Below are positions 1-64,000 of a stretch of DNA of 64,000 nucleotides, in pieces. Under the pieces are notes generated by a model. It saw nothing but the letters and a program-made list of their open reading frames with translations. It was not told the DNA's origin and ran no database searches. Both the position numbers and the translations under genes were made by a program. Numbering within the stretch: position 1 is the stretch's first letter; each line of letters begins with the position of its first letter. The DNA is taken from NCBI RefSeq assembly GCF_000230735.2, contig NC_019962.1, positions 2,728,001 through 2,792,000 of the forward strand, given 5' to 3'. This DNA is from Natrinema pellirubrum DSM 15624 (GTDB taxonomy: Archaea; Halobacteriota; Halobacteria; Halobacteriales; Natrialbaceae).

Positions 1-752
1 AGCAGATGCAGGAGGTCCGCGAGACCGTCGAGATGCCCCTCGAGAAGCCCGAGATGTTCGACGACGTGGGCATCGATCCGCCGAGCGGCGTTTTACTCTA
101 CGGGCCGCCGGGGACGGGGAAGACGATGCTCGCGAAGGCCGTCGCCAACCAGACCGACGCCACCTTCATCAAGATGGCCGGCTCGGAACTGGTCCACAAG
201 TTCATCGGCGAGGGCGCGAAGCTGGTTCGAGACCTCTTCGACGTCGCCCGCGAACACGAACCCGCAGTTATCTTCATCGACGAGATCGACGCCATCGCGG
301 CAAAGCGAACGGAGTCGAAGACCTCCGGCGACGCCGAGGTCCAGCGGACGATGATGCAACTACTCAGCGAGATGGACGGCTTCGAGGAGCGAGGCGAGAT
401 CCGGATCATCGCCGCGACCAACCGCTTCGACATGCTCGACCGCGCCATCCTCCGGCCCGGTCGGTTTGACCGCCTGATCGAGGTACCAAAGCCCAACGCC
501 GAGGGTCGCGAGATCATCTTCGAGATCCACACCCGTGGGATGAACGTCGCCGACGACGTCGAATTCGCCGAACTGGCCGAAGAGGCCGACAACGCCTCCG
601 GTGCCGACATCAAAGCCGTCTGTACCGAGGCCGGCATGTTCGCCATCCGCGACGACCGCACCGAGATCCGGATGGAGGACTTCCGCAACGCCTGGGACAA
701 GGTTCAGGCCGAGTCCGACGAGACCGAGGACGTCTCGAAGACCTTCGCCTGA
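1..752 (+). CDS. pan: Proteasome-activating nucleotidase (PAN), 5'-truncated by window edge
   Basis: This is the C-terminal AAA+ half of the hexameric ATPase that unfolds substrates and feeds them to the archaeal 20S proteasome in the cytoplasm. The reading frame is open to the left edge, so the N-terminal coiled coil and OB domain lie outside. Visible are Walker A (GPPGTGKT, near nt 105), Walker B (FIDEID, near nt 273), the second region of homology ([20 protein letters not shown]) and the C-terminal helical domain. The chain ends Lys-Thr-Phe-Ala, so the usual hydrophobic-Tyr-X gate-opening tail is present only as an aromatic penultimate Phe. Family assignment is very secure. Confidence 0.95.
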
Positions 753-908
753 GACCGCGTCGGGAGGTCGACGCCGTTTCTCACACCGCTTTCGACGCAA
801 ACCGCGGTCGGTGCCGTAACTACTGGCTTCGTTGCAGAACGACGAGCGACTCGTTCGGTCGAGCCCCCTCGAGAGCGGACGGGACCACAAGACATATTCT
901 GCCCAACG

Positions 909-967
909 CCTACCCATCGGGTAGGACGGTGGACAGCGGGTAGGGGTACTCGCAGTTTCTGTCCACC
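909..967. repeat. Nested inverted repeats downstream of PAN
   Basis: A 7-bp inverted repeat with a 3-nt loop (CCTACCC at 909-915, GGGTAGG at 919-925) is followed by a 9-bp inverted repeat (GGTGGACAG at 928-936, CTGTCCACC at 959-967). They lie between the convergent 3' ends of PAN and the prenyl synthase gene. They may form RNA hairpins at the transcript ends; the function is inferred only from position. Confidence 0.4.
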
Positions 968-1037
968 GATTTATCACCGCTCTCGAGCGGCGTCAGTGCC
1001 GTTCGACGGCCGAAGCGACGCCCGTTTCGACCCGGCG

Positions 1038-2102
1038 TCACTCGTCGCGTTCGATGACGAACTCGGTGAATTCCTCGAGCTTGCGGGTCGTTTCGTCGTC
1101 GAAGCCGAGACCGTCGATCTCGGCACGGGCCTGCGCCGCCAGTTCGAGGGCGCGATCGCGAGCGTACTCGATGCTGCCGGCGTCGGCGATGATCTCGAGG
1201 GCCTCACTGACGTCGTCGTCGGTGGTGTCGTCGGCCGCCAGAATCGTCTGGAGTCGGTCGGCGCGTTCGGGATCGCTCGCTTCGATCGCGTGAATGACCA
1301 TGAGCGTCTTCTTGCCCTCGCGGATATCGTTGCCGAACGCCTTGCCGAAGTCGCCGGCCCGCCCCAGCGAGTTCTCGACGTCCAAGATGTCGTCGCCGAT
1401 CTGGAAGGCGACCGCGGTCAGTTCCGCGTACTTCGCGACCGCCGCCTCGACTTCGGAGGGCTGGTCGGCGATGATCGCGGCCAGTCGCGCGACGATCCGC
1501 CCGAGACAGCCGGTCTTGCACGCGCACATCTCGAGGTATTCCTCGGTACCGATTCGGACCTCGCGCTCGTTGTGCCAGCAGATGTCCATGCCCTGCCCGA
1601 GATGCGTCCGGTTGAGTTCCTCCATGAGCATCTCGTAGGCGGCGAGTTGCCGGTCGGCCGGGAGGTCGGCCGGGTCGTTCGTGATGATCTTCAGCGGCAG
1701 GAAGTACATCGCGTTGCCGGCGTTGAGCGCGATGTCGCGGCCGTAGACGCGGTGGAGCGCTGGCTCTCCACGACGGATCGTGGCCCCGTCCTCGACATCG
1801 TCGACGATAATCGTCCCGTTGTGCAGGATCTCCGGAATGCAGGCGTAGGGGAGATACTCGGCGGGATCCTCCCCGAACCCCTCCATGAAGACGAGAAAGA
1901 GGACCGCCCGCCAGCGTTTGCCGCCACGGTCGAGCAGGTCCCACAACGGTGTCGCGAGGGCTTGCTGGATACCCTTGGGATCGTACGCGTAGGTCGGTGA
2001 TCCGAAGTACGATTCGAGGTAGTCGGCGTCGATCTCACGTGGGACCAGTTCAGCGATGGCGTCGTCGATAGCCGGTCGCCAGTCGGCAAGCGTTTCCCGC
2101 AT
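1038..2102 (-). CDS. Polyprenyl diphosphate synthase (GGPP synthase-like)
   Basis: A 354-aa trans-isoprenyl diphosphate synthase that condenses IPP with allylic diphosphates to give the C20 or C25 chains of archaeal ether lipids and quinones. Both aspartate-rich motifs are intact: DDVED at residues 101-105 and GDDILD at 236-241. An N-terminal RGGKRWR segment near residue 60 fits the IPP-binding loop. It starts at ATG 2102 and is transcribed divergently from the M28 peptidase gene. The family is clear; chain length (geranylgeranyl or farnesylgeranyl) cannot be read from the sequence. It fits with the mevalonate-pathway decarboxylase at 5617. Confidence 0.9.
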   Translation of the reverse strand: MRETLADWRPAIDDAIAELVPREIDADYLESYFGSPTYAYDPKGIQQALATPLWDLLDRGGKRWRAVLFLVFMEGFGEDPAEYLPYACIPEILHNGTIIVDDVEDGATIRRGEPALHRVYGRDIALNAGNAMYFLPLKIITNDPADLPADRQLAAYEMLMEELNRTHLGQGMDICWHNEREVRIGTEEYLEMCACKTGCLGRIVARLAAIIADQPSEVEAAVAKYAELTAVAFQIGDDILDVENSLGRAGDFGKAFGNDIREGKKTLMVIHAIEASDPERADRLQTILAADDTTDDDVSEALEIIADAGSIEYARDRALELAAQARAEIDGLGFDDETTRKLEEFTEFVIERDE

Positions 2103-2240
2103 ACGCGGTCCGAGAGGGAGCGGCGTAAAAAAGATTCGTAGTTCCGTGTGACTGAACTGTCATCAACCCCGGGACAGTTCCAACGGCGGACCGGCGCCGC
2201 GAGCGGAACCGTTACCCGGGCTTACCGTGATAGCTCGGAC

Positions 2241-3551
2241 ATGTCCGAGTGGATCGGCAACGTCTTCGAGAGCGACGTCGGTTGGGACCACCTCGAGGCC
2301 CTGGTCGACGTGGGGAACCGCATGGCAGGCAGCGAGGGCGAACGCGAGGCCGCCGAACTGACCCGGGACGCGCTGGCCGACGCCGGCGCGCGAAACGCCC
2401 GCCTCGAGCCGTTCGAGATACAGGGCTGGGAACGGGCAGACAGCGGGATCGAAGCCGGCGAGACGAGCCAAGACTGTATCGCACTGCCGCGCAGCCCTGC
2501 GGACCGGGTCGACGCACCGCTGGTCGATCTCGGCTACGGGCTGCCCGCCGACTTCGAGGAGACCGACCTCGAGGGAACGATCGTCATGGTCCGCAGCGAC
2601 GTGCCGGACTACTACGACCGGTATCTCCACCGCCGTGAGAAGTACTTCCACGCGATCGAGAACGGCGCGGTCGGGTTCGTCTACCGCAACCACGTCGAGG
2701 GCTGTCTGCCGCCGACCGGCAGCGTCGGCTGGACGGACCAGCCGATCGGGCCGATCCCGGCCGTCGGCGTCTCGAGCGAGGTCGGCGCGCGTCTGGCGCG
2801 CCGGTTCGACGGCGACGAGATCACGCTGTCGGTCGACGCCGATATCCACGCCGCTGAGAGTCAGAACGTCCATGCAGAACTCGGGCCCGACACCGACGAG
2901 CGCGTCCTCGTGACCAGCCACGTCGACGCCCACGACATCGCTGAGGGGGCGATGGACAACGGGGCCGGCACCGCGATGGTCGTCGAACTCGCGAACGCGC
3001 TCGCGGCCCGTGAAGCCGACCTCGAGACCCGCATCGAGTTCGTCGCGTTCGGCGCGGAGGAAGTCGGACTGACCGGCTCCGAACGGTTCGCCGCGGCGGC
3101 CGATCCCGAACGCATCAAAGCGGTCGTCAACAACGACGGCGTCGTCCGCGATCGGACGCTGTCGATCGTCACCCACGGGTTCGGCGGCCTCCAAGCGGCC
3201 GCCAACGAGGTCGCGGACCGGTACGACCACCCGATCGAGACGGTCCCGACGCTTGGCCCCCACAGCGACCACTGGCCGTTCGTCGAGCGGGGCGTCCCCG
3301 GCTGTCACGTGAAAGCGAAGTCCGAGGGGCCGGGTCGGGGCTGGGGACATACCTTCGCCGACACCATCGAGAAACTCGAGCCCAGAACCCTGCGCGAACA
3401 GGCGATCCTGCTGACCGAGTACGTCGTCGAACTCGCCCGGGCGGACACGACCGTCGACCACCGGGATACCGACGCCATCGCCGCCGATCTCGAGTCACAG
3501 GGGCTGGCCGAGGGGATGAAGATCACCGGCGACTGGCCCTACGACGGGTAG
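2241..3551 (+). CDS. M28 family zinc aminopeptidase
   Basis: A 436-aa M28-family metallopeptidase. Likely zinc ligands are in order: the SHVDAHD segment (about residue 227), Asp in MDNGAG (about 238), the Glu pair in GAEEVG (about 272), Asp in NNDG (about 298) and His in HSDHW (about 340). A PA-like insert precedes the catalytic part. The frame extends upstream to a GTG at 2148, but ATG 2241 is preferred because homologues begin close to the SEWIG..GWDHL segment and the upstream 31 residues look non-coding. No signal peptide is seen, so it is probably cytoplasmic. The peptide substrate is unknown. Confidence 0.85.
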   Translation: MSEWIGNVFESDVGWDHLEALVDVGNRMAGSEGEREAAELTRDALADAGARNARLEPFEIQGWERADSGIEAGETSQDCIALPRSPADRVDAPLVDLGYGLPADFEETDLEGTIVMVRSDVPDYYDRYLHRREKYFHAIENGAVGFVYRNHVEGCLPPTGSVGWTDQPIGPIPAVGVSSEVGARLARRFDGDEITLSVDADIHAAESQNVHAELGPDTDERVLVTSHVDAHDIAEGAMDNGAGTAMVVELANALAAREADLETRIEFVAFGAEEVGLTGSERFAAAADPERIKAVVNNDGVVRDRTLSIVTHGFGGLQAAANEVADRYDHPIETVPTLGPHSDHWPFVERGVPGCHVKAKSEGPGRGWGHTFADTIEKLEPRTLREQAILLTEYVVELARADTTVDHRDTDAIAADLESQGLAEGMKITGDWPYDG

Positions 3552-3628
3552 CGACGCCGCCCCCCGTCCGGCCGCCGTCACACAACGACAACCGTACGCT
3601 TTTGAGCGGGCCGTGTGAATTGGCGGCC

Positions 3629-4432
3629 ATGGATGCCGCGTGGAGTGCGGGCGACTCCCCCGTCGTCGGCGTCGTCGACCCCGAGGACGACGAGACCGAG
3701 CCCATCGAGGTCGACCGCCTCGAGGGGGCGGTCGCCGACGCCGGTGGGACGGTCGTCGACGGCGGGCTCGAGGGGGTTCTCGCGGCGACGCCGTCGCTGC
3801 TCGTGATCCCCGGCGAAGCGGGGCTGTCGGCACTCACCCGTGCCGGCGTCGACACGCCCGTCCTCCCGGTCGGTCCGGTTTGCGGAATCGAGTCGGTCGA
3901 CCGAGAGCGGCTGTCCGACGCGGTTCGGCAGGTACTTCGGGGGGCGGCGACCCGCCAGGACCGACCGGTTCTCGAGGCCGCACTCGAATCGCGTTCCGGC
4001 GAGAGCGATCCGATCGCTCGAGAGCGCGCACTGTTCGATGTCACCCTGATCACCGACGAGCCGGCCCGCATCTCGGAGTACGGCGTTTACAGCCGTGGGT
4101 CGTCCGTTGCGACGTTTCGGGCCGACGGCGTCGTCGTGGCCACGCCGGCCGGCACCCACGGGTACGCCAGCGCCGTCGACGCACCGCAGCTATCGGCGGC
4201 CGTCGACGCCGTCGCGGTCGCCCCCATCGGTCCGTTCGTGACCCAGACGCGACAGTGGGTCCTGCCGAACGACGGGCTGGACGTTACGGTCGAGCGCGAG
4301 GAAAGCGACGTGACGCTCGTTGCCGACGGCGACGCCGTCGGCGCCGTCACTACCGACCGGCGAGTCACCGTCGCCGTTACCGACCGGCTATCGACGCTCT
4401 CGGTCCCGGAACGGCGTCTCGCGGACGACTGA
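3629..4432 (+). CDS. NAD kinase-like protein, degenerate ATP/NAD-binding motif
   Basis: A 267-aa protein whose C-terminal half resembles ATP-NAD kinases: the segment around residues 150-200 (YSRGSSVATFRADGVVVATPAGTHGYA and following Pro-rich loop) matches the beta-sandwich with its STPTGSTAY-like loop. The N-terminal GGDG motif of true kinases is replaced by VIPGEAGLSAL, so catalysis is doubtful. It could be a second, diverged NAD kinase or a regulatory paralogue. ATG 3629 is chosen over GTG 3602, which lies in a non-conserved extension. It follows the peptidase by 77 bp on the same strand. Confidence 0.65.
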   Translation: MDAAWSAGDSPVVGVVDPEDDETEPIEVDRLEGAVADAGGTVVDGGLEGVLAATPSLLVIPGEAGLSALTRAGVDTPVLPVGPVCGIESVDRERLSDAVRQVLRGAATRQDRPVLEAALESRSGESDPIARERALFDVTLITDEPARISEYGVYSRGSSVATFRADGVVVATPAGTHGYASAVDAPQLSAAVDAVAVAPIGPFVTQTRQWVLPNDGLDVTVEREESDVTLVADGDAVGAVTTDRRVTVAVTDRLSTLSVPERRLADD

Positions 4433-4481
4433 AAGCGCGCGAAAAACGGCGTCGATCGCGGAGCGACGGACCGCACGGGAG

Positions 4482-4742
4482 CTACCCGTTGTACGGCTCC
4501 TCGTCGCGGTGGTTATCCGGGTTCTGGTTCTCGAGGGCGTCGTCCTCCCGGTCGACCGATCCCTCGTCGATGTCCTGCTCGCGCTCTCGTTCGGCCTCCC
4601 GCTCGCGGGCCTCTTTCTCCTCCTCAGTGAGCCCCTCTTCGTCGCGGGCCTCTTCGGGATCGGTCGCCTCGTGTTCGAGTTGGATGTCGCGCCCGTGTTC
4701 GTCCTTGCCGGTGTCGTCGCGTTCGTCGGATGTATCGGACAT
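4482..4742 (-). CDS. Small highly charged acidic protein
   Basis: An 86-aa protein of extreme composition, dominated by Glu, Asp and Arg with almost no hydrophobic residues. A run of EEEKEAREREAER-type heptads suggests a single long helix or coiled coil with disordered ends. ATG 4742 is chosen; the frame is open further upstream but that part is not acidic. No known domain is recognised. Such charged small proteins are common in haloarchaea and often unstudied. It lies convergent to the NAD kinase-like gene and 100 bp downstream of nth on the opposite side. Confidence 0.6.
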   Translation of the reverse strand: MSDTSDERDDTGKDEHGRDIQLEHEATDPEEARDEEGLTEEEKEAREREAEREREQDIDEGSVDREDDALENQNPDNHRDEEPYNG

Positions 4743-4841
4743 GGTGATCCCGTCCGGGGATACCCGCGGTCCGCGAAAAGGCGTTGGGCTTGCGACTGGC
4801 GGCCTGGGATGTTCCGCCGTTTCCGGCCCGTAGCGCACCGG

Positions 4842-5525
4842 TTACCAGGGATCGCCGGAGGCGAGATCGATCTCGCCGTCACCCTTCTCCGAGGGGCAGA
4901 CGTCCGCCAGTACGCAGTCGCCGCAGTCTGGGTTTTGTGCCGTACAGACCGCCCGTCCGTGATCGATACAGAGGTGGGTAAACTCCTGCCAGCTCCCCTC
5001 GGGGACGATCTCGATCAGGTCCTCCTCGATGCGTTCGGGGTACTCCTCCTCGGTCAGCCCTAGCCGCCGCGAGAGCCGCTGGACGTGCGTGTCGACGACG
5101 ATTCCCTCGACGATGTCGTGGCCGTGCTGGAGGACGACGTTGGCCGTCTTCCGACCCACTCCCGATAGCTCGGTCAGTTCGTCCATCGTGTCGGGCACCT
5201 CGCCGTCGTGGTCCTCGAGGATCGTCGCACAGGAGTCGCGGATGTACCCCGCCTTGCTGTTGTAGTAGGTGATCGAGTTCAGGTCCTCGGCGAGTTCGTC
5301 CTGATCGACGGTCGCGTAGTCTTCGGGGCCGTCGTACTTCTCGAAGAGGTGTTTCGTCTCCTTGTTGACCCGTTCGTCCGTACACTGGGCCGAGAGGATC
5401 ACCGCGATCAGCAGCTCGAGGCGGTTCGAGTACCGCAACGAGATCGTCGAGTCGGGGTATTCGTCCTCGAGGCGGTCGACCACTACCTCGGCTTGGGCCT
5501 GCGTCGAGTCCCGTGGCGTTCCCAT
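4842..5525 (-). CDS. nth: Endonuclease III (DNA glycosylase/AP lyase)
   Basis: A 227-aa base-excision repair enzyme that removes oxidised pyrimidines and cleaves the abasic site. It has the helix-hairpin-helix motif (SGVGRKTANVV) with catalytic Lys126, the catalytic Asp145 in VDTHVQRLSRRLG, and the C-terminal 4Fe-4S ligands Cys194, Cys201, Cys204 and Cys210 in the expected C-x6-C-x2-C-x5-C spacing. Length is normal for the family. It stands alone between unrelated genes and is divergent from the mevalonate decarboxylase gene. Confidence 0.95.
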   Translation of the reverse strand: MGTPRDSTQAQAEVVVDRLEDEYPDSTISLRYSNRLELLIAVILSAQCTDERVNKETKHLFEKYDGPEDYATVDQDELAEDLNSITYYNSKAGYIRDSCATILEDHDGEVPDTMDELTELSGVGRKTANVVLQHGHDIVEGIVVDTHVQRLSRRLGLTEEEYPERIEEDLIEIVPEGSWQEFTHLCIDHGRAVCTAQNPDCGDCVLADVCPSEKGDGEIDLASGDPW

Positions 5526-5616
5526 AAGGCGTGGTTAGCGTCGGCTCGTTTCAGCGTTCGGGTTCGGGTCGGCGGATGCCGTGAGCTTTAAGCGGCCTTC
5601 AGCCACCTATCAGGGT

Positions 5617-6600
5617 ATGAAAGCCACGGCCATGGCCCACCCCATTCAGGGACTGGTCAAGTATCACGGGATGCGCGACGAGATCGAGCGGCTCCCCTAT
5701 CACGACAGTATCAGCGTCTGTACGGCCCCCAGCCACACCCGCACGACCGTCGAGTTCTCGATGGATTACGACGAGGACACCTTCATCGTCGACGGCGAGG
5801 AACTCGAGGGGCGAGCGTACGAACGGGTCGAGGCCGTCGTCGAGAAGGCCCGCTCGAAGTCCGACGCCGCCCACACCGTCTACCCGGTCCGCCTCGAGAG
5901 CGAGAACAGCTTCCCGACGAACGTCGGGCTGGGGTCGTCCTCCTCGGGCTTTGCGGCCGCGGCGATGGCCCTGGCCGAGGCGGCCGAACTGGACGCCTCG
6001 AAGGGGGAGATTTCGACGATCGCCCGCGTCGGGTCGGCCTCGGCCGCGCGAGCAGTCACCGGCGCTTTCTCGCATCTCCGCACCGGGATGAACGACGAGG
6101 ACTGTCGCTCCGAACGGGTCCCCTCGAACCTCCACGAGGATCTCAAGATCATCGTCGGCCTCGTTCCCTACCACAAGGATACCGACGACGCCCACCGCGA
6201 GGCCGCCGACAGCCACATGTTCCAGGCCCGCAACGCCCACATCCACGAACAGATCGCGAAGATGCGTGACTCCCTGCGCAACGACGACTTCGAGGGCGTG
6301 TTCGAACGCGCCGAACACGACTCGCTGTCGCTGGCCGCGACGACCATGACCGGTCCCTCGGGCTGGGTCTACTGGCAGCCGGCCACCCTCGCGATCTTCA
6401 ACACAGTCCGTGAACTCCGCGAGGAGGAAGACATCCCCGTCTACTTCTCGACGGACACCGGAGCCAGCGTCTACGTCAACACCACGGAGGAACACGCCGA
6501 CGAGGTCGAGGAAGCCGTCGCCGACTGCGGCGTCTCCACCACCGTCTGGGACGTCGGTGGCCCCGCACGGCTGCTCGAGGACGACGACCACCTGTTCTGA
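5617..6600 (+). CDS. mvaD: Phosphomevalonate / diphosphomevalonate decarboxylase
   Basis: A 327-aa GHMP-superfamily enzyme of the mevalonate route to isopentenyl phosphate or diphosphate. The GHMP ATP-binding loop is seen as VGLGSSSSGFAAAA near residue 105, and the C-terminal half holds FSTDTGASVYV typical of the decarboxylases. In Haloferax volcanii the orthologous type was shown to act on mevalonate phosphate (established knowledge); substrate choice here is inferred. ATG 5617 (MKATAMAHP) is preferred over 5581 because the family starts with this segment. It supplies substrate for the prenyl synthase at 1038-2102. Confidence 0.9.
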   Translation: MKATAMAHPIQGLVKYHGMRDEIERLPYHDSISVCTAPSHTRTTVEFSMDYDEDTFIVDGEELEGRAYERVEAVVEKARSKSDAAHTVYPVRLESENSFPTNVGLGSSSSGFAAAAMALAEAAELDASKGEISTIARVGSASAARAVTGAFSHLRTGMNDEDCRSERVPSNLHEDLKIIVGLVPYHKDTDDAHREAADSHMFQARNAHIHEQIAKMRDSLRNDDFEGVFERAEHDSLSLAATTMTGPSGWVYWQPATLAIFNTVRELREEEDIPVYFSTDTGASVYVNTTEEHADEVEEAVADCGVSTTVWDVGGPARLLEDDDHLF

Positions 6601-6724
6601 GGACCGGGCCGTAAGACGGCCCCCGACCGCTGCTGATCGGTGTCGTTTCGTCGGCTCGAGGGCGAGAGGGCCGTCGTACTGCCGTTCCGGATCCTCGTTT
6701 TCAGTAGGCTGTGCTGAATGAACC

Positions 6725-6731
6725 TTATATA
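6725..6731 (+). promoter_or_regulatory. TATA box of Lrp-like regulator gene
   Basis: TTATATA sits 35-41 bp upstream of ATG 6766, preceded by an A-rich BRE-like stretch. This places transcription start about 10-15 nt before the start codon. Confidence 0.5.
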
Positions 6732-6765
6732 CCGTGTGGCCGAGTATGGGCGTAGTGACTCGCTG

Positions 6766-7236
6766 ATGGCCGATCTCGACAGGGACGATATGGCGATTCT
6801 CCACGTACTGCAGGACGACGCCCGGAACGCAACCACCGAGTCGATCGGCGATCGAGTCGATCTCGCTTCGAGTACCGTCGCAGCACGGATCAACGACCTC
6901 GAGGAGCGAGGGATCATCACGGGCTATACGCCCGGGGTCGACTACGAGGCGGCCGGGTTCGAACACCGGATGCTGTTGGTCGGCACGATGCAGGGCGACG
7001 ACGACGGGATCGTCGACGAGGTCGCCGACATCGAGAACGTCATCGGCGTCAGGCAGTTGCTGACCGACGAAGACGACCTCCACATCGAACTCGTGAGTCG
7101 ATCGCAAGAACGCGCCGAGGAGATCGCCGACGATCTCAACGATCTCGGCGTCGAGGTCACGGAGACGAGCGTCGTCGTCGCGGCGAACGACCGGACGTTC
7201 AACCACCTCGGGAAGAAGTATACGACCGACGGCTGA
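6766..7236 (+). CDS. Lrp/AsnC family transcriptional regulator
   Basis: A 156-aa regulator with an N-terminal winged helix-turn-helix (residues about 8-55, including LASSTVAARINDLEERGII) followed by a ligand-binding RAM-like domain. It ends with GKKYTTDG. ATG 6766 is preferred over an upstream in-frame ATG at 6718 because the latter would overlap the TATA element at 6725 and the conserved protein begins MADLDRDDMAIL. The effector and targets are not evident from the neighbours. Confidence 0.85.
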   Translation: MADLDRDDMAILHVLQDDARNATTESIGDRVDLASSTVAARINDLEERGIITGYTPGVDYEAAGFEHRMLLVGTMQGDDDGIVDEVADIENVIGVRQLLTDEDDLHIELVSRSQERAEEIADDLNDLGVEVTETSVVVAANDRTFNHLGKKYTTDG

Positions 7237-7359
7237 TTTCGTGGCAAGTTTTCCGAAGCGTATTCCGTCCTCGGCCGATTCGATGGGTGATTGAAGTCCC
7301 GCCGAAGAAATATACGATCGGAGATAGTTTTTAGGAGCCGACACCGATAGCGTGGGGTG

Positions 7360-7647
7360 ATGTCCGACCCCCATTCGAAGATCACGGAGCGTCGCCCACC
7401 GAGCGAGACCGTCGTCAGGGCGGTCGCATCGGCTCTCGATACGACCCCGCTAGATCTCAGGCCGCCGCTGTACGAGCGGGTCGATCCCGAAGCCCTCGAC
7501 TCGCTCGTCCGCTCCGGTTCGAGGGACCTTCGCGTCCGATTCCGATATCAGGGCCGGCCCGTCGTCGTAACGGGAGACGGGCGCGTCGAACTCCCGGCGG
7601 CGACCGAGAACGACTGCTCGAGCGAGGGGGCTACCGGGTGCGAGTGA
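7360..7647 (+). CDS. HalOD1 output-domain protein
   Basis: A 95-aa stand-alone HalOD1 domain, a small halobacterial domain thought to act as an output module of signalling proteins. The characteristic core is seen: a helix (ETVVRAVASALDTTPLDL), a PPLYERVDPEALDSL segment, and a C-terminal FRYQGRPVVVTGDGRVEL beta hairpin. GTG 7357 directly precedes ATG 7360; the ATG is used. Two further stand-alone copies occur at 13347 and 33164. The mechanism of this family is not established. Confidence 0.75.
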   Translation: MSDPHSKITERRPPSETVVRAVASALDTTPLDLRPPLYERVDPEALDSLVRSGSRDLRVRFRYQGRPVVVTGDGRVELPAATENDCSSEGATGCE

Positions 7648-7714
7648 CTGCGTCTTAGACGAACCGACCAGTCAGTACGGGTCACTGTTCCGCCGATCGA
7701 TCGGCTCCGCGATG

Positions 7715-8692
7715 CTACGTCCAGCGGTCCAGTCCCGTCTGCGTGACGCTCTCCTCGATGCGCTCGAAGCCGCGTTCGACCTCGCCGGCGTCGATGCCCC
7801 ACTCTCCGGTGACGTACTCGCGTGCGGCCTCGAGATCCGGTTCGATCTCGGGGTCGAACCCGTAGTCGTCGGTTACGTCGGGATCGCGAAACAGCTGGCG
7901 GACCCGGTCGCCGTGTTCGACGTGATCGCCCCGCGCCTCGAGGACGCTCCAGAGATCGCCGTGTTCCGCGATCGCCGACAGCGCCGTCTTCGGACCGATC
8001 CCCGACACCCCGTCGTTGAAGTCGGTCCCGATGAGGATCGCCGCGTCGATCAACTGTTCGAGGGTCAGGTCGTGGCGCTTCAGCGTCGCCGCGAGGTCCA
8101 TCAGTTCGGGGTCGCCCTTGCTGGTCAGCTGCCGCAAGGTAAGCGGCGCGCCGAAGAGTAAGGCGTCGTAGTCCTCGGAGCCGACGTAGTCGGCGTCGCC
8201 GTGTTTGACCATGTGGGCGGCCTGGGCCTCGCCTTCCGCCGGCGCTTCGACGATCGGCACGTCGAGCAGGCGCAGGAGTTCGCGGCTGGTCTCCTGAATC
8301 GTCGGCGTCAGCCGCTGGGTTCGGGACTCGAGTTGTGCGATAGCGACCGCGTCGCCCTCCTCGCGGGCGGTCTCGAGTTGTTCTTCGTAGCTGCGGCGCT
8401 GTTCGCGCCGGGACTCGATCTCGTCGTCTTTCAACTCGGAGGGGCCGCCGTCGAAGACCATCACCGGCGTGATGTCGTGTTCGAAGAACTTCGGCAGCCC
8501 CTGCACGATGCCGACGAGGTTAGCGACCTCGGTCCCGTCGGCGGTCGTGTACTTCGCGCTGTCGGTCCATTTGACCGTCGTCGTCAGATAGCGATAGAGC
8601 CAGTTGTGCGCGTCGACGGCGACGACACCCTCGATATCGTCGAAGGGGATCTCCTCGATCGCGGCGATCTCCCGGAGTGCAGCGTTTCCCAT
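7715..8692 (-). CDS. fen: Flap endonuclease 1
   Basis: A 325-aa structure-specific nuclease of Okazaki-fragment maturation and repair. It shows the N-terminal block from MGNAALREI with Asp residues ([19 protein letters not shown]), the internal block ([26 protein letters not shown]) and the H3TH motif ([17 protein letters not shown]). The C-terminus ends TGLDRWT without a clear PCNA-binding QxxLxxFF box, although TQTGLDRWT could be a weak version. ATG 8692 is used; the open frame continuing to 8992 is non-coding by family length. Confidence 0.93.
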
Positions 8693-8814
8693 TGGCGGTA
8701 GTTGGGTCGACCGGGATTTGAATCGTTGGCTTCGGCCGCCTGCGGTACCGAGTCGATCAGCGTCGATACGAATCTTTATTCCGGTTACGAAATGAATATA
8801 CACTAATTGATAAC

Positions 8815-10206
8815 ATGAATAACGCCTCGAGCCCTCGCCGTCGAGCAGTACTCGCCGGCGTCGGAACGCTACTCGGCGCGGGCGCGGGCTGTCTCGGCGC
8901 CGATCGGACGCCCGCCGCGAGCGAGGCCGACTGGCGAATGTACGGCCGCGATCCGGGCCGGACACGGTTCGTCCCGGACGCCACCCTGCCACGGGACGGC
9001 GTCGAGGTCGCTTGGTCGCGCTCGGTCAGTGCGTCCGGGTGGCTCCCGCCAGTCGTCGCGAACGGGACCGTCTACTGCCAGTCCGCCAACGGCCTGTTCG
9101 TCGTCGACGCGGAGACCGGCGACGGTGACGTCTCCAATACCTACGGTGGCTTCGGCCGGAGCGCCGGCCCGATGGCGTTCGCCTCGACGACGGTCTACCG
9201 GGACGGCGTGTTGCTCGTCCCCTACGGTGGCGTGATCGCCGGCTACGCCGCCGACCCTGACGGCTGGCCCGAGAGCGTCTCGGGACTCGGCGATGATCTG
9301 GCTCGCTGGTGGATCGACGATGAGGGGGTCGATGTGGCACCGCCCGGCGGATTCGGTGCGGATGCGACACTGTCCGGTACACCGGTCGTCGCGGACGGGA
9401 CCGTCGTTAGCCTCCATCCGCAGGGAACCGTTTCGGCCGTCACCCCCGACGACGGCAGTGAGTGCTGGCGATACGCCCTCGCGGCCGCCAACCCCGACGA
9501 CGAGTACTCGCTCGTTCCCATCGACCACGTCGTCGACACCACAACCGGGACCGTCGTCGTGAAAGGGCGCGTCCTGGGCGGACCGGTGCTTGTCGGACTC
9601 GACCTCGTGGACGGCACTCGCCAGTGGACCGTCGGCGAGGGACGGACGCTCGAGTGGCGGGTCGAGGCCGGCAACAGCATGACGGCACGCGGCGGGACGG
9701 TCTACACCGTCGGATGGACGGAATCGGACTCGGGACGGGCGGTTCGGATCCGCGAACTCGACGCGGCATCGGGGGATCGCGGCTGGACTCGCCCGCTCGA
9801 CCGCGGCGCTCACGTCGGACTCGCCGTCGACGAGACGACCATCTATCACGTCGGCACGATCGAGGCGGACGAGGGATCGGACCCGATCGGCGTCGCAGCC
9901 GTCGACCGTGAGGACGGCGCCGTTCGGTGGACGGAAACCCTCGACGACGTGCCCGGCAGTACCCTGACCGAGGGGGACCCGCCGCCGACGGTCGCCGGGG
10001 ATCTCCTGCTCGTCCCTGGCAGTGCGGGCCTCCACGCCCTCGCGACGGCGGACGGCGAACGGCTGTGGACGTTCACGGAAACAGTCGGGACCTCGGGCGG
10101 CGGCGAAATCGAACGCGCCGCCCTGACGCCGGCGATCGTCGCCGGCGACCGTATCGTTATTGGGACGACACTGATGCTCTACGGGCTCGGGGACGATGGC
10201 GACTGA
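8815..10206 (+). CDS. Exported PQQ-like beta-propeller lipoprotein
   Basis: A 463-aa secreted protein. The N-terminus has a twin-arginine signal ([18 protein letters not shown]) ending in a lipobox-like GAGC, so it is probably Tat-exported and lipid-anchored. The rest has PQQ-type blades: repeated segments such as [41 protein letters not shown] and [22 protein letters not shown]. Such propellers often bind partners rather than PQQ; no enzyme activity is claimed. It overlaps the next membrane-protein gene by 11 bp, suggesting co-expression. Confidence 0.8.
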
Positions 10207-11053
10207 CGACTCCGATTCCGACACCGTAACCGAGGGCGAGACGAACTCGGAGCCACTCGTCTCGAACCTCGGGGCCGGTCCCGGTCTCAGGTCGATTCTC
10301 GCGACCGCGTTCGCCCTGCTCCGCGGGCGGCCATCGCTGGCCATCCCATTCGCCGTCGCCGGCGCGCTCGGAGCCACAAGCACGGTCGCCAGGCTCGAGT
10401 CGCCCTATCCAATCGGCCTCGCCCCGTTTCCCGAGGGCGGCCTGGTCCGGCTCTCGCTGCCGTTCGTCCCGCGGCTCGAGCCGACGGTCGAGATGAGCCC
10501 CGCGCTTCTCACCGGAATGAAACCCCGGTTTCTCGTCGCCTTCGTCGGTTGGCAGGTCGCGATAAGCGCCGCGACGGCGGTCGCGTTCGCCGGCTGCCTG
10601 TGGCTGGCGGACGCCGACACGGACGGGCTCACGCCGCCGCTCGATCGAGTCGCCTGGCTCGTCGCGTACGTCGTCGTCATCGATAGCGTCCTGTTCGGCG
10701 CGCTGTTCCTGTCGAGCCCGGCCAGTGCTGGCGTCGGACTCGCACTCGTGGCGCTGTTCACGCTCGCTCCGTTCCTCGTCTGGCTGTTCGTCGCTCCCGC
10801 AATCATCGTCGTCGGCGGGAAACGACCCATCGCGGCCGTGATCGAGAGCCTCGACTACGCGGTTGCGAGTCCCGGCACCATTCTAGCGATACTGGTCGGC
10901 CTCGGCTACGTCGGCTACGCACTAACCGGCGTTTCGCGGCTCGCGTCGTCGACGACCGCCGGAGCCACGCTGGCGACCGTCCTCAGCGCGACCGTCACGG
11001 GGACGGCCCACGCCGTCGCGGTCACCGCGCTGTATCGGATCCGACTGCAGTAG
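10196..11053 (+). CDS. Multi-pass membrane protein, unknown function
   Basis: A 285-aa protein with about five to six hydrophobic segments (near residues 40-60, 112-138, 152-172, 177-205, 223-245 and 250-275) separated by short loops. The N-terminal 30 residues are acidic and hydrophilic. No catalytic motif is recognised. Its start overlaps the 3' end of the propeller lipoprotein gene by 11 bp, so the two are probably translated together and may work at the same membrane site. Confidence 0.65.
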   Translation: MATDDSDSDTVTEGETNSEPLVSNLGAGPGLRSILATAFALLRGRPSLAIPFAVAGALGATSTVARLESPYPIGLAPFPEGGLVRLSLPFVPRLEPTVEMSPALLTGMKPRFLVAFVGWQVAISAATAVAFAGCLWLADADTDGLTPPLDRVAWLVAYVVVIDSVLFGALFLSSPASAGVGLALVALFTLAPFLVWLFVAPAIIVVGGKRPIAAVIESLDYAVASPGTILAILVGLGYVGYALTGVSRLASSTTAGATLATVLSATVTGTAHAVAVTALYRIRLQ

Positions 11054-11066
11054 CCGCGCTATACAC

Positions 11067-11639
11067 TCACTCACAGCCGATCTCCGGCGGGTCGCTCCCG
11101 GTTCGCGACTCGAGGAACCGTTCCTCCGCGTCGGAGAGGTCCCGATCGCGGTATTCCTCGAGGCCGGCCTGGTACCGCTCGCGGTCGGTCCACGTCGCGG
11201 TATCGGGATCGTCCGGCATCGGGTACTCGAGGATCAGTTCGGCGATCCCGGTCGTCTCGCCGGTGTAGGCGAAGCCGGTCCGGTAGAGTGCTTCGTAGGC
11301 GAAGGGGTTGTTGACGGCGATCCGGAGTCGCTCGTAGCCTCGCTCGAGGGCACGATCGCGGACCAGCCGACAGAGCGCGGGGCCGATCCCCTCGCCACGC
11401 CGGTCCCGATCGACGGTGACGTACCGTAGCCACAGCGTGTCGGCGTCAGTCCGGTCCTCGTTGAACGCGACGGCGGCGACGAGCCGGCCGTTGTCAGTAC
11501 GGGCGACGGCCTTGCCCGTGTTCGTCATGACGAACTTGCCGGCGTAGCTGAACCGTTCGTGATCGAGCCGGAGTGTCGGGCCGTCGGGTGGCCAACCGAG
11601 CAGATCGTACTCCACGGCTTCGCTTCGCGGGGATCGCAC
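11067..11639 (-). CDS. GNAT family N-acetyltransferase
   Basis: A 190-aa acetyltransferase. The acetyl-CoA binding motif A is DRDRRGEGIGPALCRLV near residues 76-92, following the beta4 strand LWLRYVTVDRD, and motif B includes NNPFAYEALYRTGFAYTGE. The substrate is unknown. ATG 11639 is used, but GTG 11615 (giving VEYDLLGWPPDG) is an equally good start. It is convergent with the membrane-protein gene, with 13 bp between the stops. Confidence 0.8.
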   Translation of the reverse strand: MRSPRSEAVEYDLLGWPPDGPTLRLDHERFSYAGKFVMTNTGKAVARTDNGRLVAAVAFNEDRTDADTLWLRYVTVDRDRRGEGIGPALCRLVRDRALERGYERLRIAVNNPFAYEALYRTGFAYTGETTGIAELILEYPMPDDPDTATWTDRERYQAGLEEYRDRDLSDAEERFLESRTGSDPPEIGCE

Positions 11640-11823
11640 AACAACCCTCGGAATCGGACGGTCCCGTGGGGCAATCGTCGTCGATGTCGACGGAGACGAT
11701 GGTGAGACCCGTCCCTATCGATCGGTTCCGGCCAGTTTCCGTCGCCTCAAACGATCCGTTCACTCGGTTACTCAAAACACAATCGCTGCGTGAAAACCGC
11801 ACTACGTCAAGTGAGCAGTCATG

Positions 11824-11837
11824 CTGTCAACTGACAG
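11824..11837. promoter_or_regulatory. Palindromic operator candidate upstream of small wHTH gene
   Basis: CTGTCA (11824-11829), two bases, then TGACAG (11832-11837). It ends 12 bp before ATG 11850, overlapping where a leaderless transcript would start, a good position for a repressor site. Confidence 0.4.
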
Positions 11838-11849
11838 AGGTACCCCCAT

Positions 11850-12152
11850 ATGGTCGATGACGCGTTCGATGCGCTGGCAGACGGTCACCGGCGACGGTTG
11901 TTGCTCAGTCTCTTGACTCACAACCCACAAGACGTCTCGACGGGCGACGGCCTTCACTGGGAGATCGACGAGGCGGGCGACGAGCTGACACGGAAATATC
12001 ACGTCCACCTCCCGAAACTGGCCGACTACGGCTACATCGAGTGGCACCGCGAGGACGAAACCGTCGTCAAAGGGCCGCGGTTCGGCGAGATACAGCCGCT
12101 GCTCGAGCTACTGGACGACAATCGGGACGAACTCCCCGATGGCTGGTTCTGA
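11850..12152 (+). CDS. Winged-helix domain protein (DUF7344-like)
   Basis: A 100-aa protein opening with FDALADGHRRRLLLSLL, the first helix typical of haloarchaeal ArsR-like/DUF7344 winged helices, followed by YHVHLPKLADYGYIEW (recognition helix and wing) and an acidic helical tail. Probably a DNA-binding regulator, perhaps autoregulated through the palindrome just upstream. Targets are unknown. Confidence 0.7.
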   Translation: MVDDAFDALADGHRRRLLLSLLTHNPQDVSTGDGLHWEIDEAGDELTRKYHVHLPKLADYGYIEWHREDETVVKGPRFGEIQPLLELLDDNRDELPDGWF

Positions 12153-12484
12153 GCGGCGGACCGCAGTTCGGTGTTACCGATCTCGAGAGCGGATTGGCGG
12201 AGACGCTGTCCCGTCACTAGTGGCGACTGCTGAGAAGCGAAGTCGAACGGATCCGCGAACGAAACGACACGCCCCGCCGTGGTTGGGCCGTAACGGGGCG
12301 CGCCAGCGAACCATATCGGGCGTAGACTCAAGTAGCTTGTGTGATAATCCGGGTGAATGCGATAGTTCGGCTAAAACCGCCGTTTTCGGCGGTTCCCACT
12401 ACTGATTCCAAGCCATACACGAATCCTTTTCCCGCCGTCAGTTCCTATTGTACGTGTTCGGAACGCCGGACACGTGGTTGGGCC
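12153..12484. other. Intergenic region, no gene seen
   Basis: 332 bp without a convincing coding frame on either strand. The right end is less GC-rich and holds the promoter and putative operator of the TrmB gene. A GCCGTTTTCGGCGG-like local repeat lies near 12380. Confidence 0.5.
12453..12474. promoter_or_regulatory. Imperfect palindrome upstream of TrmB gene
   Basis: CGTGTTCGG (12453-12461) and CCGGACACG (12466-12474) form an 8-of-9 inverted repeat with a 4-bp spacer, ending 10 bp before ATG 12485. TrmB-type regulators bind palindromes, so autoregulation is plausible. Confidence 0.4.
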
Positions 12485-13297
12485 ATGACACAGGACGACA
12501 TTACGAACGAGGCGGTTAGTCTACTCCAGGATCTCGGTCTTCAAGAGTACGAAGCCCGGTGTTTTCTGGCGTTGACGCGGCTACCCAGCGGTACAGCGAA
12601 GGAAATACACGAGATCTCGGAGGTTCCCCGAACGCGGGTCTACGACGCCATTCGGGTACTCGAGTCACAGGGACTCGTCGAAGTACGACACTCGAGCCCC
12701 CAACAGTTTCGGGCGGTCGGCATCGACGAGGCCACGCGGACCCTCCGCCAGAAATACGACGACCGGGTCGACACCCTCGAGTCATATCTCGAAACCGTCG
12801 AACACCGCGAGACCGAGTCCGATGACGACCGGATGCAGGAGGTGTGGTCACTGACCGGACGCGACGCGATCGAATCGCGAACGCTCGATCTACTCACGGA
12901 GGCCACCAGCGAGATCGCACTGGTCGTTGCCGACGAATCGCTCCTGTCTGACCCGCTCTACGAGACGTTACACGATGCGGTCGATCAGGACGTCCAGGTC
13001 ATCCTCGGCGGCCGGACCGACGGCATTACCTCCCGGCTGGAAACGGAACTCCCGGCCGCCCGCGTGTTCGAGACGAACCTGGATTTTCTCATCGGATCGG
13101 GAACCGACCACGAAGTCGCGATCAGTCGCATCCTGCTCGTCGATCGGGAGGCGTTGCTGATCGGCTCGTACTATCCCAACAGCGAGGACTCGGCCGAACA
13201 GGCGATCTTCGCCAGCGGCCTCGAGAACGGAATCGTCGTGTTACTCCGGCGGTTGATCTCGTCGGGACTGACCGCCGTCGAGGACTCGGAACCGTAA
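12485..13297 (+). CDS. TrmB family transcriptional regulator
   Basis: A 270-aa sugar-sensing-type regulator. The N-terminal winged helix (residues about 8-75: LQDLGLQEYEARCFLALTRL, PRTRVYDAIRVLESQGLVEV) is followed by a coiled-coil linker (residues about 90-120) and a phospholipase-D-like C-terminal domain (EIALVVADESLL, VQVILGG, EVAISRILLVDREALLIGSY). ATG 12485 is preferred over an upstream in-frame ATG at 12341 because the family begins just before the winged helix. No sugar genes adjoin it, so its regulon is elsewhere. Confidence 0.85.
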   Translation: MTQDDITNEAVSLLQDLGLQEYEARCFLALTRLPSGTAKEIHEISEVPRTRVYDAIRVLESQGLVEVRHSSPQQFRAVGIDEATRTLRQKYDDRVDTLESYLETVEHRETESDDDRMQEVWSLTGRDAIESRTLDLLTEATSEIALVVADESLLSDPLYETLHDAVDQDVQVILGGRTDGITSRLETELPAARVFETNLDFLIGSGTDHEVAISRILLVDREALLIGSYYPNSEDSAEQAIFASGLENGIVVLLRRLISSGLTAVEDSEP

Positions 13298-13346
13298 CCG
13301 CAAGCGGGCGTTGCGTACAGCAGTTCACGACTGTCGTCGGTGAAAA

Positions 13347-13613
13347 TCAATCGGTAGCCACTGTCAGTTCGGTGCCGTCGATCCGAATCCGATACTCCGC
13401 CATGGAAAACGATACGACGACGTGATCACCGGCGACGAGAGCGTCCAGCGCACCGGGATCGATATACGAGTACAGCGTCATCTCGGCGGTCGTCGGGAGG
13501 TCGATCGGATCGACGTTCTCGAGATCGGCGATCACAGTCACGATAGCGATGCTCGGCGGCGTCTCCGACCAATCGAACTCACGTCGTACGATCACATCGT
13601 CCACGGTGATCAC
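13347..13613 (-). CDS. HalOD1 output-domain protein
   Basis: An 88-aa HalOD1 domain with the conserved tryptophan in FDWSETPPSIAIVTVIADLENVDP, the LYSYIDPGALDALVAGDHVVVSF block and a final hairpin YRIRIDGTELTV. It is convergent with the TrmB gene. It probably serves as a small signalling output module; partner unknown. Confidence 0.75.
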   Translation of the reverse strand: MITVDDVIVRREFDWSETPPSIAIVTVIADLENVDPIDLPTTAEMTLYSYIDPGALDALVAGDHVVVSFSMAEYRIRIDGTELTVATD

Positions 13614-13818
13614 CGGTGCAGTAAACCCACGACGACATGGAGGACTATATAACCGTTGTGAGGACTCGAGAGACAGCCGGCGACCGATTTCGGCGGCGTC
13701 GTCACTCTTGAGCCACGCCGGTCGTCACCGCGGGTATCGACCGATGGCTCTCGAGGGGAAGGGTGTCGAAGAAACGAAGTCACGCGACGTCGCCGTAAGA
13801 CGACGGTGCGAACCCGTG

Positions 13819-14013
13819 TTAGTTACGAACGACGTTCGTCGCTCGCGGGCCCTTGGGGGCCTGCTCGATGTCGAACTCGATGTCTGTGCCTTCTTCGAGG
13901 TCCGGACCGCCAACGTCCTCCATGTGGAAGAAAACGTCCTCGTCCGCGTCGTCAGTCTCGATGAAACCGTAACCGCCCGTGTCGTTGAAGAAATCAACCG
14001 TTCCGTTTGCCAT
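13819..14013 (-). CDS. cspA: Cold-shock domain protein
   Basis: A 64-aa single cold-shock domain protein, an RNA/ssDNA chaperone. RNP1 is seen as TGGYGFIETDD and RNP2 as DVFFHMED, with the ending GPRATNV. ATG 14013 (MANGTVDFF) is chosen; an upstream in-frame ATG gives a non-conserved extension. It has its own promoter and no co-transcribed neighbour. Confidence 0.93.
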   Translation of the reverse strand: MANGTVDFFNDTGGYGFIETDDADEDVFFHMEDVGGPDLEEGTDIEFDIEQAPKGPRATNVVRN

Positions 14014-14039
14014 TGCGATTAGACGAAAGTCCGATACAC

Positions 14040-14047
14040 GGATAAGT
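14040..14047 (-). promoter_or_regulatory. TATA box of cold-shock gene
   Basis: On the minus strand ACTTATCC is centred 30 bp upstream of ATG 14013, the distance expected for a leaderless haloarchaeal transcript. Confidence 0.45.
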
Positions 14048-14375
14048 GTTCTGCATCTGTTTTCCAAAACCCATATCGAGTAGACGAGTGTTTAGAATAG
14101 CATAGTCTGTCTGTGTTTTCGTCCATCACTCGTATTTTTGTCCGAATAAGCGACTGCACCGTCGGAATGATCTGTTGCTTCCGCCGCATCGACACTTCTG
14201 AACCGCTCGATCCGCCATCGCTCGAGCCACCCCGCGACCGACGGCGGTCGGTCCGGCCTGTCACCGGCTCGAGTCATCGCACAGCGTCCCGCAAACGGGG
14301 CCGAGTACTGCTGTCTCTAGCGAGTTCGGAACTGTGGCCTCGACGCGTTGTTCCCGTCGTCTGCTCGTCGAAAAG
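14048..14375. other. Intergenic region, no gene seen
   Basis: About 330 bp with no supported gene. The left part is relatively AT-rich, as in haloarchaeal promoters; the right part leads into the tRNA-Gly 3'-end duplicate. Confidence 0.45.
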
Positions 14376-14399
14376 TGCGCGGACCGGGATTTGAACCCG
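14376..14399 (-). repeat. Duplicate of the tRNA-Gly 3' end (att-like)
   Basis: These 24 bp are identical to 14497-14520, the discriminator, 3' acceptor strand and T arm of tRNA-Gly. No anticodon or D arm follows, so it is not a second tRNA. Such duplications of a tRNA 3' end are the usual trace of integrase-mediated insertion at a tRNA gene. Confidence 0.7.
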
Positions 14400-14461
14400 A
14401 CTGCGAGACGGTCACTCACGACGGTCGCGCTGCGACTCGCGTGCTTCAAGTCTCTCTTCCG

Positions 14462-14497
14462 ATTGCTGTCGCTCTCGAGTTTGCTCGCGACAGCAAT
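14462..14497 (-). repeat. Inverted repeat flanking tRNA-Gly 3' end
   Basis: An 11-bp perfect inverted repeat, ATTGCTGTCGC at 14462-14472 and its complement at 14487-14497, separated by 14 bp. It ends on the discriminator base of tRNA-Gly. It could form a hairpin just after the tRNA in its transcript or mark a recombination site. Confidence 0.5.
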
Positions 14498-14567
14498 GCG
14501 CGGACCGGGATTTGAACCCGGGCCATGAGCTTGGAAGGCTCAGGTCCTACCACTAGACCATCCGCGC
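14497..14567 (-). tRNA. tRNA-Gly(TCC)
   Basis: 71 nt without encoded CCA. The acceptor GCGCGGA pairs with TCCGCGC, the anticodon stem TGAGC/GCTCA encloses loop CTTCCAA with anticodon TCC, and the T arm is GGGTTCAAATCCC. The D arm is GTCTAGTGGTAGGAC. The discriminator is A at 14497. Confidence 0.93.
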
Positions 14568-14711
14568 GCATCACCGGCTTTTCGGTCCACGTTTAAGGCT
14601 CTTCCTTTTCTGTGTCGCCGCCCGCTCGCGATCACGGTCGCCGAGGGAAAAACGGGAGATCGGTACTCAGCGATCAGCGGGCTACTGGGTGGTCCGCGGG
14701 TCGGCCGGCGG

Positions 14712-15662
14712 TTACCGCTCGAGCAGCGAGCCCGAGGAGCCGACGACGATGTCGACATCGCCGGTGGCGACGGCACGGAGGTTTTCGCCGACCGGCGTCG
14801 TGTTCTGGACCCACTCGCCGTCCTCGAGTTCGAACACCGCGCCGCCGCTGCCGACGGTGTAGCCCGTGCCGGCCTCGGTTTCGATGTCGAAGAGGGCGGC
14901 GTCGCCGAGGCTCTCGGGGATCCAGCGGCTGCCGGTGTAGTCGAAGACGGACGCGTTACCGCCGCTGACGTAGACGTCGTCTTCGGCGTCGCTGTCGAGT
15001 CCGTAGTAGGTGACGCCGGCGTCCTCGATGCCGATCGGGTTCCAGGTGACGCCGTCGTCGGTGGCGAAGACCTTCCCGTTGGTGTCGATGACGTGGCCCG
15101 CGCCGTCGGCGTAGCACTCGATCGCGTTCAGCCCGGAGCCGCTGCCCGGCACCTCGTAGTTCCAGGTGCCCTCCTTACCGTTGTCGAAGCTGTAGTGGAT
15201 CGAGCCGGAGTCGTCGGCCACGTAGACGTCAGCCTCACCGGCGGGACCGGTGACGGAGACGTCGTTGAAGTTCGCCGTGTAATCGTTGGGCGCCGAGCGG
15301 TCGACCAGGTTCCCGGTCGTTACGTCGTACTCGCCGATCGCACCACTCGAGCCGACGATCCAGAGCCGCTCGCCGTCGTCGGTGGTGTCGACCCCGTAGA
15401 GGTCGTTCCCGTTGCCGGTCGGGCCGCCCTGCAGGACGACCTCCCAGCCGGTGGCGGTGCGTTCGATCACCAGTCCGCCGCCCGCGACCGCGTGCGGGTT
15501 CGTGGCCGTGTAGGCGACGTCGTGGAGGGTGCTATCGACCGGCGTCTCGACGACGGTCCACCCGTCGTCGCTCTCGGCGGCGGCAGCCGTCGCGGGGACG
15601 GTGGCTGCGGCAAGCGATGCGCCTGCGACCTTCAGCGTCGAACGTCGAGTCAAGCGCGTCAT
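14712..15662 (-). CDS. Tat-exported beta-propeller (BNR/YCF48-like) protein
   Basis: A 316-aa secreted protein. The first 30 residues form a twin-arginine signal (TRRSTLKVAGASLAAATVPATAAAA). The remainder consists of repeated short blades such as LYGVDTTDDGERLWIVGSSGAIGEYD and VTYYGLDSDAEDDVYVSGGNASVFDYTG, typical of BNR or YCF48-like propellers. No catalytic residue is recognised. It is monocistronic, next to tRNA-Gly. Confidence 0.75.
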   Translation of the reverse strand: MTRLTRRSTLKVAGASLAAATVPATAAAAESDDGWTVVETPVDSTLHDVAYTATNPHAVAGGGLVIERTATGWEVVLQGGPTGNGNDLYGVDTTDDGERLWIVGSSGAIGEYDVTTGNLVDRSAPNDYTANFNDVSVTGPAGEADVYVADDSGSIHYSFDNGKEGTWNYEVPGSGSGLNAIECYADGAGHVIDTNGKVFATDDGVTWNPIGIEDAGVTYYGLDSDAEDDVYVSGGNASVFDYTGSRWIPESLGDAALFDIETEAGTGYTVGSGGAVFELEDGEWVQNTTPVGENLRAVATGDVDIVVGSSGSLLER

Positions 15663-15922
15663 AGCGCATCTCGGTCTGGTGACGAGACCATCATAAAAGC
15701 CGGACGTTCTTCAGATCGTTAGCGTCTATTCCGGACCTTTTACTCGATTTCAAACCGTTTTCATCGAGTGGGACTGGAGCCGATATCTACGGATTCGACC
15801 GGCTAAAATAGCGAGTCGGATCGCTTGTGGAATCACCTGTCACGGGAACAACTACCACCACAGCCACCGGGCGACTGTCGGCCGAACGATCGCGACCGAA
15901 ACCGGTTCCGGGGCACGGTTGT

Positions 15923-16624
15923 CTATCCCGACTGGCCCGCGCCCACGACCGTGGCATAACAGTTCCCGCTCGAGAGTTCCCACTCCCGGAGCGTGAGGTC
16001 GCTGGCAGCGAGGTCGGCCTCGAACTCCTCGGGCGCGTAAATATGATAGAACCGATCGACCGGCTCGCCGCCGGGGAGGGTCCACTCGACGGTCGTATCG
16101 AATCCCTCAGTCGCATCGAACCGGTCGTGAGCGGTCGACCACGCACTGACCAACGCACGACCGTCCGGGGACAACACGCGAGCGAGTTCGTCGAGGCTTG
16201 CCAGCCGTGCCGCTCGCGTCGGCAGGTGATGCAGCGTCGCGACGTAGACCGCTAGGTCGACGCCGTCGTCAGTAAGCGGCAGCGCGGCCGCGTCTCCCTG
16301 GACCAACTCAACGTCGAACCTCCGCTCGAGGGCGCGTTCCCGACCCGTCTCGAGCAGGCCACGGCTCACGTCGAGGCCGACGACGGACCCACACTCGGCT
16401 GCGAGCAGTTCGGCGTGGCGACAGTTGCCACAGCCCAGGTCGAGCCCCACCGCATCGGAGCCCCGATCGGTCGCGTGGGACGCGACGAACGATTCGACCT
16501 CCGGCCACGCGTACTCGCGCGTGGACGCGAAGTGAGTCGCGATCCGGTCGTACGTCTCCCGGACATCGCCGCGTTTCACATCACTTTCGTCCCGACGCTG
16601 CGTTCGGTCCCGGTTCCCGGCCAT
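15923..16624 (-). CDS. Class I SAM methyltransferase (TRM9/ABH8-like)
   Basis: A 233-aa methyltransferase with motif I GLDLGCGNCRHAELLA near residues 59-75, motif II VVGLDVSR and motif IV VATLHHLP. The C-terminal segment DRFYHIYAPEEFEADL..GNCYATVVG resembles TRM9/ABH8-type tRNA wobble-uridine methyltransferases, so tRNA modification is possible but not proven. ATG 16624 is used. It lies 155 bp from tRNA-Ala on the opposite strand. Confidence 0.75.
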   Translation of the reverse strand: MAGNRDRTQRRDESDVKRGDVRETYDRIATHFASTREYAWPEVESFVASHATDRGSDAVGLDLGCGNCRHAELLAAECGSVVGLDVSRGLLETGRERALERRFDVELVQGDAAALPLTDDGVDLAVYVATLHHLPTRAARLASLDELARVLSPDGRALVSAWSTAHDRFDATEGFDTTVEWTLPGGEPVDRFYHIYAPEEFEADLAASDLTLREWELSSGNCYATVVGAGQSG

Positions 16625-16740
16625 CCGTTGGCCCTCGTCCCGGAACGGTCAAAAAGCGTTCGCCACCGCGAGCAACGGCGGGTTGCCCGTGTCGCCCCGA
16701 CGAATGTGTATCCGTGACGGACCTCGATGAATTCGAGGGG

Positions 16741-16747
16741 TTTATCT
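16741..16747 (+). promoter_or_regulatory. Promoter element of tRNA-Ala
   Basis: TTTATCT lies 32-38 bp upstream of the mature tRNA 5' end, a suitable archaeal box A position. Confidence 0.4.
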
Positions 16748-16778
16748 ATTCCCGACGGGAACTGGAGAATGCGCTCGA

Positions 16779-16850
16779 GGGCTCGTAGATCAGGGGTAGA
16801 TCACTCCCTTGGCATGGGAGAGGCCCCGGGTTCAAATCCCGGCGAGTCCA
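16779..16850 (+). tRNA. tRNA-Ala(GGC)
   Basis: 72 nt without encoded CCA. The acceptor GGGCTCG pairs with CGAGTCC, the anticodon stem CTCCC/GGGAG encloses loop TTGGCAT with anticodon GGC, and the T arm is CGGGTTCAAATCCCG. It forms the left edge of the accessory region; tRNA 3' ends are common integrase targets. Confidence 0.93.
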
Positions 16851-16965
16851 TCGCTGTTTTGTCGTTTCAGACCTTCTACTTCCCGAATACGTACGTTTGA
16901 GGGTGTTCTCAAGACTATCCGTGAGTCGATGCTTTCAGCCGCTTGTTCGTGGGTCATGTTCCTGT

Positions 16966-17226
16966 CTATAGGTCTTCGATGAAGTCGCGTCGCTGTTCCC
17001 TCTTCTCGCGGTCTGTACGGCGGTCGTAGTGGCGCTCGAGGACTTCCGAGGATACGTCGCAGCGATCGCTGACGATCTTCTCGGGAATGTCCTCACGGAG
17101 CTGGTGGGTGATCGCCCCGCGCCGGATCGTGTGCGGCGAGAGACTGCTCGGACACTGCGAGTAGTGGCCGTACTCCGTCGCCTCGCAACCCATCGGCTCG
17201 TGGTCGTGGGGACAGTCCTCGATCAT
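16966..17226 (-). pseudogene. C-terminal remnant of a phage-type tyrosine recombinase
   Basis: An 86-codon open frame matching only the last part of haloarchaeal phage integrases. It has a zinc-finger-like CPHDHEPMGCEATEYGH segment, the catalytic HTIRR (His, Arg) and the nucleophile Tyr in ERHYDRRT. The N-terminal DNA-binding domain and first catalytic Arg are absent, so it cannot be active. Located 115 bp from the tRNA-Ala 3' end, it probably marks an old integration whose gene was cut or partitioned. Confidence 0.75.
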
Positions 17227-17301
17227 GCAGGGTACAGATAGACTTTGGTTTAATCAGTAAATTGCGGAGAGTTAGGTATTATTGTGCCGTTTGAGAACGT
17301 A

Positions 17302-17613
17302 ATGAGACAATCTGGGACATGGATGACGATCTGGGATGATCGGATCCTCGAGATCAGTCGTGACGAAGATGCAGGTCGGGTTGGGGATCTCACTGAGAGG
17401 GACGCTATTCGTATCTCTCCGTCCTCGGTATCCCGACGATGCAAGAAACTTGCAGAACATGGTCTTCTTACTCCTCTTGGAAACGGAGTCTATACGATTA
17501 CCGAGCGAGGCGAAGCATACCTCGATGAGGAGTACGACGCCGAAAACGAGACCTACCTCAACGGCGGCGACTCGAGAGACGGACCGAGTGCCAGTGGAAC
17601 CACTCAATCCTAA
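17302..17613 (+). CDS. PhiH1 repressor-like winged-helix protein
   Basis: A 103-aa regulator resembling the repressor of the halophage PhiH. The conserved opening is RQSGTWMTIWDDRILE, then a winged helix with SPSSVSRRCKKLAEHGLLTPLGNGVYTITERGEAYL and the ending LDEEYDAE. ATG 17302 is chosen because the family begins at this segment. It overlaps the start of the next gene (TAATG), so the pair is probably one transcript. These proteins usually control viral or proviral genes. Confidence 0.8.
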   Translation: MRQSGTWMTIWDDRILEISRDEDAGRVGDLTERDAIRISPSSVSRRCKKLAEHGLLTPLGNGVYTITERGEAYLDEEYDAENETYLNGGDSRDGPSASGTTQS

Positions 17614-17972
17614 TGAGCCGAAAACCCGCCCGCTGGATGTGTACGCTTGATGAACGGATTCTCGAGCATCTTTCGGAGGATCCGTGGTCGACACCGCAGC
17701 ATATGTCTCAAGCTGTCAAACTCACTGCGTCACGTGGGCGGGTCGAGGAGCGATGTCTAATGCTTTCTCAGGTCGGACTAGTTGCTCCGATCTTCGAGGA
17801 TAGCAACATGTACGAAATCACCTGCGAAGGACAGAGGTACCTCGATGGCGAGTTTGATGTTGAGAATCGGCCGGTGCCATCGCCTCGAGCGCTCCAAAAT
17901 AAGGATTCTCACAACCCTCCCATAACCGTCAAAATCACGCCAAGAGTGTCCTTTGGGCGTGAGTTCAAATGA
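17613..17972 (+). CDS. Second PhiH1 repressor-like winged-helix protein
   Basis: A 119-aa diverged paralogue of the preceding gene. The shared frame is ARWMCTLDERILEHLSEDPW, a winged helix (GRVEERCLMLSQVGLVAPIFEDSNMYEIT) and GQRYLDGEFDVEN, followed by a basic unstructured tail of about 30 residues. It starts inside the stop of the upstream gene. It is convergent with the low-GC operon, whose last stop lies 29 bp away. Confidence 0.7.
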   Translation: MSRKPARWMCTLDERILEHLSEDPWSTPQHMSQAVKLTASRGRVEERCLMLSQVGLVAPIFEDSNMYEITCEGQRYLDGEFDVENRPVPSPRALQNKDSHNPPITVKITPRVSFGREFK

Positions 17973-18000
17973 CGCTATTCTATGAGGTAATGAGAATTAG

Positions 18001-19197
18001 TCAGTCTACATAGTCGACTATCTCCCAATCAAACCTCCATTCGAGTATGAACACGGAAAGAGAGAATAACCCAACAAAGAGAAGAACTCCAATGGTCACC
18101 AACAGGAGTATGAATCCGACGGTGGGATCGATGAAATCGAGCCCCAAATCATCTACCAGATAGTTCAAGAGTTCATCAGTATTCCCGAATAGGGATAGGA
18201 TTCCAGTTAATGCTGCTACAGCGCTAAACCAACTAGACATTTTACTAAGTGAGTTGATTGTACTGTCTAAGTCTGCTCTTGAGTCAGATAGTCGATTTAC
18301 CTCATCAATCAAATGACTAAGTTCTGGGGATTCTTCTGCATCAGTCAACTTTCCGCCCGAAAATCGATGTATATGTAGGTCATTAACCAGGTCACACTCG
18401 CAAAGAACAACTTTTTCGTCGTCAGATCTAATTCCTGCGGTTAGCCCACGTTCGGAGACAGGTATTCTATGACGGTTTGCTTCTCTCACAGACGATCCAA
18501 TATTTGACTGTGGATCATATCCGATTTTATTAAGGTATTCCTGAATAGATGATATAATAACTGACTTTTTCGTACTTATCTGATCCACATTCAGTAAACG
18601 GTTTCCAGATGTGCCAAAAAAGTCGTCTAATTTTTCGTCGGCAGATGATTCAAACCGATCTTCTAATGGCTCAGTCCAAGCAAATATCCTCTCCGATTCA
18701 GATAACCCCTCGAGGATATCTGGATGCAAAAAACCAATACCAAACTCGGGTGCCTCATCAGAAAAAGTATATTCAGAAGCTTGTCGCTCCGTTGTAAAGA
18801 GAAGAAAATCAACCTTAACAGAGTCGACTTCACACTCTAATACTAAGATTCCTGACGGTCTTTTTTCCACATCACCTACACCAAAAGAGGTGTTTTCCTT
18901 AAACCACTCTGCCCACTCCTGTTTTACAAACTGCTCTATCTCGAGAGTCCATTCTTCAATTGTTTCTTTTCCCGCATTGTGAGTACAATACGATGGACGG
19001 TCCTCACAGATGTCACAAATATCCACCTCGCTCACAGAAAAGAATCTCTTTGAGCGATCAACAACATCAGGAGGATATCCAAAAGAATCTGCGGACTTCT
19101 TTAGTCTCTTTCTTTCAACTTTGATTTCAAATGGGTTTGGATGAGGCTCATGAAAGTAGCAATCCTGAAGAAAAGCTGCACGTTCAGGCAAGCTCAT
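18001..19197 (-). CDS. Unrecognised protein with two C-terminal membrane helices
   Basis: A 398-aa product, last gene of the AT-rich operon. The soluble part (residues 1-290) contains a Cys cluster C-x2-C-x6-C (DICDICEDRPSYC, near residue 60-70) that could bind metal. A predicted coiled coil (about 291-320) follows, then two hydrophobic helices (about 322-338 and 360-386) with a short charged end. No known family is recognised. ATG 19197 is preferred over 19251, reducing overlap with the previous gene to 14 bp. The architecture, a sensor-like soluble part plus terminal membrane helices, resembles effectors of defence operons, but this is inference. Confidence 0.6.
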   Translation of the reverse strand: MSLPERAAFLQDCYFHEPHPNPFEIKVERKRLKKSADSFGYPPDVVDRSKRFFSVSEVDICDICEDRPSYCTHNAGKETIEEWTLEIEQFVKQEWAEWFKENTSFGVGDVEKRPSGILVLECEVDSVKVDFLLFTTERQASEYTFSDEAPEFGIGFLHPDILEGLSESERIFAWTEPLEDRFESSADEKLDDFFGTSGNRLLNVDQISTKKSVIISSIQEYLNKIGYDPQSNIGSSVREANRHRIPVSERGLTAGIRSDDEKVVLCECDLVNDLHIHRFSGGKLTDAEESPELSHLIDEVNRLSDSRADLDSTINSLSKMSSWFSAVAALTGILSLFGNTDELLNYLVDDLGLDFIDPTVGFILLLVTIGVLLFVGLFSLSVFILEWRFDWEIVDYVD

Positions 19198-20044
19198 ACT
19201 TTTCCCGAATATGATCAATGAGTGAGAGTGGTTTTGCCCAAGACTCGACATCTGAACTCCGATTTGATGGCAAGTCTTTTCGGATAGATAGAATATAATT
19301 CAGGTGGTTTGCTAAATCTCCCTGATTGATTGTTTGTATATCTAATACATGGTCCGCATAAAGTTCGAAAAACCTATCAACGGTATACTTGTCCTCTGAA
19401 TAATTATCAAATTCAGTTCTCTTGATTTCATGTACGCCATCTATGTCGTCTGTATCTGGAACACCAGAATCAATAATCCCAACACCCAAGTTCGCAAATA
19501 TATTCATATATAATTCCAATTCTGTCTCAGAGTAATTGTTATAGTCGAAATATTCATTGATCGAGTCCTCAAAAGATTGTTTAAATTTAGAGGCGATTCT
19601 TCTACGTCTAGATCTAGATGTTGTCCGGTATTCATCTTCTAAGAACAAATCTATTAATTCGTCTATTGTTGATAGATAGTCTCGATATCTCTTTATTTTA
19701 TCTATATCATCAACAATCTCATCGAATAGGTTTGGCTCGACTGGTTGGGTCGAGGTGATGTGACCATCTTCGTAGACCCTTAGTTGAACATTTCGTTCAC
19801 CTTCGAACGGATCTTCTGGATAGCTCACATAAAACCAAATTTTTCTTAGGTCACCTCTGTCATGTGAATCTTCTACAAGTTGGTGGCCCATCGTATCTCC
19901 ACTGGGGTCACCACTATAGTTTGCTCTTCGAAGATCACTATAGAACTTATACCCCATATCGCTAACCTTCCCATCCCTTTCTAGTGCTAATAGCAGGAGT
20001 TCTGTCCCATTTAATTCAATTCGCGGAATACTTCCGGAGTTCAT
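19184..20044 (-). CDS. Unrecognised soluble protein of AT-rich operon
   Basis: A 286-aa soluble protein with no motif I recognise. The N-terminal third is mixed alpha/beta (YKFYSDLRRANY, IWFYVSYPEDPFEGERNVQLRVYEDG). The middle is strongly helical with an Arg-rich stretch (TSRSRRRRIASKF, about residues 142-154) and the C-terminal half is helical and acidic. It starts within the stop of the upstream gene (4-bp ATGA overlap) and overlaps the downstream gene by 14 bp, so translation is coupled. AT-rich codon use contrasts with the flanking core genes. Confidence 0.55.
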   Translation of the reverse strand: MNSGSIPRIELNGTELLLLALERDGKVSDMGYKFYSDLRRANYSGDPSGDTMGHQLVEDSHDRGDLRKIWFYVSYPEDPFEGERNVQLRVYEDGHITSTQPVEPNLFDEIVDDIDKIKRYRDYLSTIDELIDLFLEDEYRTTSRSRRRRIASKFKQSFEDSINEYFDYNNYSETELELYMNIFANLGVGIIDSGVPDTDDIDGVHEIKRTEFDNYSEDKYTVDRFFELYADHVLDIQTINQGDLANHLNYILSIRKDLPSNRSSDVESWAKPLSLIDHIREKYELA

Positions 20045-20721
20045 TGTTCTGTTTTCCGTCCAAGTGCACCAATTATTTCTACGATATCTGTTTGATCGCC
20101 TTCACGAATTCCCGATTGATTGGAAACCGCAATAAGCCCCTTGTCGATATAAATCCTGGCCTCAATTTTGTATGTTGCTGGTGCCCTTATTTCATATCCC
20201 TCTCCCCTGTACTCCTCGACTTCATTACCGTCTTTGTAAATAACAACAGGCAAGTCATCAGTAGGGTTTATTTTTTCTTCCTTCTCGATGGTTTGGAAAG
20301 ATACGTCTATTGTATTCTCAGCCTCATTTACTTCATTCAGAACCAAGGGCAAATCCCGTCGGTGACTGAATTCGGATTGGAGGTCCTTTCCCTCCCTTGT
20401 TGCTAAATTCTCAGTTAGTGTGTTCCTATTCAACGTACCGCCACTATTCTCAAATAGCTGAATATTAAACTTATCGCCTTTCTTCCCATATTCGGAAAAT
20501 AGATAGTCAATATATTCTTCATAATTCCCTGTACTACACACTTCCTTAACCAAGTCGAGATGCTGTGTTTTATTTATATTGTCTGAATGACTCACCCCAA
20601 TATCTTCGAACATTTCCCGAATTTTCGGGTCATTTGGATCAATAACATCCTGAACGATTCTATCTCTCTTTTCTGGTGTAGAATATTCATCTTCCCGGAG
20701 AAAGAAAGCGTCAGTCGTCAT
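20041..20721 (-). CDS. Unrecognised soluble protein of AT-rich operon
   Basis: A 226-aa protein. The N-terminal half is helical and charged; the C-terminal 90 residues (from LPLVLNEVNEAENTIDVSF to VEIIGALGRKTEQ) look like a beta-rich domain. No homologue is recognised. It overlaps the histone-fold gene upstream by 11 bp and the next gene by 4 bp. Composition is AT-rich and less acidic than the core proteome, consistent with recent acquisition. Confidence 0.55.
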   Translation of the reverse strand: MTTDAFFLREDEYSTPEKRDRIVQDVIDPNDPKIREMFEDIGVSHSDNINKTQHLDLVKEVCSTGNYEEYIDYLFSEYGKKGDKFNIQLFENSGGTLNRNTLTENLATREGKDLQSEFSHRRDLPLVLNEVNEAENTIDVSFQTIEKEEKINPTDDLPVVIYKDGNEVEEYRGEGYEIRAPATYKIEARIYIDKGLIAVSNQSGIREGDQTDIVEIIGALGRKTEQ

Positions 20722-21127
20722 TATCTTTGTTTGCGAAAACAGGAGACTTTTCAGCTAATTTATCCATCTCTCGTGCTTTCTCACGCATTTCATCTGCAGA
20801 TTCTTTCAATAGATCATGCGGCTCTCTGAGTTCATCATAAGCATCTTGGACATCATCCTTTGTAACTTGGCTTCGGCCATCATCACGAGTCTGTTTGCTC
20901 GCTTGTATCCAGAGCTGTATAGCAAGAAATTCCAACTGGTCCTTTAGTAATTCTACACCATCTTTCGTTGTTTGGCAATCTGTTTCATCTTTCAACATTT
21001 CTCTTAAAGGATTAAACTTTATTGGGTCATATTCATCCGACACATCCTCAGACATTACCCGAAGAACATTGTGTACAACATTTATATTTTTCGTCTGAGA
21101 CGAATTTGGTGGTATTACATACATCAA
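20711..21127 (-). CDS. Histone-fold-like protein with helical tail
   Basis: A 138-aa protein that starts the AT-rich operon. Residues about 39-100 read like an archaeal histone fold: helix 1 NPLREMLKD, loop 1 around DCQTTKDG, a long helix 2 (about 55-81), loop 2 GRSQVTKDDV at 84-93 (compare the GRKTVKAEDI-type loop of archaeal histones) and helix 3. A 20-residue N-terminal extension and a charged helical tail (about 103-127) flank the fold. It is acidic overall, so it may pair with a partner or DNA only weakly. Assignment is by eye. ATG 21127 is followed at once by a second ATG codon. Confidence 0.55.
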   Translation of the reverse strand: MMYVIPPNSSQTKNINVVHNVLRVMSEDVSDEYDPIKFNPLREMLKDETDCQTTKDGVELLKDQLEFLAIQLWIQASKQTRDDGRSQVTKDDVQDAYDELREPHDLLKESADEMREKAREMDKLAEKSPVFANKDNDD

Positions 21128-21256
21128 ATTTTAGCTAAGTGATATGTATGACAGCACCATGCTCAACTCGAGTAGGTTACCCCGAGTAGGGCGTAGATTG
21201 TGAACATCGAGGAGAGATCAGTATAACCCCACTCTCGCCGTGATTCCATTCGATAG

Positions 21257-21919
21257 TCAGTGAACGTGGTTCGTTTCGGTCGTTGTTGCCGGTGGCTGCA
21301 CGACTTCGATCCTACTTGAGACATCATCTTCGAGGTAATTTACCTTCCCCCGCTCCCGTCGAATCGCCTCTGGCGAGAATTCACCGAGGTAGTGCCGCCG
21401 GAACGTTTCCCAATCTTCCCAGCCGCCCCAGTCCATCACAACTGACGGTAGGACACCCTGCTCGAGTAGATTCGTCCCCCAGGTCCGCCGCAGGTCGTGG
21501 ACATCGAGAAACGACCAGCCGCGATCGCCGCTCTCGGCGTGGAGTCGTTCGGCAGCTCGCTGCACCCAGCGGTAGACTGTCTTGGCGGTCACGTCGACGA
21601 CCGGTTCGTCCGGTGCGATCCCGGCGGCGTCGGTGTGGGCGTCGATATACGTCGCCAGTTGGTCAGGGACCGGTGGCTCACGGTAGTGTTCCTGTTTCGC
21701 GACATCCTCCCAGACGCGCAGGTGCGTCCCGGTCGGCGTCTCGACGACATCGGCGGGCGTTATCTGGACGATCTCGCAGCGACGGAGTCCACATCGACCG
21801 GCGAGCAGGAACGCGATCATCTGGCGGTTGTCCTCCGCCTCGTCGATCACGGCCTGCAGTTCGTCTTCACTCAACCACACGCGCTTCCCTTCGCGTTGCG
21901 GGTAGGGCTTCAGTCTCAT
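21257..21919 (-). CDS. Tyrosine recombinase (small integrase)
   Basis: A 220-aa site-specific recombinase with a full catalytic set: Arg46 (GLRRCEI), Lys75 (VAKQEHYREPP), His141 and Arg144 (HDLRRTWGTNLL), Trp167 or Trp164 in MDWGGWEDW at the second-His position, and Tyr177 (FRRHYLGEF). It lacks a separate N-terminal core-binding domain, so it is shorter than phage integrases and similar in size to minimal archaeal recombinases. Located 130 bp upstream of the AT-rich operon on the same strand, it may mobilise it. Composition is GC-rich like the host. Confidence 0.88.
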   Translation of the reverse strand: MRLKPYPQREGKRVWLSEDELQAVIDEAEDNRQMIAFLLAGRCGLRRCEIVQITPADVVETPTGTHLRVWEDVAKQEHYREPPVPDQLATYIDAHTDAAGIAPDEPVVDVTAKTVYRWVQRAAERLHAESGDRGWSFLDVHDLRRTWGTNLLEQGVLPSVVMDWGGWEDWETFRRHYLGEFSPEAIRRERGKVNYLEDDVSSRIEVVQPPATTTETNHVH

Positions 21920-22067
21920 CGCTGTCCTCGATACTCAGTTTTAGCCCAACAAACCATGAAGAATAGGGTTATCAGTACGGGAATCGGACCCGGTCTCGGG
22001 GTAAATTGTCCTCGAAGACCGGCTTCGCGGACAGGGTAATCCGAAAGGCTAGCCTCTCGAAAAAGAG

Positions 22068-22211
22068 CTACTCGTCGGCCAGCGCGTCGTAGATATCGCG
22101 GTGCCGATCCATATCTCGTTTGACGATGAACCGGAGCATCCGCTCACGAACTTCGTCAGGATCCATGTCCGTGAGTTCGTCGGCGTCCGGTTGGTCTGGT
22201 TGACTCGCCAT
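22068..22211 (-). CDS. 47-aa acidic mini-protein behind Doc toxin gene
   Basis: A short frame starting MASQPDQPDADEL and ending YDALADE. It begins one base after the doc stop codon, so it is likely translated in the same transcript. Composition is acidic at the start, with a central DEVRERMLRFIVKRDMDRHRDIYDAL helix. No homologue is recognised. It could be an accessory of the toxin-antitoxin unit. Confidence 0.5.
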   Translation of the reverse strand: MASQPDQPDADELTDMDPDEVRERMLRFIVKRDMDRHRDIYDALADE

Positions 22212-22212
22212 C

Positions 22213-22689
22213 TTATCCCTCGTTTTGATCGCTACCGGGATAGTCGTTTCGTGCCCGTTCCTCGAGATCGAAGAAACTGAGAACCGCGACCTGTACGTCT
22301 GGATCGATCGGAGCCGCCGTCTCTTCGAACTGCTCGATAGCGGCTTGCTGGTCGACTTCGCTCTCGTCCGTTGCGAGTTGCTTCAGGAGGGTCCGAATCT
22401 CGTTTCCGTAGTCAAAGTCGAACCCGTTGAGGGCGTAGAAGGCGACCGTCGACGAAAGTGCGGTCCGCTTGTTGCCGTCGACGAACGGATGGTTTGCCGT
22501 CAACAGCCGCATGAGGTGAAATGCCTTTTCGTGGATCGTCTCAGGCTTCTGGCCGAACGCGCCGGCTTCGATAAAGCCGGTCGCGTATCCGATGTCCGAT
22601 CGGTGTTGCACACCCGGATCCGTCTCCGGATCGTCCTCGACGATCAGTTCGTGAATCGTCAGTACGTCGTCGACGCTCAGATATCTCAT
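22213..22689 (-). CDS. doc: Doc-type toxin (Fic/DOC superfamily)
   Basis: A 158-aa Doc-family toxin. The Fic-fold motif is HPFVDGNKRT at residues 67-76, with Lys in place of the second Gly as in true Doc kinases, which phosphorylate elongation factor EF-Tu in bacteria (established for phage P1 Doc). The N-terminal MRYLSVDDVLTIHELIV is typical. It lies 4 bp after the AbrB-like antitoxin gene. The archaeal target is unknown. Confidence 0.88.
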   Translation of the reverse strand: MRYLSVDDVLTIHELIVEDDPETDPGVQHRSDIGYATGFIEAGAFGQKPETIHEKAFHLMRLLTANHPFVDGNKRTALSSTVAFYALNGFDFDYGNEIRTLLKQLATDESEVDQQAAIEQFEETAAPIDPDVQVAVLSFFDLEERARNDYPGSDQNEG

Positions 22690-22693
22690 CGCA

Positions 22694-22891
22694 TCATGCC
22701 TCTGCGTTCGGGTAGTCGTTCGGATCGATCACTGATACCTCCCACGTCCCGGTATCGGTCCGCGTCACCCGCACCGGCTGATCTTTCACGTTCCCGTCCT
22801 CGTCTACCAATCCGAGCGCCCGAAGTTCGCCCTTCGGGAGTACAACACCGCCCGACGTACGACCAACTTGTGTCAACTGGTGGATCGGCAT
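22694..22891 (-). CDS. AbrB-like antitoxin
   Basis: A 65-aa protein with a swapped-hairpin AbrB-like look (VGRTSGGVVLPKGELRALGL) and a short acidic end (IDPNDYPNAEA). It directly precedes doc, the usual order in type II toxin-antitoxin operons: antitoxin first, serving as neutraliser and autorepressor. Start ATG 22891 sits 29 bp from a GTTTAAAC promoter-like palindrome. Confidence 0.75.
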   Translation of the reverse strand: MPIHQLTQVGRTSGGVVLPKGELRALGLVDEDGNVKDQPVRVTRTDTGTWEVSVIDPNDYPNAEA

Positions 22892-22919
22892 GGCTACGTT
22901 CCTAACTGGTCCTGAAACT

Positions 22920-22927
22920 GTTTAAAC
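22920..22927 (-). promoter_or_regulatory. TATA-like palindrome of the toxin-antitoxin operon
   Basis: GTTTAAAC is centred about 32 bp upstream of ATG 22891. It is self-complementary and may serve as both TATA box and operator. Confidence 0.4.
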
Positions 22928-23079
22928 ATTGGTCTCAGCAGTACAAGACTATGATATTCCCGACCGCTATCACTCGCTCGAGAGTCCCATCTGAGCATGG
23001 GTCAGACAACCCGCCACCGACTGACGAGAAGCCTATCGACGAGGTCTATCACGACCGAAATCTCCTCGCGATCGCCGAG

Positions 23080-24237
23080 TTAGTGATCCGGCCGTCGCTC
23101 GAGGATGTCGAAGATATCGATCGCTTTGTACTCCTGATTCCGCTGTTTGCCAGTCGTCTCGACGAGGACTCCGTCGGATACTAACTCCTCGATGGCGTTG
23201 TACGCGGTCTGTCGACTGACATCGTACTCGTCTTGGACATCGTTGGGGGTGAAGTACGGCATGTCGAAGACGCCCCGCGCAAGGCGATGGCTCGTTTTCT
23301 GGTGCGGATACCGTTGCTCGTAGTCGCGCCGAAGTTCTATCAGCCGCTGTGTCCGCTCGTACGAGTCCCGTGCCTGCACCTCGATCCCTTCGATGAAGAA
23401 CGCGATCCAGTCGCGCCAGTCCCCGGTTTCGCTCACAGCGCGCATCTTCTCGACGTATTCCTGCTTGTTGCGATTGAAGTAGGCGCTCGGATAGAGATAC
23501 GGCTCGCTCAGATAGCCCGCAGCGCAGAGCTGTAGGACGATGAGAATGCGGCCGAGTCGGCCGTTCCCGTCCTCACAGGGGTGAATCGTCTCGAACTGGT
23601 AATGCGTAATCGCGAGATCGACGAGCGGGTGATATTGGCCGCCCATCTGGATGTACGTCTCTAGCGAGTCCATCAGCTCGGACACCGATCCGTGCGGCGG
23701 GGGAACGAACGGCGGTTGACTGGCGTACGGAGAGGGAAGGTGGACATCGGTCGTCCGCCAGTCTCCGACGACCTCACCCTCGTTCCGGACGTTTTCGAGG
23801 AGCAACTCGTGGAGCGACTGGAGGAGATCGAGCGTTATCGACTCGCCCTGTTTGATCGCGTTGAATCCCTTCTGAAGGGCACGTTCGGCGTTCAGAACCT
23901 CCTGCAAGTCCCGACTCACGTCGACGGTCTCGTCTCCGCTGGTCCGCGTGTGATGGGCGTATACCTCGTCCACGTCGACATCGGCCCCTTCTATTTCGGC
24001 GGTCTCGACGGCCTCGAGGCGGACGAGTGACGTGTAGAGAACCGGCGAGAAATCGACGGTTGGACTGATCCCGTCGATCCGGCCGAGTTGAAAGGACGCG
24101 TCGGCGATACGCTCCGTGAGTTCGTCGTCGATATCGATCCCCCTCGAGAGGGGGAGCTTGTCCGGAACGTAGTATGGATGTGGATGAGACTCGAGATAGT
24201 GGCCAGGAGCCTCTTCCGGAAGTTCTCGAGTCCGCAT
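23080..24237 (-). CDS. Fic family protein with inhibitory motif and winged helix
   Basis: A 385-aa Fic protein that would transfer AMP or a similar group to proteins. The N-terminal inhibitory helix motif TAEIEG is at residues 79-84. The Fic motif HPCEDGNGRLGR is at 219-230, with Cys in place of the usual Phe but all catalytic residues (His, Glu/Asp, Asn, Arg) kept. The C-terminal 70 residues form a winged helix (TPNDVQDEYDVSRQTAYNAIEELVSDGVLVE). It is a self-regulated, stand-alone class; the target is unknown. Confidence 0.85.
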   Translation of the reverse strand: MRTRELPEEAPGHYLESHPHPYYVPDKLPLSRGIDIDDELTERIADASFQLGRIDGISPTVDFSPVLYTSLVRLEAVETAEIEGADVDVDEVYAHHTRTSGDETVDVSRDLQEVLNAERALQKGFNAIKQGESITLDLLQSLHELLLENVRNEGEVVGDWRTTDVHLPSPYASQPPFVPPPHGSVSELMDSLETYIQMGGQYHPLVDLAITHYQFETIHPCEDGNGRLGRILIVLQLCAAGYLSEPYLYPSAYFNRNKQEYVEKMRAVSETGDWRDWIAFFIEGIEVQARDSYERTQRLIELRRDYEQRYPHQKTSHRLARGVFDMPYFTPNDVQDEYDVSRQTAYNAIEELVSDGVLVETTGKQRNQEYKAIDIFDILERRPDH

Positions 24238-24428
24238 TTGACTAGACCACGAACTCCGGCGTGTTAATCATACCGCTTTTAAACCGATTTGATTACTCGT
24301 GTCTGAGGCGGCCCCACTCAAAATACGAGACGGGAGGTTTGGAGAACGGGCCCCTCGTGACAGCGGTTGACTGCGGATTACCGCGGACCGCCACCATCTA
24401 CGTCGGCTAACTGCGGACCTGACGCGCT

Positions 24429-24435
24429 CTTATAT
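24429..24435 (+). promoter_or_regulatory. TATA box of 59-aa gene
   Basis: CTTATAT lies 26-32 bp upstream of ATG 24461, the classical distance for a leaderless transcript. The 190 bp before it, back to the Fic gene start, hold no gene. Confidence 0.45.
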
Positions 24436-24460
24436 CCGAATTCGGCCGGTCGACCGGCGC

Positions 24461-24640
24461 ATGGCGATGAATTTCGATCCGGCTACGCAGGCCCTGACTG
24501 ACAGCGACGTGTGGACGGACGAGAACCACCGGCACGAGCGACGCAGCGCCCTCGATCGAGGGGAAGACACCACGGATCGAAGCGCCGACGAAGTGAAGCG
24601 TGAGAACCACGCTGACGAGCGCTCGTCGCGGTGCCAGTAG
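24461..24640 (+). CDS. 59-aa hydrophilic mini-protein
   Basis: A short frame beginning MAMNFDPATQALTDSD and ending ADERSSRCQ. It is hydrophilic and charged, with no hydrophobic segment. Support comes from the well-placed TATA box and haloarchaeal acidic composition; no homologue is recognised. It is convergent with the methylase gene, 61 bp away. Confidence 0.4.
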   Translation: MAMNFDPATQALTDSDVWTDENHRHERRSALDRGEDTTDRSADEVKRENHADERSSRCQ

Positions 24641-24701
24641 CGGGCAGTCGCTCGAGAGTTTTTGAACAACGAAACCGTCTACGGGCCGTCGCCAACCGCG
24701 C

Positions 24702-27700
24702 TCACTCGTCCCCGAACTCGCGTCGGACGGTCTCGCGCTCCGTCTCCGAAAGGTCGTACAACGCACTGACTCGCTCGTCGATCCGGCGGTCGAGCGCCTC
24801 GAGTCGTGTGTCCAACGCCGCTACACGCTCCCGAGCCTCACGATAGGCCGCGAGTCCGTCGGCGACGTCCTCGAGTCGGGGTAGGGCCAGCGACTCGAGT
24901 CGATCGAGCGGGGAGATCGTCTTCGTCGCGTCGCGTCTGCAACTCGCGGCCCCGTCGCCTGCCGAGACCGCGTGGGGGACGAACGCCGCGAGCAGCGCTG
25001 CCCGGTCGTCGTCGGGATCGGTGATCTCGAGAGCGGGGATGGGATCGGTTTCGGCGTACCCCCAGCGGTCGGTGTCGACGGCAGCGTCGTCGGGCTTGTA
25101 CCGGACGGTCGCCGAGAGTCGGAACGTCGTGCCGTCGTCGACGGTGACGGAGCCGAGTTTCAGGGTCGGCCGATCGGTCGTCGTCGCCACGAGGGGCGTC
25201 GTCGCTACGCCGTCAGCTCGACGGACGATGGGGAGGTCGCCGACCGACGGACCAGTTCGGTAGTCGCCGAGGTAGTCGGGAAGCGCCAGCGAGAGGGTGG
25301 CTCGCTCGGCGGTCAGCGAGCGCCGTTCGTCGACGGCTGCGACGAGTTCCGGATCGGGAGCGTCGGCCATCGGAACGGGCAACGACTCGACGGTGGACTG
25401 GTTGAGCTGGGGGAAGACGGCGCGATAGGCGGCGTGTTTGTAGTGGTGATAGAAGGCGAGTACCGACGAGTTCAGGACGCCGAGCAGGTGTTTCAGCGCG
25501 GCCGCCGATCCCGACTCGAGCCGGACGTTGTATACCGACTTGATCGTCGCGAGGTCGTCGGCGTCGTAGGCGGCGACGAGGGCGTCGCCGGTCTGTCGGA
25601 GGAGGAGTTTCGGGCTCTCGTACTGTCGCTCGGCTTTCGCCAGGTCGGCCGGATCGACGTATCGGAGTTCGTCCGTGTCGAGTCCGTACCGGCGGATCGC
25701 CGCGCCGGGCGCGATCGGACGGCGGTTTGCCCCCGGGCTGTCGGCGAGGGAATCGGCGCGCTTGCCGATCTCTTCGCCGCGGGAGATGTCGATAAACGAA
25801 CCCAGAGCCGGCCGTTCCTCGAGCGTCGACAGCACGCGTCGCGTCTCGGCGTCCAGATAGATGCGAAACCGGGCGGCGTCCTGCGACTCGAAGACCGAGC
25901 CGGGGATCGATTTGTAGGACAGCGCGTCGAGGTCACCTACGTCGGTCGTATCGGCACAGTCGACCATGGCATCGCCGTCGCTGGAGGTGTCGCCGCCGCT
26001 GACGACGATCGCCGCGCCCGTTTCGACGCCGTCGAACGCCGCGCCGACGCGGACGATCGTCGACGGCGGGGCGTTCGCCAGAAGGAATTCCCTGAGTGGC
26101 GCGTTGCCCTCGCGGGTGAGGATCGAGTCAGGGACGACGAACCCGACGCGCCCGTCCGTCGACAGGCGGACCGCCCGTTCGTAGCAGGCGACGTAGAGGT
26201 CGAACTGGTTCTCGGTCGTGACGAACGCGTCCGCGAGGTACGAGCGGAGCGTGGGCTCGAGCGACGCGCTGATGTCGGCCCGGCCCGCGGTCGCGACCCA
26301 GGGCGGGTTGCCGACGACCGCGTCGAAGCCGGGGTCGTCGAGCGGGCGGCCAGCCGGGTCGGAGAACCGTTCGGGGAACGCCAGCCCCCAGTGGAGGAAG
26401 CCGTTGGCCGCAGCCGCCTGCTGTGCGGCGGTGAACCACTCGGTCCGTGAAAGACGATCCCACGCTTCGTCTCCGTCACCGTCGAGCGCGGCCAGCAGCC
26501 GATCGACCGCGTCGTCCGGGACACACTCGAGGCCGAACGCGCGGGCGGTCCGAACGTTCGCGATCGTCTCGAGTCGCCGGCGGTGGGGATCGCGATCGAT
26601 CGGTTCCCCCCGTCCCGGGGTCGCCGTTCCGAGCGGGTCGCGGTCGCTGCCGACCAGTGCGTTCCCGGCCCGGAGATGACCCTCGAGGGCCACGGGCGGC
26701 CGGTCGGCGGTCAGCGTCCGGAGCCGGAGCGACGCGGTCGCCAGTTCCACCGCGAGGGGACGGCGATCGACGCCGTAGACGCAGTGCTGGGCGACCCGTC
26801 GGCGGGCCCAGTCGGCGTCGCGCTCGGAGGCGAGGGACTCGAGTCCCCGCTCGCGGGCCTGTCGTTCCTGTGCGGCGACGAGGGCTCGGGTGAGCGCGTC
26901 GACGACCGCGGTCAGGAAGTGGCCGCTGCCCATCGCGGGGTCGAGGACGGCGAGATCGAACACGCGGTCGGCGACCCGTTCCGCGAACGGCGCGTCCGCC
27001 TCGGGGTCGTGATCTGCGAGGTCGGCGCGGATCTCCGACAGGAGCGGCCCGACGGTTCGATCGACGACGTACTCGACCATGGACGGCGGCGTGTAGTACG
27101 AGCCCGAGGTCTTCCGGTGGCTCCCGTCGGCGGCGAGATACGGCTCCCCCCGGTCGACGGCGACGGGGCCCCCGTCGGCCGGGACGTACTCGCCGTCAAT
27201 CAGCGCGAGTGGTTCGTCGGCGATCTCGAGGCGCGCCTCGAGCAGCCGTTCGTAGACGCGTCCGAGGTCGCGGACGTCGAGCGACGCGGGGACGAACGCG
27301 AGCCGCCCGTTCCCGTCCCGTCGGGCGAGCAGGTCGAGCGCGTGCGACAGGCTGTCGTCGCGGACACCGTGTGCGGCGAGAAAGCACAATGCGGGGCTCG
27401 AGCGCTCGTCCGCGGAGCGGGAGCTAGAGACGCCGGCCAGTCGCTCGAGTCGATCCTCGAGGCACGTCCAGGCGTCGTCCCCGCCGATATCGTCGGATGC
27501 GTCGGACTGCACTGACGCGTCGGGACCGAGCGCGATCGAGCGCATGCACGACCGCAGGCCGCCGCCGTCAAACCGGTCGTTCGCGCTCGAGTCCGTCCGT
27601 TCGCGTTCGACCACGACCCCGATCAGCAGCCGATAGACGGCGGTGAGGGAGGCCTCGAAGAGCAGTTCGCGGTCGCTCTCGTCGAGGGCGTCCCGATCGA

Positions 27701-28508
27701 GGTCGGTAGCGGGCGACGCGAGTAAGCCGTCGGCGACGACGGCGACGGCCTCGGCGACGTTCGATCGGAGGTTGTCCCGGAGTGTCTGCGCGTGGCCGGC
27801 CGACCGTTCGGCTGCGCGATCGAGGACGCAGTCGCCCTCGGCGTTCGGGCGAAAGGCAGCGCCGCGAAAGAAGTAGTAGACGTACCTGAACGCTTCGTGA
27901 TCGTCGGCCTCGAGGATCGCGGGAAGGTCGACTTCGTAGTACGAATCCAGCCGGCCGCTGGTCGAGGCGTCGTAGAGCCGCCATCGCCGGCCGTTCGTCA
28001 GGACACCCCAGCGAACGTCGTTCTCCTGCACGGCGACGTGGAGCCTGTGACTGGGGTTCTCGGCGGGTCGATCGTCTCCGGCGGCCCCGCGCCCGTCGAG
28101 GTCTCGGCCCCACGACCTGACGTCGGCGATCGCGACGGCCGCGTCCGGGACCTCGCTCGCGGCCGCGTCCAAATCGGCACGATCTGGACGGTCGGTTCGC
28201 GCCGTGCGCTCGGCCCCGTCGTCGCCCGCCAGAATCGCGTAATCCGGCCGACTTCGCGGTGGCCCGGTCGACTCGATCGGGACGACCGACAGTCCAAGAG
28301 TCCGGAACGCCGGACGAACGAATCGCTCCTCGATGGCGTCGGTCGCCGCCGAGTCACGGACCCGCTCCCAACAGCGGCGCAGGTCGTCGAACGTCTCGCG
28401 GCAGTCGGCGTCGTCGATCGTATCCCACTCGTCGGTCTCCGGGAGCCGCCGCTCGAGGAAGGCGCTCGAGAACGGGCCGTGAACGGCGCGAACGTGTGGC
28501 GACTGCAT
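24702..28508 (-). CDS. Eco57I-like N6-adenine DNA methyltransferase with degraded nuclease motif
   Basis: A 1268-aa type IIG-like protein. The central methylase has motif I LDPAMGSGHFL (about residue 521) and motif IV GNPPW (about 732), which methylates adenine; the C-terminal third resembles TaqI-type specificity domains. The N-terminal part should be a PD-(D/E)xK nuclease: RPDY (about 89) is present, but the usual E-x-K before W is replaced by ADVRSW (about 129), so cutting is doubtful. ATG 28508 is chosen; upstream frame is non-coding. No partner restriction gene adjoins it, so it may act as an orphan methylase. Confidence 0.8.
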   Translation of the reverse strand: MQSPHVRAVHGPFSSAFLERRLPETDEWDTIDDADCRETFDDLRRCWERVRDSAATDAIEERFVRPAFRTLGLSVVPIESTGPPRSRPDYAILAGDDGAERTARTDRPDRADLDAAASEVPDAAVAIADVRSWGRDLDGRGAAGDDRPAENPSHRLHVAVQENDVRWGVLTNGRRWRLYDASTSGRLDSYYEVDLPAILEADDHEAFRYVYYFFRGAAFRPNAEGDCVLDRAAERSAGHAQTLRDNLRSNVAEAVAVVADGLLASPATDLDRDALDESDRELLFEASLTAVYRLLIGVVVERERTDSSANDRFDGGGLRSCMRSIALGPDASVQSDASDDIGGDDAWTCLEDRLERLAGVSSSRSADERSSPALCFLAAHGVRDDSLSHALDLLARRDGNGRLAFVPASLDVRDLGRVYERLLEARLEIADEPLALIDGEYVPADGGPVAVDRGEPYLAADGSHRKTSGSYYTPPSMVEYVVDRTVGPLLSEIRADLADHDPEADAPFAERVADRVFDLAVLDPAMGSGHFLTAVVDALTRALVAAQERQARERGLESLASERDADWARRRVAQHCVYGVDRRPLAVELATASLRLRTLTADRPPVALEGHLRAGNALVGSDRDPLGTATPGRGEPIDRDPHRRRLETIANVRTARAFGLECVPDDAVDRLLAALDGDGDEAWDRLSRTEWFTAAQQAAAANGFLHWGLAFPERFSDPAGRPLDDPGFDAVVGNPPWVATAGRADISASLEPTLRSYLADAFVTTENQFDLYVACYERAVRLSTDGRVGFVVPDSILTREGNAPLREFLLANAPPSTIVRVGAAFDGVETGAAIVVSGGDTSSDGDAMVDCADTTDVGDLDALSYKSIPGSVFESQDAARFRIYLDAETRRVLSTLEERPALGSFIDISRGEEIGKRADSLADSPGANRRPIAPGAAIRRYGLDTDELRYVDPADLAKAERQYESPKLLLRQTGDALVAAYDADDLATIKSVYNVRLESGSAAALKHLLGVLNSSVLAFYHHYKHAAYRAVFPQLNQSTVESLPVPMADAPDPELVAAVDERRSLTAERATLSLALPDYLGDYRTGPSVGDLPIVRRADGVATTPLVATTTDRPTLKLGSVTVDDGTTFRLSATVRYKPDDAAVDTDRWGYAETDPIPALEITDPDDDRAALLAAFVPHAVSAGDGAASCRRDATKTISPLDRLESLALPRLEDVADGLAAYREARERVAALDTRLEALDRRIDERVSALYDLSETERETVRREFGDE

Positions 28509-28663
28509 GGCTGTGTGGACAGCTCGCGGGCCGGGCGGGCCGGCGGGACGCGAGGAGCCGATAGCGATCGGGCGGCTCCGGTGCTGTGTCCCTTCCCACG
28601 TCAGGCCCGCGACACATAGGTTTTCCTCAGTCTCCGACGACTCGAGACGATGACCCGGCCGCG

Positions 28664-29662
28664 TCATCGATCACCGCGCGGATACCGATCCGGCGCGGCG
28701 TCGGGCGTCCGTCGCTCGAGCAGGTCCAGCACGGGTTCGCTCGCGGCGAGGCGGATCCCGAGTCGAGTGAGTCGGTCCCGGATCGTCGCGGGAACGAGAG
28801 TGCCGTACAGCGAGCCCAGCAGCGGGACCGGCCCGACGCGGTAGTGCGTGTCGGGAGTTCGAGCGGTCGCGGCCTCCCGGACCGTCTCGGCAACCCGCTC
28901 GGGTTCGTTGACGAACGGCCCGCCGCCCTCGACGGCTCGGAGCCGCTCGAGGATCCGATAGAGGTCGGTGTTCCCGTCCGATCCGACGACGGTCACGTTC
29001 CTGCGCGCCGCGGTCGTGGGGTCGTGATCGGGGGTCGCCCCGTCGGCGTCGGGTCGCGGCGACTCCGCGCTCGCGGCCGCGTCCTCGACGGCCGCCAGCG
29101 CGCGGTCGTAGAACGGCGTCGCGACGATCCCCGGCTGGACGACGACGACCGCGATCTCGGTCTCCGACAACTCCTGTCGAAGCGCGTCGCTGAGACTCGC
29201 CAGCGCCCACTTCGAGGCCGTGTAACCCCCGATACCAGCAAGCGCGAGCCGGTCCGCGGCGCTGGTCACGTTCACGATCCGGCCGCGACCCCGTTCGCGC
29301 ATCCCCGGCAATACCGCACGAATCAACCGGTGTGGCCCGAAACAGTGAACCGCGAACTGGCGCTCGAGCAGGCGGGTCGGCACGTCCTCGACGGGCCCGA
29401 ACTGCCCGTAGCCCGCGTTGTTGACCAGACAGTCGACGCCGCCGGCCTCCTCGCGGATCCGCGAGACGACGCGGCCGGGCGCCTCGGGCTCGGTGAGATC
29501 GAGCGCCGCGATGTCGGCCCCGCGGTCGGCCAGCCGCTCGAGGCCCGGCCGGTCACGATCGCGAGCGGTCGCGTAGACGCGCCACCCCTCGTCCAGCAGG
29601 GCGCGGGCGGTTTCGTAGCCGATCCCGGACGAACAGCCGGTCACGAGTGCGGTCGATGGCAT
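28664..29662 (-). CDS. Short-chain dehydrogenase/reductase
   Basis: A 332-aa SDR oxidoreductase. The Rossmann motif is TGCSSGIG near residue 8, the NNAG motif (LVNNAGYGQFG) follows, and the active site has Ser in TSAADR and Tyr-x3-Lys in GGYTASKWAL. The C-terminal region is extended by about 80 residues relative to classical SDRs. Cofactor and substrate are unknown. It lies 155 bp upstream of the methylase gene on the same strand. Confidence 0.85.
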   Translation of the reverse strand: MPSTALVTGCSSGIGYETARALLDEGWRVYATARDRDRPGLERLADRGADIAALDLTEPEAPGRVVSRIREEAGGVDCLVNNAGYGQFGPVEDVPTRLLERQFAVHCFGPHRLIRAVLPGMRERGRGRIVNVTSAADRLALAGIGGYTASKWALASLSDALRQELSETEIAVVVVQPGIVATPFYDRALAAVEDAAASAESPRPDADGATPDHDPTTAARRNVTVVGSDGNTDLYRILERLRAVEGGGPFVNEPERVAETVREAATARTPDTHYRVGPVPLLGSLYGTLVPATIRDRLTRLGIRLAASEPVLDLLERRTPDAAPDRYPRGDR

Positions 29663-29754
29663 GCGAGCGCCTACGACGGCCCGACAGAAGGGGTTCCGCG
29701 TCGGCCGATCGAACGGACCGTCACGGGAACCGACAGGTCCGGGCGTAGCTGGCG

Positions 29755-30219
29755 TTACCGGCCCGACGGACCGGCGCCGTCGGGCGGACCGCGATCACCG
29801 CCGGGTGGTCCGGCCCCGTCCGGTGGGCCACGCTCGGTGCCGTCGGGCGGTCCCCGACCGTCGCCGGCCGGCTGCCCGCGGTCGTCCTCCGGTGATCCGC
29901 GGTCGTCGTCAGTCGGCGCTTCGGGGTCGCCCTCGGCCGCTCGATCCCGATCCGCCATGCCGGGCTCGTCCCCCTCGGCGGTCGTGTCGACGCGCTCGAG
30001 TGGCCCATCGGACCGGTCGCCGGCCGCCGTCTCGTTCGCATCGGTCGCGTTCTCGCCGGCCGCCGATGACTCGTCGATCGAACCCCCGCCGCCCGGGGGA
30101 CTCGCCGGTTGCAGGCTCGGAGCCAAGGCGACAGCAACCACGGCGACCGCGAGCAGGACCGCGGTGACGGTCCCGAGCAGCGCTGCCGTCGACGGCGAAT
30201 CGTCTCGAGACTGGGGCAT
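29755..30219 (-). CDS. Membrane-anchored Pro/Gly-rich protein
   Basis: A 154-aa protein with one N-terminal transmembrane helix (AALLGTVTAVLLAVAVVAVALAP, residues about 11-33) and a long low-complexity tail rich in Asp, Gly and Pro with repeated GPPDG units near the C-terminus. It is probably exposed outside the cell. ATG 30219 is chosen because the upstream part is Arg-rich and unlike coding sequence. Function unknown; low-complexity repeats make it hypervariable. Confidence 0.55.
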   Translation of the reverse strand: MPQSRDDSPSTAALLGTVTAVLLAVAVVAVALAPSLQPASPPGGGGSIDESSAAGENATDANETAAGDRSDGPLERVDTTAEGDEPGMADRDRAAEGDPEAPTDDDRGSPEDDRGQPAGDGRGPPDGTERGPPDGAGPPGGDRGPPDGAGPSGR

Positions 30220-30367
30220 TCGGCTCGCCAATAGGCGCGCTTCCCGCTTTGTTACGCGCGGCCAACAGCCGGGACGGCGTCGCCCGCCGTCTCTGCCGTC
30301 CGCTCGAGCGCGTCCGAACAATGATATGGGCGGCCCGCACAGTGACAGCCAACGGATCTCGCCGACT

Positions 30368-33055
30368 ATGACGAGTCATTACGATCACGCGCAGGTGCAG
30401 GAGTTCTGGCAGTACGTCTGGGAACGCGACGACGTCTACGAACTCGACGACGACGCCGTCGACCCGACGTACGTCCTTGGGATGTTTCCCTACACGTCGG
30501 GGACGCTTCACATGGGACACGTCCGTAACTACGCGATCACGGACGCCTACGCCCGCTATCGGCGAATGCGCGGCGACGACGTCCTCCACCCGATGGGGTG
30601 GGACGCGTTCGGCCTCCCCGCGGAGAACGCTGCCTTCGAGCGCAAGACCGACCCCCGCTCGTGGACCGAGGCCTGCATCCGGCGCATGCGCGAGGAACTC
30701 GAGACGATGGGCTTTGGCTACGACTGGTCGCGCGAGATCACCACCTGCGAGCCGGACTATTACCGGTGGAACCAGTGGCTGTTCGAACGCTTCTACGAGG
30801 AGGACCTCGTCGAGTACGAGGCGGCGGCGGTCAACTGGTGTCCGGACTGCGAAACGGTGCTGGCCGACGCGCAGGTCAGTGAGGACGATGGCGAGCGGGT
30901 CTGCTGGCGCTGTGAGACGCCCGTCGGGCGGCGGGAACTCGACCAGTGGTTCTTCACGATCACCGACTACGCCGAGGAACTCCACGAAGGACTCGACGAC
31001 CTCGAGGGCTGGCCCGAGGGGGTCCGCGAGATACAGCGAAACTGGATCGGCCGACAGGAGGGAACAAGGATCACGTTCGACGTGTCCCACGATGGGGGCA
31101 GCGACGACGACCGCGGTGACGGTAGTGACGCCGGCACCGTCGACGTGTTCAGCACCCGCCCCGAAACGATCCACGGCGCGACCTACCTCGCGGTCTCGCC
31201 CGGCCACGACCTCGCCCGGGAGCTGGCCGAGACCGACGACGCCGTCGCCGAGTACGTCGACACCGCCCGCACCCGTGACCCCGACGAGGTCGGCTTCGAC
31301 GGTGTCGAGACCGACGCGACCGCCGTCCACCCCCTGACCGGCGACGAACTGCCGGTCTACGTCGCCGGCTACGTCCTCGAGGACGTCGGGACCGGGGCCG
31401 TGATGGGCGTCCCCGCACACAACGAGCGCGACCACGCCTTCGCCGACGAACACGACCTGCCGATCGAGCGCGTGATCCGACCCGCAGACGACGCCGACGT
31501 CGAAACGGCGGCCTACACCGGCGAGGGCGTTCTCGAGGAAAGCGGCGAGTACGACGGCGTGGCGAGCGAGCGTGCCCGCGAGCGGATCGTGGCGGAAAAC
31601 GACGCCCTCGAGGCCGACGTCACCTACCGGCTGCGCGATTGGTTGATCTCCCGGCAGCGCTACTGGGGGACGCCGATCCCGATCGTTCACTGCGACGACT
31701 GCGGCCCCGTCACGGTGCCCGAGGACGAACTTCCCGTCGAACTCCCCGAGTTCGTCCGGACGACCGGAAACCCGTTAGACGCCGCTGAGGAGTGGAAAGA
31801 GACGACGTGCCCGGACTGCGGCGCGTCGGCCGAGCGCGAGACCGACACGATGGACACCTTCGTCGACTCCTCGTGGTACTACCTGCGATTCCTCTCGCCC
31901 GACCTCGCGGACGCACCCTTCGACGTCGACCGTGCCGACGACTGGCTGCCCGTCGACGTCTACGTCGGCGGCGACGAACACGCCGTCTTGCACCTGCTCT
32001 ACACCCGCTTTTTCACGAAGGCGCTTGCCGATCTCGGACTGCTCGAGGAACGGGAACCGATTCGGGAACTCAAGAGTCAGGGGACGGTCCTGTACGACGG
32101 CGAAAAGATGTCCAGTTCGAAAGGCAACGTCGTCGTCCCCGAGGAGTACGGCGCGGAGACGACCCGGCTGTTCGTCCTCTCGGCGGCCCACCCCGAACAG
32201 GACTTCGAGTGGACCGCCAACAACGTCCGCGGGGCCTACGACCTCCAGCAGACCCTCTACGGGATGGCCGCGGACTTCGTCGACGAGGGCGACACCCGAA
32301 TTGAGCGCCGCGACCACGACGACTACGTGGCCCGGGAGATCGACCGAACCATCGCGGCGGCGACCGAGGAGTACGAACGATTCCGATTCCATCGGGCCGC
32401 CACCGAGATCCGGGAACTCGCCCGACTGCTCCGGCGCTACCGCGAGTACGACCGTCCCAACGGCGCGGTCCACCGACGCGGTCTGCTGACCCTGGCCGCG
32501 CTGATCGCGCCGATGGCCCCCCACCTCGGCGAGGAGTGTTGGAACAAGCTCCGCGGCGAGAGACTGGTCGTCGAGGCCGACTGGCCCGAACCCGACGGCG
32601 ACGTCGGGGCCTACCAGCGAGAACGCCAACTCGTCGACCGCACCCTCGAGGACGTCCGGGACATCGTCGACGTCGCCGACATCGACGAGCCCGACCGGAT
32701 CGAACTGGTCGTCGCCGCCGACTGGAAGTACCGGGCGGCCGAACTGGTCGCCGACGCCGCCGGCGGCGACGGGATCGATGTCGACGGGATCGTCGACCGA
32801 CTCTTCGATCACGGCGCGCTCGAGATTGCTGCCGACCGCGAGCGAGTCGCCGCATTTGTCGGTCGACTCACCGGCCGCGACGGCGGGGACGGCGAGGACA
32901 TGCTGCCGGCCGACCGCGAACTGGCCGTCCTCGAGCGTGCCGACTGGCTCGTCACCGACGAGTTCGGCGCGACCGTCGCCGTCCGACAGGCCGACGCCGC
33001 CGACGACCTCGCGGCCAAGGCCCGGCCGGGCAAACCCGCGATCCGCATCGAGTGA
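30368..33055 (+). CDS. leuS: Leucyl-tRNA synthetase
   Basis: An 895-aa class I synthetase charging tRNA-Leu. The HIGH-like motif is HMGHVRNY near residue 47, KMSKS is KMSSSKGN near residue 580, and the zinc-ribbon pair CPDC and CWRC lies near residues 160-185. The CP1 editing domain (about 220-420) has GVPAHNERDHAF. ATG 30368 is chosen by family N-terminus (TSHYDHAQVQEFWQ); the much longer open frame upstream is GC-driven. Length is normal for the bacterial-like form. Confidence 0.96.
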   Translation: MTSHYDHAQVQEFWQYVWERDDVYELDDDAVDPTYVLGMFPYTSGTLHMGHVRNYAITDAYARYRRMRGDDVLHPMGWDAFGLPAENAAFERKTDPRSWTEACIRRMREELETMGFGYDWSREITTCEPDYYRWNQWLFERFYEEDLVEYEAAAVNWCPDCETVLADAQVSEDDGERVCWRCETPVGRRELDQWFFTITDYAEELHEGLDDLEGWPEGVREIQRNWIGRQEGTRITFDVSHDGGSDDDRGDGSDAGTVDVFSTRPETIHGATYLAVSPGHDLARELAETDDAVAEYVDTARTRDPDEVGFDGVETDATAVHPLTGDELPVYVAGYVLEDVGTGAVMGVPAHNERDHAFADEHDLPIERVIRPADDADVETAAYTGEGVLEESGEYDGVASERARERIVAENDALEADVTYRLRDWLISRQRYWGTPIPIVHCDDCGPVTVPEDELPVELPEFVRTTGNPLDAAEEWKETTCPDCGASAERETDTMDTFVDSSWYYLRFLSPDLADAPFDVDRADDWLPVDVYVGGDEHAVLHLLYTRFFTKALADLGLLEEREPIRELKSQGTVLYDGEKMSSSKGNVVVPEEYGAETTRLFVLSAAHPEQDFEWTANNVRGAYDLQQTLYGMAADFVDEGDTRIERRDHDDYVAREIDRTIAAATEEYERFRFHRAATEIRELARLLRRYREYDRPNGAVHRRGLLTLAALIAPMAPHLGEECWNKLRGERLVVEADWPEPDGDVGAYQRERQLVDRTLEDVRDIVDVADIDEPDRIELVVAADWKYRAAELVADAAGGDGIDVDGIVDRLFDHGALEIAADRERVAAFVGRLTGRDGGDGEDMLPADRELAVLERADWLVTDEFGATVAVRQADAADDLAAKARPGKPAIRIE

Positions 33056-33163
33056 TCGGGGGCAGCGGCGGCGGTCGGCCGCTCGGTGGTCGGCCGCAGT
33101 GAGTGGGCGGCCCGGCGGTCGAGAGGTAGTTTTATTCTACCGGCATGGAAAGCCCCGAACACG

Positions 33164-33457
33164 ATGGTGGAGGGTGGCGATACCGTTGGCGAACCGTCGA
33201 ACCGGCCGCCGAGTCAGGCGGTGATCGAAGCCGTCGCCGAGGCCGAAGGCGTCACACCGGAGGGACTCGCCCCGCCGGCGTACGAACCGCTACACGCCGT
33301 CGTCGATCCGACGGCGCTCGACGGGCTCTTCGCTGCCCGGTCGGACGGCACGGACCGACCGAGCGGCACCGTCTCGTTTCGGTTCTGTGGCTACGACGTG
33401 ACCGTCGATCGGGACGGTCGGGTCGCGCTCGAGGAGCCGACTGAGCCGGCCGACTGA
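33164..33457 (+). CDS. HalOD1 output-domain protein
   Basis: A 97-aa HalOD1 domain: helix QAVIEAVAEAEGVTPEGL, PPAYEPLHAVVDPTALDGLF and hairpin FRFCGYDVTVDRDGRVAL. ATG 33164 is preferred over 33086 by domain start. It follows leuS by 108 bp. It is closest in architecture to the copy at 7360. Confidence 0.75.
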   Translation: MVEGGDTVGEPSNRPPSQAVIEAVAEAEGVTPEGLAPPAYEPLHAVVDPTALDGLFAARSDGTDRPSGTVSFRFCGYDVTVDRDGRVALEEPTEPAD

Positions 33458-33755
33458 ACGGCCCGTCGGACCCTGATCGGCGTCTCGGAACAGTGGCTTT
33501 CTCCGCGCTCCCGACACCGGCCTCCGGCCGCTCGAGTGGCGGGGCCGGTGACACCGAGCGCTCCCGCTTCGAACTGCGACCGCTGGTCCGCGAGCGGCGC
33601 AACCGGCTGCCGTTCGAGCGTGACTGAAACCGTGCGATGGCGGACGAGGAGACGGGCGAGAGACGGCTCGGCCGACTCGAGCGAACGACGTTGCGTTTCG
33701 GACGCGGTCTGCTGGAACAGCAAGGGTGAAAGGGTGGTACTCCTAACGTCCGGCA

Positions 33756-34361
33756 ATGGCAACCGCTGACGCGAGACGGCGACTCCGGGAGCGGCCGAAG
33801 GGTGCGACGATCCTCCTGACCATCGTCGGCTACGCGCTGGTACTTGGCACCTTCCTGCTGGACGTGCCGATCTACCCCGACCTGACGAACGCACAGGTCA
33901 ACCTGCTCTCGCATCTCATCGCGGGTATCAACACCACCGCGACGATCGTCCTGACGCTCGGCTGGTACTGGATCCGCAACGGCGAGGTCGAGAAACACCG
34001 GCTGGCGATGGTCTCGGGATTTGTCCTGATCCTGGGCTTTCTGGTCGTCTACCTGCTGAAGGTCGGCGGCGGCGGGACCAAGGAGTTCGTCGGCCCCGAT
34101 CCGGTCTACTACGCCTACCTGGTCATGCTCGCGATCCACATCATCCTCTCGATCGTGTCCGTCCCCGTGGTCCTCTACGCCCTGATTCTCGGGCTGACCC
34201 ACACGCCCGCGGAACTGCGCCGAACGGCTCACGCCCGGGTCGGGCGGATCGCCGCCGCCGCGTGGATCCTGAGTCTGTTCCTCGGGGTCGTCACCTACGT
34301 CCTGCTCAATCACGTCTTCGACTACGAGTTCGCGGCGATGCTGGTCCCAGTACTGTTCTGA
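33756..34361 (+). CDS. DUF420-family membrane protein
   Basis: A 201-aa protein with five or six transmembrane helices (near 20-38, 48-68, 84-104, 122-145, 168-190) and conserved His in LSHLIAGINT and YLVMLAIHIILS, as in DUF420/CtaM-like proteins linked to cytochrome oxidase assembly (family knowledge). Located upstream of the ThiR-like gene on the same strand, 67 bp away. Confidence 0.75.
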   Translation: MATADARRRLRERPKGATILLTIVGYALVLGTFLLDVPIYPDLTNAQVNLLSHLIAGINTTATIVLTLGWYWIRNGEVEKHRLAMVSGFVLILGFLVVYLLKVGGGGTKEFVGPDPVYYAYLVMLAIHIILSIVSVPVVLYALILGLTHTPAELRRTAHARVGRIAAAAWILSLFLGVVTYVLLNHVFDYEFAAMLVPVLF

Positions 34362-34428
34362 CCGACCGGACCACCGTCCCGCAGGACCCACAAGTTATCC
34401 CCGCGCCGGTCATAGCCTCGAGCAACGA

Positions 34429-35328
34429 ATGCAATTCGTCGAAGAAATCGTCGTGGACGAGTTTCTGCCCACCGTCCGCTCGCTGCTTGCCGGCGATCTC
34501 CGCGATCGCGGACTCACCCAGAGCGAGGTGGCCGCGGTCCTCGGCATCAGCCAGAGTGCCGTCTCGAAGTACGCCCACGGCGACGTGACCGTCAACGACC
34601 GCATCGCAGACGACGACCGCGTCCAGTCCCTCGTCGACGAACTCGGCAGCGGGCTGGCCGGCGGCGAAACCTCGCCGGTCCAGGCCCTGATCGAACTCGA
34701 GGTCCTGATCCGCGAACTGGAGAGCGGCGGCGACCTCCTCGCACAGCTCCACGAGGAGGCCGTCCCGGAACTAGCAGACCACGGCTCGAGCTTTCGGGTC
34801 CACGACCCCGAGAGCGACCTGCGCTCGAGCGAGCGAGTCCTCTCCTCGCTGCGCCGGGGGCTGCGGGTCCTCGAGACCACGAGCGGCTTTACGGGGCTGA
34901 TCCCTGCGGTCGGCTCGAACCTCGTCGCCTGTACGCCCGACGCCGAAGGGGTCGACGACGTGGCCGGCGTCCCGGGCCGGATCTTCGACGTGAAGGGGCG
35001 GGCGACCGTCCCCGCCGACCCCGAGTTCGGCGTCTCCGAACACGTCGCGCGCGTGCTGCTCGCCGCCCGCCGCCACGGGGCCGCCGTCGCGGCCGGGATC
35101 AACGTCACGTACGATCCGGATCTGATCGATGAGTTGGCTCAGCGGGGCCACGTCGCCGCCGAGTTCGACGAGTCGGGCGACGTCGCCTCGAGCGTCGGCG
35201 CGGCGATCGAGGAGGAACCCGAAGCGACCGTCCTCTACCAGACCGGCGGGATGGGGATCGAGCCGCTGATCTACGTCCTCGGATCGGACGCGGAGTCGGT
35301 CGCGGACACGATCCGATCGCTGGTCTGA
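34429..35328 (+). CDS. thiR: ThiR-like regulator: HTH plus ThiN domain
   Basis: A 299-aa protein. An N-terminal helix-turn-helix (RDRGLTQSEVAAVLGISQSAVSKYAHG, residues about 25-50) is fused to a C-terminal ThiN domain (from about 130: SSLRRGLRVLETTSGFTGLIPAVGSNLVA, ..GMGIEPLIYVLG), the thiamine-phosphate-binding fold of ThiDN. HTH-ThiN fusions are known archaeal thiamine regulators (ThiR). The likely target is thi4 in this window, whose promoter carries a palindrome. No ThiD kinase domain is present, so it is a sensor rather than an enzyme. Confidence 0.8.
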   Translation: MQFVEEIVVDEFLPTVRSLLAGDLRDRGLTQSEVAAVLGISQSAVSKYAHGDVTVNDRIADDDRVQSLVDELGSGLAGGETSPVQALIELEVLIRELESGGDLLAQLHEEAVPELADHGSSFRVHDPESDLRSSERVLSSLRRGLRVLETTSGFTGLIPAVGSNLVACTPDAEGVDDVAGVPGRIFDVKGRATVPADPEFGVSEHVARVLLAARRHGAAVAAGINVTYDPDLIDELAQRGHVAAEFDESGDVASSVGAAIEEEPEATVLYQTGGMGIEPLIYVLGSDAESVADTIRSLV

Positions 35329-35342
35329 GCCGACGCCGCACG

Positions 35343-36068
35343 ATGTCCGAATCCGCACAGGAGTTCTACGGCCGCTGGGCCCGGTGCTACGACCTGATCG
35401 CGCGCGAGACGCCGGGGATCGCCCGTCTCCGACGACGAGCGGCCGCTGCCTGCCGCCTCGAGCCCGGCGACACCGTCGTCGAGATGGGCTGTGGCACCGG
35501 TGCGAACCTCCCGTATCTGCGCGAACAGGTGGGCCCCGAGGGGACCGTGATCGGGATCGATTTCACCCGGCCGGTCCTCGAGCGGGCGCGAGCCGCGACC
35601 GCCGAGTACGACAACGTCCACGTCCTACAGGGGGACGCGACGGAACCCCCGGTCGGGCTCGAGGCGGCGCGGTCGTTCGCGAACGGCGATGATAGTGTGG
35701 ACGGAGAGGACGTCGCGGCCGGTGGCGTCGACGCCGTCCTCGCCACGTTCGTCGTCGGTATGCTCGCAGACCCGGCAGGCGCGGTCGACGACTGGTGTGA
35801 GCTGGTCGGCTCCGGGGGGCACGTCGTCCTCGCGAACGCCGCCCGGAGCGACGAGTGGTACGCGCCGCCGGTCAACGCCGTCTTCCGGGCGATCGTCGTC
35901 CTCTCGACGCCGCCGACGACGCGACTGCGCTACGACGACCCGCCCCATCTGCGACTCGACGCGAAGATCGACGCCGCCCACGCCCGGCTCCGGGAACGGG
36001 CTGTCGCCGTCGCGGACGAAACCCACCTGTTCGGCGTCGTTCGGCTGACCGGGGGTCGGCTCGAGTAG
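35343..36068 (+). CDS. Class I SAM methyltransferase
   Basis: A 241-aa methyltransferase with motif I VVEMGCGTGANLPYLR (about residues 42-57), motif II VIGIDFTRPVLERAR and a motif IV region ATFVVGMLADP. The substrate is unknown; the layout resembles small-molecule or phospholipid methylases. It starts 15 bp after the ThiR-like gene on the same strand, so they may share a transcript, but no thiamine role is evident. Confidence 0.8.
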   Translation: MSESAQEFYGRWARCYDLIARETPGIARLRRRAAAACRLEPGDTVVEMGCGTGANLPYLREQVGPEGTVIGIDFTRPVLERARAATAEYDNVHVLQGDATEPPVGLEAARSFANGDDSVDGEDVAAGGVDAVLATFVVGMLADPAGAVDDWCELVGSGGHVVLANAARSDEWYAPPVNAVFRAIVVLSTPPTTRLRYDDPPHLRLDAKIDAAHARLRERAVAVADETHLFGVVRLTGGRLE

Positions 36069-36158
36069 GCTAGCCGTCGGCACGGGGAGAGCGGGGCCGT
36101 CATAGTAGCTGTCCACGTACAGGGCAACCGATAGAGGCACCCCCGAGGAGTGTCGGAC

Positions 36159-36539
36159 ATGGCGACCGTTGCGAACGTCCTCTCGTCGATCTTCAGCACG
36201 ATCCCGGAGCTACACTCCGGGCAGCTGGGGCTGCTCTCGGGGGTTCTCGTCGGGATCCTCTACTGGCACGGCCATCACCGGTCGTCGCTGGCCGCCCTCT
36301 CGGGGTTCTACCTGCTGGCGATCGGCGTCGTGCCCGCATCGACGCGGGGGCTCGCGGTAGTCCAGTCCAAGCCGTGGTACTTCTGCTCGCTGCTGCTTGC
36401 CACCGCACTCTGTGCGATCATCGGCCGCGTCCTCTGGATGCGGCTGCCGCTCCGGCACGGCGTCTCGCGCTCGAGCAGCGTCGAGAGCCGGAGCGAAGTC
36501 GCGCCCTCGGGTCGAGCAGACGGCGACGGCCGCCGCTGA
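36159..36539 (+). CDS. Small membrane protein, unknown
   Basis: A 126-aa protein with about three hydrophobic segments (near residues 20-38, 42-60 and 73-90) and a hydrophilic Ser/Arg-rich tail. ATG 36159 is preferred over GTG 36150, which adds three residues. No family is recognised. It is convergent with the arylsulfotransferase gene, with 12 bp between the stops. Confidence 0.55.
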   Translation: MATVANVLSSIFSTIPELHSGQLGLLSGVLVGILYWHGHHRSSLAALSGFYLLAIGVVPASTRGLAVVQSKPWYFCSLLLATALCAIIGRVLWMRLPLRHGVSRSSSVESRSEVAPSGRADGDGRR

Positions 36540-36551
36540 TAGCCGCGACGG

Positions 36552-37961
36552 TCACTCGCGGTCGCGAGTGACGGGGGATCTGAATCCGATACCGGCGTCG
36601 CGGAGTCGCCACCGGGCCTCGAGGACGGCCCAGCACAACCCCGTCAGGACGCCGCCGGCGATGGCGACGGCCTCGGTCTTGCCGACCCAGACCGGGGCGA
36701 CGAAGAGCAACGCGTTGGTGACCCGGTGTGGGAGGACCGACTCGACGAGACCGCCGAGGAACTCGAGCGGTCCGAGTCCCGACCCACCGCCGGCACCCTC
36801 GGCGACCGTCCGCGACTCGAGCCCGAGCGACCGGGCGCTGTGTCCGCCGGCGCTCTCGGCGCCCGTCTCGAGGCGTTCGGCGTCGTAGGCCAGCGTCGAG
36901 TCGACCTGCCAGACGATCGCGCCGCTCTCGTTGACTTCCAGCACGCGGTTGCCGTGCGTATCGGTGATCAGCGTGTTGCCGTTGGGCAGTCGGTCGGCGT
37001 CGCGAGGCCACTGGACCTGGTCGTCTTCCCACTGCCAGGTCCGGGTCCACTCGCCGTCCTCGCGCTGGAACTCCTGGACGCGGCCGTTTTCCGAGTCCGC
37101 GACGACGATCGCGGGGCCGCCCCGACGCTCGGGAATGTAGTCTGGATTGTGCTGCTCGTGGAGGATATCGTACTCGTTCTCGCTGCCCAGCGTCCAGTCC
37201 TCGAGCAAACCCTCGTCGCGATCGAGAAAGACGACCTGATCCTGATTGCGGACGCTAACCATGATCCGGCCCGCCATCCGACCGTCCTCAACGTACTCGA
37301 CGTCGTTGATGTGGGTCCAATCATTGGGGAAAGAGTGGCCGCTCTCGAGATCGAACGCGCTCTGGGCGTCCCAGAGCCACTCGACGATCTCCGTCTCGGT
37401 GTCGACGACGAAGACCTGATCCGCGATGATGTCGGCCACGACGACGTGGTCCTCGTCGATGCGATCGGCGTCGTGCCACTCGCCGGCGTTCTCCGCGTGG
37501 TCGTAGCGTTCGTAGACGACCTCGACCTCGCCGGTGGTGAGGTTCGCCCGCTCGATGACGTTGCGGGCACACGGCGGGTCGCCACAGGTCGGTCCCGCCG
37601 TGTGGATCGTGTCGGTCGCGGTGTACTCGACCGTCAGGGGCTGTCCCTCGACGGGGTCGACGTCGAAGTACTTCGTTCGCGAGTTGTTGTAATAGACGAC
37701 CTCGCCGTCGGGCGCGTAGGCGGTGATCGTCCCCGCCCGCCCCGACTCGGTGACGACCGTGTGATTCTCCGTCGGTGGGGCCTCTGGGACGGCGTCGGCG
37801 GACCCTGTCGAGAGGCTCTCGGATGCCGCGCTGGCGACGACGACTGCCGAGGCGAGGAGCAACACGGCGAAGAGCGCACGGAGCCGGGTCCGCGTGATTC
37901 CCACTCGAACGCGGGCGATACCCGACCGGACCCGACCGCGCGACTGTGATCCGTCACCCAC
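36552..37961 (-). CDS. Arylsulfotransferase (ASST) family protein
   Basis: A 469-aa protein with an N-terminal membrane anchor (LRALFAVLLLASAVVVASA, about 29-47) and a beta-propeller body of ASST type: repeated DADRIDEDHVVVADI, HINDVEYVEDGR, EQHNPDYI, WPRDADRLPNGNTLITDTHGNRVLEV. A second hydrophobic helix near the C-terminus (LLFVAPVWVGKTEAVAIAGGVLTG) would anchor it again, placing the propeller outside. Members are annotated as aryl sulfotransferases, but the archaeal substrate is unproven. Confidence 0.75.
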   Translation of the reverse strand: MGDGSQSRGRVRSGIARVRVGITRTRLRALFAVLLLASAVVVASAASESLSTGSADAVPEAPPTENHTVVTESGRAGTITAYAPDGEVVYYNNSRTKYFDVDPVEGQPLTVEYTATDTIHTAGPTCGDPPCARNVIERANLTTGEVEVVYERYDHAENAGEWHDADRIDEDHVVVADIIADQVFVVDTETEIVEWLWDAQSAFDLESGHSFPNDWTHINDVEYVEDGRMAGRIMVSVRNQDQVVFLDRDEGLLEDWTLGSENEYDILHEQHNPDYIPERRGGPAIVVADSENGRVQEFQREDGEWTRTWQWEDDQVQWPRDADRLPNGNTLITDTHGNRVLEVNESGAIVWQVDSTLAYDAERLETGAESAGGHSARSLGLESRTVAEGAGGGSGLGPLEFLGGLVESVLPHRVTNALLFVAPVWVGKTEAVAIAGGVLTGLCWAVLEARWRLRDAGIGFRSPVTRDRE

Positions 37962-38189
37962 GGTTCGGTCCCCCTCGAGCCGGACGCGGCTCGTCCGTAG
38001 CGGTTCCGTCGCAGTCCCGTCTGGCGTAACGGTGATCGGCGAGTCGCGTCATCGAACCCGTATCGACTCGGCCACACCCGAACGGAAAACCGTGACCGTG
38101 CGATTGCAGCCCCTGAGAGTTCCGGTCGCCGGACCGCTTCGTTCGGACCGACGCCCGCGGCGGACGCGAGCGCGACGCAGATTCGCCGA

Positions 38190-38600
38190 TTACGCCGCGG
38201 CCTCGAGCCCTTCGTACGCCCGAATGCGGTCGGCGATCCCGTCCGGGATGGGGCTCGGCCGCTCCGTCTCGGGATCGACGTGAACGATAGTCGTCTCGGC
38301 GGTCGCCGCGATATCGCCGTCGACCCGAATCTCATAGTGCATCGTACAGCTCGTCTCGCCCAGGTGCGAGACCCACAGCGCGACCGTCGGCTCGTCGCCC
38401 ATTCTGATCGGCCGCTCGTAGGAGATCTCGAGGTTCGCGATGACGAAGGAGATGTCCTCGGAGCGCAGTTCGGCGACGTCCCCGAGGTAGTCGGTCCGGG
38501 CCGCCTCGAGGTAGCTGGCGTAGACGGCGTGATTGACGTGATTCAACGGGTCGAGATCGCGATAGCGAACGGGAACGTCGACGGTAAACTCCGCACTCAT
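38190..38600 (-). CDS. Acyl-CoA thioesterase (4HBT hotdog)
   Basis: A 136-aa hotdog-fold thioesterase. The 4HBT signature YRDLDPLNHVNHAVYASYLEAAR near residues 13-35 holds the catalytic Asp. It hydrolyses acyl-CoA, with uncertain chain length. It is monocistronic, on the same strand as the arylsulfotransferase gene but 228 bp upstream of it; that gap shows no gene. Confidence 0.82.
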   Translation of the reverse strand: MSAEFTVDVPVRYRDLDPLNHVNHAVYASYLEAARTDYLGDVAELRSEDISFVIANLEISYERPIRMGDEPTVALWVSHLGETSCTMHYEIRVDGDIAATAETTIVHVDPETERPSPIPDGIADRIRAYEGLEAAA

Positions 38601-38682
38601 TGTACGTTGTCGAAGCGGACTGGATCAAAAATACGTACCGGTTACGGCTCCGTCCGCGAGACGGCGACGCGGACGGTCGATC

Positions 38683-39447
38683 TCACGGCCCGTACAGTCG
38701 CGCGTGGTCGTCACAGAACGCCGGCTCGCGAAGGTGGGCCGCGAGCAGGTCCGCCTGATAGTGGGCGTTGAACAGGCGACAGCCCTCGCGGTCGCAAAAC
38801 GCCTCGCCGGTCTCGAGGTAGTGATGCCCCTGTAACACCGTCCCTTTCAGCACGTCGGTGGTCCGGGGATCGTCCGCGATCAGGAACTCGCCGTCGACCT
38901 GATTCTCGAGGACCTCCCGGGGCGGCGTATCGCCCGAGAGCAGTGCGTGACGTTGCTTTTCTTTGTAGTAGGACTCGGGCTTTGCGGGAGCCTCGTAGAG
39001 CCCGGGCACCGAGACCAGCGCCGGCTGCCCGAGGACGGTCACGCGCTTGTGCCAGCGGCCGTCGTGGTCGCCCCAGGTGCCGATCGCCCGGTCGAGAACC
39101 GGGACGTGCAGCGTCTCGAGGCCGCGCTCGGCCGCGGGCAGTGCGGCGTTGAGCGCGCGCTGGACCTGCACGCCGTCGTAGAGGACCCCGCCCTCACGTT
39201 CGGGGTTCTCGAGGGCGCGTTCCTCGTAGCGGATCGTCCCCAGCATCGTGTTGCCCGTCTCGCGCTCGTAGGGCGAGGGGACCCGCGCCTCGGCGAACCG
39301 CTCCGCGAGGTCGTCCGTGCGGTGGACGTCGAGGAACCGGTCCCGGACGGCCACGTCGGCGTCGACCCGCGCGGCCAGCCAGTCGGCGACCGCGTCGACG
39401 TCTGCGACGGTCGACGGCGCTCGATAGCAGATGATACGCTCGACCAT
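38683..39447 (-). CDS. Archaemetzincin-like protein (possibly DUF6775), co-transcribed with thi4
   Basis: A 254-aa protein. The C-terminus has a GHHYLETGEAFC segment, then CDREGC and PAFCDDH, spaced like the HExxHxxGxxHCxxxxC...C ends of archaemetzincins. The first His-Glu pair and third His are not conserved (GHHYL; F instead of H), so zinc protease activity is doubtful. The N-terminal half (DAVADWLAARVDADVAVRDRF) is mixed alpha/beta. The start is 12 bp after the thi4 stop, so it is probably in its operon. Confidence 0.5.
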   Translation of the reverse strand: MVERIICYRAPSTVADVDAVADWLAARVDADVAVRDRFLDVHRTDDLAERFAEARVPSPYERETGNTMLGTIRYEERALENPEREGGVLYDGVQVQRALNAALPAAERGLETLHVPVLDRAIGTWGDHDGRWHKRVTVLGQPALVSVPGLYEAPAKPESYYKEKQRHALLSGDTPPREVLENQVDGEFLIADDPRTTDVLKGTVLQGHHYLETGEAFCDREGCRLFNAHYQADLLAAHLREPAFCDDHARLYGP

Positions 39448-39459
39448 GTGGGGCCGCGA

Positions 39460-40421
<962 letters not shown>

Positions 40422-40567
40422 TCTATCGCAGCCGATGCCCGAACGTGATCGGCGGTCGTGAGCGGCCCGCGGACGGCTCCGTCCGTGTAAGAGGGCATCA
40501 ACACGGTCGAACGCGGCTCCGGTCCTCGAGTCGCGTCAGAAGCGGGTGCGAACCGAGACGGTCCGTC

Positions 40568-42019
40568 TCAGTCGTCGACGAACCCGGCGTCGTCCTCGTC
40601 GCCGGTCGGCCGTCCATCCGGCGGCCGACTTCGCTCGGGACGGTCGTCGATGACGCCCTCGGTCCAGGTCCCACGACGGAACCAGACTACGGCCGCAACG
40701 AATGACCCGGCCATCCCGGCGACCATCGCCCACCAGATCCCTTCGGGACCCCAGCCTAGCCCGGCGATCTCGAGGCCGGTTCCGGGGATCGGTACGGACC
40801 AGACGAACGCGAGGACGACCACCAGCGGGAACCGGAGGACCCACCGCGAGAGGATCGAGAGGACCATCGCCTTGCGGGTGTCTCCGGCCCCGCGGAACGC
40901 ACCCTGAATGACCATGACTCCGGCGTAGGGGGCCCAGAAGAGGGCGGTGATCCGCAGGAAGACCACGCCCTCGGCGATCACGGCGGCATCGGCGACGAAG
41001 GCCCCCATCGCGGTCGCCGGAAACACAAACAGCACGGCCGCGACGGCGAAGATACAGACCGTCGTCGCGGCGGTGGCCGTCCGCGTGACCGCGACGGCCC
41101 GATCGGGAGACTCCGCACCGAGGTTCTGTCCGACGCCGGTCGCGGTCGCCTGCCCGACGGCCCCGGCCACGGCCCACGTCACCGACATGAGTCGAACGCC
41201 GATCCCGAACGCCGCCGTGGGCGCGGCCCCGAACCGGGCGACGAACCCGGCCAACGCGACCGCCGCGAAACTCCGGGCCCAGCCATCGAGCGTGGCCGGA
41301 TACCCGACGTCGATTAGCCGTTTCAGGAGGGCAACGTCGGGGGAAAGATCGCCGAGTCGGAGCCGAACGCCGAACCGACCGTCCAGCAGGACGGCGATCC
41401 CGGCGGCAGTGGCGAGCCCGCGCGAGACGAAGGTCGCGATGGCCGCGCCTCGCGTCCCCATCGCCGGGAACGGCCCCCAGCCGAGGACCAAGAACGGATC
41501 GAAGACGACGTTGAGACCGGCCGAGACGAAGACGAGCCACATCGCCGTCTTCGTGTCGCCCGCCCCCTGCAGCGAGGCCCGAAAGGCAAAGAAGAGGAAC
41601 GTAAACGGCAGTGCCAGGAAGATCACCTCGATATACGCGAGCGCCTCGACGAACACCGGCCCGCGAGCGCCGATCAACTCGAGCAGCGGCCGCCGGGTGG
41701 CGAACCCGAGACCGGCGAGGACGGCCGAGACGGCGAGCGTGAGCAGGATCGTCTGGGCGACGACGCGATCGGCGATTCGTTCGTCGCCCGCACCGACGTA
41801 CTGGGAAACCAGCGCGATGGTCGCGGCGGTGATCCCCATCGCGGTCGAGACGAACAGCCACGAGAGGGGAAACATCAGCGAGACGGCGGCGACGGCGTCG
41901 CTGCTCACGCGGCCGACCCAGAACATATCGGCGAGGTTGTAGACGGTCTGGAGGAGGTTCCCCAGGACCAGCGGCCACGCGAGTCGGAGGAGGTTCGGGG
42001 AAATCGCCCCCGTCGTCAT
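40568..42019 (-). CDS. MATE family efflux transporter
   Basis: A 483-aa membrane antiporter exporting drugs or metabolites against Na+ or H+. Twelve hydrophobic helices are visible in two matched halves; the family-typical LAWPLVLGNLLQTVYNLADMFWVG opens the first half and ALFWAPYAGVMVIQGAFRGAGDTR the second. ATG 42019 is chosen; GTG 42055 would add twelve residues and the frame to 42181 is non-coding. Substrate unknown. Confidence 0.88.
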   Translation of the reverse strand: MTTGAISPNLLRLAWPLVLGNLLQTVYNLADMFWVGRVSSDAVAAVSLMFPLSWLFVSTAMGITAATIALVSQYVGAGDERIADRVVAQTILLTLAVSAVLAGLGFATRRPLLELIGARGPVFVEALAYIEVIFLALPFTFLFFAFRASLQGAGDTKTAMWLVFVSAGLNVVFDPFLVLGWGPFPAMGTRGAAIATFVSRGLATAAGIAVLLDGRFGVRLRLGDLSPDVALLKRLIDVGYPATLDGWARSFAAVALAGFVARFGAAPTAAFGIGVRLMSVTWAVAGAVGQATATGVGQNLGAESPDRAVAVTRTATAATTVCIFAVAAVLFVFPATAMGAFVADAAVIAEGVVFLRITALFWAPYAGVMVIQGAFRGAGDTRKAMVLSILSRWVLRFPLVVVLAFVWSVPIPGTGLEIAGLGWGPEGIWWAMVAGMAGSFVAAVVWFRRGTWTEGVIDDRPERSRPPDGRPTGDEDDAGFVDD

Positions 42020-42215
42020 GTCGACGCGCTTTCGCTCGGGGTCCGTCGCTGCCACGAGATCTCGTGTGTGAATCTCAGCCAGGTATCGTAAAAAGGATTG
42101 GCCCACGGGAGCCGTTGCCGGTTCCGGTGCCGGCGGCGCTCGGCCGCTTCTGGCGATGATTCCGAACCGCTCGCGGATCACAGACCCAGTCGATCGGTTA
42201 GTTCGGCCGTTCTAC

Positions 42216-42293
42216 AGTAGCCGCTGAAACGATTCACACACTGATCGCAACGCCGTCGTTCGATCAGGTGTGCAATGACTGTCAGCGGCTACT
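42216..42293. repeat. Hairpin/MITE-like inverted repeat
   Basis: A 78-bp imperfect palindrome. The outer arms AGTAGCCGCTGA (42216-42227) and TCAGCGGCTACT (42282-42293) match perfectly; inner arms CTGATCG (42241-42247) and CGATCAG (42261-42267) also match, with gaps between. It lies in a non-coding stretch and looks like a non-autonomous transposable element or a conserved structured repeat. Confidence 0.5.
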
Positions 42294-42307
42294 ATATCGA
42301 GACGTCG

Positions 42308-42547
42308 TCAGCCTACTCTGCCTCCGCCGGGTCGCCGCGATAGGGTGTCGACCCCCGGCAACCGGCTGACGACGCGCCGCCGACGGGCACCGGTCGAGAG
42401 CGCCACCGGAACGGCGACGAGCAGAACCACGGTAAGGGCGAGTCCGATCGAGACGAGGCCGACGAAGGAGGCGACGAAGACGAACGCGACGAGTGCGCCG
42501 CCGATCAGGCGCCACGCGAGATCGAATCCACCGAGAGTTTGTTTCAT
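42308..42547 (-). CDS. Small membrane protein, unknown
   Basis: A 79-aa protein with a hydrophobic core (ALVAFVFVASFVGLVSIGLALTVVLLVAVPVAL, about residues 19-51) making one long or two short membrane helices, and a basic Arg/Gly tail. It starts at ATG 42547. A CGCGTGA/TCACGCG palindrome at 42560-42575 lies upstream. It is divergent from topA. The 294 bp between them hold no other gene. Confidence 0.55.
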   Translation of the reverse strand: MKQTLGGFDLAWRLIGGALVAFVFVASFVGLVSIGLALTVVLLVAVPVALSTGARRRRVVSRLPGVDTLSRRPGGGRVG

Positions 42548-42841
42548 TGCAGTATTCTCCGCGTGAGTTCACGCGATCTCCTCTATGACTCGAGCGAATA
42601 TAAGGTGGCTGGTAACATACCACATGATGTTCGCTCGAGCGAGCCGTCCCCGCTGCCGGTGCGCCGCGCAGTTATTTTCGTACTCCCCACGCGCCTGCGC
42701 GACGCCCGACCGCACGCACACCCGCGCTGTCTCCCGGTTTTCGGCGAAAGCGTTATCAGATCTTCAGTCGTACCGAGCGACGATGACCGACACTCGTCCG
42801 CGACGACCCCGACCGGACGGCCGAGCCGGAGGTGAGCCGCG

Positions 42842-45373
42842 GTGGAGCTGATAATCACCGAGAAGGACAACGCGGCCCGCCGGATCGCCGACATCCTCTC
42901 CGGTGGGACCTACGACTCGAGCCGGGAGAACGGCGTCAACGTCTACGAGTGGGGCGGCAAGCGCTGCGTGGGGCTGTCGGGCCACGTCGTCGGCGTCGAC
43001 TTCCCGTCGGAGTACTCGGACTGGCGCGACGTCGAGCCCGTCGAGCTGATCGATGCCGACGTCGAGAAGACGGCGACGAAGGAGAACATCGTCGCGACGC
43101 TGCGGCTGTTGACCCGTCGCGCGGAGCGCGTGACGATCGCGACCGACTACGACCGCGAGGGCGAACTGATCGGCAAGGAGGCCTACGATATCGTCCGGGA
43201 GGTTGACGAGGACGTTCCCATTCGTCGGGTGCGGTTCTCCTCGATCACCGAAAACGAGGTCCAGAACGCGTTCGACGAGCCCGACGACCTCGACTTCGAT
43301 CTGGCGGCCGCCGGCGAGGCCCGCCAGATCATCGACCTGATCTGGGGGGCCGCGCTCACGCGCTTTCTCTCCCTGTCGGCGGGCCAATTGGGCGACGACT
43401 TCATCTCCGTCGGCCGGGTCCAGTCGCCGACGCTGAAACTGATCGTCGACCGCGAGCGCGAGATCGAGGCGTTCGATCCCGAGGACTACTGGGAACTCTT
43501 CGCGGACTTACGAAAGAGCGAGGCGCAACGCGCCTCGGAGACGTCGAGCGGTGAGGAACCGCGAGACGACGACACGAGCTTCGAGTCCCAGTACTTCTAC
43601 CGCGACGAGGACGGCAACGAGGCCGAGCGCGTCTGGGAGGAGGAAACTGCGGACGAGGTCTACGAGACGCTCGCCGATCGCGAGAGCGCGACCGTCGTCG
43701 ACGTCAACCGCCGGACCCGAACCGACACGCCCCCGGAGCCGTTCAACACCACCCAGTTCATCCGGGCGGCCGGTGCCATCGGCTACTCGGCCAAGCGCGC
43801 GATGTCGATCGCCGAGGACCTCTACACTGCCGGCTACATCACGTACCCGCGGACCGACAACACCGTCTACCCCGACGACCTCGACCCCGAGGAACTGTTA
43901 GACGAGTTCACCGGGCACTCGACGCTGGGCGACTCGGCCGAGTCGCTGCTCGAGGCCGACGAGATCACCCCGACGGAGGGCGACGAGGAGACGACCGACC
44001 ACCCCCCCATCCATCCGACGGGCGAGATCCCGAGCCGCGGCGACGTCTCCGACGACGAGTGGGAGATCTTCGAACTCGTCGTCCGGCGGTTCTACGCGAC
44101 CGTCGCCGACGCCGCCGAGTGGGAACACCTCAAGGTCGTCGCCGACGTCGACGACTACCGGCTCAAGGCCAACGGCAAGCGGCTGGTCGAGCCCGGCTAC
44201 CACGACGTCTATCCGTACTTCTCGACGACGGAGAACTTCGTCCCCGACGTCGACGAGGGCGAGGAACTGGCGCTCTCCGACGTCGAACTCGAGGCCAAAC
44301 AGACCCAGCCGCCCCGGAGATACGGCCAGTCCCGGCTCATTGAGACCATGGAGGGAATGGGGATCGGGACAAAAAGCACGAGACACAATACTCTGGAAAA
44401 ATTATATGACCGCGGCTATATCGAGAGCGATCCGCCGCGCCCGACCAAGCTCGCGATGGCCGTCGTCGACGCCGCCGAGAACTACGCCGACCGCGTCGTC
44501 AGCGAGGAGATGACCGCCCAACTCGAGGCCGACATGGACGCCATCGCCAACGGCGAGGCGACGCTCGACGACGTGACCGACGAGTCCCGGGAAATGCTCG
44601 AGGAGATCTTCGAGAACCTCGCCGAGTCGCGCGAGGAGATCGGCGACCACCTCCGGAAGTCGCTGAAAGACGACAAGCGACTCGGCCCCTGTCCGGAGTG
44701 TGGCGAAGACCTGCTCGTCCGCCGGAGCCGCCACGGCTCGTACTTCATCGGCTGTGACGGCTATCCCGACTGCGAGAACACCCTGCCGCTGCCCTCGACG
44801 GGCAAGCCGCTGATCCTCGAGGACGAGTGCGAGGACCACGGGCTCAACGAGGTCAAGATGCTCGCGGGCCGGCAGACGTTCGTTCACGGCTGTCCGCTCT
44901 GTAAGGCCGAGGACGCCGGCGAAGGGCCGGTGCTGGGTGAGTGTCCCGACTGCGGTGCGGAACACGGGGGGGAGCTGGCGATCAAAACCCTCCAGAACGG
45001 CTCCCGGCTCGTCGGCTGTACCCGCTATCCGGACTGCGAGTACTCGTTGCCGCTGCCCCGCCGCGGCGAGATCGAGGTCACCGACGAGTACTGCGACGAC
45101 CACGACCTGCCAGAACTCGTCGTCCACAGCGGCGACGACCCTTGGGAGTTGGGCTGTCCGATCTGTAATTACCAGGAGTTCCAGGCCCGCGAGAGCGACT
45201 CCGGCTCCGACCTCGAGTCGCTGGACGGCGTCGGCGCCAAGACCGTCGAGAAACTCGCCGACGCAGGGATCGAGGACCTCGAGGATCTAACTGAGGCCGA
45301 TCCCGACGCCGTTGCGGACGACGTCGAGGGAGTCAGTGCGGATCGCATCCGGAGCTGGCAGGCGAAGGCCTGA
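42842..45373 (+). CDS. topA: DNA topoisomerase I (type IA)
   Basis: An 843-aa enzyme relaxing negative supercoils. The Toprim domain (MELIITEKDNAARRIADIL, then ATDYDREGE about 102-109) is intact, and the nucleophile is Tyr335 in YITYPRTDN. The GTKSTRHNTLEKL block (about 511-523) is conserved. The C-terminus carries three zinc-ribbon-like C4 units (CPECGEDLL..CDGYPDC, and two more) and a helix-hairpin-helix tail (LDGVGAKTVEKL). The start is GTG 42842. An AT-rich codon patch lies at 44369-44408 within the conserved block. Confidence 0.95.
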   Translation: MELIITEKDNAARRIADILSGGTYDSSRENGVNVYEWGGKRCVGLSGHVVGVDFPSEYSDWRDVEPVELIDADVEKTATKENIVATLRLLTRRAERVTIATDYDREGELIGKEAYDIVREVDEDVPIRRVRFSSITENEVQNAFDEPDDLDFDLAAAGEARQIIDLIWGAALTRFLSLSAGQLGDDFISVGRVQSPTLKLIVDREREIEAFDPEDYWELFADLRKSEAQRASETSSGEEPRDDDTSFESQYFYRDEDGNEAERVWEEETADEVYETLADRESATVVDVNRRTRTDTPPEPFNTTQFIRAAGAIGYSAKRAMSIAEDLYTAGYITYPRTDNTVYPDDLDPEELLDEFTGHSTLGDSAESLLEADEITPTEGDEETTDHPPIHPTGEIPSRGDVSDDEWEIFELVVRRFYATVADAAEWEHLKVVADVDDYRLKANGKRLVEPGYHDVYPYFSTTENFVPDVDEGEELALSDVELEAKQTQPPRRYGQSRLIETMEGMGIGTKSTRHNTLEKLYDRGYIESDPPRPTKLAMAVVDAAENYADRVVSEEMTAQLEADMDAIANGEATLDDVTDESREMLEEIFENLAESREEIGDHLRKSLKDDKRLGPCPECGEDLLVRRSRHGSYFIGCDGYPDCENTLPLPSTGKPLILEDECEDHGLNEVKMLAGRQTFVHGCPLCKAEDAGEGPVLGECPDCGAEHGGELAIKTLQNGSRLVGCTRYPDCEYSLPLPRRGEIEVTDEYCDDHDLPELVVHSGDDPWELGCPICNYQEFQARESDSGSDLESLDGVGAKTVEKLADAGIEDLEDLTEADPDAVADDVEGVSADRIRSWQAKA

Positions 45374-45472
45374 CCGACCGTTCACGGCTGGCCGTCTAGG
45401 CGATGTCGAACGTCGTCCACGCCCTCGAGCGGCGGGCGTGAGAACAGTCACGGTCGACCTGACAGGGGCCGA

Positions 45473-46093
45473 TCAGGCCGTCGCGGATTCGTTCGTTTCG
45501 GCCCCGGCGTCGTCGCGCTCCTCGAACGATTCGAACGCGTCCTCGACCGCCCGAACGATGTCGTCGCTGGAGCCGACGCCAAGTTTCTCCCACCGTTTCT
45601 CACCCGTGTGGTCGATGACGGTCGTGACCGGGTAGCCGACGATGCCGTAGTTCGCCGCCAGCGACGACGTCGTATCGCGGCCGACGGCCCAGTTTCCGTC
45701 GTGAGTTCGCCACCAGGACCGGAGTTCGTCGTCCGGCATCGAGTCCGCCGACTGGTAGGTAACGGAGAGGACCGTGAGATCATCCCCGTAGTCGTCGACG
45801 AGTCGCGACCGAGCCTCGGCGAGGCGCGGCATCTGGGACTGACACATGCCACAGCCCGTGACGAAGAACTCGGCGACCGTGATCCCGTCGTTTGGAACCG
45901 TCACGGTCCCGCCGTCGCTGCCGCGAGCGTCGATCGTCTCGACTTCGATCGGCCATTCCGAGCCGTCGTCGCCGTCCGAGTCGGCGGCCGGTTCGTCGGT
46001 CCCGAACGACGGGAGGCCAGCGAGGACAACGCCGGTTCCGCCCGCGAGGACGCCAATACTGCCGACGCCCGCGAGCAGTTCGCGCCGTCTCAT
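45473..46093 (-). CDS. TlpA/ResA-like thioredoxin-fold protein, exported
   Basis: A 206-aa protein with an N-terminal Tat-like signal or anchor (MRRRELLAGVGSIGVLAGGTGVVLA) and a thioredoxin-like domain. The redox site is Cys81-Gly-Met-Cys84 in VTGCGMCQSQMP; the cis-Pro is in YGIVGYPVTTVIDHTG. It probably reduces disulfides or supports cytochrome maturation at the outer face of the membrane. It is convergent with topA. Confidence 0.8.
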   Translation of the reverse strand: MRRRELLAGVGSIGVLAGGTGVVLAGLPSFGTDEPAADSDGDDGSEWPIEVETIDARGSDGGTVTVPNDGITVAEFFVTGCGMCQSQMPRLAEARSRLVDDYGDDLTVLSVTYQSADSMPDDELRSWWRTHDGNWAVGRDTTSSLAANYGIVGYPVTTVIDHTGEKRWEKLGVGSSDDIVRAVEDAFESFEERDDAGAETNESATA

Positions 46094-46270
46094 CGCCGAC
46101 TCACCTCCGCGGCGCGGACGTGCGAGCCGGTGGTGGGGATCGACGGTCGGGTTCGATGGGCCGTCATACGTCCCAGTACGTACGCGAGACTGAAAGAAGA
46201 CACTGGTCCGAACGTCGAACCTGCCGGCGAGAGGACACGAACTAAGGGACCCGCAGTCGTCGGAACGGTC

Positions 46271-46894
46271 GTGAACGACGACCGCGAGCGCTGGAACGAG
46301 CGCTACGAGAAGCGAGACCGCGAACCCCGCGACGATCCGGTGGGAGTCCTCGAGCGCCGGATCGAGACGCTTCCCGACGGTCGCGCGCTGGATGTGGCGA
46401 CCGGCAGTGGGCGAAACGCGCTCTTTCTGGCCGAGCGCGGCTACGACGTCGACGCAGTCGACGTCTCCGACGCGGCCATCGAGACGGCACGCGAGCGGGC
46501 CGACGAGCGCGGTCTCGATGTCGACTGGACCCGGGCCGACCTAGCCGAGTTCGATCCGGAACCGGGCCGATACGACCTGATCGTCGTGAGCTACTTCGCC
46601 GCCCTCGAGTACCTCCCGGATCTCAAGGAGGCGCTCGCGCCCGGCGGCGTCCTCGTCTCCGAACACCACCTCCGCTCGAGCGACCCGGTCGCGGGCCCCT
46701 CGACCGACCGCTATCGGTACCGCTCGAACGACCTGCTGCGGGCGTGTCTCGACCTGACGATCCTCTCGTATACCGAGTGGCGGCGGCCGACCGACGACGG
46801 CGACCCGGTCGCGGTCGCGACGCTCGTCGCGAGACGCTCGAGCGGCGGCAGGCAGTCCTATCCGCGGCTGTCGGACGCGGCGCTCGAGCCGTAA
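46271..46894 (+). CDS. Class I SAM methyltransferase
   Basis: A 207-aa methyltransferase resembling the TehB/tellurite-resistance type: motif I ALDVATGSGRNALFLAERGYDV near residues 38-59, DLIVVSYFAAL as motif IV, and VLVSEHHLRS. GTG 46271 (NDDRERWNERYEKRDREP) is chosen because family members begin with this WNERY block; the upstream frame is non-coding. Substrate unknown. Confidence 0.8.
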   Translation: MNDDRERWNERYEKRDREPRDDPVGVLERRIETLPDGRALDVATGSGRNALFLAERGYDVDAVDVSDAAIETARERADERGLDVDWTRADLAEFDPEPGRYDLIVVSYFAALEYLPDLKEALAPGGVLVSEHHLRSSDPVAGPSTDRYRYRSNDLLRACLDLTILSYTEWRRPTDDGDPVAVATLVARRSSGGRQSYPRLSDAALEP

Positions 46895-47004
46895 TACTCT
46901 GGAACTGATCCGTGCGGTCCCGACAGTCCCACTGACGATCGGTCCCCGCCACGGGCGGTTCGTCGTGTTTTTCACGCCGCGGCTCCCACCCGAACCCGAT
47001 AGCC

Positions 47005-47685
47005 GTGATCGAACTCGTCGTGACGGGACTGGCCGGCGTGGTCTTCGGGCTCGCGCTCGCGGCCCCGCCGGGACCGATGAACGCGATCATCGCCGAGGAG
47101 AGCGTCGTCCGCGGCTGGCCCGCCGGCTTCCGGGCCGGGCTCGGTGCCATGCTGGCCGACGCGGTCTTTTTCGGCCTCACGCTCGCAGGGTTCGTCGCCG
47201 TGATCGACCGCGTGTCGATCGTCCGACCCGCGCTCTATCTCGCCGGCGGCGTCCTCATGCTGTACTTCGCGGTCGGTGCGATCCGGGACGCCCGGACCGC
47301 GAGTTCGTTTACCGACGCCGACCGGGGCGTCTCGAGGGGGTTCCACAAGACGTTCGTCCTCTCGCTGACCAACCCCTACCAGATCGGCTTCTGGCTCACC
47401 GTCGGCGTCGGCCTGCTCGAACCCGGGACGCTCGACGTGCTGGCGTACGTGCCGGCCGTCGGGGAGCTGCTCGAGGGGGCCCTCGTCGTCCGGACCGGCT
47501 CACCCGCGCTCTTGCTCGGCTTTTTCGGCGGGATCGGTTGCTGGATCGTGGGCTACCCGGCGGCACTGGTCGGGGCCGGACGACGCGTCGACACGTTTGC
47601 CCCCCTCGTCGCGGCGGGCAGCGCCGTCGTCCTCGCGGGGTTCGGACTCGCCTTCCTGGGATTGGGAACGGTACAGTTCGTCTGA
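47005..47685 (+). CDS. LysE family amino-acid exporter-like protein
   Basis: A 226-aa membrane protein with about six helices. The family motif GLALAAPPGPMNAIIAEESVVRGW is at residues 14-37 and SLTNPYQIGFWLTVG near residue 120. LysE/RhtB relatives export amino acids; the substrate here is unknown. The start is GTG 47005. It is not adjacent to a LysG-type regulator. Confidence 0.8.
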   Translation: MIELVVTGLAGVVFGLALAAPPGPMNAIIAEESVVRGWPAGFRAGLGAMLADAVFFGLTLAGFVAVIDRVSIVRPALYLAGGVLMLYFAVGAIRDARTASSFTDADRGVSRGFHKTFVLSLTNPYQIGFWLTVGVGLLEPGTLDVLAYVPAVGELLEGALVVRTGSPALLLGFFGGIGCWIVGYPAALVGAGRRVDTFAPLVAAGSAVVLAGFGLAFLGLGTVQFV

Positions 47686-47858
47686 GTCGCGGACGCGACG
47701 AGAAACGGCTCGCAGATGGCGGGGGCTGCGATAGACGGCGATCGAGGGGGCACGTACTATTACCGACAGTCTCGCGACTATGTCTGCAAGAACCCACTGG
47801 TCGACTGGTCGACGCTCCGATACGTGGCCGTCGTTGCGGGGACTGGCGCGCCGACGGC

Positions 47859-48533
47859 TCACTCACCCAGCGCGGCGATCTCGTCCTCGAGCCACTCGCT
47901 GAACCACTTGACGCGTTTCAGGCGTTGGTGGGCGATTCCCTCCGCGGTGTCGCTTTGGACGCGAGAGGCGGCGTCGTAGCCCCGCTCTAAGACGCGCTGG
48001 ACCATCTCGTCACAGTCCATGTGTGTGCGGGCCTCATACCCCATCCGCAACAGCATCAACGCCGTCCCGTTCGCGCCGACCTTGTCGAGCAGGTCGGCCT
48101 CGATGAGACACTGCGTCTCCAAATCGAGGTCCGTCAGGTCGCCCTGATAGGAGTGGTGTTCGATGGCGCGACACACCTGCTGGATGAACGACTCGGGATA
48201 GTCCGCACGCGACTCGAGGAACTCCCGGGCGACCCGGGCCCCGGCCTCGGCGTGGAGTTCCTGATCGGTCTCGAGTTTGGCCACGTCGTGAAAGAGGGCG
48301 GCGACGCGAGTGACGTCGACGTCGGCACCCTCCTCCTCGGCGATCTCGGTCGCGAGATCGACCACGTTGAGGATGTGGTTGTGTCGGTACTCGGCGGAGT
48401 GCCACGGGTACCAGCGCATGCGGCCGCCCTCCTCTTCCTTCTCGACACTGGCCGCGAGATACTCGAAGACGAACCCTTTCATCTCCTCGAGTTCGGCGTC
48501 GGACACCCGCGTCTCCTTTATTTCGACGCCCAC
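47859..48533 (-). CDS. HD-domain phosphohydrolase-like protein
   Basis: A 224-aa HD-superfamily protein. The metal ligands appear as YRHNHILNVV (His about 53), the HD pair at 82-83 in ALFHDVAKLE, and further His in IEHHSYQGDL. Members hydrolyse nucleotides or phosphomonoesters; the substrate cannot be told. It is monocistronic and convergent with lysE, with a 173-bp gap holding no supported gene. Confidence 0.8.
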   Translation of the reverse strand: MGVEIKETRVSDAELEEMKGFVFEYLAASVEKEEEGGRMRWYPWHSAEYRHNHILNVVDLATEIAEEEGADVDVTRVAALFHDVAKLETDQELHAEAGARVAREFLESRADYPESFIQQVCRAIEHHSYQGDLTDLDLETQCLIEADLLDKVGANGTALMLLRMGYEARTHMDCDEMVQRVLERGYDAASRVQSDTAEGIAHQRLKRVKWFSEWLEDEIAALGE

Positions 48534-48755
48534 GATAGATCCCTCCGCAGTAGACGAACGATAGTCATTGACTGAATGTTCGGTCGTTTCGCTCTTTAGC
48601 CTTTGGTTCGTGACGGTTTCGCCCGCTCGTGACAGTCACGAGTCGAACAGCGTCCCCGATCGACGGGACAGACTCCCGGCGAAATCCCGACGCTCCGTCG
48701 ACGATTCCCACGATCTTCCGTTAAAGTCAAACCGCGGGCTCGGGAAGTAGGGGGT

Positions 48756-49172
48756 ATGAGCAGCGAACAGGAAGCGGAGTCGATTCGGTGTCTCGTCGCC
48801 AAAGTCGGCCTCGACGGTCACGATCGCGGCGCACACGTCATCGCGCGCGCGTTCCGGGATGCCGGCTTCGAGGTCATCTACTCCGGGCTCCACAAAGCGC
48901 CCGACGAAATCGTCCAGGCAGCGGTCCAAGAGGACGTCGACGTCCTCGGCATCTCCATCCTCTCGGGGGCCCACGACACGCTCGTCCCGAAGATCATGGA
49001 CGGCCTCGAGGAGTACGGTGCGGCCGAGGACACGCTCGTGCTGGCCGGCGGCGTCATTCCCGAGGAGGACCGCGACGAACTCAGAGAACAGGGTGTCGCA
49101 GCCATCTTCGGCCCCGGAACCTCCGTCGAAGAGACGATCGAGTTCGTCCGCGAGAACGCGCCCCAGCGATGA
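48756..49172 (+). CDS. Methylmalonyl-CoA mutase B12-binding subunit
   Basis: A 138-aa cobalamin-binding protein. The base-off signature D-x-H-x-x-G is LDGHDRGAHV near residues 20-29, followed by a typical Rossmann fold (GISILSGAHDTLV, LAGGVIPEED, IFGPGTSVEE). It binds the cofactor of methylmalonyl-CoA mutase as a separate small subunit, as in other archaea; the large subunit is not in the window. It overlaps the MeaB gene by 4 bp. Confidence 0.9.
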   Translation: MSSEQEAESIRCLVAKVGLDGHDRGAHVIARAFRDAGFEVIYSGLHKAPDEIVQAAVQEDVDVLGISILSGAHDTLVPKIMDGLEEYGAAEDTLVLAGGVIPEEDRDELREQGVAAIFGPGTSVEETIEFVRENAPQR

Positions 49173-50263
49173 CCATGGACGCCGACGACCGGTCGCTCCT
49201 CGAGGACCTGCTCGCGGGGGAACACCGTGCGCTCGCCCGCGTGATCTCGAAGATCGAGAACCGGGCACCGGGCTATCGCGACCTCGTCTCGGAGCTGTAT
49301 GCCCACACCGGGAACGCGGACGTGATCGGGATCACCGGCTCGCCGGGCGCGGGTAAGTCGACGCTGGTCGACAAGCTCGCCGAGACCTACCGCGATCGGG
49401 GCGAGACGGTCGGCGTCATCGCGATCGACCCGTCCTCACCCTTTACCGGCGGGGCGGTACTCGGCGACCGCATCCGGATGGCCTCCACGGTGGGCGACAT
49501 GGACGTCTTCGTCCGCTCGATGAGTGCCCGAGGAACCCTCGGGGGACTCTCGACCGCCACCGCGGACGCCGTCAAGGCCATGGACGCCTTCGGCAAGGAC
49601 AAGATCATCATCGAAACCGTCGGTGCCGGACAGAACGAGATCGACATCGTCCGAACCGCAGACACCGTCGCCGTCCTCGTCCCACCTGGCTCGGGCGACG
49701 ACATCCAGACGCTGAAAGCGGGCATCCTCGAGATCGCCGACGTGTTCGTCGTCAACAAGGCCGACCGCGACGGCGCGGATCGGACGGTACAAGAACTCCG
49801 CGATATGGTTCAACTCGGCGACGGGAGCGGCCACGAGGGCGGTGGCCACCACAGCCAGGAGATCATCGACGCCCACGACGACTGGGACGGAGAGGCCGAC
49901 GACGCCGACGAGACCGACACGGGCTGGACGCCGCCGATCGTCGAGACCGTCGCCATCCACGGCACCGGCGTCGACGAGTTCATCGACGAACTCGCGGCCC
50001 ATCGGGACTACCTCGTTGCCTCCGGCGAACACGCCGAGCAGGTACGTACCCGCTACGCCGAGGAGATCCGCACCCTGTTGCGCGAAGACGTCCACGCCAT
50101 GCTCGAGACCGAACTCGAGGCCGCCGGGGGAATCGACGGCCTCGCGGAAGACGTCCGGCAGGGCGAGACCGATCCCTACTCGATCGCGACCGACGTTCTC
50201 GAGCCCGTCGCGACCTGCCTCGAGAACCTCGAGACCGGGTCGGACGGATCGGGCACGGAGTGA
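49169..50263 (+). CDS. meaB: MeaB-type GTPase, methylmalonyl-CoA mutase chaperone
   Basis: A 364-aa G3E-family GTPase that protects and reloads methylmalonyl-CoA mutase with B12. Walker A is ITGSPGAGKST (about residues 53-63), the switch region is SMSARGTLGGLS, ETVGAGQNE is the Walker-B region, and NKAD gives base specificity (about 196). An acidic His-rich insert (HEGGGHHSQE) separates the G domain from the C-terminal dimerisation helices. ATG 49169 overlaps the stop of the B12-binding gene. Confidence 0.92.
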   Translation: MTMDADDRSLLEDLLAGEHRALARVISKIENRAPGYRDLVSELYAHTGNADVIGITGSPGAGKSTLVDKLAETYRDRGETVGVIAIDPSSPFTGGAVLGDRIRMASTVGDMDVFVRSMSARGTLGGLSTATADAVKAMDAFGKDKIIIETVGAGQNEIDIVRTADTVAVLVPPGSGDDIQTLKAGILEIADVFVVNKADRDGADRTVQELRDMVQLGDGSGHEGGGHHSQEIIDAHDDWDGEADDADETDTGWTPPIVETVAIHGTGVDEFIDELAAHRDYLVASGEHAEQVRTRYAEEIRTLLREDVHAMLETELEAAGGIDGLAEDVRQGETDPYSIATDVLEPVATCLENLETGSDGSGTE

Positions 50264-50402
50264 GCCGGCCGGCACCGACGCGGCGTCGCTCGAGTCTTCG
50301 ACCCACCGGCGAAACCGCCGTCTCCGCCGGCCGTGACCGGGACCCTAGCAGAAACCGTTCCCGAACCGGAGACCTAAGTTCGTTGGCAACTTACGGCAGC
50401 GT

Positions 50403-51341
50403 ATGAAAGCCCGAACAGTCCTCGGTGCAGCCCTCGGAACCGTCGGTGGAGCCGTTCTCGGTAACCGCCTCCTGAAGCGGCGCGCTGGCGACCTCGAGAA
50501 CCCGCTCGTCGGCATCGAACGGACGTATCGCTGGCGCGGAATCGAGACGCAGTATACGGTCGCCGGCGACCCCAACGCCCCCGACATGTTGCTTCTCCAC
50601 GGGGTCTACGCGGGCGCGAGCAGCCACGAGTTCGAGCCGATCGTCGACCGGCTGGCGGAGGATTACCACGTCTACGCGGTCGACCTGCCCGGCTTCGGCC
50701 GCTCGGAACGACCGCCGCTGGTCTACTCCGCGACGCTGTACGCGGAGTTCGTCCGCGATTTCGCAAGCGACGTGACCGACGAGCCGATCGTCGTCGCCTC
50801 CTCGCTGTCGGGCTCCTTCGCCGTCGAGGCCGCCGACGAGACCGACTTCGAACGCCTCGTGTTGATCTGTCCGACCGGCGAAACGGCCGACGAACGGCCG
50901 TGGGTCCGCACCCTCCTGCGGACGCCGATCGTCGGCACGACGCTGTACAACCTGCTCGCGAGCAAGCCCTCGATCCGCCACTTCTACGACCGCGACGGCT
51001 ACTACGACGCCGATCGCATCGATGCCGACGAGGTCCAGTACGCCTGGGAGAGCGCCCACCAGCCCGGGTCGCGTTATGCCCCAGCCTCCTTCGCCGCCGG
51101 CACCCTCGATCCCGACTTCGACCTCGCGACGGAGCTGGCCGCCCTCGAGACCCCGATCACGCTCGTCTGGGGCCGCGACGCCGAGTTGGTCCCGCTGCGT
51201 GACGGGCGGAATCTGGCGGCGGCCGCGGATCTCGATCTGGTCGTCATCGACTACGCGACCCAACTACCCCACGCCGAACACCCCGACGAGTTCGTCGAAT
51301 ACCTGTCCGCGGAGCTTCCGCGGGCCGACGCCGGCGACTGA
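50403..51341 (+). CDS. Alpha/beta hydrolase
   Basis: A 312-aa hydrolase. The oxyanion segment is LLHGVYAGASSHEF, the nucleophile elbow VASSLSGSF (Ser about 139), the acid in LVWGRDAELVP, and the His in LPHAEHPDEF. The short N-terminal hydrophobic stretch (TVLGAALGTVGGAVLG) may attach it to the membrane. Substrate unknown. It is convergent with the interrupted DUF502 gene, one base apart. Confidence 0.82.
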   Translation: MKARTVLGAALGTVGGAVLGNRLLKRRAGDLENPLVGIERTYRWRGIETQYTVAGDPNAPDMLLLHGVYAGASSHEFEPIVDRLAEDYHVYAVDLPGFGRSERPPLVYSATLYAEFVRDFASDVTDEPIVVASSLSGSFAVEAADETDFERLVLICPTGETADERPWVRTLLRTPIVGTTLYNLLASKPSIRHFYDRDGYYDADRIDADEVQYAWESAHQPGSRYAPASFAAGTLDPDFDLATELAALETPITLVWGRDAELVPLRDGRNLAAAADLDLVVIDYATQLPHAEHPDEFVEYLSAELPRADAGD

Positions 51342-51342
51342 G

Positions 51343-51705
51343 TCAGCGTTCGACGCGCTCGAGTAGCTGCGGCGACACCCCCTCCGGTGCCCGCTCGTCG
51401 CCCATCCCGGTCGTTACGATCAGGCGCATCCCGCGGCGGACGCTCATATCGGTCTCGTGGACCTGGTCCTCGGGGAGCAAGAGGAGCCGGCCGGCGGTCG
51501 GGTTCGGACTGTTCGGCAGAAAGACGTTGTAGACGTCACTGCCGGCGATCGCCTCGGCCTCCCGGGGTCCCTCACCGGTGACGAGCCCGATCATGTAGAC
51601 GCCCTCGCGGGGGTACTCGACCAACACGACGCTCTCGTAGCTGGTCTTGCGCTCGACGAGCGAGTCGGCGACCTGCCGGACGCTGCCGTAGATCGTACTG
51701 ACCAG
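51343..51705 (-). pseudogene. DUF502 gene, 3' part (interrupted by TnpB element)
   Basis: About 120 codons encoding the soluble C-terminal part of a DUF502 membrane protein: LVSTIYGSVRQVADSL, VVLVEYPREGVYMIGLVTGE, NVFLPNSPNPTAGRLLLLPEDQV and a final LLERVER. The N-terminal part is at 53264-53557, and the two join in frame (VVP to LVST) once the 1558-bp insertion is removed, giving 218 aa, the normal size. It has no own start near the junction and is probably not made as a functional protein. Confidence 0.85.
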
Positions 51706-51850
51706 TGACATCCTCCCCGCCGTGAACGGCGGGGCTTCCCACACGGTGGGAATCCGGCTTGGCAGGTTTCAGTCCGAGTACGCCGAGAGCGTCATCTGCG
51801 AGGATTTCTCGCTCGTCTCCCGGTGGACTGTGGCGCTGTCACAGGCGCTC
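51706..51850 (-). ncRNA. Predicted omega (reRNA) guide scaffold
   Basis: TnpB systems process an RNA from the 3' end of tnpB through the right end into the flank. Here the two hairpins between 51715 and 51752 would form the scaffold, and the first bases of the DUF502 3' part (from 51705 downward, CTGGTCAGTACGATCTACGG) would be the guide. The upstream limit, inside the end of tnpB, is approximate. Confidence 0.4.
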
Positions 51851-52992
51851 CTATCCCGAGGTGAGTCATCGCGTTCCGGTTCCCAAGGAACGCTCTCTCC
51901 CCACGGGTTAGCGCGACCGGCGATGTTCGCCGCCGCGTTAATATCTGCTTGGAACTCAGAAACGTGGCAGTCGTCGTGCGGACACACGAACTCCGCTTGC
52001 TCTTTCCGCCGACCGAGCCGGTTGCAGGCGTAGCAGGTTTGTGAAGTGTACGCCGCGTTGATGTACTCGACGCGAATGCCTGCCTCGGTCGCTTTGTCCT
52101 CGATTCGACCCTGTAGCCGGGCGAACGCCCACGCGTGAAGCCGCCGGTTCATGAACTTCCCGCAGTCCAACCGCTCTCGGATGTACGACAAGTCTTCGAG
52201 GACGATAACGGGATTCTCGAACTGTTGGGCGTATTCGACGGCCTGCCGAGACGCCTTCTCGACAACATCCGTCAGGGAGTTTTGGTAGTGATCGAATCGT
52301 TCGTCCACGCGCCACTCGGCGGCGTCTCTCGACTGTAGCCGCCGGAGCGTGGTGAACATTTCTTTGCGAAGGTGTCGCGCTCGACTGCCGCTGACGAGCA
52401 TCGGCTTCCGTGGCACGTCGCGTTTGAGGGCACAGCCCGTAATCAACGCGCTCTCGCCTACGTCGAAACCGATGTACGTCGGGTCGTCCGAATCGGTCGG
52501 TTCTTCGACCGGGTACTCGGCGGTGACGTGCAACTCCCACGACATGCGGTGTCGCTGTAGCCGCAACTCGCCCACCGTCGCATCTTCGGAGAGCAGGTCG
52601 AACCATAGGGATTCTTGCTCCGGGTTGATACGGAGTGGAATCCAGAAGTTCGTCCCGCGTCCGGGTTGCGGGGCCTGCCACACGAAGCCGTGTTCGCGCT
52701 CGTCGGAGTAGTCGAACTTCGCGGCCCGATTGACGAGTCGAAGCGGATGCTCGTCGTCCAACTCCTCGGCGTTGTACGTCGAACGGAGTTTCGGGACGTA
52801 GAATTTGAGCGCGTCTTTTGCTTGGTACGGCAGGTCGTAGGGCGTCACAATGTCGTTGACGGCTGACATTGTGTCAGCCTTGTTGTCGAAGGCGTCGTGG
52901 AGCGCTTCGCGGTAAGTGTCTAAGAGTCGCTGTAGGCGTTGCTCTTTGCCCGTGGTGGGCGTGACGAGCGTGGCCTGTAGCGTCTTCGTCAC
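51769..52992 (-). CDS. tnpB: RNA-guided endonuclease TnpB
   Basis: A 407-aa IS1341-type TnpB. The RuvC residues are complete: Asp177 (IGFDVGE), Glu266 (VIVLEDL) and Asp350 (FQADINAAAN). The zinc finger CYAC..CPHDDC lies near 312-335. A helical N-terminal domain precedes them. GTG 52992 (TKTLQATLVTP) is chosen; the frame continuing to 53127 is non-coding. It should cut DNA matching the reRNA guide and thereby help retain the element. The gene looks intact. Confidence 0.9.
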   Translation of the reverse strand: MTKTLQATLVTPTTGKEQRLQRLLDTYREALHDAFDNKADTMSAVNDIVTPYDLPYQAKDALKFYVPKLRSTYNAEELDDEHPLRLVNRAAKFDYSDEREHGFVWQAPQPGRGTNFWIPLRINPEQESLWFDLLSEDATVGELRLQRHRMSWELHVTAEYPVEEPTDSDDPTYIGFDVGESALITGCALKRDVPRKPMLVSGSRARHLRKEMFTTLRRLQSRDAAEWRVDERFDHYQNSLTDVVEKASRQAVEYAQQFENPVIVLEDLSYIRERLDCGKFMNRRLHAWAFARLQGRIEDKATEAGIRVEYINAAYTSQTCYACNRLGRRKEQAEFVCPHDDCHVSEFQADINAAANIAGRANPWGESVPWEPERDDSPRDRSACDSATVHRETSEKSSQMTLSAYSD

Positions 52993-53058
52993 CGTCTCGG
53001 ACACACCCGTAGATAGAACGTAGACAAAGTTAAGTGTACCGGAGTGCGAGAATGATTT

Positions 53059-53196
53059 ATGCCACACATCAACTTCGAGGTAGACGAAGAACAGTACGAG
53101 TCGCTGAAAGAGACGAAGAAGCGCCACGGGCTGACGTGGAAGGGTATGCTACTCCACGCACAACGGGAGTTGGATTCCGGCCCGGCCACCGAGTAG
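53059..53196 (+). CDS. Ribbon-helix-helix-like mini-protein, divergent from tnpB
   Basis: A 45-aa frame inside the left part of the TnpB element, on the opposite strand from tnpB. The pattern HINFEVDEEQYESL then KKRHGLTWKGMLLHAQREL looks like the strand and two helices of a ribbon-helix-helix DNA-binding domain. Its start lies 66 bp from the tnpB GTG, so the two would share a control region. The function is inferred. Confidence 0.55.
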   Translation: MPHINFEVDEEQYESLKETKKRHGLTWKGMLLHAQRELDSGPATE

Positions 53197-53263
53197 CCGT
53201 TGGTCAGCACCGTGTCGCATTCCCTCCCGCCCTAAAGGGCGGGATTCCCTGCTTGTAGAAAGA

Positions 53264-53557
53264 TGGGACGACGTTGACGAGTCGCCCGACGTTCCCGAAC
53301 AGGTGTCGGCCGACGCTCAACTGGGCGAGAAAGCCGAGAACGACGGCCGCAACAGCGATCAGTATCACGGCAAACGCCTGCGCGACGACCGTCACGTTGC
53401 CGGTGTACTGGGCCAAACCCGCGGTGCGTACGAGCGGATCCACGAACTGTAACGACCAGTTGACGAGGAACCGCAGGACGTACAGCGTGACGACCAGTGG
53501 CGCGACCAGAATGAGTCCGGCAACGAAGCTTTGCCTGACAGTGTCCCAGACGTTCAT
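53264..53557 (-). pseudogene. DUF502 gene, 5' part (interrupted by TnpB element)
   Basis: 98 codons with two membrane helices (SFVAGLILVAPLVVTLYVLRFLV and AQAFAVILIAVAAVVLGFLAQL), ending GRLVNVVP where the element starts. Reading on into the element adds 19 foreign codons before a stop at 53204. A truncated two-helix protein could be made, but the soluble domain is cut off. Confidence 0.85.
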
Positions 53558-53627
53558 AGCGGCCGTATCGTCTTGCGGATGAAATACTCATCGGCAGACA
53601 CGACGATGGCTGCTGCCGTCCGGCGGC

Positions 53628-54023
53628 TTACGCCGGCCGCAGGCCGATCACGCGCTCGCCGGTCGTCTCGGAGGTCGCGATCTCGAGTTCGACCGCGAGG
53701 CCGGTCTCGACGTCGTCGACGTCGATCCCGACGACTTGGCCGGTCAGGCTGACGGGGCCGAAGTCCACGACGGCCGTCGCGTAGGGGGCGTCCTCCTCGA
53801 AGGCCGGCGTCGGGACGTGTGTGACGGTGAACGTCCGAATCTCGCCGGTGTCCGGGAGGGCGAGTTCCTCGAGGTCGGTCGCGCCACAGTCGGGACAGAC
53901 CCGACGCGGTGGCAGGGACGTGTGATCCTCGGGACACTCGAGGTAGTAGGCTGTGCCGTCCTCGGCGGCATCGAGCCAGTCGTCGAAGCCGGCGTCAGTG
54001 ACGGTGTCTTCGGCGTCGCTCAT
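53628..54023 (-). CDS. DUF35 OB-fold zinc-ribbon protein (thiolase partner)
   Basis: A 131-aa protein with an N-terminal helix, a rubredoxin-like zinc ribbon (LECPEDHTSLPPRRVCPDCG) and an OB-fold (EIRTFTVTHVPTPAF..VDFGPVSLTGQVVGID). DUF35 proteins form channelling complexes with thiolases and HMG-CoA synthase in archaea (established). Its start overlaps the thiolase stop (TAATG), confirming the partnership. Confidence 0.88.
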   Translation of the reverse strand: MSDAEDTVTDAGFDDWLDAAEDGTAYYLECPEDHTSLPPRRVCPDCGATDLEELALPDTGEIRTFTVTHVPTPAFEEDAPYATAVVDFGPVSLTGQVVGIDVDDVETGLAVELEIATSETTGERVIGLRPA

Positions 54024-55189
54024 TACTCCATCACCTCCAGAACGTGAACGGTCGCGCTCGCGACCGTGCCGCCCGCGTTGTGGGCGACGCCGGTCGTCGC
54101 GTCCGCGACGTGGTCGCTGTTTGGATGCTCACCGGCCAGCAGGTCGGTCACCTCGGCGATCTGGGAAGCACCCGTCGCACCGACCGGGTGGCCTTTGGCC
54201 TTCAGCCCGCCCGAGAGGTTGATCGGCGTCTCGCCGTCCGCGGTCGTCCGCCCGTCGCGGGCGGCCGTGATCCCCTCGCCGATCGGCTCGAGATCGAGCG
54301 CCTCGAGTGCCAGCACTTCGGCGATGGTAAAGCAGTCGTGGACCTCCGCGAGGTCGACGTCGCCGGCCGAGACGCCGGCGTCGGCGTAGGCTTCCGCGCC
54401 GGCTTCGCGGGCCGCGGGCGAGCGGGCGAGGTACTCGCGGTCGTGCAGCGCCATCCGGTCGCCACCCTGTCCGGTGCCCGTGATCGCGACCGGGGCCTCG
54501 AGGTCGTGTTCCGCAGCGTAAGACTCGCTCGTGAGGACCAGCGCCGACGCGCCGTCCGAGATCGGACAGGCGTCGTAGAGCCCGAGCGGTTCGGAAACCG
54601 GCGGTGCCTCGAGGGCGTCCGAGACCTCGATCGCGCTCTGGTACTGGGCCTTCTCGTTCGAGAGGGCGTTGGCGTGGTTCTTGACCGCGATATGGGCGAG
54701 ATCCTCGTGTTCGCCGCCGAACTCGTCGAAGTAGGCCCGAGCCATCAACGCGTACGCGCCGGGGAAGGTCACGCCGGCCCGTACCTCCCAGAGGTCGTCG
54801 GCGGCGATCGCCAGCGCCTCCGTCGCGCCAGCGGTGCCGAGGTTGGTCATTCGCTCCGCACCGCCGACGAGGAGAACGTCGTTCTCGCCGTTGCGAATCC
54901 GTGTGACCGCCTCGCGGACCGCGGTACCGCTCGAGGCACACGCGGACTCGTACCGGGTCGCAGGGGCCTGGACACCGGCCGCTTCGGCCATCAGCGGCCC
55001 CTGGTGGCCCTGATGCTCGGAGAGTTCGCCCATAAAGTTGCCATAGAAGACGCCCTCGACGTCCTCGCGGGGAACGCCGCTGTCCTCGAAGGCCGCGATA
55101 CTCGCCTCCGCGAAGAGATCACGGCTGGTCCGCTCGGGACTGTTCCCGAACGGCGTCAGCCCTGTCCCTGCAACACGTACGTCACTCAT
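54023..55189 (-). CDS. Thiolase family protein (SCP-x/acetyl-CoA acetyltransferase-like)
   Basis: A 388-aa thiolase. The nucleophilic Cys84 is in ESACASSGTA, the second active-site block is EVHDCFTIAE, and the third is KGHPVGATG; the usual terminal CxG is replaced by HNAGGT, as in the archaeal SCP-x-like group. It probably makes acetoacetyl-CoA or cleaves ketoacyl-CoA together with the DUF35 partner. ATG 55189 (MSDVRVAGTG) is chosen over 55195. Confidence 0.88.
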   Translation of the reverse strand: MSDVRVAGTGLTPFGNSPERTSRDLFAEASIAAFEDSGVPREDVEGVFYGNFMGELSEHQGHQGPLMAEAAGVQAPATRYESACASSGTAVREAVTRIRNGENDVLLVGGAERMTNLGTAGATEALAIAADDLWEVRAGVTFPGAYALMARAYFDEFGGEHEDLAHIAVKNHANALSNEKAQYQSAIEVSDALEAPPVSEPLGLYDACPISDGASALVLTSESYAAEHDLEAPVAITGTGQGGDRMALHDREYLARSPAAREAGAEAYADAGVSAGDVDLAEVHDCFTIAEVLALEALDLEPIGEGITAARDGRTTADGETPINLSGGLKAKGHPVGATGASQIAEVTDLLAGEHPNSDHVADATTGVAHNAGGTVASATVHVLEVME

Positions 55190-55327
55190 GTACACACGCG
55201 TAGTGGACGGATCCGTTAATACTCGGCGGTTACGGCGACGAATGCCACTTGCGTGAGTTGGGTGGCGGGTCGATCGATATCGCCCTGTCCCACGACGAAC
55301 GGCGAACGCTACGAGGGGCTGCTCGCA

Positions 55328-56386
55328 CTATTCGATGCCAGCGGAAAGATCGCAGTCAGCAACAGTAGCTGGGACGCCACTCAGAAGTTCGGCAACCGTC
55401 TCGAGATCCGCCAGGTCCACGACCTCGACGGGTGTGTGCATATAGCGGTTCGGGACGCCGACGTTCACCGATGGAATCCCCCCGCGCGAAGTATAGAACG
55501 CATCGGCATCCGTCCCGGTGTTCGTTCCCGATGCCTGTAGCTGAATATCGATATCGGCCTCGGAGGCGGTCTGCCGAACCGCATCGACGAGTCGCGGATG
55601 GTTCGCGCTTCCGCGTACGACGACTGGGCCATCACCGAGTTCGACACCGGTTTGTTGCGCTGACGTGATATCCGGAGTATCCGTCGCGTGAGTTACGTCT
55701 ATCGCGACTACTGCATCGGGTGCAAGATCGAAGCCGACCATTTTCGCGCCCTGTAACCCGACCTCCTCTTGAACCGTAGAGACGGCATAGATCGTTGCCT
55801 CGTGGTCACGTTCGGCTGCCCGCCGAAGTGCTTCCGCCGCAGCCCAGATACCGATACGATTGTCCAATCCACGGGCTGCGATCCGTCCGTTCTCCAGTTC
55901 GGAGACCGTTTGATCGAACGTAACCGGATCGCCGCGTTCGACTAATTCCTCGGCTTCGGCCGCATCGTCAGCGCCGATATCGAGATACTGCTCGTCGATA
56001 TCGGCGACCGATTCGTCTTCGTGATCACGAAGATGAATCGCCGTCTGACCGATCACTCCCGAAACTGGCCCAGCATCGGTATGAATACGGACGTGCTGGC
56101 CCTTCGAGACGGTCCGGTCCGACCCCCCGACAGGAGTTATTCGGAGGATGCCGCTTTCTTCGATATCCCGCACCATGAAGCCGATTTCGTCGCTGTGTCC
56201 AGTGAGGGCGATCGACGTCTCGTTCCCTTCCAGCACGGCGACGGCGTTGCCGTAACTGTCGGTTCTCACCTCGTCGGCAAACTCCTCGACGTACTCCACC
56301 CAGCGACGTTGACCCGGGGTCTCGAACCCCGACGGCGTCGCTGTGGTGAGTAATTCGTCGAGAAACTGACGGCGTTGTTGCTCCAT
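55328..56386 (-). CDS. M42 family metallopeptidase (glutamyl aminopeptidase-like)
   Basis: A 352-aa dodecameric-type aminopeptidase. Metal and catalytic residues are visible: TGHSDEIGFMV (His, Asp, Glu), GLDNRIGIW (bridging Asp), STVQEEVGLQGA (general-base Glu and ligand Glu), VAIDVTHATD (Asp) and RYMHTPVEVV (last His). The start ATG 56386 (MEQQRRQFLDEL) is preferred; the frame upstream to 56488 is non-coding. It processes peptides from the proteasome. Confidence 0.9.
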   Translation of the reverse strand: MEQQRRQFLDELLTTATPSGFETPGQRRWVEYVEEFADEVRTDSYGNAVAVLEGNETSIALTGHSDEIGFMVRDIEESGILRITPVGGSDRTVSKGQHVRIHTDAGPVSGVIGQTAIHLRDHEDESVADIDEQYLDIGADDAAEAEELVERGDPVTFDQTVSELENGRIAARGLDNRIGIWAAAEALRRAAERDHEATIYAVSTVQEEVGLQGAKMVGFDLAPDAVVAIDVTHATDTPDITSAQQTGVELGDGPVVVRGSANHPRLVDAVRQTASEADIDIQLQASGTNTGTDADAFYTSRGGIPSVNVGVPNRYMHTPVEVVDLADLETVAELLSGVPATVADCDLSAGIE

Positions 56387-56546
56387 GTACCGACATGGGT
56401 CCCGATAGGTGAAAAATTCGACTATGATTTCGCGGACACACCCGTCGCGACATTCGTGGTGATCGTGGGCCAGAAACGACGATTCCACCGCCGCCGGACG
56501 GAACGCATTTCAAGTCACCGTAGTATGTCTCCCGTAACTGACGCTC

Positions 56547-56792
56547 ATGGATACTTCCGACCTCCCCGATCCCGAGGGAATCTCCCCGCTGGCGTGGCGA
56601 CTCCTCCGTGTTGCGGCCGGATACGAACAACGGGCGGTCGAACGGGAAATAGACGACCTCATGCAGGCACACCTCTCGATGCTCGAGAGCGGGAGCCGGT
56701 CCCTGTCCCGACCGCGCCGGAAGACGTTGCTGGAACTCTACGCTGCGGAACTGACCGTCGAACAGGTGCGGGCGATCGTCGACCACTTCTAA
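56547..56792 (+). CDS. Small helix-turn-helix protein
   Basis: An 81-aa protein with an XRE/Cro-like HTH (SPLAWRLLRVAAGYEQRAVEREI and LMQAHLSMLESGSRSLSR), and a C-terminal helix (LLELYAAELTVEQVRAIVDHF). It is a likely DNA-binding regulator. It lies 56 bp upstream of the SLC13 transporter gene on the same strand, whose start codon is covered by a palindrome. Confidence 0.6.
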   Translation: MDTSDLPDPEGISPLAWRLLRVAAGYEQRAVEREIDDLMQAHLSMLESGSRSLSRPRRKTLLELYAAELTVEQVRAIVDHF

Positions 56793-56837
56793 GGGAACTC
56801 TCGAATGGAAGCGCTTAAGATCCATAATGATAATTCC

Positions 56838-56860
56838 TCCGTGTATCAATGATACACGGA
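56838..56860. promoter_or_regulatory. Palindrome over the start codon of SLC13 gene
   Basis: Ten-base arms TCCGTGTATC (56838-56847) and GATACACGGA (56851-56860) are perfectly complementary, with AAT between. The ATG start (56849-56851) sits in its centre. It may be an operator or an RNA hairpin controlling translation. Confidence 0.55.
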
Positions 56861-58468
56861 CTTTTGGGTGGTTTAGACCGCCGGACATCCCTATTCGCCC
56901 TCGCAGGGATCGGGACAGTAGCAATCGCGGCCGCACCGTCGCCGTCGGGGCTGTCGATGACGGGCCAGTACGCGCTCGCAACGATGTTCTTCGCCGGGTT
57001 CCTCTGGGTCACCGGCGCGCTCCCGCTCGCGGTCACCGCGCTGACGATTCCCGTCTTGCTCACGGGGACCGGCGTCTACGACTCGATGGACGCGGCCCTC
57101 GTCGGGTTCGCCGATCACATCATCTTCCTGTTTTTAGCCGGGTTCATGCTGGCTAACGGGATCCAGAAGTACAATATCGACCGGCGGATCGCGCTGTATT
57201 CCATCGCCAAAATGGGCAGTTCGCCGCGGCGGCTGATCTTCGCGATCATGGTCGTGACCGCCGTGTTGTCGATGTGGGTGTCAAACACCGCGACGGCCGC
57301 GATGATGATGCCGATCGCAGTCGGCGTCCTCAGTCAGGTCCTCGATCGGGACGATCTTGCGTCGTCGGACGAGCAGGATCGGGCGAGTGATGCCGCCGAA
57401 ACGGCCGCCGACGGCGGGACCGCCGAATCGACGGCTGCCTTTACCAACCTCCAGATTTCGATGCTGCTCGGGACCGCCTACGCCGCGAGCGTCGGCGGCG
57501 TCGGGACGATCATCGGCACGCCGCCGAACGCGATCCTCGTCGGCCAGCTCAACGCCATTCTGGACTACGAGATCGGGTTCACCGACTGGTTCCTCGTCGG
57601 GTTCCCGGTCGTCGTCGTGACGCTGCCACTCGTCTGGTTCCTTCTGACGTACGTGCTGTATCCGCCCGAGGTGCCGGACGTCGAACGGGCGCGAGCCACC
57701 GCCCGGGAGCAACTCGAGGCCGAAGGCGAACTCGATCCCCGCGGGAAACGGGTGGCGGCGATCTTCGCCGTGACGGCGGGGCTCTGGATGCTCGGCGGGC
57801 TCGGTGACCTCTTCGAGCCGTACCTCCCAGCCACCTGGATGACGACCGTGTTCGGCGGCGAGGGGATGACGGTCTTCGGCGTCGAGGGCCATCAGGGGCT
57901 GCTCTACTACGTCATGGTCGGCGTCGCGGCGATTCCCGCGCTCGTGCTGGCCGACACGATGGAGTGGGACGAACTGGTCGACATCGACTGGGGAACGCTG
58001 TTGCTGTTCGGCGGCGGGATCTCCCTCGCGAACGCGCTGGCGGACACGGGCGCGACGGAGTGGATCGCAGACACCGTGTTCGGCGGGCTCGTCGGCGCGC
58101 CGATTATCCTCGTCATCGGCGCGGTCGTGCTGGTCGTCATCTTCCTCACCGAAATGACGTCGAACTCCGCGACGACCAGCATCATCGTCCCCATTCTGAT
58201 CAGCCTCGGGAGCGTCTTCTCGGCGACGCTCGGGCTGACCGACTTTTCGACCGCGCTCTTTCTCTCCGTCGCCGGCGCGATCGCCGCGAGCTTCGCGTTC
58301 GCGCTGCCGGTCGCGACGCCACCCAACGCCATCGTCTTCGGCAGCGGATACGTCAAACAACGCCACATGCTCCGAGCGGGACTGGTCCTGAACGCGATCA
58401 TGACGGTCGTGCTGACGGCCATCATCTGGGTCCTGTTTACGTTCGTCTGGCCACACCTGCTCTGGTAA
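56849..58468 (+). CDS. SLC13/DASS-type anion:sodium symporter
   Basis: A 539-aa carrier for dicarboxylates, sulfate or phosphate. The DASS helix-hairpin motifs are present: SNTATAAMMMPIAVGVL (about 150-166) and its repeat TSNSATTSIIVPILISLG, plus GTPPNAI and the ATPPNAIVFGSG block near the C-terminus. About eleven helices. The substrate cannot be read. The start ATG 56849 is the centre of a palindrome, suggesting tight control by the adjacent HTH protein or by RNA structure. Confidence 0.85.
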   Translation: MIHGLLGGLDRRTSLFALAGIGTVAIAAAPSPSGLSMTGQYALATMFFAGFLWVTGALPLAVTALTIPVLLTGTGVYDSMDAALVGFADHIIFLFLAGFMLANGIQKYNIDRRIALYSIAKMGSSPRRLIFAIMVVTAVLSMWVSNTATAAMMMPIAVGVLSQVLDRDDLASSDEQDRASDAAETAADGGTAESTAAFTNLQISMLLGTAYAASVGGVGTIIGTPPNAILVGQLNAILDYEIGFTDWFLVGFPVVVVTLPLVWFLLTYVLYPPEVPDVERARATAREQLEAEGELDPRGKRVAAIFAVTAGLWMLGGLGDLFEPYLPATWMTTVFGGEGMTVFGVEGHQGLLYYVMVGVAAIPALVLADTMEWDELVDIDWGTLLLFGGGISLANALADTGATEWIADTVFGGLVGAPIILVIGAVVLVVIFLTEMTSNSATTSIIVPILISLGSVFSATLGLTDFSTALFLSVAGAIAASFAFALPVATPPNAIVFGSGYVKQRHMLRAGLVLNAIMTVVLTAIIWVLFTFVWPHLLW

Positions 58469-58587
58469 CCCGCCTCGAGGGTACGTGATTCAACCGAGGC
58501 ATCTCGTCGTTGTGCTGGATCGAAGGGGCTGCGAGATCCGCGAAATCCCAGGTCGATCGGTACGGCAGGGCAGAATCTTGCGAGTGG

Positions 58588-59055
58588 TCACGACAGTGAC
58601 TGTACGTATTCGATCTGTTTCGGTCTGAAATCCGTCTCCCGGTAGAACCGCCGTGCATCTTCGTTCTGCCACTCACAAGATACTTTGAGGTGATCACAGC
58701 CTCTGTCGCGGGCCATCTCTGTTACGCGTTCGACGACCGATGTGCCGTGACCGCGACTCCGTTGGTCGTCGTCGATGAACAGGTCCACGATGCGAAGGAA
58801 ATCCGAATACTGGCGGGACGGGTGGTGGCCTTCCCGAAGGATGACGTAACCGATGGTCTCGTTTTCGCGGACGATGAGATAGGCAGTGGTCTTCTCGGCA
58901 TCGAGGTACTTCTGGAAGCCGTCCTTGGCGATATCACGAACATCCGTACGGACGAGTCGGTTCAATTCGTCGTATGCTTCCATCGACTGTGCGAGGGAGT
59001 GCCAGCGGTCAACTAACGCATCGAGATCGTCTGCTGTGGCTTCTATGAGTTCCAT
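58588..59055 (-). CDS. GNAT family N-acetyltransferase
   Basis: A 155-aa acetyltransferase. Motif A is VDLFIDDDQRSRGHGTSVVERV (about 99-120) and motif B ends FYRETDFRPKQIEYVQSL. ATG 59055 (MELIEATADDLDAL) is chosen; the upstream part of the frame is non-coding and contains the promoter. Substrate unknown. Confidence 0.8.
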   Translation of the reverse strand: MELIEATADDLDALVDRWHSLAQSMEAYDELNRLVRTDVRDIAKDGFQKYLDAEKTTAYLIVRENETIGYVILREGHHPSRQYSDFLRIVDLFIDDDQRSRGHGTSVVERVTEMARDRGCDHLKVSCEWQNEDARRFYRETDFRPKQIEYVQSLS

Positions 59056-59078
59056 ACGTCGACTTCTTACGTTCCAAT

Positions 59079-59086
59079 AATATATT
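59079..59086 (-). promoter_or_regulatory. TATA box of GNAT gene
   Basis: AATATATT is centred about 27 bp upstream of ATG 59055, so the transcript is probably leaderless. Confidence 0.5.
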
Positions 59087-59399
59087 CGGAGGGGAAGCGT
59101 CAATAAAACAGGACGATACATCGTTCTGTGACCGGTATCTCCACCCCAAGTAACTGCGGAATAAACGCCGAGCAGTCACTGAATACACGCTCTATTCAAC
59201 ACGCTGTTCTCAAGGGCTAACGATGAGATCGATCGCGTCTGTGTTATCCGTGTCCCAGATGCACTGTCTCGACAGCGGGAGAGGCGCGTATTCCGTGGCA
59301 TCGGAGTTGGCTTCCACCCCGGCCGTAACGTTGCGGTATCCATCGGACAGCCGTCCAACCGGGACGGAACCGGCCCGCTCGAGCCGAGACCGCGATCGG
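59087..59399. other. Intergenic region, no gene seen
   Basis: About 310 bp without a supported gene; short frames on both strands have no recognisable protein pattern. It separates the GNAT promoter from the 3' end of the CtaA-CtaB gene. Confidence 0.4.
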
Positions 59400-60821
59400 T
59401 CAGAACGCCAGCGCGTCCACGAGGATCGCGACCAGCACGGCTCCGAGGAAGGCGTTCGAGGCGTGGAACGAGCGGAACGCGGCGGCCTCGGTCTGTTCGA
59501 AGTGGAGTCGCACGGCGGTCCAGAGGAAGATCCCGCCGAAGACGACGACGGTCCCGGCATACAGTGCGCCGAGGTCAGTGATCCAGGCCAGCGCGATCGT
59601 ACTCACGAGCGTCGCGGCGATGTAGTAGATGATCTGCTTTCGGGTCTCCGTCTCGCCGCGGACGACCGGCATCATCGGGAAGCCACCGCGGGCGTAGTCG
59701 TCCTTGTAGGCCAGCGCGAGGTTGTAGAAGTGCGCCGGCGTCCACAGGAAGATGACCGCCGCGAGCGCGAGGCCGGGCCAGCCGATCTCGTTGGTCACGG
59801 CGGCCCAGCCGATCAGCGCGGGCAGTGCCCCCGCAGCGCCGCCGATGACGGTGTTCTGGACCGTGTTCGGCTTGAGAAGGAGCGTATAGACGACGCTGTA
59901 AAACAGGATCGCGGCCAGGCCGAGCGCCGCGGCCAGCCGGTTGATCGTCAGGAAGGCCGCAAGCGACAGCCCGGTCAACGCGAGCCCGAAGGCCAGCGCG
60001 TTCCGGACCGGAATCAGATCCACCGCGAGCGGGCGCTCGGCGGTCCGGGACATCTTCTGGTCGACGTCGCGCTCGAGGACGTGGTTGAACGTCCCGCTGG
60101 CACCGATCGCGAGGACGCCGCCACCGAGCGTCGCGACGATCGTATAGATCTCGAGGCCGGGGCCGGCAGCCAAGGCCATCCCGGCGGCGGCGACCAGACA
60201 GAGCAGCCACATCAGGCGCGGCTTCATCATCTGGAAGTAGGCGAAGGCGGTCAGCCGGGCGCGTGCCAGGCGACTCGAGGGGAGCGTGCGTTCGCTCGCG
60301 GTCGGGACCGACTCCTCGAGGGGTTCCGGGGAGGTGACGCCGTCCTCGTCTTCGCTCCCGGTCGCGATCTCTAAGTCCCAGGCGAGCGCGAGGACGACCG
60401 CCGAGAAGATGACGAGCCCGAGCCCGAGGTGCAGCCCGGGGACGATCGCGGCGGGGCCGATCGTCGCGGTGACGGCACCGACGCCGACCTGGACGATATA
60501 GAGGACGGCGGCGACGGCCAGCGTCGTTCGGACGCGGCTCGAGACGTCTCCGAAAACGGCGGCGGCGGCCGTCGCGGCCACGAGCAGGCCGACGACGACG
60601 GCGGCGAGCCGGTGGGCCCACGCGATCGCGAGTTCGGTCTGGCTCAGCGGATCGACCGGTGCGTGACAGGTCGGCCACGTCGAACACGACGCGGCGGCGT
60701 TCGTCAGCGACGTCGTCGCGCCGACGATGAGGAGGAGGTAAACGCCCAGCGCGGTCGCTGCGAGCAGTGCGGAGAAGCGATGTCGCGTGCCGACGGGGCG
60801 GGGAAACGACTCTGTTGCCAC
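59400..60821 (-). CDS. ctaB: CtaA-CtaB fusion: heme A synthase-like plus heme O synthase
   Basis: A 473-aa membrane protein with two modules. Residues about 15-150 are a four-helix CtaA/COX15-like half with the Cys pair C-x5-C (CSTWPTC) and heme-binding His (WAHRLAA, GLHLGLG). Residues about 195-473 are protoheme IX farnesyltransferase (UbiA family) with NHVLERDVDQKMSRTAERPL and YKDDYARGGFPMMP motifs. It supplies heme O/A to terminal oxidases. Such fusions are known in haloarchaea. Confidence 0.9.
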   Translation of the reverse strand: MATESFPRPVGTRHRFSALLAATALGVYLLLIVGATTSLTNAAASCSTWPTCHAPVDPLSQTELAIAWAHRLAAVVVGLLVAATAAAAVFGDVSSRVRTTLAVAAVLYIVQVGVGAVTATIGPAAIVPGLHLGLGLVIFSAVVLALAWDLEIATGSEDEDGVTSPEPLEESVPTASERTLPSSRLARARLTAFAYFQMMKPRLMWLLCLVAAAGMALAAGPGLEIYTIVATLGGGVLAIGASGTFNHVLERDVDQKMSRTAERPLAVDLIPVRNALAFGLALTGLSLAAFLTINRLAAALGLAAILFYSVVYTLLLKPNTVQNTVIGGAAGALPALIGWAAVTNEIGWPGLALAAVIFLWTPAHFYNLALAYKDDYARGGFPMMPVVRGETETRKQIIYYIAATLVSTIALAWITDLGALYAGTVVVFGGIFLWTAVRLHFEQTEAAAFRSFHASNAFLGAVLVAILVDALAF

Positions 60822-60970
60822 GGCTATTCTCGTCTACACCCTTCGACTCCGCGTATTTAGGGCTCCCGCTTTTTCCCACAGCGGGACACCGATGCCGGTC
60901 GTCTCGGCCGGCGAGACAGTCGGCGAAAACCGACCGAAAACGCATATGACGGGTCGTCGTAGTCGTCGCC

Positions 60971-61309
60971 GTGTCGGGCGACTCGAGCGATCACGCGCCG
61001 ACGGGTGCGAGTTCCACCCGCGGAGCCACGACGGGCACCGAACCTGCAGTCGACGCGCCCGAGGGTGGCAAAGACGGCGACCCGCCAGCGCGGTGTCCGT
61101 ACTGCGGGCGGCCGTTTCGGCGGGTCCGCTACGAACGACTCCACCGGGGCCGCGCCCACCCCGCGCGACTCTCGGACCGGGAGCGGGCAGCCCTCGAGCG
61201 GGCCCGCCGTGCGGAAAGCAAGACGATGCGACGAGTCCGCCTGTACGCCGTCGGTGCCGTCGTCGTCATCTATTTCGGCCTGTTAATCGTCGCGGCGTTC
61301 GTCGTCTGA
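60971..61309 (+). CDS. Zinc-finger membrane protein, small
   Basis: A 112-aa protein. A CPYCGRPFRRVRYERLHRGRAH segment (C-x2-C...H-x4-H) gives a C2H2-like zinc finger, followed by a basic helix and a C-terminal transmembrane helix (LYAVGAVVVIYFGLLIVAAFVV). The N-terminal 40 residues are disordered. The start is GTG 60971. Divergent from ctaAB with 149 bp between, so it may belong to the respiratory-assembly region. Function unknown. Confidence 0.65.
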   Translation: MSGDSSDHAPTGASSTRGATTGTEPAVDAPEGGKDGDPPARCPYCGRPFRRVRYERLHRGRAHPARLSDRERAALERARRAESKTMRRVRLYAVGAVVVIYFGLLIVAAFVV

Positions 61310-61351
61310 TCCGGGGAGCGTCGTCTTCTCCCGGCCTCGTTGCCGGTCCGT

Positions 61352-61645
61352 TCACATCCCCATATCTTCGGCGGCCTCGGGGACCGGCAGGTCGTGTGGC
61401 GGGACGCCGAGCAGTTCCCCGACGTGATCCAGCGCCATGTCGAACCCGTAGTAGCGCTCGAGTTCGTCGCCGTCGGCCGTCGGGCGTACCTTCAGCATGG
61501 CGTACCCCTCGACGTTCTGTGCGATCGCGGCGGTCGCGCTCGGGCCGGCTCCGGAGTCGCGCTCGAACGACAGGATCCGTTCGGTCTCGGTCTCGTCGTA
61601 GGTCGCGGCGATCCCGTTGGCGTCGGCCGTCCGTTCGTCGGTCAT
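61352..61645 (-). CDS. Hypothetical protein
   Basis: A 97-aa acidic protein with a possible small alpha/beta domain (ERILSFERDSGAGPS, AMLKVRPTADGDELERYYGFDMALDHVGELL). ATG 61645 (MTDERTADANG) is chosen; the frame extends to 61669. No family is recognised. It is divergent from the DUF3267 gene and convergent with the zinc-finger gene. Confidence 0.5.
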   Translation of the reverse strand: MTDERTADANGIAATYDETETERILSFERDSGAGPSATAAIAQNVEGYAMLKVRPTADGDELERYYGFDMALDHVGELLGVPPHDLPVPEAAEDMGM

Positions 61646-61743
61646 GGGCGACAGTGGGGAACCGATCACCGGGAAACTGTCGGTTCCGGTCGAGCCCGCC
61701 GGGAGGGGCGAACATCGACACCGATTTTTCGGTCGCCTTCGAG

Positions 61744-62652
61744 ATGCGGGCCGTGAACCGATCGGATGCCGCTACGGCCCGTCGCCCGCTCGCGACGTTC
61801 CGACTCACTCGGGCGGTCGCCCTCCAGTGGCTCGTCGTCTCCGCCGCGGGGTTTTTCGGCGCGGTCTACGCGTTCGCCCGCGTCCTCGCCCGGCTCCGCG
61901 GCGTCGCCCTCGAGCCGATCGTGATCGCGCCGTCGTCGCCGCCGACGGTCCTCGTCTGGCTGGCCGTCTCCGTCGGCCTGCTGGTCGTCGTGGTCGTCCC
62001 TCACGAACTGCTGCATGGCCTCTTTCTGGCCCGATACGGCGGCTCGCCGCGCTACGGCGTCGGCGTCTCCCACTTCGTCCTCCCCTACGCCTACGCCGAG
62101 ACCGACGGCTCGAGCTACACCCGCAACCAGCTGTTGATCGCCCTGCTCGCACCGTTTGCCGTGATCACCGTCGTCGGCCTCGCCGCGATGGTCGTCTCCC
62201 CGTCGCCGCTGCTTGTCGTCCCGCTGGCGGCGAACGCGGCCGGCTCGATCGGCGACCTCTGGATGGCCGCGGTCCTCTGTCAGTACCCCGCCGACGTCCG
62301 CGTCGGCGATCCGCCCGGCGGCGTCCAGGGCTTTGGCATCTACGGGACCGACGAGGGTGCGAGCGACCGGTCGCCCGGAATGCGGATCCTCTCGCGCTTT
62401 GTGACCGGGAGCGTTGGGACCCTCGCCGCCGTCGTGACCTACGCGCTGGTGGCCGTCTTGCTCTCGCTGGCTTTCGGCTCCGGCGACGTCGTCCTCGGCG
62501 ATCCCGATCAGGGGTGGCTGCTCGTCCGGCACGACCGCCGCCCCGACGGGAGCGCCCTCCTCGAGATCGGCGATCGAGCCATGCTCGGCGCAGCGGCCCT
62601 CGGCGGGCTCGCATGGACGATCGTCGCGACGCTGCGACAGCGCCTCGAGTGA
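61744..62652 (+). CDS. DUF3267-type membrane metallopeptidase-like protein
   Basis: A 302-aa membrane protein with about five to six helices. The zincin-like motif HELLHG (His-Glu-x-x-His) lies in helix 2 (VVVVVPHELLHGLFLARYG, about 81-99), as in DUF3267 proteins related to intramembrane or membrane-bound proteases. ATG 61744 is chosen within a much longer GC-driven frame. Substrate unknown. Confidence 0.7.
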   Translation: MRAVNRSDAATARRPLATFRLTRAVALQWLVVSAAGFFGAVYAFARVLARLRGVALEPIVIAPSSPPTVLVWLAVSVGLLVVVVVPHELLHGLFLARYGGSPRYGVGVSHFVLPYAYAETDGSSYTRNQLLIALLAPFAVITVVGLAAMVVSPSPLLVVPLAANAAGSIGDLWMAAVLCQYPADVRVGDPPGGVQGFGIYGTDEGASDRSPGMRILSRFVTGSVGTLAAVVTYALVAVLLSLAFGSGDVVLGDPDQGWLLVRHDRRPDGSALLEIGDRAMLGAAALGGLAWTIVATLRQRLE

Positions 62653-62691
62653 AACCGTAACGCTCGAGCCGCCGGTAGCCCACCCCGCGGT

Positions 62692-62982
62692 ATGACCAAG
62701 TGGCTCCGGAGCGGCCGCCGGCGGGACATCTGTTTCCTGCTCGCCGCGGCCGCGGACGGCGAACTGCGCGGCCAGCAGCTGAAAACGCGCCTCGAGTCCC
62801 ACTACGACGACCGGCTCGAGCCCAAATCGTTCTACGGCTCGCTGTCGGCGCTGGTCGACGCTGGATTCGTCGAGAAGCGGACTGAAGGACTGCACGACGT
62901 TTACGCACTGACCGACGGCGGGAAACGGCGAGTCCGGGACCACTACGACTGGGTCAGTGACTGTCTCGAGGACGACGACTGA
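62692..62982 (+). CDS. PadR-like winged-helix regulator
   Basis: A 96-aa protein consisting of one winged helix: DICFLLAAAADGELRGQQLKTRLE, LEPKSFYGSLSALVDAGFVEKRTEGLHDVYALTDGGKRRV. The pattern fits haloarchaeal PadR-like regulators without the C-terminal dimerisation helix domain. It starts 39 bp after the DUF3267 gene on the same strand. Targets unknown. Confidence 0.75.
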   Translation: MTKWLRSGRRRDICFLLAAAADGELRGQQLKTRLESHYDDRLEPKSFYGSLSALVDAGFVEKRTEGLHDVYALTDGGKRRVRDHYDWVSDCLEDDD

Positions 62983-63021
62983 CGGCGACGGCGTGGCGGC
63001 TGCGGTCGGCTCGCCATGCCG

Positions 63022-63183
63022 TCACTCGAGCGAGGGGTTTCTGAGCAGATGGACGACGACGTAGATCGGGAGCGCAAACAGCAAGACGAACAGCGGAATC
63101 ATCGCGCCCTCGGCTTCCTCGCCGAACGTTCGGACGATCAGTGTGTACGCGATGATCGCGAGGAACAACTCCGTTCGGTCCAT
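63022..63183 (-). CDS. 53-aa membrane mini-protein
   Basis: A short protein with two hydrophobic segments (ELFLAIIAYTLIV and AMIPLFVLLFALPIYVVVHLL) separated by an acidic GEEAEG turn. ATG 63183 is chosen; the upstream part of the frame is AT-rich promoter sequence. No family is recognised. Confidence 0.5.
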   Translation of the reverse strand: MDRTELFLAIIAYTLIVRTFGEEAEGAMIPLFVLLFALPIYVVVHLLRNPSLE

Positions 63184-63306
63184 AGACACACTGCGCTCGG
63201 CACTTGTATAAGTATGACGAATAGATAGAATAGAAACAAAACCGGGCGACAAAGAGTGAGGGCAACCGATCCACGAGCCGTATCGACTCGCGGGGGCGCC
63301 GGGGAG

Positions 63307-64000
63307 TTACTCCTCGAGCAGTTGGTCGCCGATCGTGTTCCGCAGCACCTCGCTGGTGCCCTCGTAGATCTCGTTGAGCTTGGCGTCGCGGTAGAACCGC
63401 TGGGCGGCGAAGTCCTTGGTGTAACCGTAGCCGCCGTGGATCTGGATACCCTCGTTGGCGACCTCGCGGCTGACTTCGGAGGCGTAGAGCTTGGCCTGCG
63501 AGGCGTCCTTGATGTAGTCCTCGCCGCGGATCTTCTTGTCGGCGGCCTTGTGCATGAGCATCTTCGCGGCCTGGATCTTGGTGTCCATGTCCGCGAGCTT
63601 GTGTTTGATCGACTGGAACTCGCCGATCGGCTGGCCGAACTGCTCGCGTTCGCCGGCGTAGTCACGGGCCTCCTCGAAGGCCGCGCGGGCGATGCCGACC
63701 CCGCGGGCGGCGATCGTGATCCGACCGCCGTTGAGCGTCTTCAGCGCGTGGACGAAGCCGTCACCTTCCTCGCCGAGCCGGCGCGTTTCGGGGATCCGGA
63801 GGTCGTCGAACCGGAGTTCGGCGGTCGGACAGCCCTTGTCACCGAGTTTGTCCTCGGTGCCTTCGACGATGAAGCCGTCGTCCTCCTCGGGCCGGACGAT
63901 AAAGGACGAAATGCCCTTGTTCCCCGCATCGGGATCGGTCTTGGCAAAGAGCGTGACCGTATCCGCGACGGAGCCGTTCGAGATCCAGAGTTTACCGCCG
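63307..64000 (-). CDS. Acyl-CoA dehydrogenase, C-terminal part (truncated by window edge)
   Basis: About 231 residues of an acyl-CoA dehydrogenase that performs the first step of beta-oxidation with FAD. Visible are the middle beta domain (GGKLWISNGSVADTVTLFAK), the C-terminal helical domain with EREQFGQPIGEFQSIKHKLADM, and IQIHGGYGYTKDF with Glu in AKLNEIYEGTSEVLR, the usual catalytic-base region. The frame is open to the right edge, so the N-terminal part lies outside. Confidence 0.94.
   Translation of the reverse strand, partial: GGKLWISNGSVADTVTLFAKTDPDAGNKGISSFIVRPEEDDGFIVEGTEDKLGDKGCPTAELRFDDLRIPETRRLGEEGDGFVHALKTLNGGRITIAARGVGIARAAFEEARDYAGEREQFGQPIGEFQSIKHKLADMDTKIQAAKMLMHKAADKKIRGEDYIKDASQAKLYASEVSREVANEGIQIHGGYGYTKDFAAQRFYRDAKLNEIYEGTSEVLRNTIGDQLLEE

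Follow-up and report, generated by a model that had tools for sequence, protein, structure and literature searches.

A probable RdgC-histone-type operon in the cargo slot of a tRNA-Ala element of Natrinema pellirubrum

What is the function of an AT-rich set of four overlapping genes inserted beside a tRNA in the GC-rich genome of Natrinema pellirubrum DSM 15624? A sequence-only reading of the 64,000-nucleotide stretch analyzed here (the window; contig NC_019962.1, forward-strand positions 2,728,001 to 2,792,000) took the set for a candidate undescribed system of the defense or mobile-element type. The layout of the locus, its relatives, the predicted folds of its proteins and the contents of the corresponding site in congeners were used to identify the operon and to weigh its possible roles.

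Layout of the operon and its host element

The operon and the element that carries it consist of the following features (window coordinates).

16779..16850, plus strand: tRNA-Ala(GGC), integration site of the element; the site is conserved in congeners
16966..17226, minus strand: C-terminal remnant (86 aa) of the element integrase; 335-aa versions exist in four congener regions
17284..17972, plus strand: pair of winged-helix regulators, backbone on one side of the slot; PHROG 2440, E = 7e-32 and 1e-26
18001..19197, minus strand: gene D, which encodes a 398-aa membrane protein; 16 loci have a homolog in the corresponding position
19184..20044, minus strand: gene C, C-terminal half of an RdgC/CENP-N-like protein, 286 aa; identity to fused proteins, plasmid homologs
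20041..20721, minus strand: gene B, encoding the N-terminal half (226 aa) of the RdgC/CENP-N-like protein; identity to fused proteins, fold of a fused relative
20711..21055, minus strand: gene A, probable RdgC-type histone-fold protein, 114 aa; archaea_histone match, family profile, synteny
21056..21095, minus strand: TATA box and leaderless gene A start, both predicted from the sequence
21257..21919, minus strand: 220-aa second tyrosine recombinase, part of the backbone, flanking the slot opposite the regulators; Pfam Phage_integrase, E = 3.8e-14
22706..23076, minus strand: small gene judged AbrB-like by inspection, and right boundary of the element; block in 8 of 12 congener regions

The layout first described from the sequence is confirmed. 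All four minus-strand reading frames were found with overlaps of 11 bp (A/B), 4 bp (B/C, ATGA) and 14 bp (C/D), the last of which assumes that gene D starts at ATG 19197 (its longest reading frame starts at 19251). The operon has a GC content of 39.9% versus 66.4% for the rest of the window, and it lies beside tRNA-Ala(GGC) between two integrase genes, the first of which (16966-17226) is truncated. The gene A frame can be extended to a TTG at 21127. The true start is probably ATG 21055 (114 aa) and the TTG start is unlikely, because a AATATAAA box ends 25 nt upstream of this ATG and the starts of several relatives (such as L043, L044 and L053) lie close to its position.

Matches to the tRNA region were found in 28 congeners; 12 of these regions were compared and the genes of 10 were examined. 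DNA matching the winged-helix regulator block is present in 9 of the 12 regions and partly in L121. The AbrB-like block starts between 22696 and 22781 and ends between 22974 and 23092 (window coordinates) across the eight regions that have it. The second recombinase is 92-96% identical in six congeners, five of whose regions were fetched (L113-L116, L123). The ends of the element rest on this comparison because no attL/attR repeats are seen in the window: the tRNA 3' end occurs only once, and no direct repeat of at least 15 nt between 16700 and 29500 is convincing as attL/attR. With most of its integrase apparently gone, the element may be in decay.

Five congeners keep the element backbone without the operon and hold other genes in the slot. 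DNA-methyltransferase cassettes fill it in three of the five elements that share the second recombinase. The L113 slot encodes a type II methyltransferase (PADLOC, E = 1.8e-111) along with a weak MzaB match (5.4e-4), in the L114 slot a HEC-05 match (E = 2.9e-68) accompanies two methyltransferases, and the L116 slot encodes homologs of all three L114 genes at 83-90% protein identity. L120, with a more distant second recombinase, has a slot methyltransferase homolog at 31-32% identity. The other two same-recombinase elements carry unrecognized gene sets that include a membrane protein, and no recognized defense gene was found in their slots or in those of L118, L119 and L121. These comparisons support exchange of the slot contents, with restriction or defense cassettes in some congeners.

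Conservation of the operon and folds of its proteins

The gene order A-B(C)-D is common to 16 haloarchaeal loci, comprising 11 of the 391 sampled genomes of the class (the window's own included), four further plasmids and one metagenome-assembled genome. A gene A homolog lies directly upstream of B at all 16 loci and a gene D homolog occupies the same position at all of them, with the L045 copy broken by runs of N. The operon is more than a chance arrangement because this order is kept, which supports it as an intact unit with the histone-fold gene first and the membrane protein gene last, as had been proposed; conservation in haloarchaea had been named as the check. B and C are fused at 10 loci and split at 5, the window's among them. 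Gene B is 26-39% identical to the N-terminal half and gene C 26-36% identical to the C-terminal half of the fused proteins of seven genomes, and gene C homologs also occur on plasmids. The BC and D trees each divide into two principal clades, which agree between them, and BC proteins that are 91-92% identical were found in two families; the operon genes therefore seem to move together horizontally. A dN/dS of 0.02-0.18 was calculated among close relatives of the operon, a set from which the window's own genes were left out as too divergent.

Several weaker matches were removed from these counts. The B matches in G261 and G078 lie inside 601-aa response-regulator-like frames. The D matches in G251 and G332 are weak and away from the A-C matches, the first in an arginine- and serine-rich frame and the second in a frame with inner stops. 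G246 has only a 65-residue piece with a stop. The Haloferax volcanii operon was not found when 15 genomes of the G112 genus were searched: G112 itself was the one genome that profile A1 matched, and a histone-like frame of 115-121 aa in G188, with no RdgC histone operon beside it, was rejected.

The histone-fold assignment of gene A was sustained by its family profile, which reaches the DNA-binding protein HmvA in the PDB with E = 1.3e-9 and histones from E = 3.9e-8. The window protein itself matched NCBIfam archaea_histone with E = 1.3e-4, below the curated cut-off, and matched no histone model in Pfam. Of 12 A proteins, nine have a PF00808 match at E ≤ 0.1, and the window protein is not one of the nine. 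The gene A alignment extends about 40 residues beyond the histone fold.

Genes B and C had been read as two unknown soluble proteins. They are instead the halves of one RdgC/CENP-N-like protein, as the 10 fused loci reveal. The fold was predicted for the fused relative L054 (AlphaFold, pLDDT 76.8), the window copy being split. Foldseek matched the model best to human CENP-N (E = 7.8e-6, probability 1.00), and also to Escherichia coli RdgC (2owl; E = 1.1e-5, probability 1.00, TM-score by target 0.39-0.41) and Pseudomonas aeruginosa RdgC (2owy; E = 6.1e-5). VIA comparison gave Z = 9.2 for Iml3 (rmsd 4.1, 160 aligned), 8.9 for RdgC (rmsd 9.0, 219 aligned, residues beyond 348 outside the match) and 8.3 for CENP-L (rmsd 4.1, 194 aligned), values only slightly higher than the 7-8 attainable by unrelated models. 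The fold does not diagnose a CENP-N/CENP-L family member because it is common to RdgC and in part to TBP and the TM-scores are low (0.18-0.27 by query and 0.27-0.41 by target for the seven Foldseek matches at E ≤ 0.001). The predicted model thus supports a resemblance of the fused B-C protein to RdgC and CENP-N/L in fold.

Sequence searches for RdgC were negative. Pfam PF04381 (RdgC) matched nothing at E ≤ 10 in the 11 operon-bearing genomes, with the E. coli control over the cut-off; hhalign of profile A1 against a six-sequence RdgC alignment gave a probability of 0.3; and RdgC was absent from the families matched by 10 fused BC proteins, among which DUF1249 (best E = 3.2e-4) and DeaD_dimer (best E = 1.8e-3) each matched two members. 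Among viruses, the B protein and the BC profile had no sequence match in IMG/VR. Against phage records, gene C had one weak match (E = 0.2, a Rhizobium phage) and the L045 BC protein had none. With the BC model as query, the structure search found 11 viral matches at E ≤ 0.001, the best at 3.0e-5. Most are uncharacterized phage proteins; one protein named as an exonuclease, one named as RNaseLS-like and one giant-virus TATA-binding protein were among them.

Gene D had been described as ending in two membrane helices with a Cys cluster. The cluster is present (CDICEDRPSYCTH at residue 61) and the C-terminus is hydrophobic, but a single TM-like stretch (351-390) passes the hydropathy cut in the window copy; by the same cut, all 14 relatives scanned have two or more such stretches, partly overlapping. 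A CxC-x7-HxH motif occurs at residue 266, and CxC..HxH is present in 14 of 15 D proteins scanned. The structural model of D is poor (pLDDT 58.7) and shows no resolved winged helix, and Foldseek returned nothing at E ≤ 0.001. A PD-(D/E)xK-like fold (Can2 Z = 5.9, FokI Z = 5.0) was set aside given the poor model and the absence of a conserved nuclease motif, and a Pur-alpha likeness (Z = 4.9) from the same model was likewise set aside.

Other family searches returned little. Searches of the four proteins against PADLOC 2.0.0 gave no match at E ≤ 5, and B, C and D have no match over the curated cut-off in Pfam or NCBIfam and none better than E = 0.02 in PHROGs. RecG_N (0.057) and RecR_ZnF (0.14) appeared among the weak matches of B, C and D in these searches.

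Candidate functions

We favor a membrane-tethered DNA-sensing or exclusion system that would, by analogy, act in the manner of RexA/RexB without being a member of that family. The small histone A would oligomerize and bind or bridge DNA, the B+C protein with its RdgC/CENP-N/L-like fold would clamp DNA or histone-bound DNA as a dimer, and D would link the DNA-protein complex to the membrane. Once invading or abnormal DNA is engaged, D might sequester it, or might harm the membrane and stop the cell. The same slot holds virus-defense genes in some relatives, which suggests that the operon is a defense module too; defense against competing mobile DNA, with the operon as exchangeable cargo of the tRNA-Ala element, is a tentative reading to which we give somewhat less than an even chance. 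The defense role is inferred from genomic context and fold, and DNA binding, complex formation, the trigger and the killing or sequestering step belong to the same proposed scheme. Points that weigh against it are the lack of PADLOC matches, the congener slots with no recognized defense gene, the plasmid copies close to replication or partition genes, the single defense match among 10 further large neighbors, the low fold scores and negative RdgC sequence searches, the poor model of D, the minor part of RexA DNA binding in lambda exclusion, and the apparent loss of most of the integrase. A chromatin-based form of anti-mobile-element system, in which the histone coats or bridges the invader, the clamp recognizes the complex and the membrane protein tethers or triggers, is doubtful; if true, the way CENP-N/L reads the centromeric nucleosome would have a prokaryotic counterpart, placed in immunity or replicon tethering.

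The neighbors of the operon were also compared with controls. The 130 neighbor proteins from 15 loci matched 209 PADLOC families at E = 1e-10 versus 64 for 130 control proteins, a comparison that carries no weight because many families pile on the same protein and four large defense-like genes were added by hand on the test side only. The controls also matched defense models (GajB, LmuB and others), the ORF caller also picks antisense frames in GC-rich flanks, and only 1 of 10 further large neighbors checked singly matched a defense model at E = 1e-8.

The operon might instead serve maintenance or segregation, with the histone marking a DNA site, the CENP-N/L-like clamp reading it and the membrane protein anchoring the replicon in a kinetochore-like manner. 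Plasmid-annotated records carry 5 of the 16 loci (L040/L049, L050-L053), with Orc1/Cdc6 near the operon in L049 and L050 and ParA near it in L050, and both the adjoining histone and clamp genes at 16 loci and the likeness of the BC model to kinetochore proteins would suit such a role. The reading is nevertheless unlikely: the operon is here main-contig cargo in a slot shared with restriction cassettes in some congeners, congeners hold the same backbone without it, and the direct-repeat search (at least 15 nt, 16700-29500) found no array around it.

A further candidate is a module confined to the element itself, controlling its recombination, its replication or a lysis-lysogeny-like switch and not acting on other elements. 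Such a role would fit the position of the operon next to recombinase genes and two regulators, and it has precedents in the modulation of RecA by RdgC and the shift of the lambda switch by RexA, as given in the available part of PMC11077077. The element does not need the operon, however, because the backbone of five congeners carries other slot genes instead, and the operon occurs on plasmids as well; we consider this role improbable to a similar degree. Least probable is a chromatin or gene-regulation unit acting as a xenogeneic silencer of AT-rich foreign DNA. The histone-fold protein and an operon GC content below that of the flanks at 13 of 16 loci are consistent with it, but it leaves the conserved membrane protein unexplained, the operon is not AT-richer than its flanks at L036, L040 and L053, and the distribution is patchy (11 of 391 genomes).

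Relation to known systems

The operon type is not undescribed, as had been supposed. The available part of Schwab et al. 2024 (PMC11390915) names an RdgC histone operon, found in Halobacteria, that encodes a histone (for example D4GVY1 of Haloferax volcanii) with a long C-terminal helix and a tetrameric coiled coil, a second protein with an RdgC-like structure plus extra N- and C-terminal parts, and a third with a transmembrane domain and a winged helix. The A-D set is very probably an operon of this type because gene order, histone fold and predicted structure agree: histone gene first, RdgC-like protein next and membrane protein last. It differs in its RdgC-like protein, which two genes encode here and at four more loci, whereas the published account, as far as the available text goes, has a single gene. 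No experimental test of the RdgC histone operon was found in a literature search made mostly without subscription journals and bioRxiv. Within the reach of these searches, three points appear to be new: the evidence for exchange in the slot, the split B/C form, and the occurrence of a CENP-N/L-type fold together with a histone. The operon was known by structure and gene order; the slot context yields a concrete, testable function, and the naturally split B/C form eases dissection of the complex.

RdgC itself (2owl, 2owy) shares the predicted fold of the fused B-C protein. Unlike RdgC, the B-C protein has no sequence match to that family, has an extra C-terminal helical region beyond the structural match and, at 16 loci, is encoded with a histone and a membrane protein as partners.

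The available part of PMC11077077 describes lambda RexA as a protein of RdgC fold that acts together with the membrane protein RexB and binds DNA non-specifically, a binding that is not the main determinant of lambda exclusion. Rex and the present operon are alike in placing a protein of known or predicted RdgC-like fold and a membrane protein on a mobile element, with exclusion as a proposed role. The description of rex there includes no histone gene. RexB is small with four predicted TM helices, whereas D, at 398 aa, combines a sizable soluble portion with a TM region at its C-terminus and so does not fit the RexB pattern. No RexA entry is among the 50 matches listed in either fold search.

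CENP-N/CENP-L (yeast Chl4/Iml3) share the predicted fold of the B-C protein, and the available parts of PMC4080450 and PMC5095916 already report that Iml3/Chl4 resemble RdgC and TBP. The likeness of the B-C protein to CENP-N/CENP-L seen here is in predicted fold, not in sequence, and its putative partner is a membrane protein rather than a kinetochore. CENP-N binds the nucleosome (title of 6c0w) and the BC relative is encoded beside a histone. With a histone encoded alongside a CENP-N/L-type fold, the operon is a candidate for modeling how histone-bound DNA came to be read by a clamp, a question behind kinetochore origins.

The four-gene operon in the window

The sequence-only reading described four overlapping, AT-rich minus-strand genes between integrase genes beside a tRNA, and this arrangement is present.

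18001-21055, minus strand: four overlapping ORFs, A (histone fold), B and C (halves of an RdgC/CENP-N-like protein) and D (membrane protein, 18001-19197)

The operon has a GC content of 39.9% versus 66.4% for the remaining window. It is flanked by a truncated tyrosine recombinase and a second tyrosine recombinase, and tRNA-Ala(GGC) adjoins. The likeliest start of gene A is ATG 21055 rather than TTG 21127, judging from a AATATAAA box that ends 25 nt upstream of ATG 21055 and an alignment of A in which several relatives start near the equivalent position.

Single-sequence searches of 391 sampled genomes of class Halobacteria matched B in 13, C in 11 and D in 11. Reading the loci identified the order A-B-C-D in 11/391 genomes, the window's own included. 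The D genes of genomes G112 and G347 were missed by the search and found in place on reading; that of G112 is broken by runs of N. Two B matches and two D matches were judged unrelated. With four further plasmids and one MAG, the distinct loci number 16 (a fifth plasmid locus, L049, is the same locus as G296 and was counted once), and A is directly upstream of B at all 16. The gene order whose conservation the earlier reading proposed to look for is shared by 16 haloarchaeal loci, the window's own included. Genome G246 has only an operon fragment, an isolated 65-residue piece of the B amino terminus with an internal stop (G246:C1:904736-904933) that is probably a decayed copy.

Close relatives other than the window's own operon gave dN/dS values of 0.02-0.08 for A in three operons; in five operons each, the fused B-C protein (BC) gave 0.05-0.18 and D gave 0.09-0.17. 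The BC tree and the D tree (built without L045) contain the same two main clades, and BC proteins with 91-92% identity are found in two families. These relationships suggest that the operon genes were transferred horizontally as a unit.

Properties of the encoded proteins

B and C form one ~500-residue protein at 10 of the 16 loci and are two genes at five (the window, L041, L042, L044 and L051); a run of N obscures the state at L058. The split state requires three changes on the tree, at least two of which are forced by well-supported branches; a count this low came up in 52 of 500 shuffles. Splits or fusions seem to have happened more than once, and this favors B and C working as a single unit. 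The window B/C boundary corresponds to approximately residue 222 of the fused protein, which we read in the model as falling between the first and second α-β lobes.

The BC model was calculated for the fused relative L054 (Natronosalvus hydrolyticus) from nine sequences including window B and C (pLDDT 76.8, pTM 0.74). The best Foldseek matches in the PDB were human CENP-N (E = 7.8e-6) and Escherichia coli RdgC (E = 1.1e-5), both with a probability of 1.00 and low TM-scores (0.19 by query and 0.27 by target for CENP-N; 0.25 and 0.39 for RdgC). VIA ranked Iml3 (Z 9.2, rmsd 4.1, 160 aligned), RdgC (Z 8.9, rmsd 9.0, 219 aligned) and CENP-L (Z 8.3, rmsd 4.1, 194 aligned), followed by TBP (Z 7.9, 81 residues); hits no more than 1 Z unit apart count as ties, so RdgC and CENP-N/L are not separable as the BC fold match. 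Z values of 7-8 can also occur without kinship. Separate RdgC and CENP-N/L entries occupy the top ranks in both programs, which raises trust in the match. Sequence tests of BC against RdgC were negative. PMC4080450 and PMC5095916 already describe how Chl4/Iml3 resemble RdgC and TBP. The literature searched, where many journals are absent, contained no work connecting RdgC-type proteins and histones with kinetochores in prokaryotes.

Searched against the PDB, the A family profile picked up HmvA (E = 1.3e-9) together with histones, the best of them at E = 3.9e-8. D has a hydrophobic carboxyl terminus, and its predicted structure is a poor model that supports no fold claim. The amino-terminal Cys cluster initially noted in D is a pattern of only 5/15 scanned proteins; the nearly invariant feature is instead a CxC..HxH motif (14/15, absent from L041; L045 was omitted because of N runs), a possible metal site.

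The tRNA-Ala element and its cargo slot

The tRNA region was compared with 28 other genomes of the genus; 12 congener regions were taken and genes were read in 10. DNA matching detected the tRNA block in 12/12 regions, the integrase carboxyl terminus in 11 (all except L124), the winged-helix pair in nine (partial in L121), a highly identical second recombinase in five (L113, L114, L115, L116 and L123) and the AbrB/right-end block in eight. A diverged winged-helix pair was read in L117. The integrase end lies 1.6-3.6 kb from the winged-helix pair in relatives versus 58 bases in the window, and a 335-residue integrase was read in four congener regions; the window element therefore appears to have lost most of its integrase. 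The slot has the winged-helix pair on one side and the second recombinase on the other. In the window it contains A-D; in the five elements that share this recombinase it contains different AT-rich cargo (GC 0.42-0.45).

L113, 4272-7654: type II DNA (cytosine) methyltransferase, ATPase-like protein, 317-residue protein
L114 and L116: two methyltransferases, DUF262-type protein, 313-344-residue protein
L115, 5885-8860, and L123, 3794-6380: unrecognised three-gene sets including a membrane protein (by eye)

The L113 ATPase-like protein weakly matches MzaB (E = 5.4e-4), and 4272-7654 is possibly an Mza-like cassette. The L114 DUF262-type protein matches HEC-05 (E = 2.9e-68) and PDB 7p9k (E = 1.2e-22). 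The L115 and L123 sets are candidate new defense modules; three of their six proteins were scanned with PADLOC, and all three gave no match. Two seemingly similar L123 proteins (970-2064 and 3794-4783, by eye) flank the second recombinase, suggesting a cargo duplication inside this element. The slot of L120, whose recombinase is more distant, also encodes a methyltransferase homolog, and no defense gene was recognized by eye in the slots of L117, L118, L119 and L121.

Other genes were noted around the element. Just past it, a long window gene (24702-28667) looks by eye like a type IIG/PglX-like restriction-methyltransferase, and a similar frame, likewise judged by eye, adjoins the L114 element (11918-13705). 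Near the right end, window 22213-24237 contains a Fic/Doc gene (Pfam Fic, E = 3e-10), a second Fic-like gene and a small AbrB-like gene; a ~127-base block within it recurs at several places in congeners.

Among elements sharing the second recombinase, 3/5 hold a recognized methyltransferase cassette; among those with the winged-helix pair, 4/9 do. This slot exchange supports a defense role for A-D by association and is not proof. Farther out around the operon copies at other loci are restriction, BREX, Hma and Pycsar genes, and likewise Orc1/Cdc6, ParA and toxin-antitoxin genes; the latter group makes plasmid maintenance a possible function. For a defense role, we infer a mechanism in which A and B/C would assemble on DNA and D would tie the assembly to the membrane and carry out the response. 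According to PMC11077077, RdgC forms ring-shaped dimers with non-specific DNA binding, and lambda RexA, whose fold is related to RdgC, binds DNA and has the membrane protein RexB as its partner; exclusion, however, was not correlated with DNA binding by RexA. A-D matched none of the known defense models, which counts among the strongest points against the proposed mechanism.

Relation to the RdgC histone operon

A-D had been put forward as a candidate undescribed system. No functional study of the operon was found in the literature searched, where many journals are absent, and the operon type itself is published. PMC11390915 reports 'RdgC histones' from some Halobacteria and Bacillus, in an operon ordered histone, RdgC-like protein (just 18% sequence identity to RdgC) and an uncharacterized transmembrane protein found only in that context, with function given as unknown. 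Compared by description, A-D fit this operon and differ in the RdgC-like protein, which is split in the window. The window operon is a variant of this published operon type; as far as the literature searched shows, the split form is new, and the slot exchange provides evidence towards a defense role.

What the first reader, a model, noticed from the sequence alone, without database searches (positions are those of the whole stretch)
53059..53196. Divergent ribbon-helix-helix-like mini-gene inside the TnpB element
A 45-aa protein on the opposite strand starts 66 bp from the tnpB start. A built-in repressor that controls TnpB dosage would be a notable addition to TnpB elements.
Basis: partly seen in the sequence, partly recalled or inferred. 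Interest (0 to 1): 0.6.

Follow-up and report, generated by a model that had tools for sequence, protein, structure and literature searches.

The report
Mini DNA-binding partner of TnpB elements
The tiny 45-amino-acid gene is real: it belongs to a conserved family of small DNA-binding proteins that salt-loving archaea carry back-to-back with the RNA-guided nuclease gene tnpB, in the place where other such elements carry their transposase, and it probably controls the nuclease's promoter.

Summary
Observation confirmed and extended. The 45-aa ORF (53059-53196, +) lies inside a clean TnpB insertion (51705-53262) that splits a DUF502 gene, 66 bp from the divergent tnpB start. It is a conserved family confined, in what I searched, to haloarchaea. 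In a GTDB scan, 69 of 71 single-domain members with enough flank face a tnpB; start-to-start gaps are 53-85 bp. The frame is under purifying selection, and AlphaFold gives strand-helix-helix (pLDDT 91), i.e. ribbon-helix-helix (RHH). The family partners two distant TnpB clades.

New: among 55 TnpBs at least 65% identical to this one, the same slot holds this RHH (30), a second RHH-like type (4), a third (8), or a Y1 TnpA transposase (12); never both TnpA and a mini-protein, and only one has neither. On the TnpB tree the slot gene changes many times.

The shared promoter region carries a direct repeat with 11-bp spacing in 10 of 22 non-redundant loci, against about 1 of 22 at other spacings.

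Best reading: an element-borne autoregulator of the divergent RHH/tnpB promoters. Repression, and its effect on TnpB dosage, are inferred. Known in kind (NCBI's DUF2080 'transposase-associated protein'); this RHH partner and its swap with TnpA I found described nowhere.

The parts
51705..53262 (-). whole TnpB element, 1558 bp, no target-site duplication, inserted 3' of CCAT in a DUF502 gene
   Evidence: 99.4% identical second copy in L006 with the same ends; empty site in L141 with 98%/93% identical flanks; CCAT flank recurs in most related copies
53059..53196 (+). mini-gene, 45-aa ribbon-helix-helix protein (RHH type A)
   Evidence: conserved family, AF2 helices 10-23 and 27-40, pLDDT 90.8, purifying selection
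51769..52992 (-). tnpB, RNA-guided nuclease; RuvC motif residues (FDVGES, VLEDLSY, DINAAANI) and zinc-finger CYACN present
   Evidence: NCBIfam NF040570 121.7 bits, cut-off 100; Pfam PF07282; motifs
52993..53058 (.). 66-bp shared intergenic region with divergent promoters
   Evidence: gap 66-85 bp in TnpB clade 1, 53-57 bp in clade 2
53009..53026 (+). putative operator: direct repeat GTAGATA gaac GTAGACA, 11-bp spacing
   Evidence: pair kept in relatives with a joint G-to-T change in both halves (L011, L012, L135)
53030..53034 (.). TTAAG, candidate TATA-like core about 25 bp from the mini-gene start; may serve both directions
   Evidence: read from sequence; inference
53226..53243 (.). left-end subterminal hairpin CCCGCCCTAAAGGGCGGG
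   Evidence: sequence
51705..51830 (-). conserved structured 3' end (omega-RNA scaffold), ending ...GAGGATGTCAC at the element edge
   Evidence: consensus fold with 6 pairs kept through changes on both sides, 4 sequences; weak Rfam matches HgcC and sot0042, below gathering score
51685..51704 (-). flank read as omega-RNA guide: TGGTCAGTACGATCTACGGC, equals the empty target site
   Evidence: guide role is inference from known TnpB biology
51343..51704 (-). 3' part of the interrupted DUF502 gene
   Evidence: Pfam PF04367 E=2e-20
53263..53557 (-). 5' part of the interrupted DUF502 gene
   Evidence: empty-site alignment

Best explanation
The mini-gene encodes a ribbon-helix-helix DNA-binding protein that belongs to the TnpB element. 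Shown: conserved family, divergent tnpB partner, fixed spacing, confident RHH-type model, purifying selection, and an 11-bp direct repeat in the shared promoter region of many elements. Inferred: RHH dimers sit side by side on the two half-sites (about one helical turn apart) over the overlapping divergent promoters and switch down their own gene and tnpB (and so the omega-RNA cut from tnpB mRNA), keeping nuclease dosage low once the element is established. It occupies the slot where sister elements carry TnpA, so it marks elements that have given up their own transposase; they keep hairpin-type ends and probably move, if at all, by a TnpA acting in trans.
For: Partner: 69 of 71 single-domain homologues with enough flank face a tnpB. 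Two distant TnpB clades share it. Spacing 66-85 bp or 53-57 bp. Fold: AF2 pLDDT 90.8; most Foldseek hits are RHH proteins such as NikR, RelB, DinJ, VapB and AmrZ, although E>1; a two-domain relative is modelled as strand-strand-helices, i.e. a single-chain RHH dimer. Operator: 11-bp direct repeats in 10/22 non-redundant loci, 0 of 500 shuffles as high, other spacings about 1/22, control upstream regions 3/65; loci at most 85% similar to the discovery set give 6/16 against about 1/16. In most of 13 loci the half-site pair lies only in this region. Putative DNA-contact positions 3 and 5 of the strand vary between subfamilies while the core (K20, G24, T26, W27, G29) is invariant.
Against: No binding or expression data. 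At the strictest redundancy cut the repeat signal weakens (5/15; 1 of 500 shuffles as high; 4 of 100 when the best spacing is free), and the 7 most distant new loci show none at 6/7. About half of the elements lack a clear 11-bp direct repeat; some show an inverted one instead. The operator lies on the tnpB side here but on the RHH side in most others. Sequence profiles do not place the family in Pfam RHH_1 above cut-off. Activation rather than repression is possible.
Confidence: 0.62

Rival explanations
1. The RHH protein is a mobility factor that stands in for TnpA: it binds the element (ends or joint) and helps a TnpA acting in trans, or host replication, to excise or insert the element.
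For: Strict exclusion with TnpA and repeated swaps of the slot gene; the genome has 29 TnpB places but one Y1 TnpA; the element moved recently.
Against: No catalytic residues are possible in 45 aa; the repeat pair sits at the promoter and not at the ends; position is kept relative to the tnpB start, not to the ends.
Confidence: 0.13
2. The RHH protein acts on TnpB itself, like an antitoxin that binds and holds the nuclease, and also represses the pair.
For: RHH antitoxins commonly both repress and neutralise (general knowledge; see also PMC10440598); divergent pairing with one protein family.
Against: Antitoxins usually have a separate toxin-binding tail; this protein is all RHH plus about 5 residues. 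It partners two very distant TnpB clades, which argues against one specific protein interface.
Confidence: 0.1
3. An activator or growth-phase switch: the RHH protein turns tnpB on, or sets timing, rather than holding it down.
For: The repeat lies at different places relative to the two starts in different subfamilies.
Against: Most repeats lie over the expected start site of the RHH gene, a repressing position.
Confidence: 0.1
4. A passenger or decaying host gene with no role in the element.
For: RHH genes are common in haloarchaea; related two-domain proteins live without TnpB.
Against: Purifying selection, fixed spacing, many genera, two TnpB clades, exclusion with TnpA.
Confidence: 0.05

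Closest known systems
DUF2080 family transposase-associated protein (NCBIfam NF033496, Pfam PF09853)
   Same: about 50-aa protein directly upstream of tnpB in haloarchaeal elements, in the same slot (L131, L057, L192, L200)
   Different: different family by sequence (no match to the mini-gene); same-strand rather than divergent
Ribbon-helix-helix (MetJ/Arc/CopG) repressors and RHH antitoxins (NikR, RelB, DinJ, AmrZ)
   Same: predicted strand-helix-helix fold; repeated half-sites in the promoter
   Different: 45 aa with no second domain; no Pfam match above cut-off; partner is TnpB, not a toxin
IS200/IS605 elements, IS1341 group (tnpB without tnpA)
   Same: TnpB, hairpin-bearing left end, no target duplication, structured RNA at the tnpB 3' end
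   Different: the 'tnpB-only' element has a second gene in the tnpA slot. The haloarchaeal survey PMC3119063 reports many tnpB without tnpA; the passages I read mention no such gene
TldR, RNA-guided transcription factors derived from TnpB (PMC13418256)
   Same: TnpB lineage tied to gene regulation
   Different: there TnpB itself is the regulator (abstract; loss of cleavage is from my own knowledge); here the TnpB motif residues are intact and a separate protein would regulate it

Membership tests
Ribbon-helix-helix superfamily | strand, helix, turn with Gly, helix in about 45 residues | tested here: met
   AF2 helices 10-23 and 27-40; invariant G24 and T26 between the helices
Ribbon-helix-helix superfamily | dimer through an antiparallel ribbon | tested here: inconclusive
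   two-domain relative modelled with two long strands and two helix pairs; no dimer of the window protein could be modelled
Ribbon-helix-helix superfamily | profile match (Pfam RHH_1, PF01402) | tested here: not met
   4 of 47 members, best E 0.099; the family is too short and diverged, so it is not filed under RHH_1
Ribbon-helix-helix superfamily | sequence-specific DNA binding | not testable with these tools
   only indirect: 11-bp repeats
IS200/IS605 (IS1341 group) TnpB element | TnpB with RuvC and zinc-finger domains | tested here: met
IS200/IS605 (IS1341 group) TnpB element | no target duplication, insertion 3' of a short motif | tested here: met
IS200/IS605 (IS1341 group) TnpB element | no tnpA in the element | tested here: met
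   only Y1 in the genome is at G000:C3:252265, far away
DUF2080 transposase-associated protein | match to NF033496 / PF09853 | tested here: not met
Type II toxin-antitoxin | toxin gene beside the antitoxin | tested here: not met
   neighbour is tnpB, divergent; no toxin family found beside it

The most novel reading that the evidence does not exclude
A distinct class of two-gene TnpB elements in haloarchaea: several unrelated-looking mini DNA-binding proteins (three RHH-like types and DUF2080) have repeatedly exchanged places with TnpA in the same slot, turning a transposase-nuclease element into a regulator-nuclease element in which the small protein sets TnpB/omega-RNA dosage.
Probability: 0.5. 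Interest if true: 0.75.

Novelty: new variant of a known kind. Interest (0 to 1): 0.62.

Why it matters
TnpB elements without a transposase are very common in haloarchaea, and how they persist is an old puzzle (noted in PMC3119063). Finding a dedicated, conserved DNA-binding partner in the transposase's slot, with a candidate operator, gives the puzzle a direct test: does the partner hold the RNA-guided nuclease at a tolerable level? It also adds a transcription-level control to elements whose regulation has so far been discussed mainly at the RNA level (PMC12558985, PMC10134880).

Tried and rejected
Single-sequence search for the best inverted or direct repeat against shuffles: not significant; only the spacing-by-spacing comparison across loci showed the 11-bp signal. 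Inverted repeats at fixed distance: no clear peak. Sequence search of solved structures: nothing. Pfam, NCBIfam, PADLOC: no match for the mini-gene; PHROGs: only insignificant matches. Foldseek on the two-domain relative: uninformative. Phage records: no match; viral contigs: 3 loci. My first TnpB query was in the wrong frame and was redone. Considered and dropped: TnpA remnant (no Y1 match), ORF by chance (selection, conservation), toxin-antitoxin pair.

Full report
WHAT IS THERE. At 51705-53262 a 1558-bp element sits in a DUF502 gene. Its ends are fixed by a 99.4% identical copy at another place in N. pallidum and by the uninterrupted gene in relatives. The empty site reads CCAT|TGGTCAG on the tnpB strand; most related copies also follow CCAT. 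There is no target duplication. The element holds tnpB (51769-52992, -), a structured 3' RNA region ending at the element edge, a left-end hairpin (53226-53243), and, between tnpB and the left end, the mini-gene 53059-53196 (+). So the mini-gene is inside the mobile unit.

IS THE MINI-GENE REAL. Yes. Homologues occur in 50 of 119 relatives; a phylum-wide sample of 295 genomes found it in 24, all in the same order. In the GTDB scan every hit but one is titled as an archaeon; the exception is a 'Thermomicrobiaceae' MAG contig (L262) whose sequence is close to Natronococcus proteins, probably mis-binned. Public plasmid records call the gene 'hypothetical protein' or leave it unannotated. Nei-Gojobori dN/dS among six close relatives is about 0.04-0.36 in this frame; the other two frames of the same strand give dN at or above dS in nearly every pair. 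Invariant residues are K20, G24, T26, W27, G29.

PARTNER AND SPACING. Of 83 loci from genome and viral collections, 69 have a divergent TnpB, 4 end too soon, and 10 have none; 8 of those 10 are two-domain relatives. Among single-domain members with enough flank that is 69 of 71. The start-to-start gap is 66-85 bp for the TnpB clade of the window and 53-57 bp for a second, distant TnpB clade that uses the same family.

THE SLOT. Taking the 55 TnpBs that are at least 65% identical to the window's, reach the N-terminus and were classified (one further such hit, G078:C1:4773, was left out of the script list), the upstream slot holds: type A RHH (this family) 30; type B, divergent, 41-50 aa (consensus near ...KQITIREDQVEWIDENHINLSSLVR...) 4; type C, same strand, 44-53 aa, sometimes overlapping tnpB by a few bases (MRTEIDMERG..LHERVKEYARDNGI...) 8; Y1 TnpA 12; neither 1 (my tally). 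TnpA and a mini-protein were never found together. In the wider set of 100 TnpB loci the counts are A 36, TnpA 34, C 14, none 10, B 4, DUF2080 2, again with no double; that set was partly chosen through type A, so the proportions are biased. On the TnpB tree the slot labels need at least 18 changes, and starred branches alone force at least 3 for A, 5 for TnpA and 4 for C. TnpBs on very short branches differ in partner (L041 and L042 with TnpA, L043 and L044 with type C). DUF2080, which NCBI already names 'transposase-associated protein', sits in the same slot in other TnpBs. Types B and C look RHH-like by eye; type C touches RHH_10 only at E=0.16, so their fold is inference. True TnpB-only elements also exist (10 of the 100 have no partner that I could recognise).

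FOLD. AlphaFold2 on 45 sequences: pLDDT 90.8, helices 10-23 and 27-40 after an N-terminal extended stretch. Foldseek hits are mostly RHH proteins (NikR, RelB, DinJ, VapB, MazE-mt1, AmrZ, HicB), but E-values exceed 1, as expected for 45 residues. A TnpB-less two-domain relative is modelled as two strands followed by two helix pairs, a single-chain version of an RHH dimer.

CANDIDATE OPERATOR. In the 60 bp before the mini-gene start, 7-mers repeated directly with at most one mismatch were counted for each spacing. At 11 bp: 10 of 22 loci below 75% similarity; the other 15 spacings average about 1. Shuffles reached this in 0 of 500; with free choice of spacing 0 of 100. At the strictest cut (15 loci) it is 5, matched by 1 of 500, or 4 of 100 with free spacing. 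Control regions upstream of other tnpB genes: 3 of 65. Loci at most 85% similar to the discovery set: 6 of 16 against about 1 of 16; the 7 most distant show none at this threshold. The repeat sequence differs by subfamily (GTAGA, TTAGA, GTAAC, CTAAC, ATCTATT, TGGGTAT). In the window it is GTAGATA-gaac-GTAGACA at 53009-53026, 16 bp from the tnpB start and 32 bp from the mini-gene start. In relatives L011, L012 and L135 both halves changed together to TTAGA. Where I looked, the pair recurs only here and not at the element ends, although single short half-sites occur elsewhere in L001, L007 and L009. Protein positions 3 and 5, which should face DNA in an RHH strand, vary strongly, as expected for diverging specificity.

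MECHANISM. Shown: conserved partner, orientation, spacing, fold prediction, repeats. Inferred: RHH dimers on both half-sites cover the overlapping promoters and lower expression of both genes. Since omega-RNA is cut from tnpB mRNA (PMC12558985 and references there), one repressor would set both nuclease and guide. The guide, if read as usual from the 3' flank, matches the empty DUF502 site exactly, so active TnpB would cut chromosomes that lost the element; keeping its dose low is a plausible need. Exclusion with TnpA suggests the regulator suits elements that no longer make their own transposase. The genome has 29 TnpB places and one TnpA.

LITERATURE. Nine full-text searches of the open library found no paper describing an RHH or other mini-regulator in TnpB elements. 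Subscription papers and preprints not held there were not searched, so novelty is provisional.

Noticed in passing
L035-L038, L115: Second RHH-like mini-protein (type B) in the same slot, divergent in four TnpB elements and same-strand in one.
   Followed up: partly
L043-L045, L048, L050, L051, L110, L122, L163, L164, L169, L172-L174: Third mini-protein (type C), mostly same-strand directly before tnpB and often overlapping it by a few bases; divergent in L122.
   Followed up: partly
L057 (G006:C1:2032000-2042900): Four TnpB elements within 11 kb, three with type A RHH and one with DUF2080.
   Followed up: no
L069, L074, L100, L250, L262, L270: Two-domain relatives (about 100 aa) away from TnpB, which look like single-chain RHH dimers with unknown targets.
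   Followed up: partly
L262: A 'Thermomicrobiaceae bacterium' MAG contig carries a protein almost identical to Natronococcus proteins; probably mis-binned.
   Followed up: no
L081 and L089 (N. pallidum): Overlapping partial duplication of the type A gene with a frame break, beside one broken and one intact tnpB.
   Followed up: no
window 51685-51704 and L141: The likely omega-RNA guide of this element equals the empty DUF502 site in a relative.
   Followed up: partly
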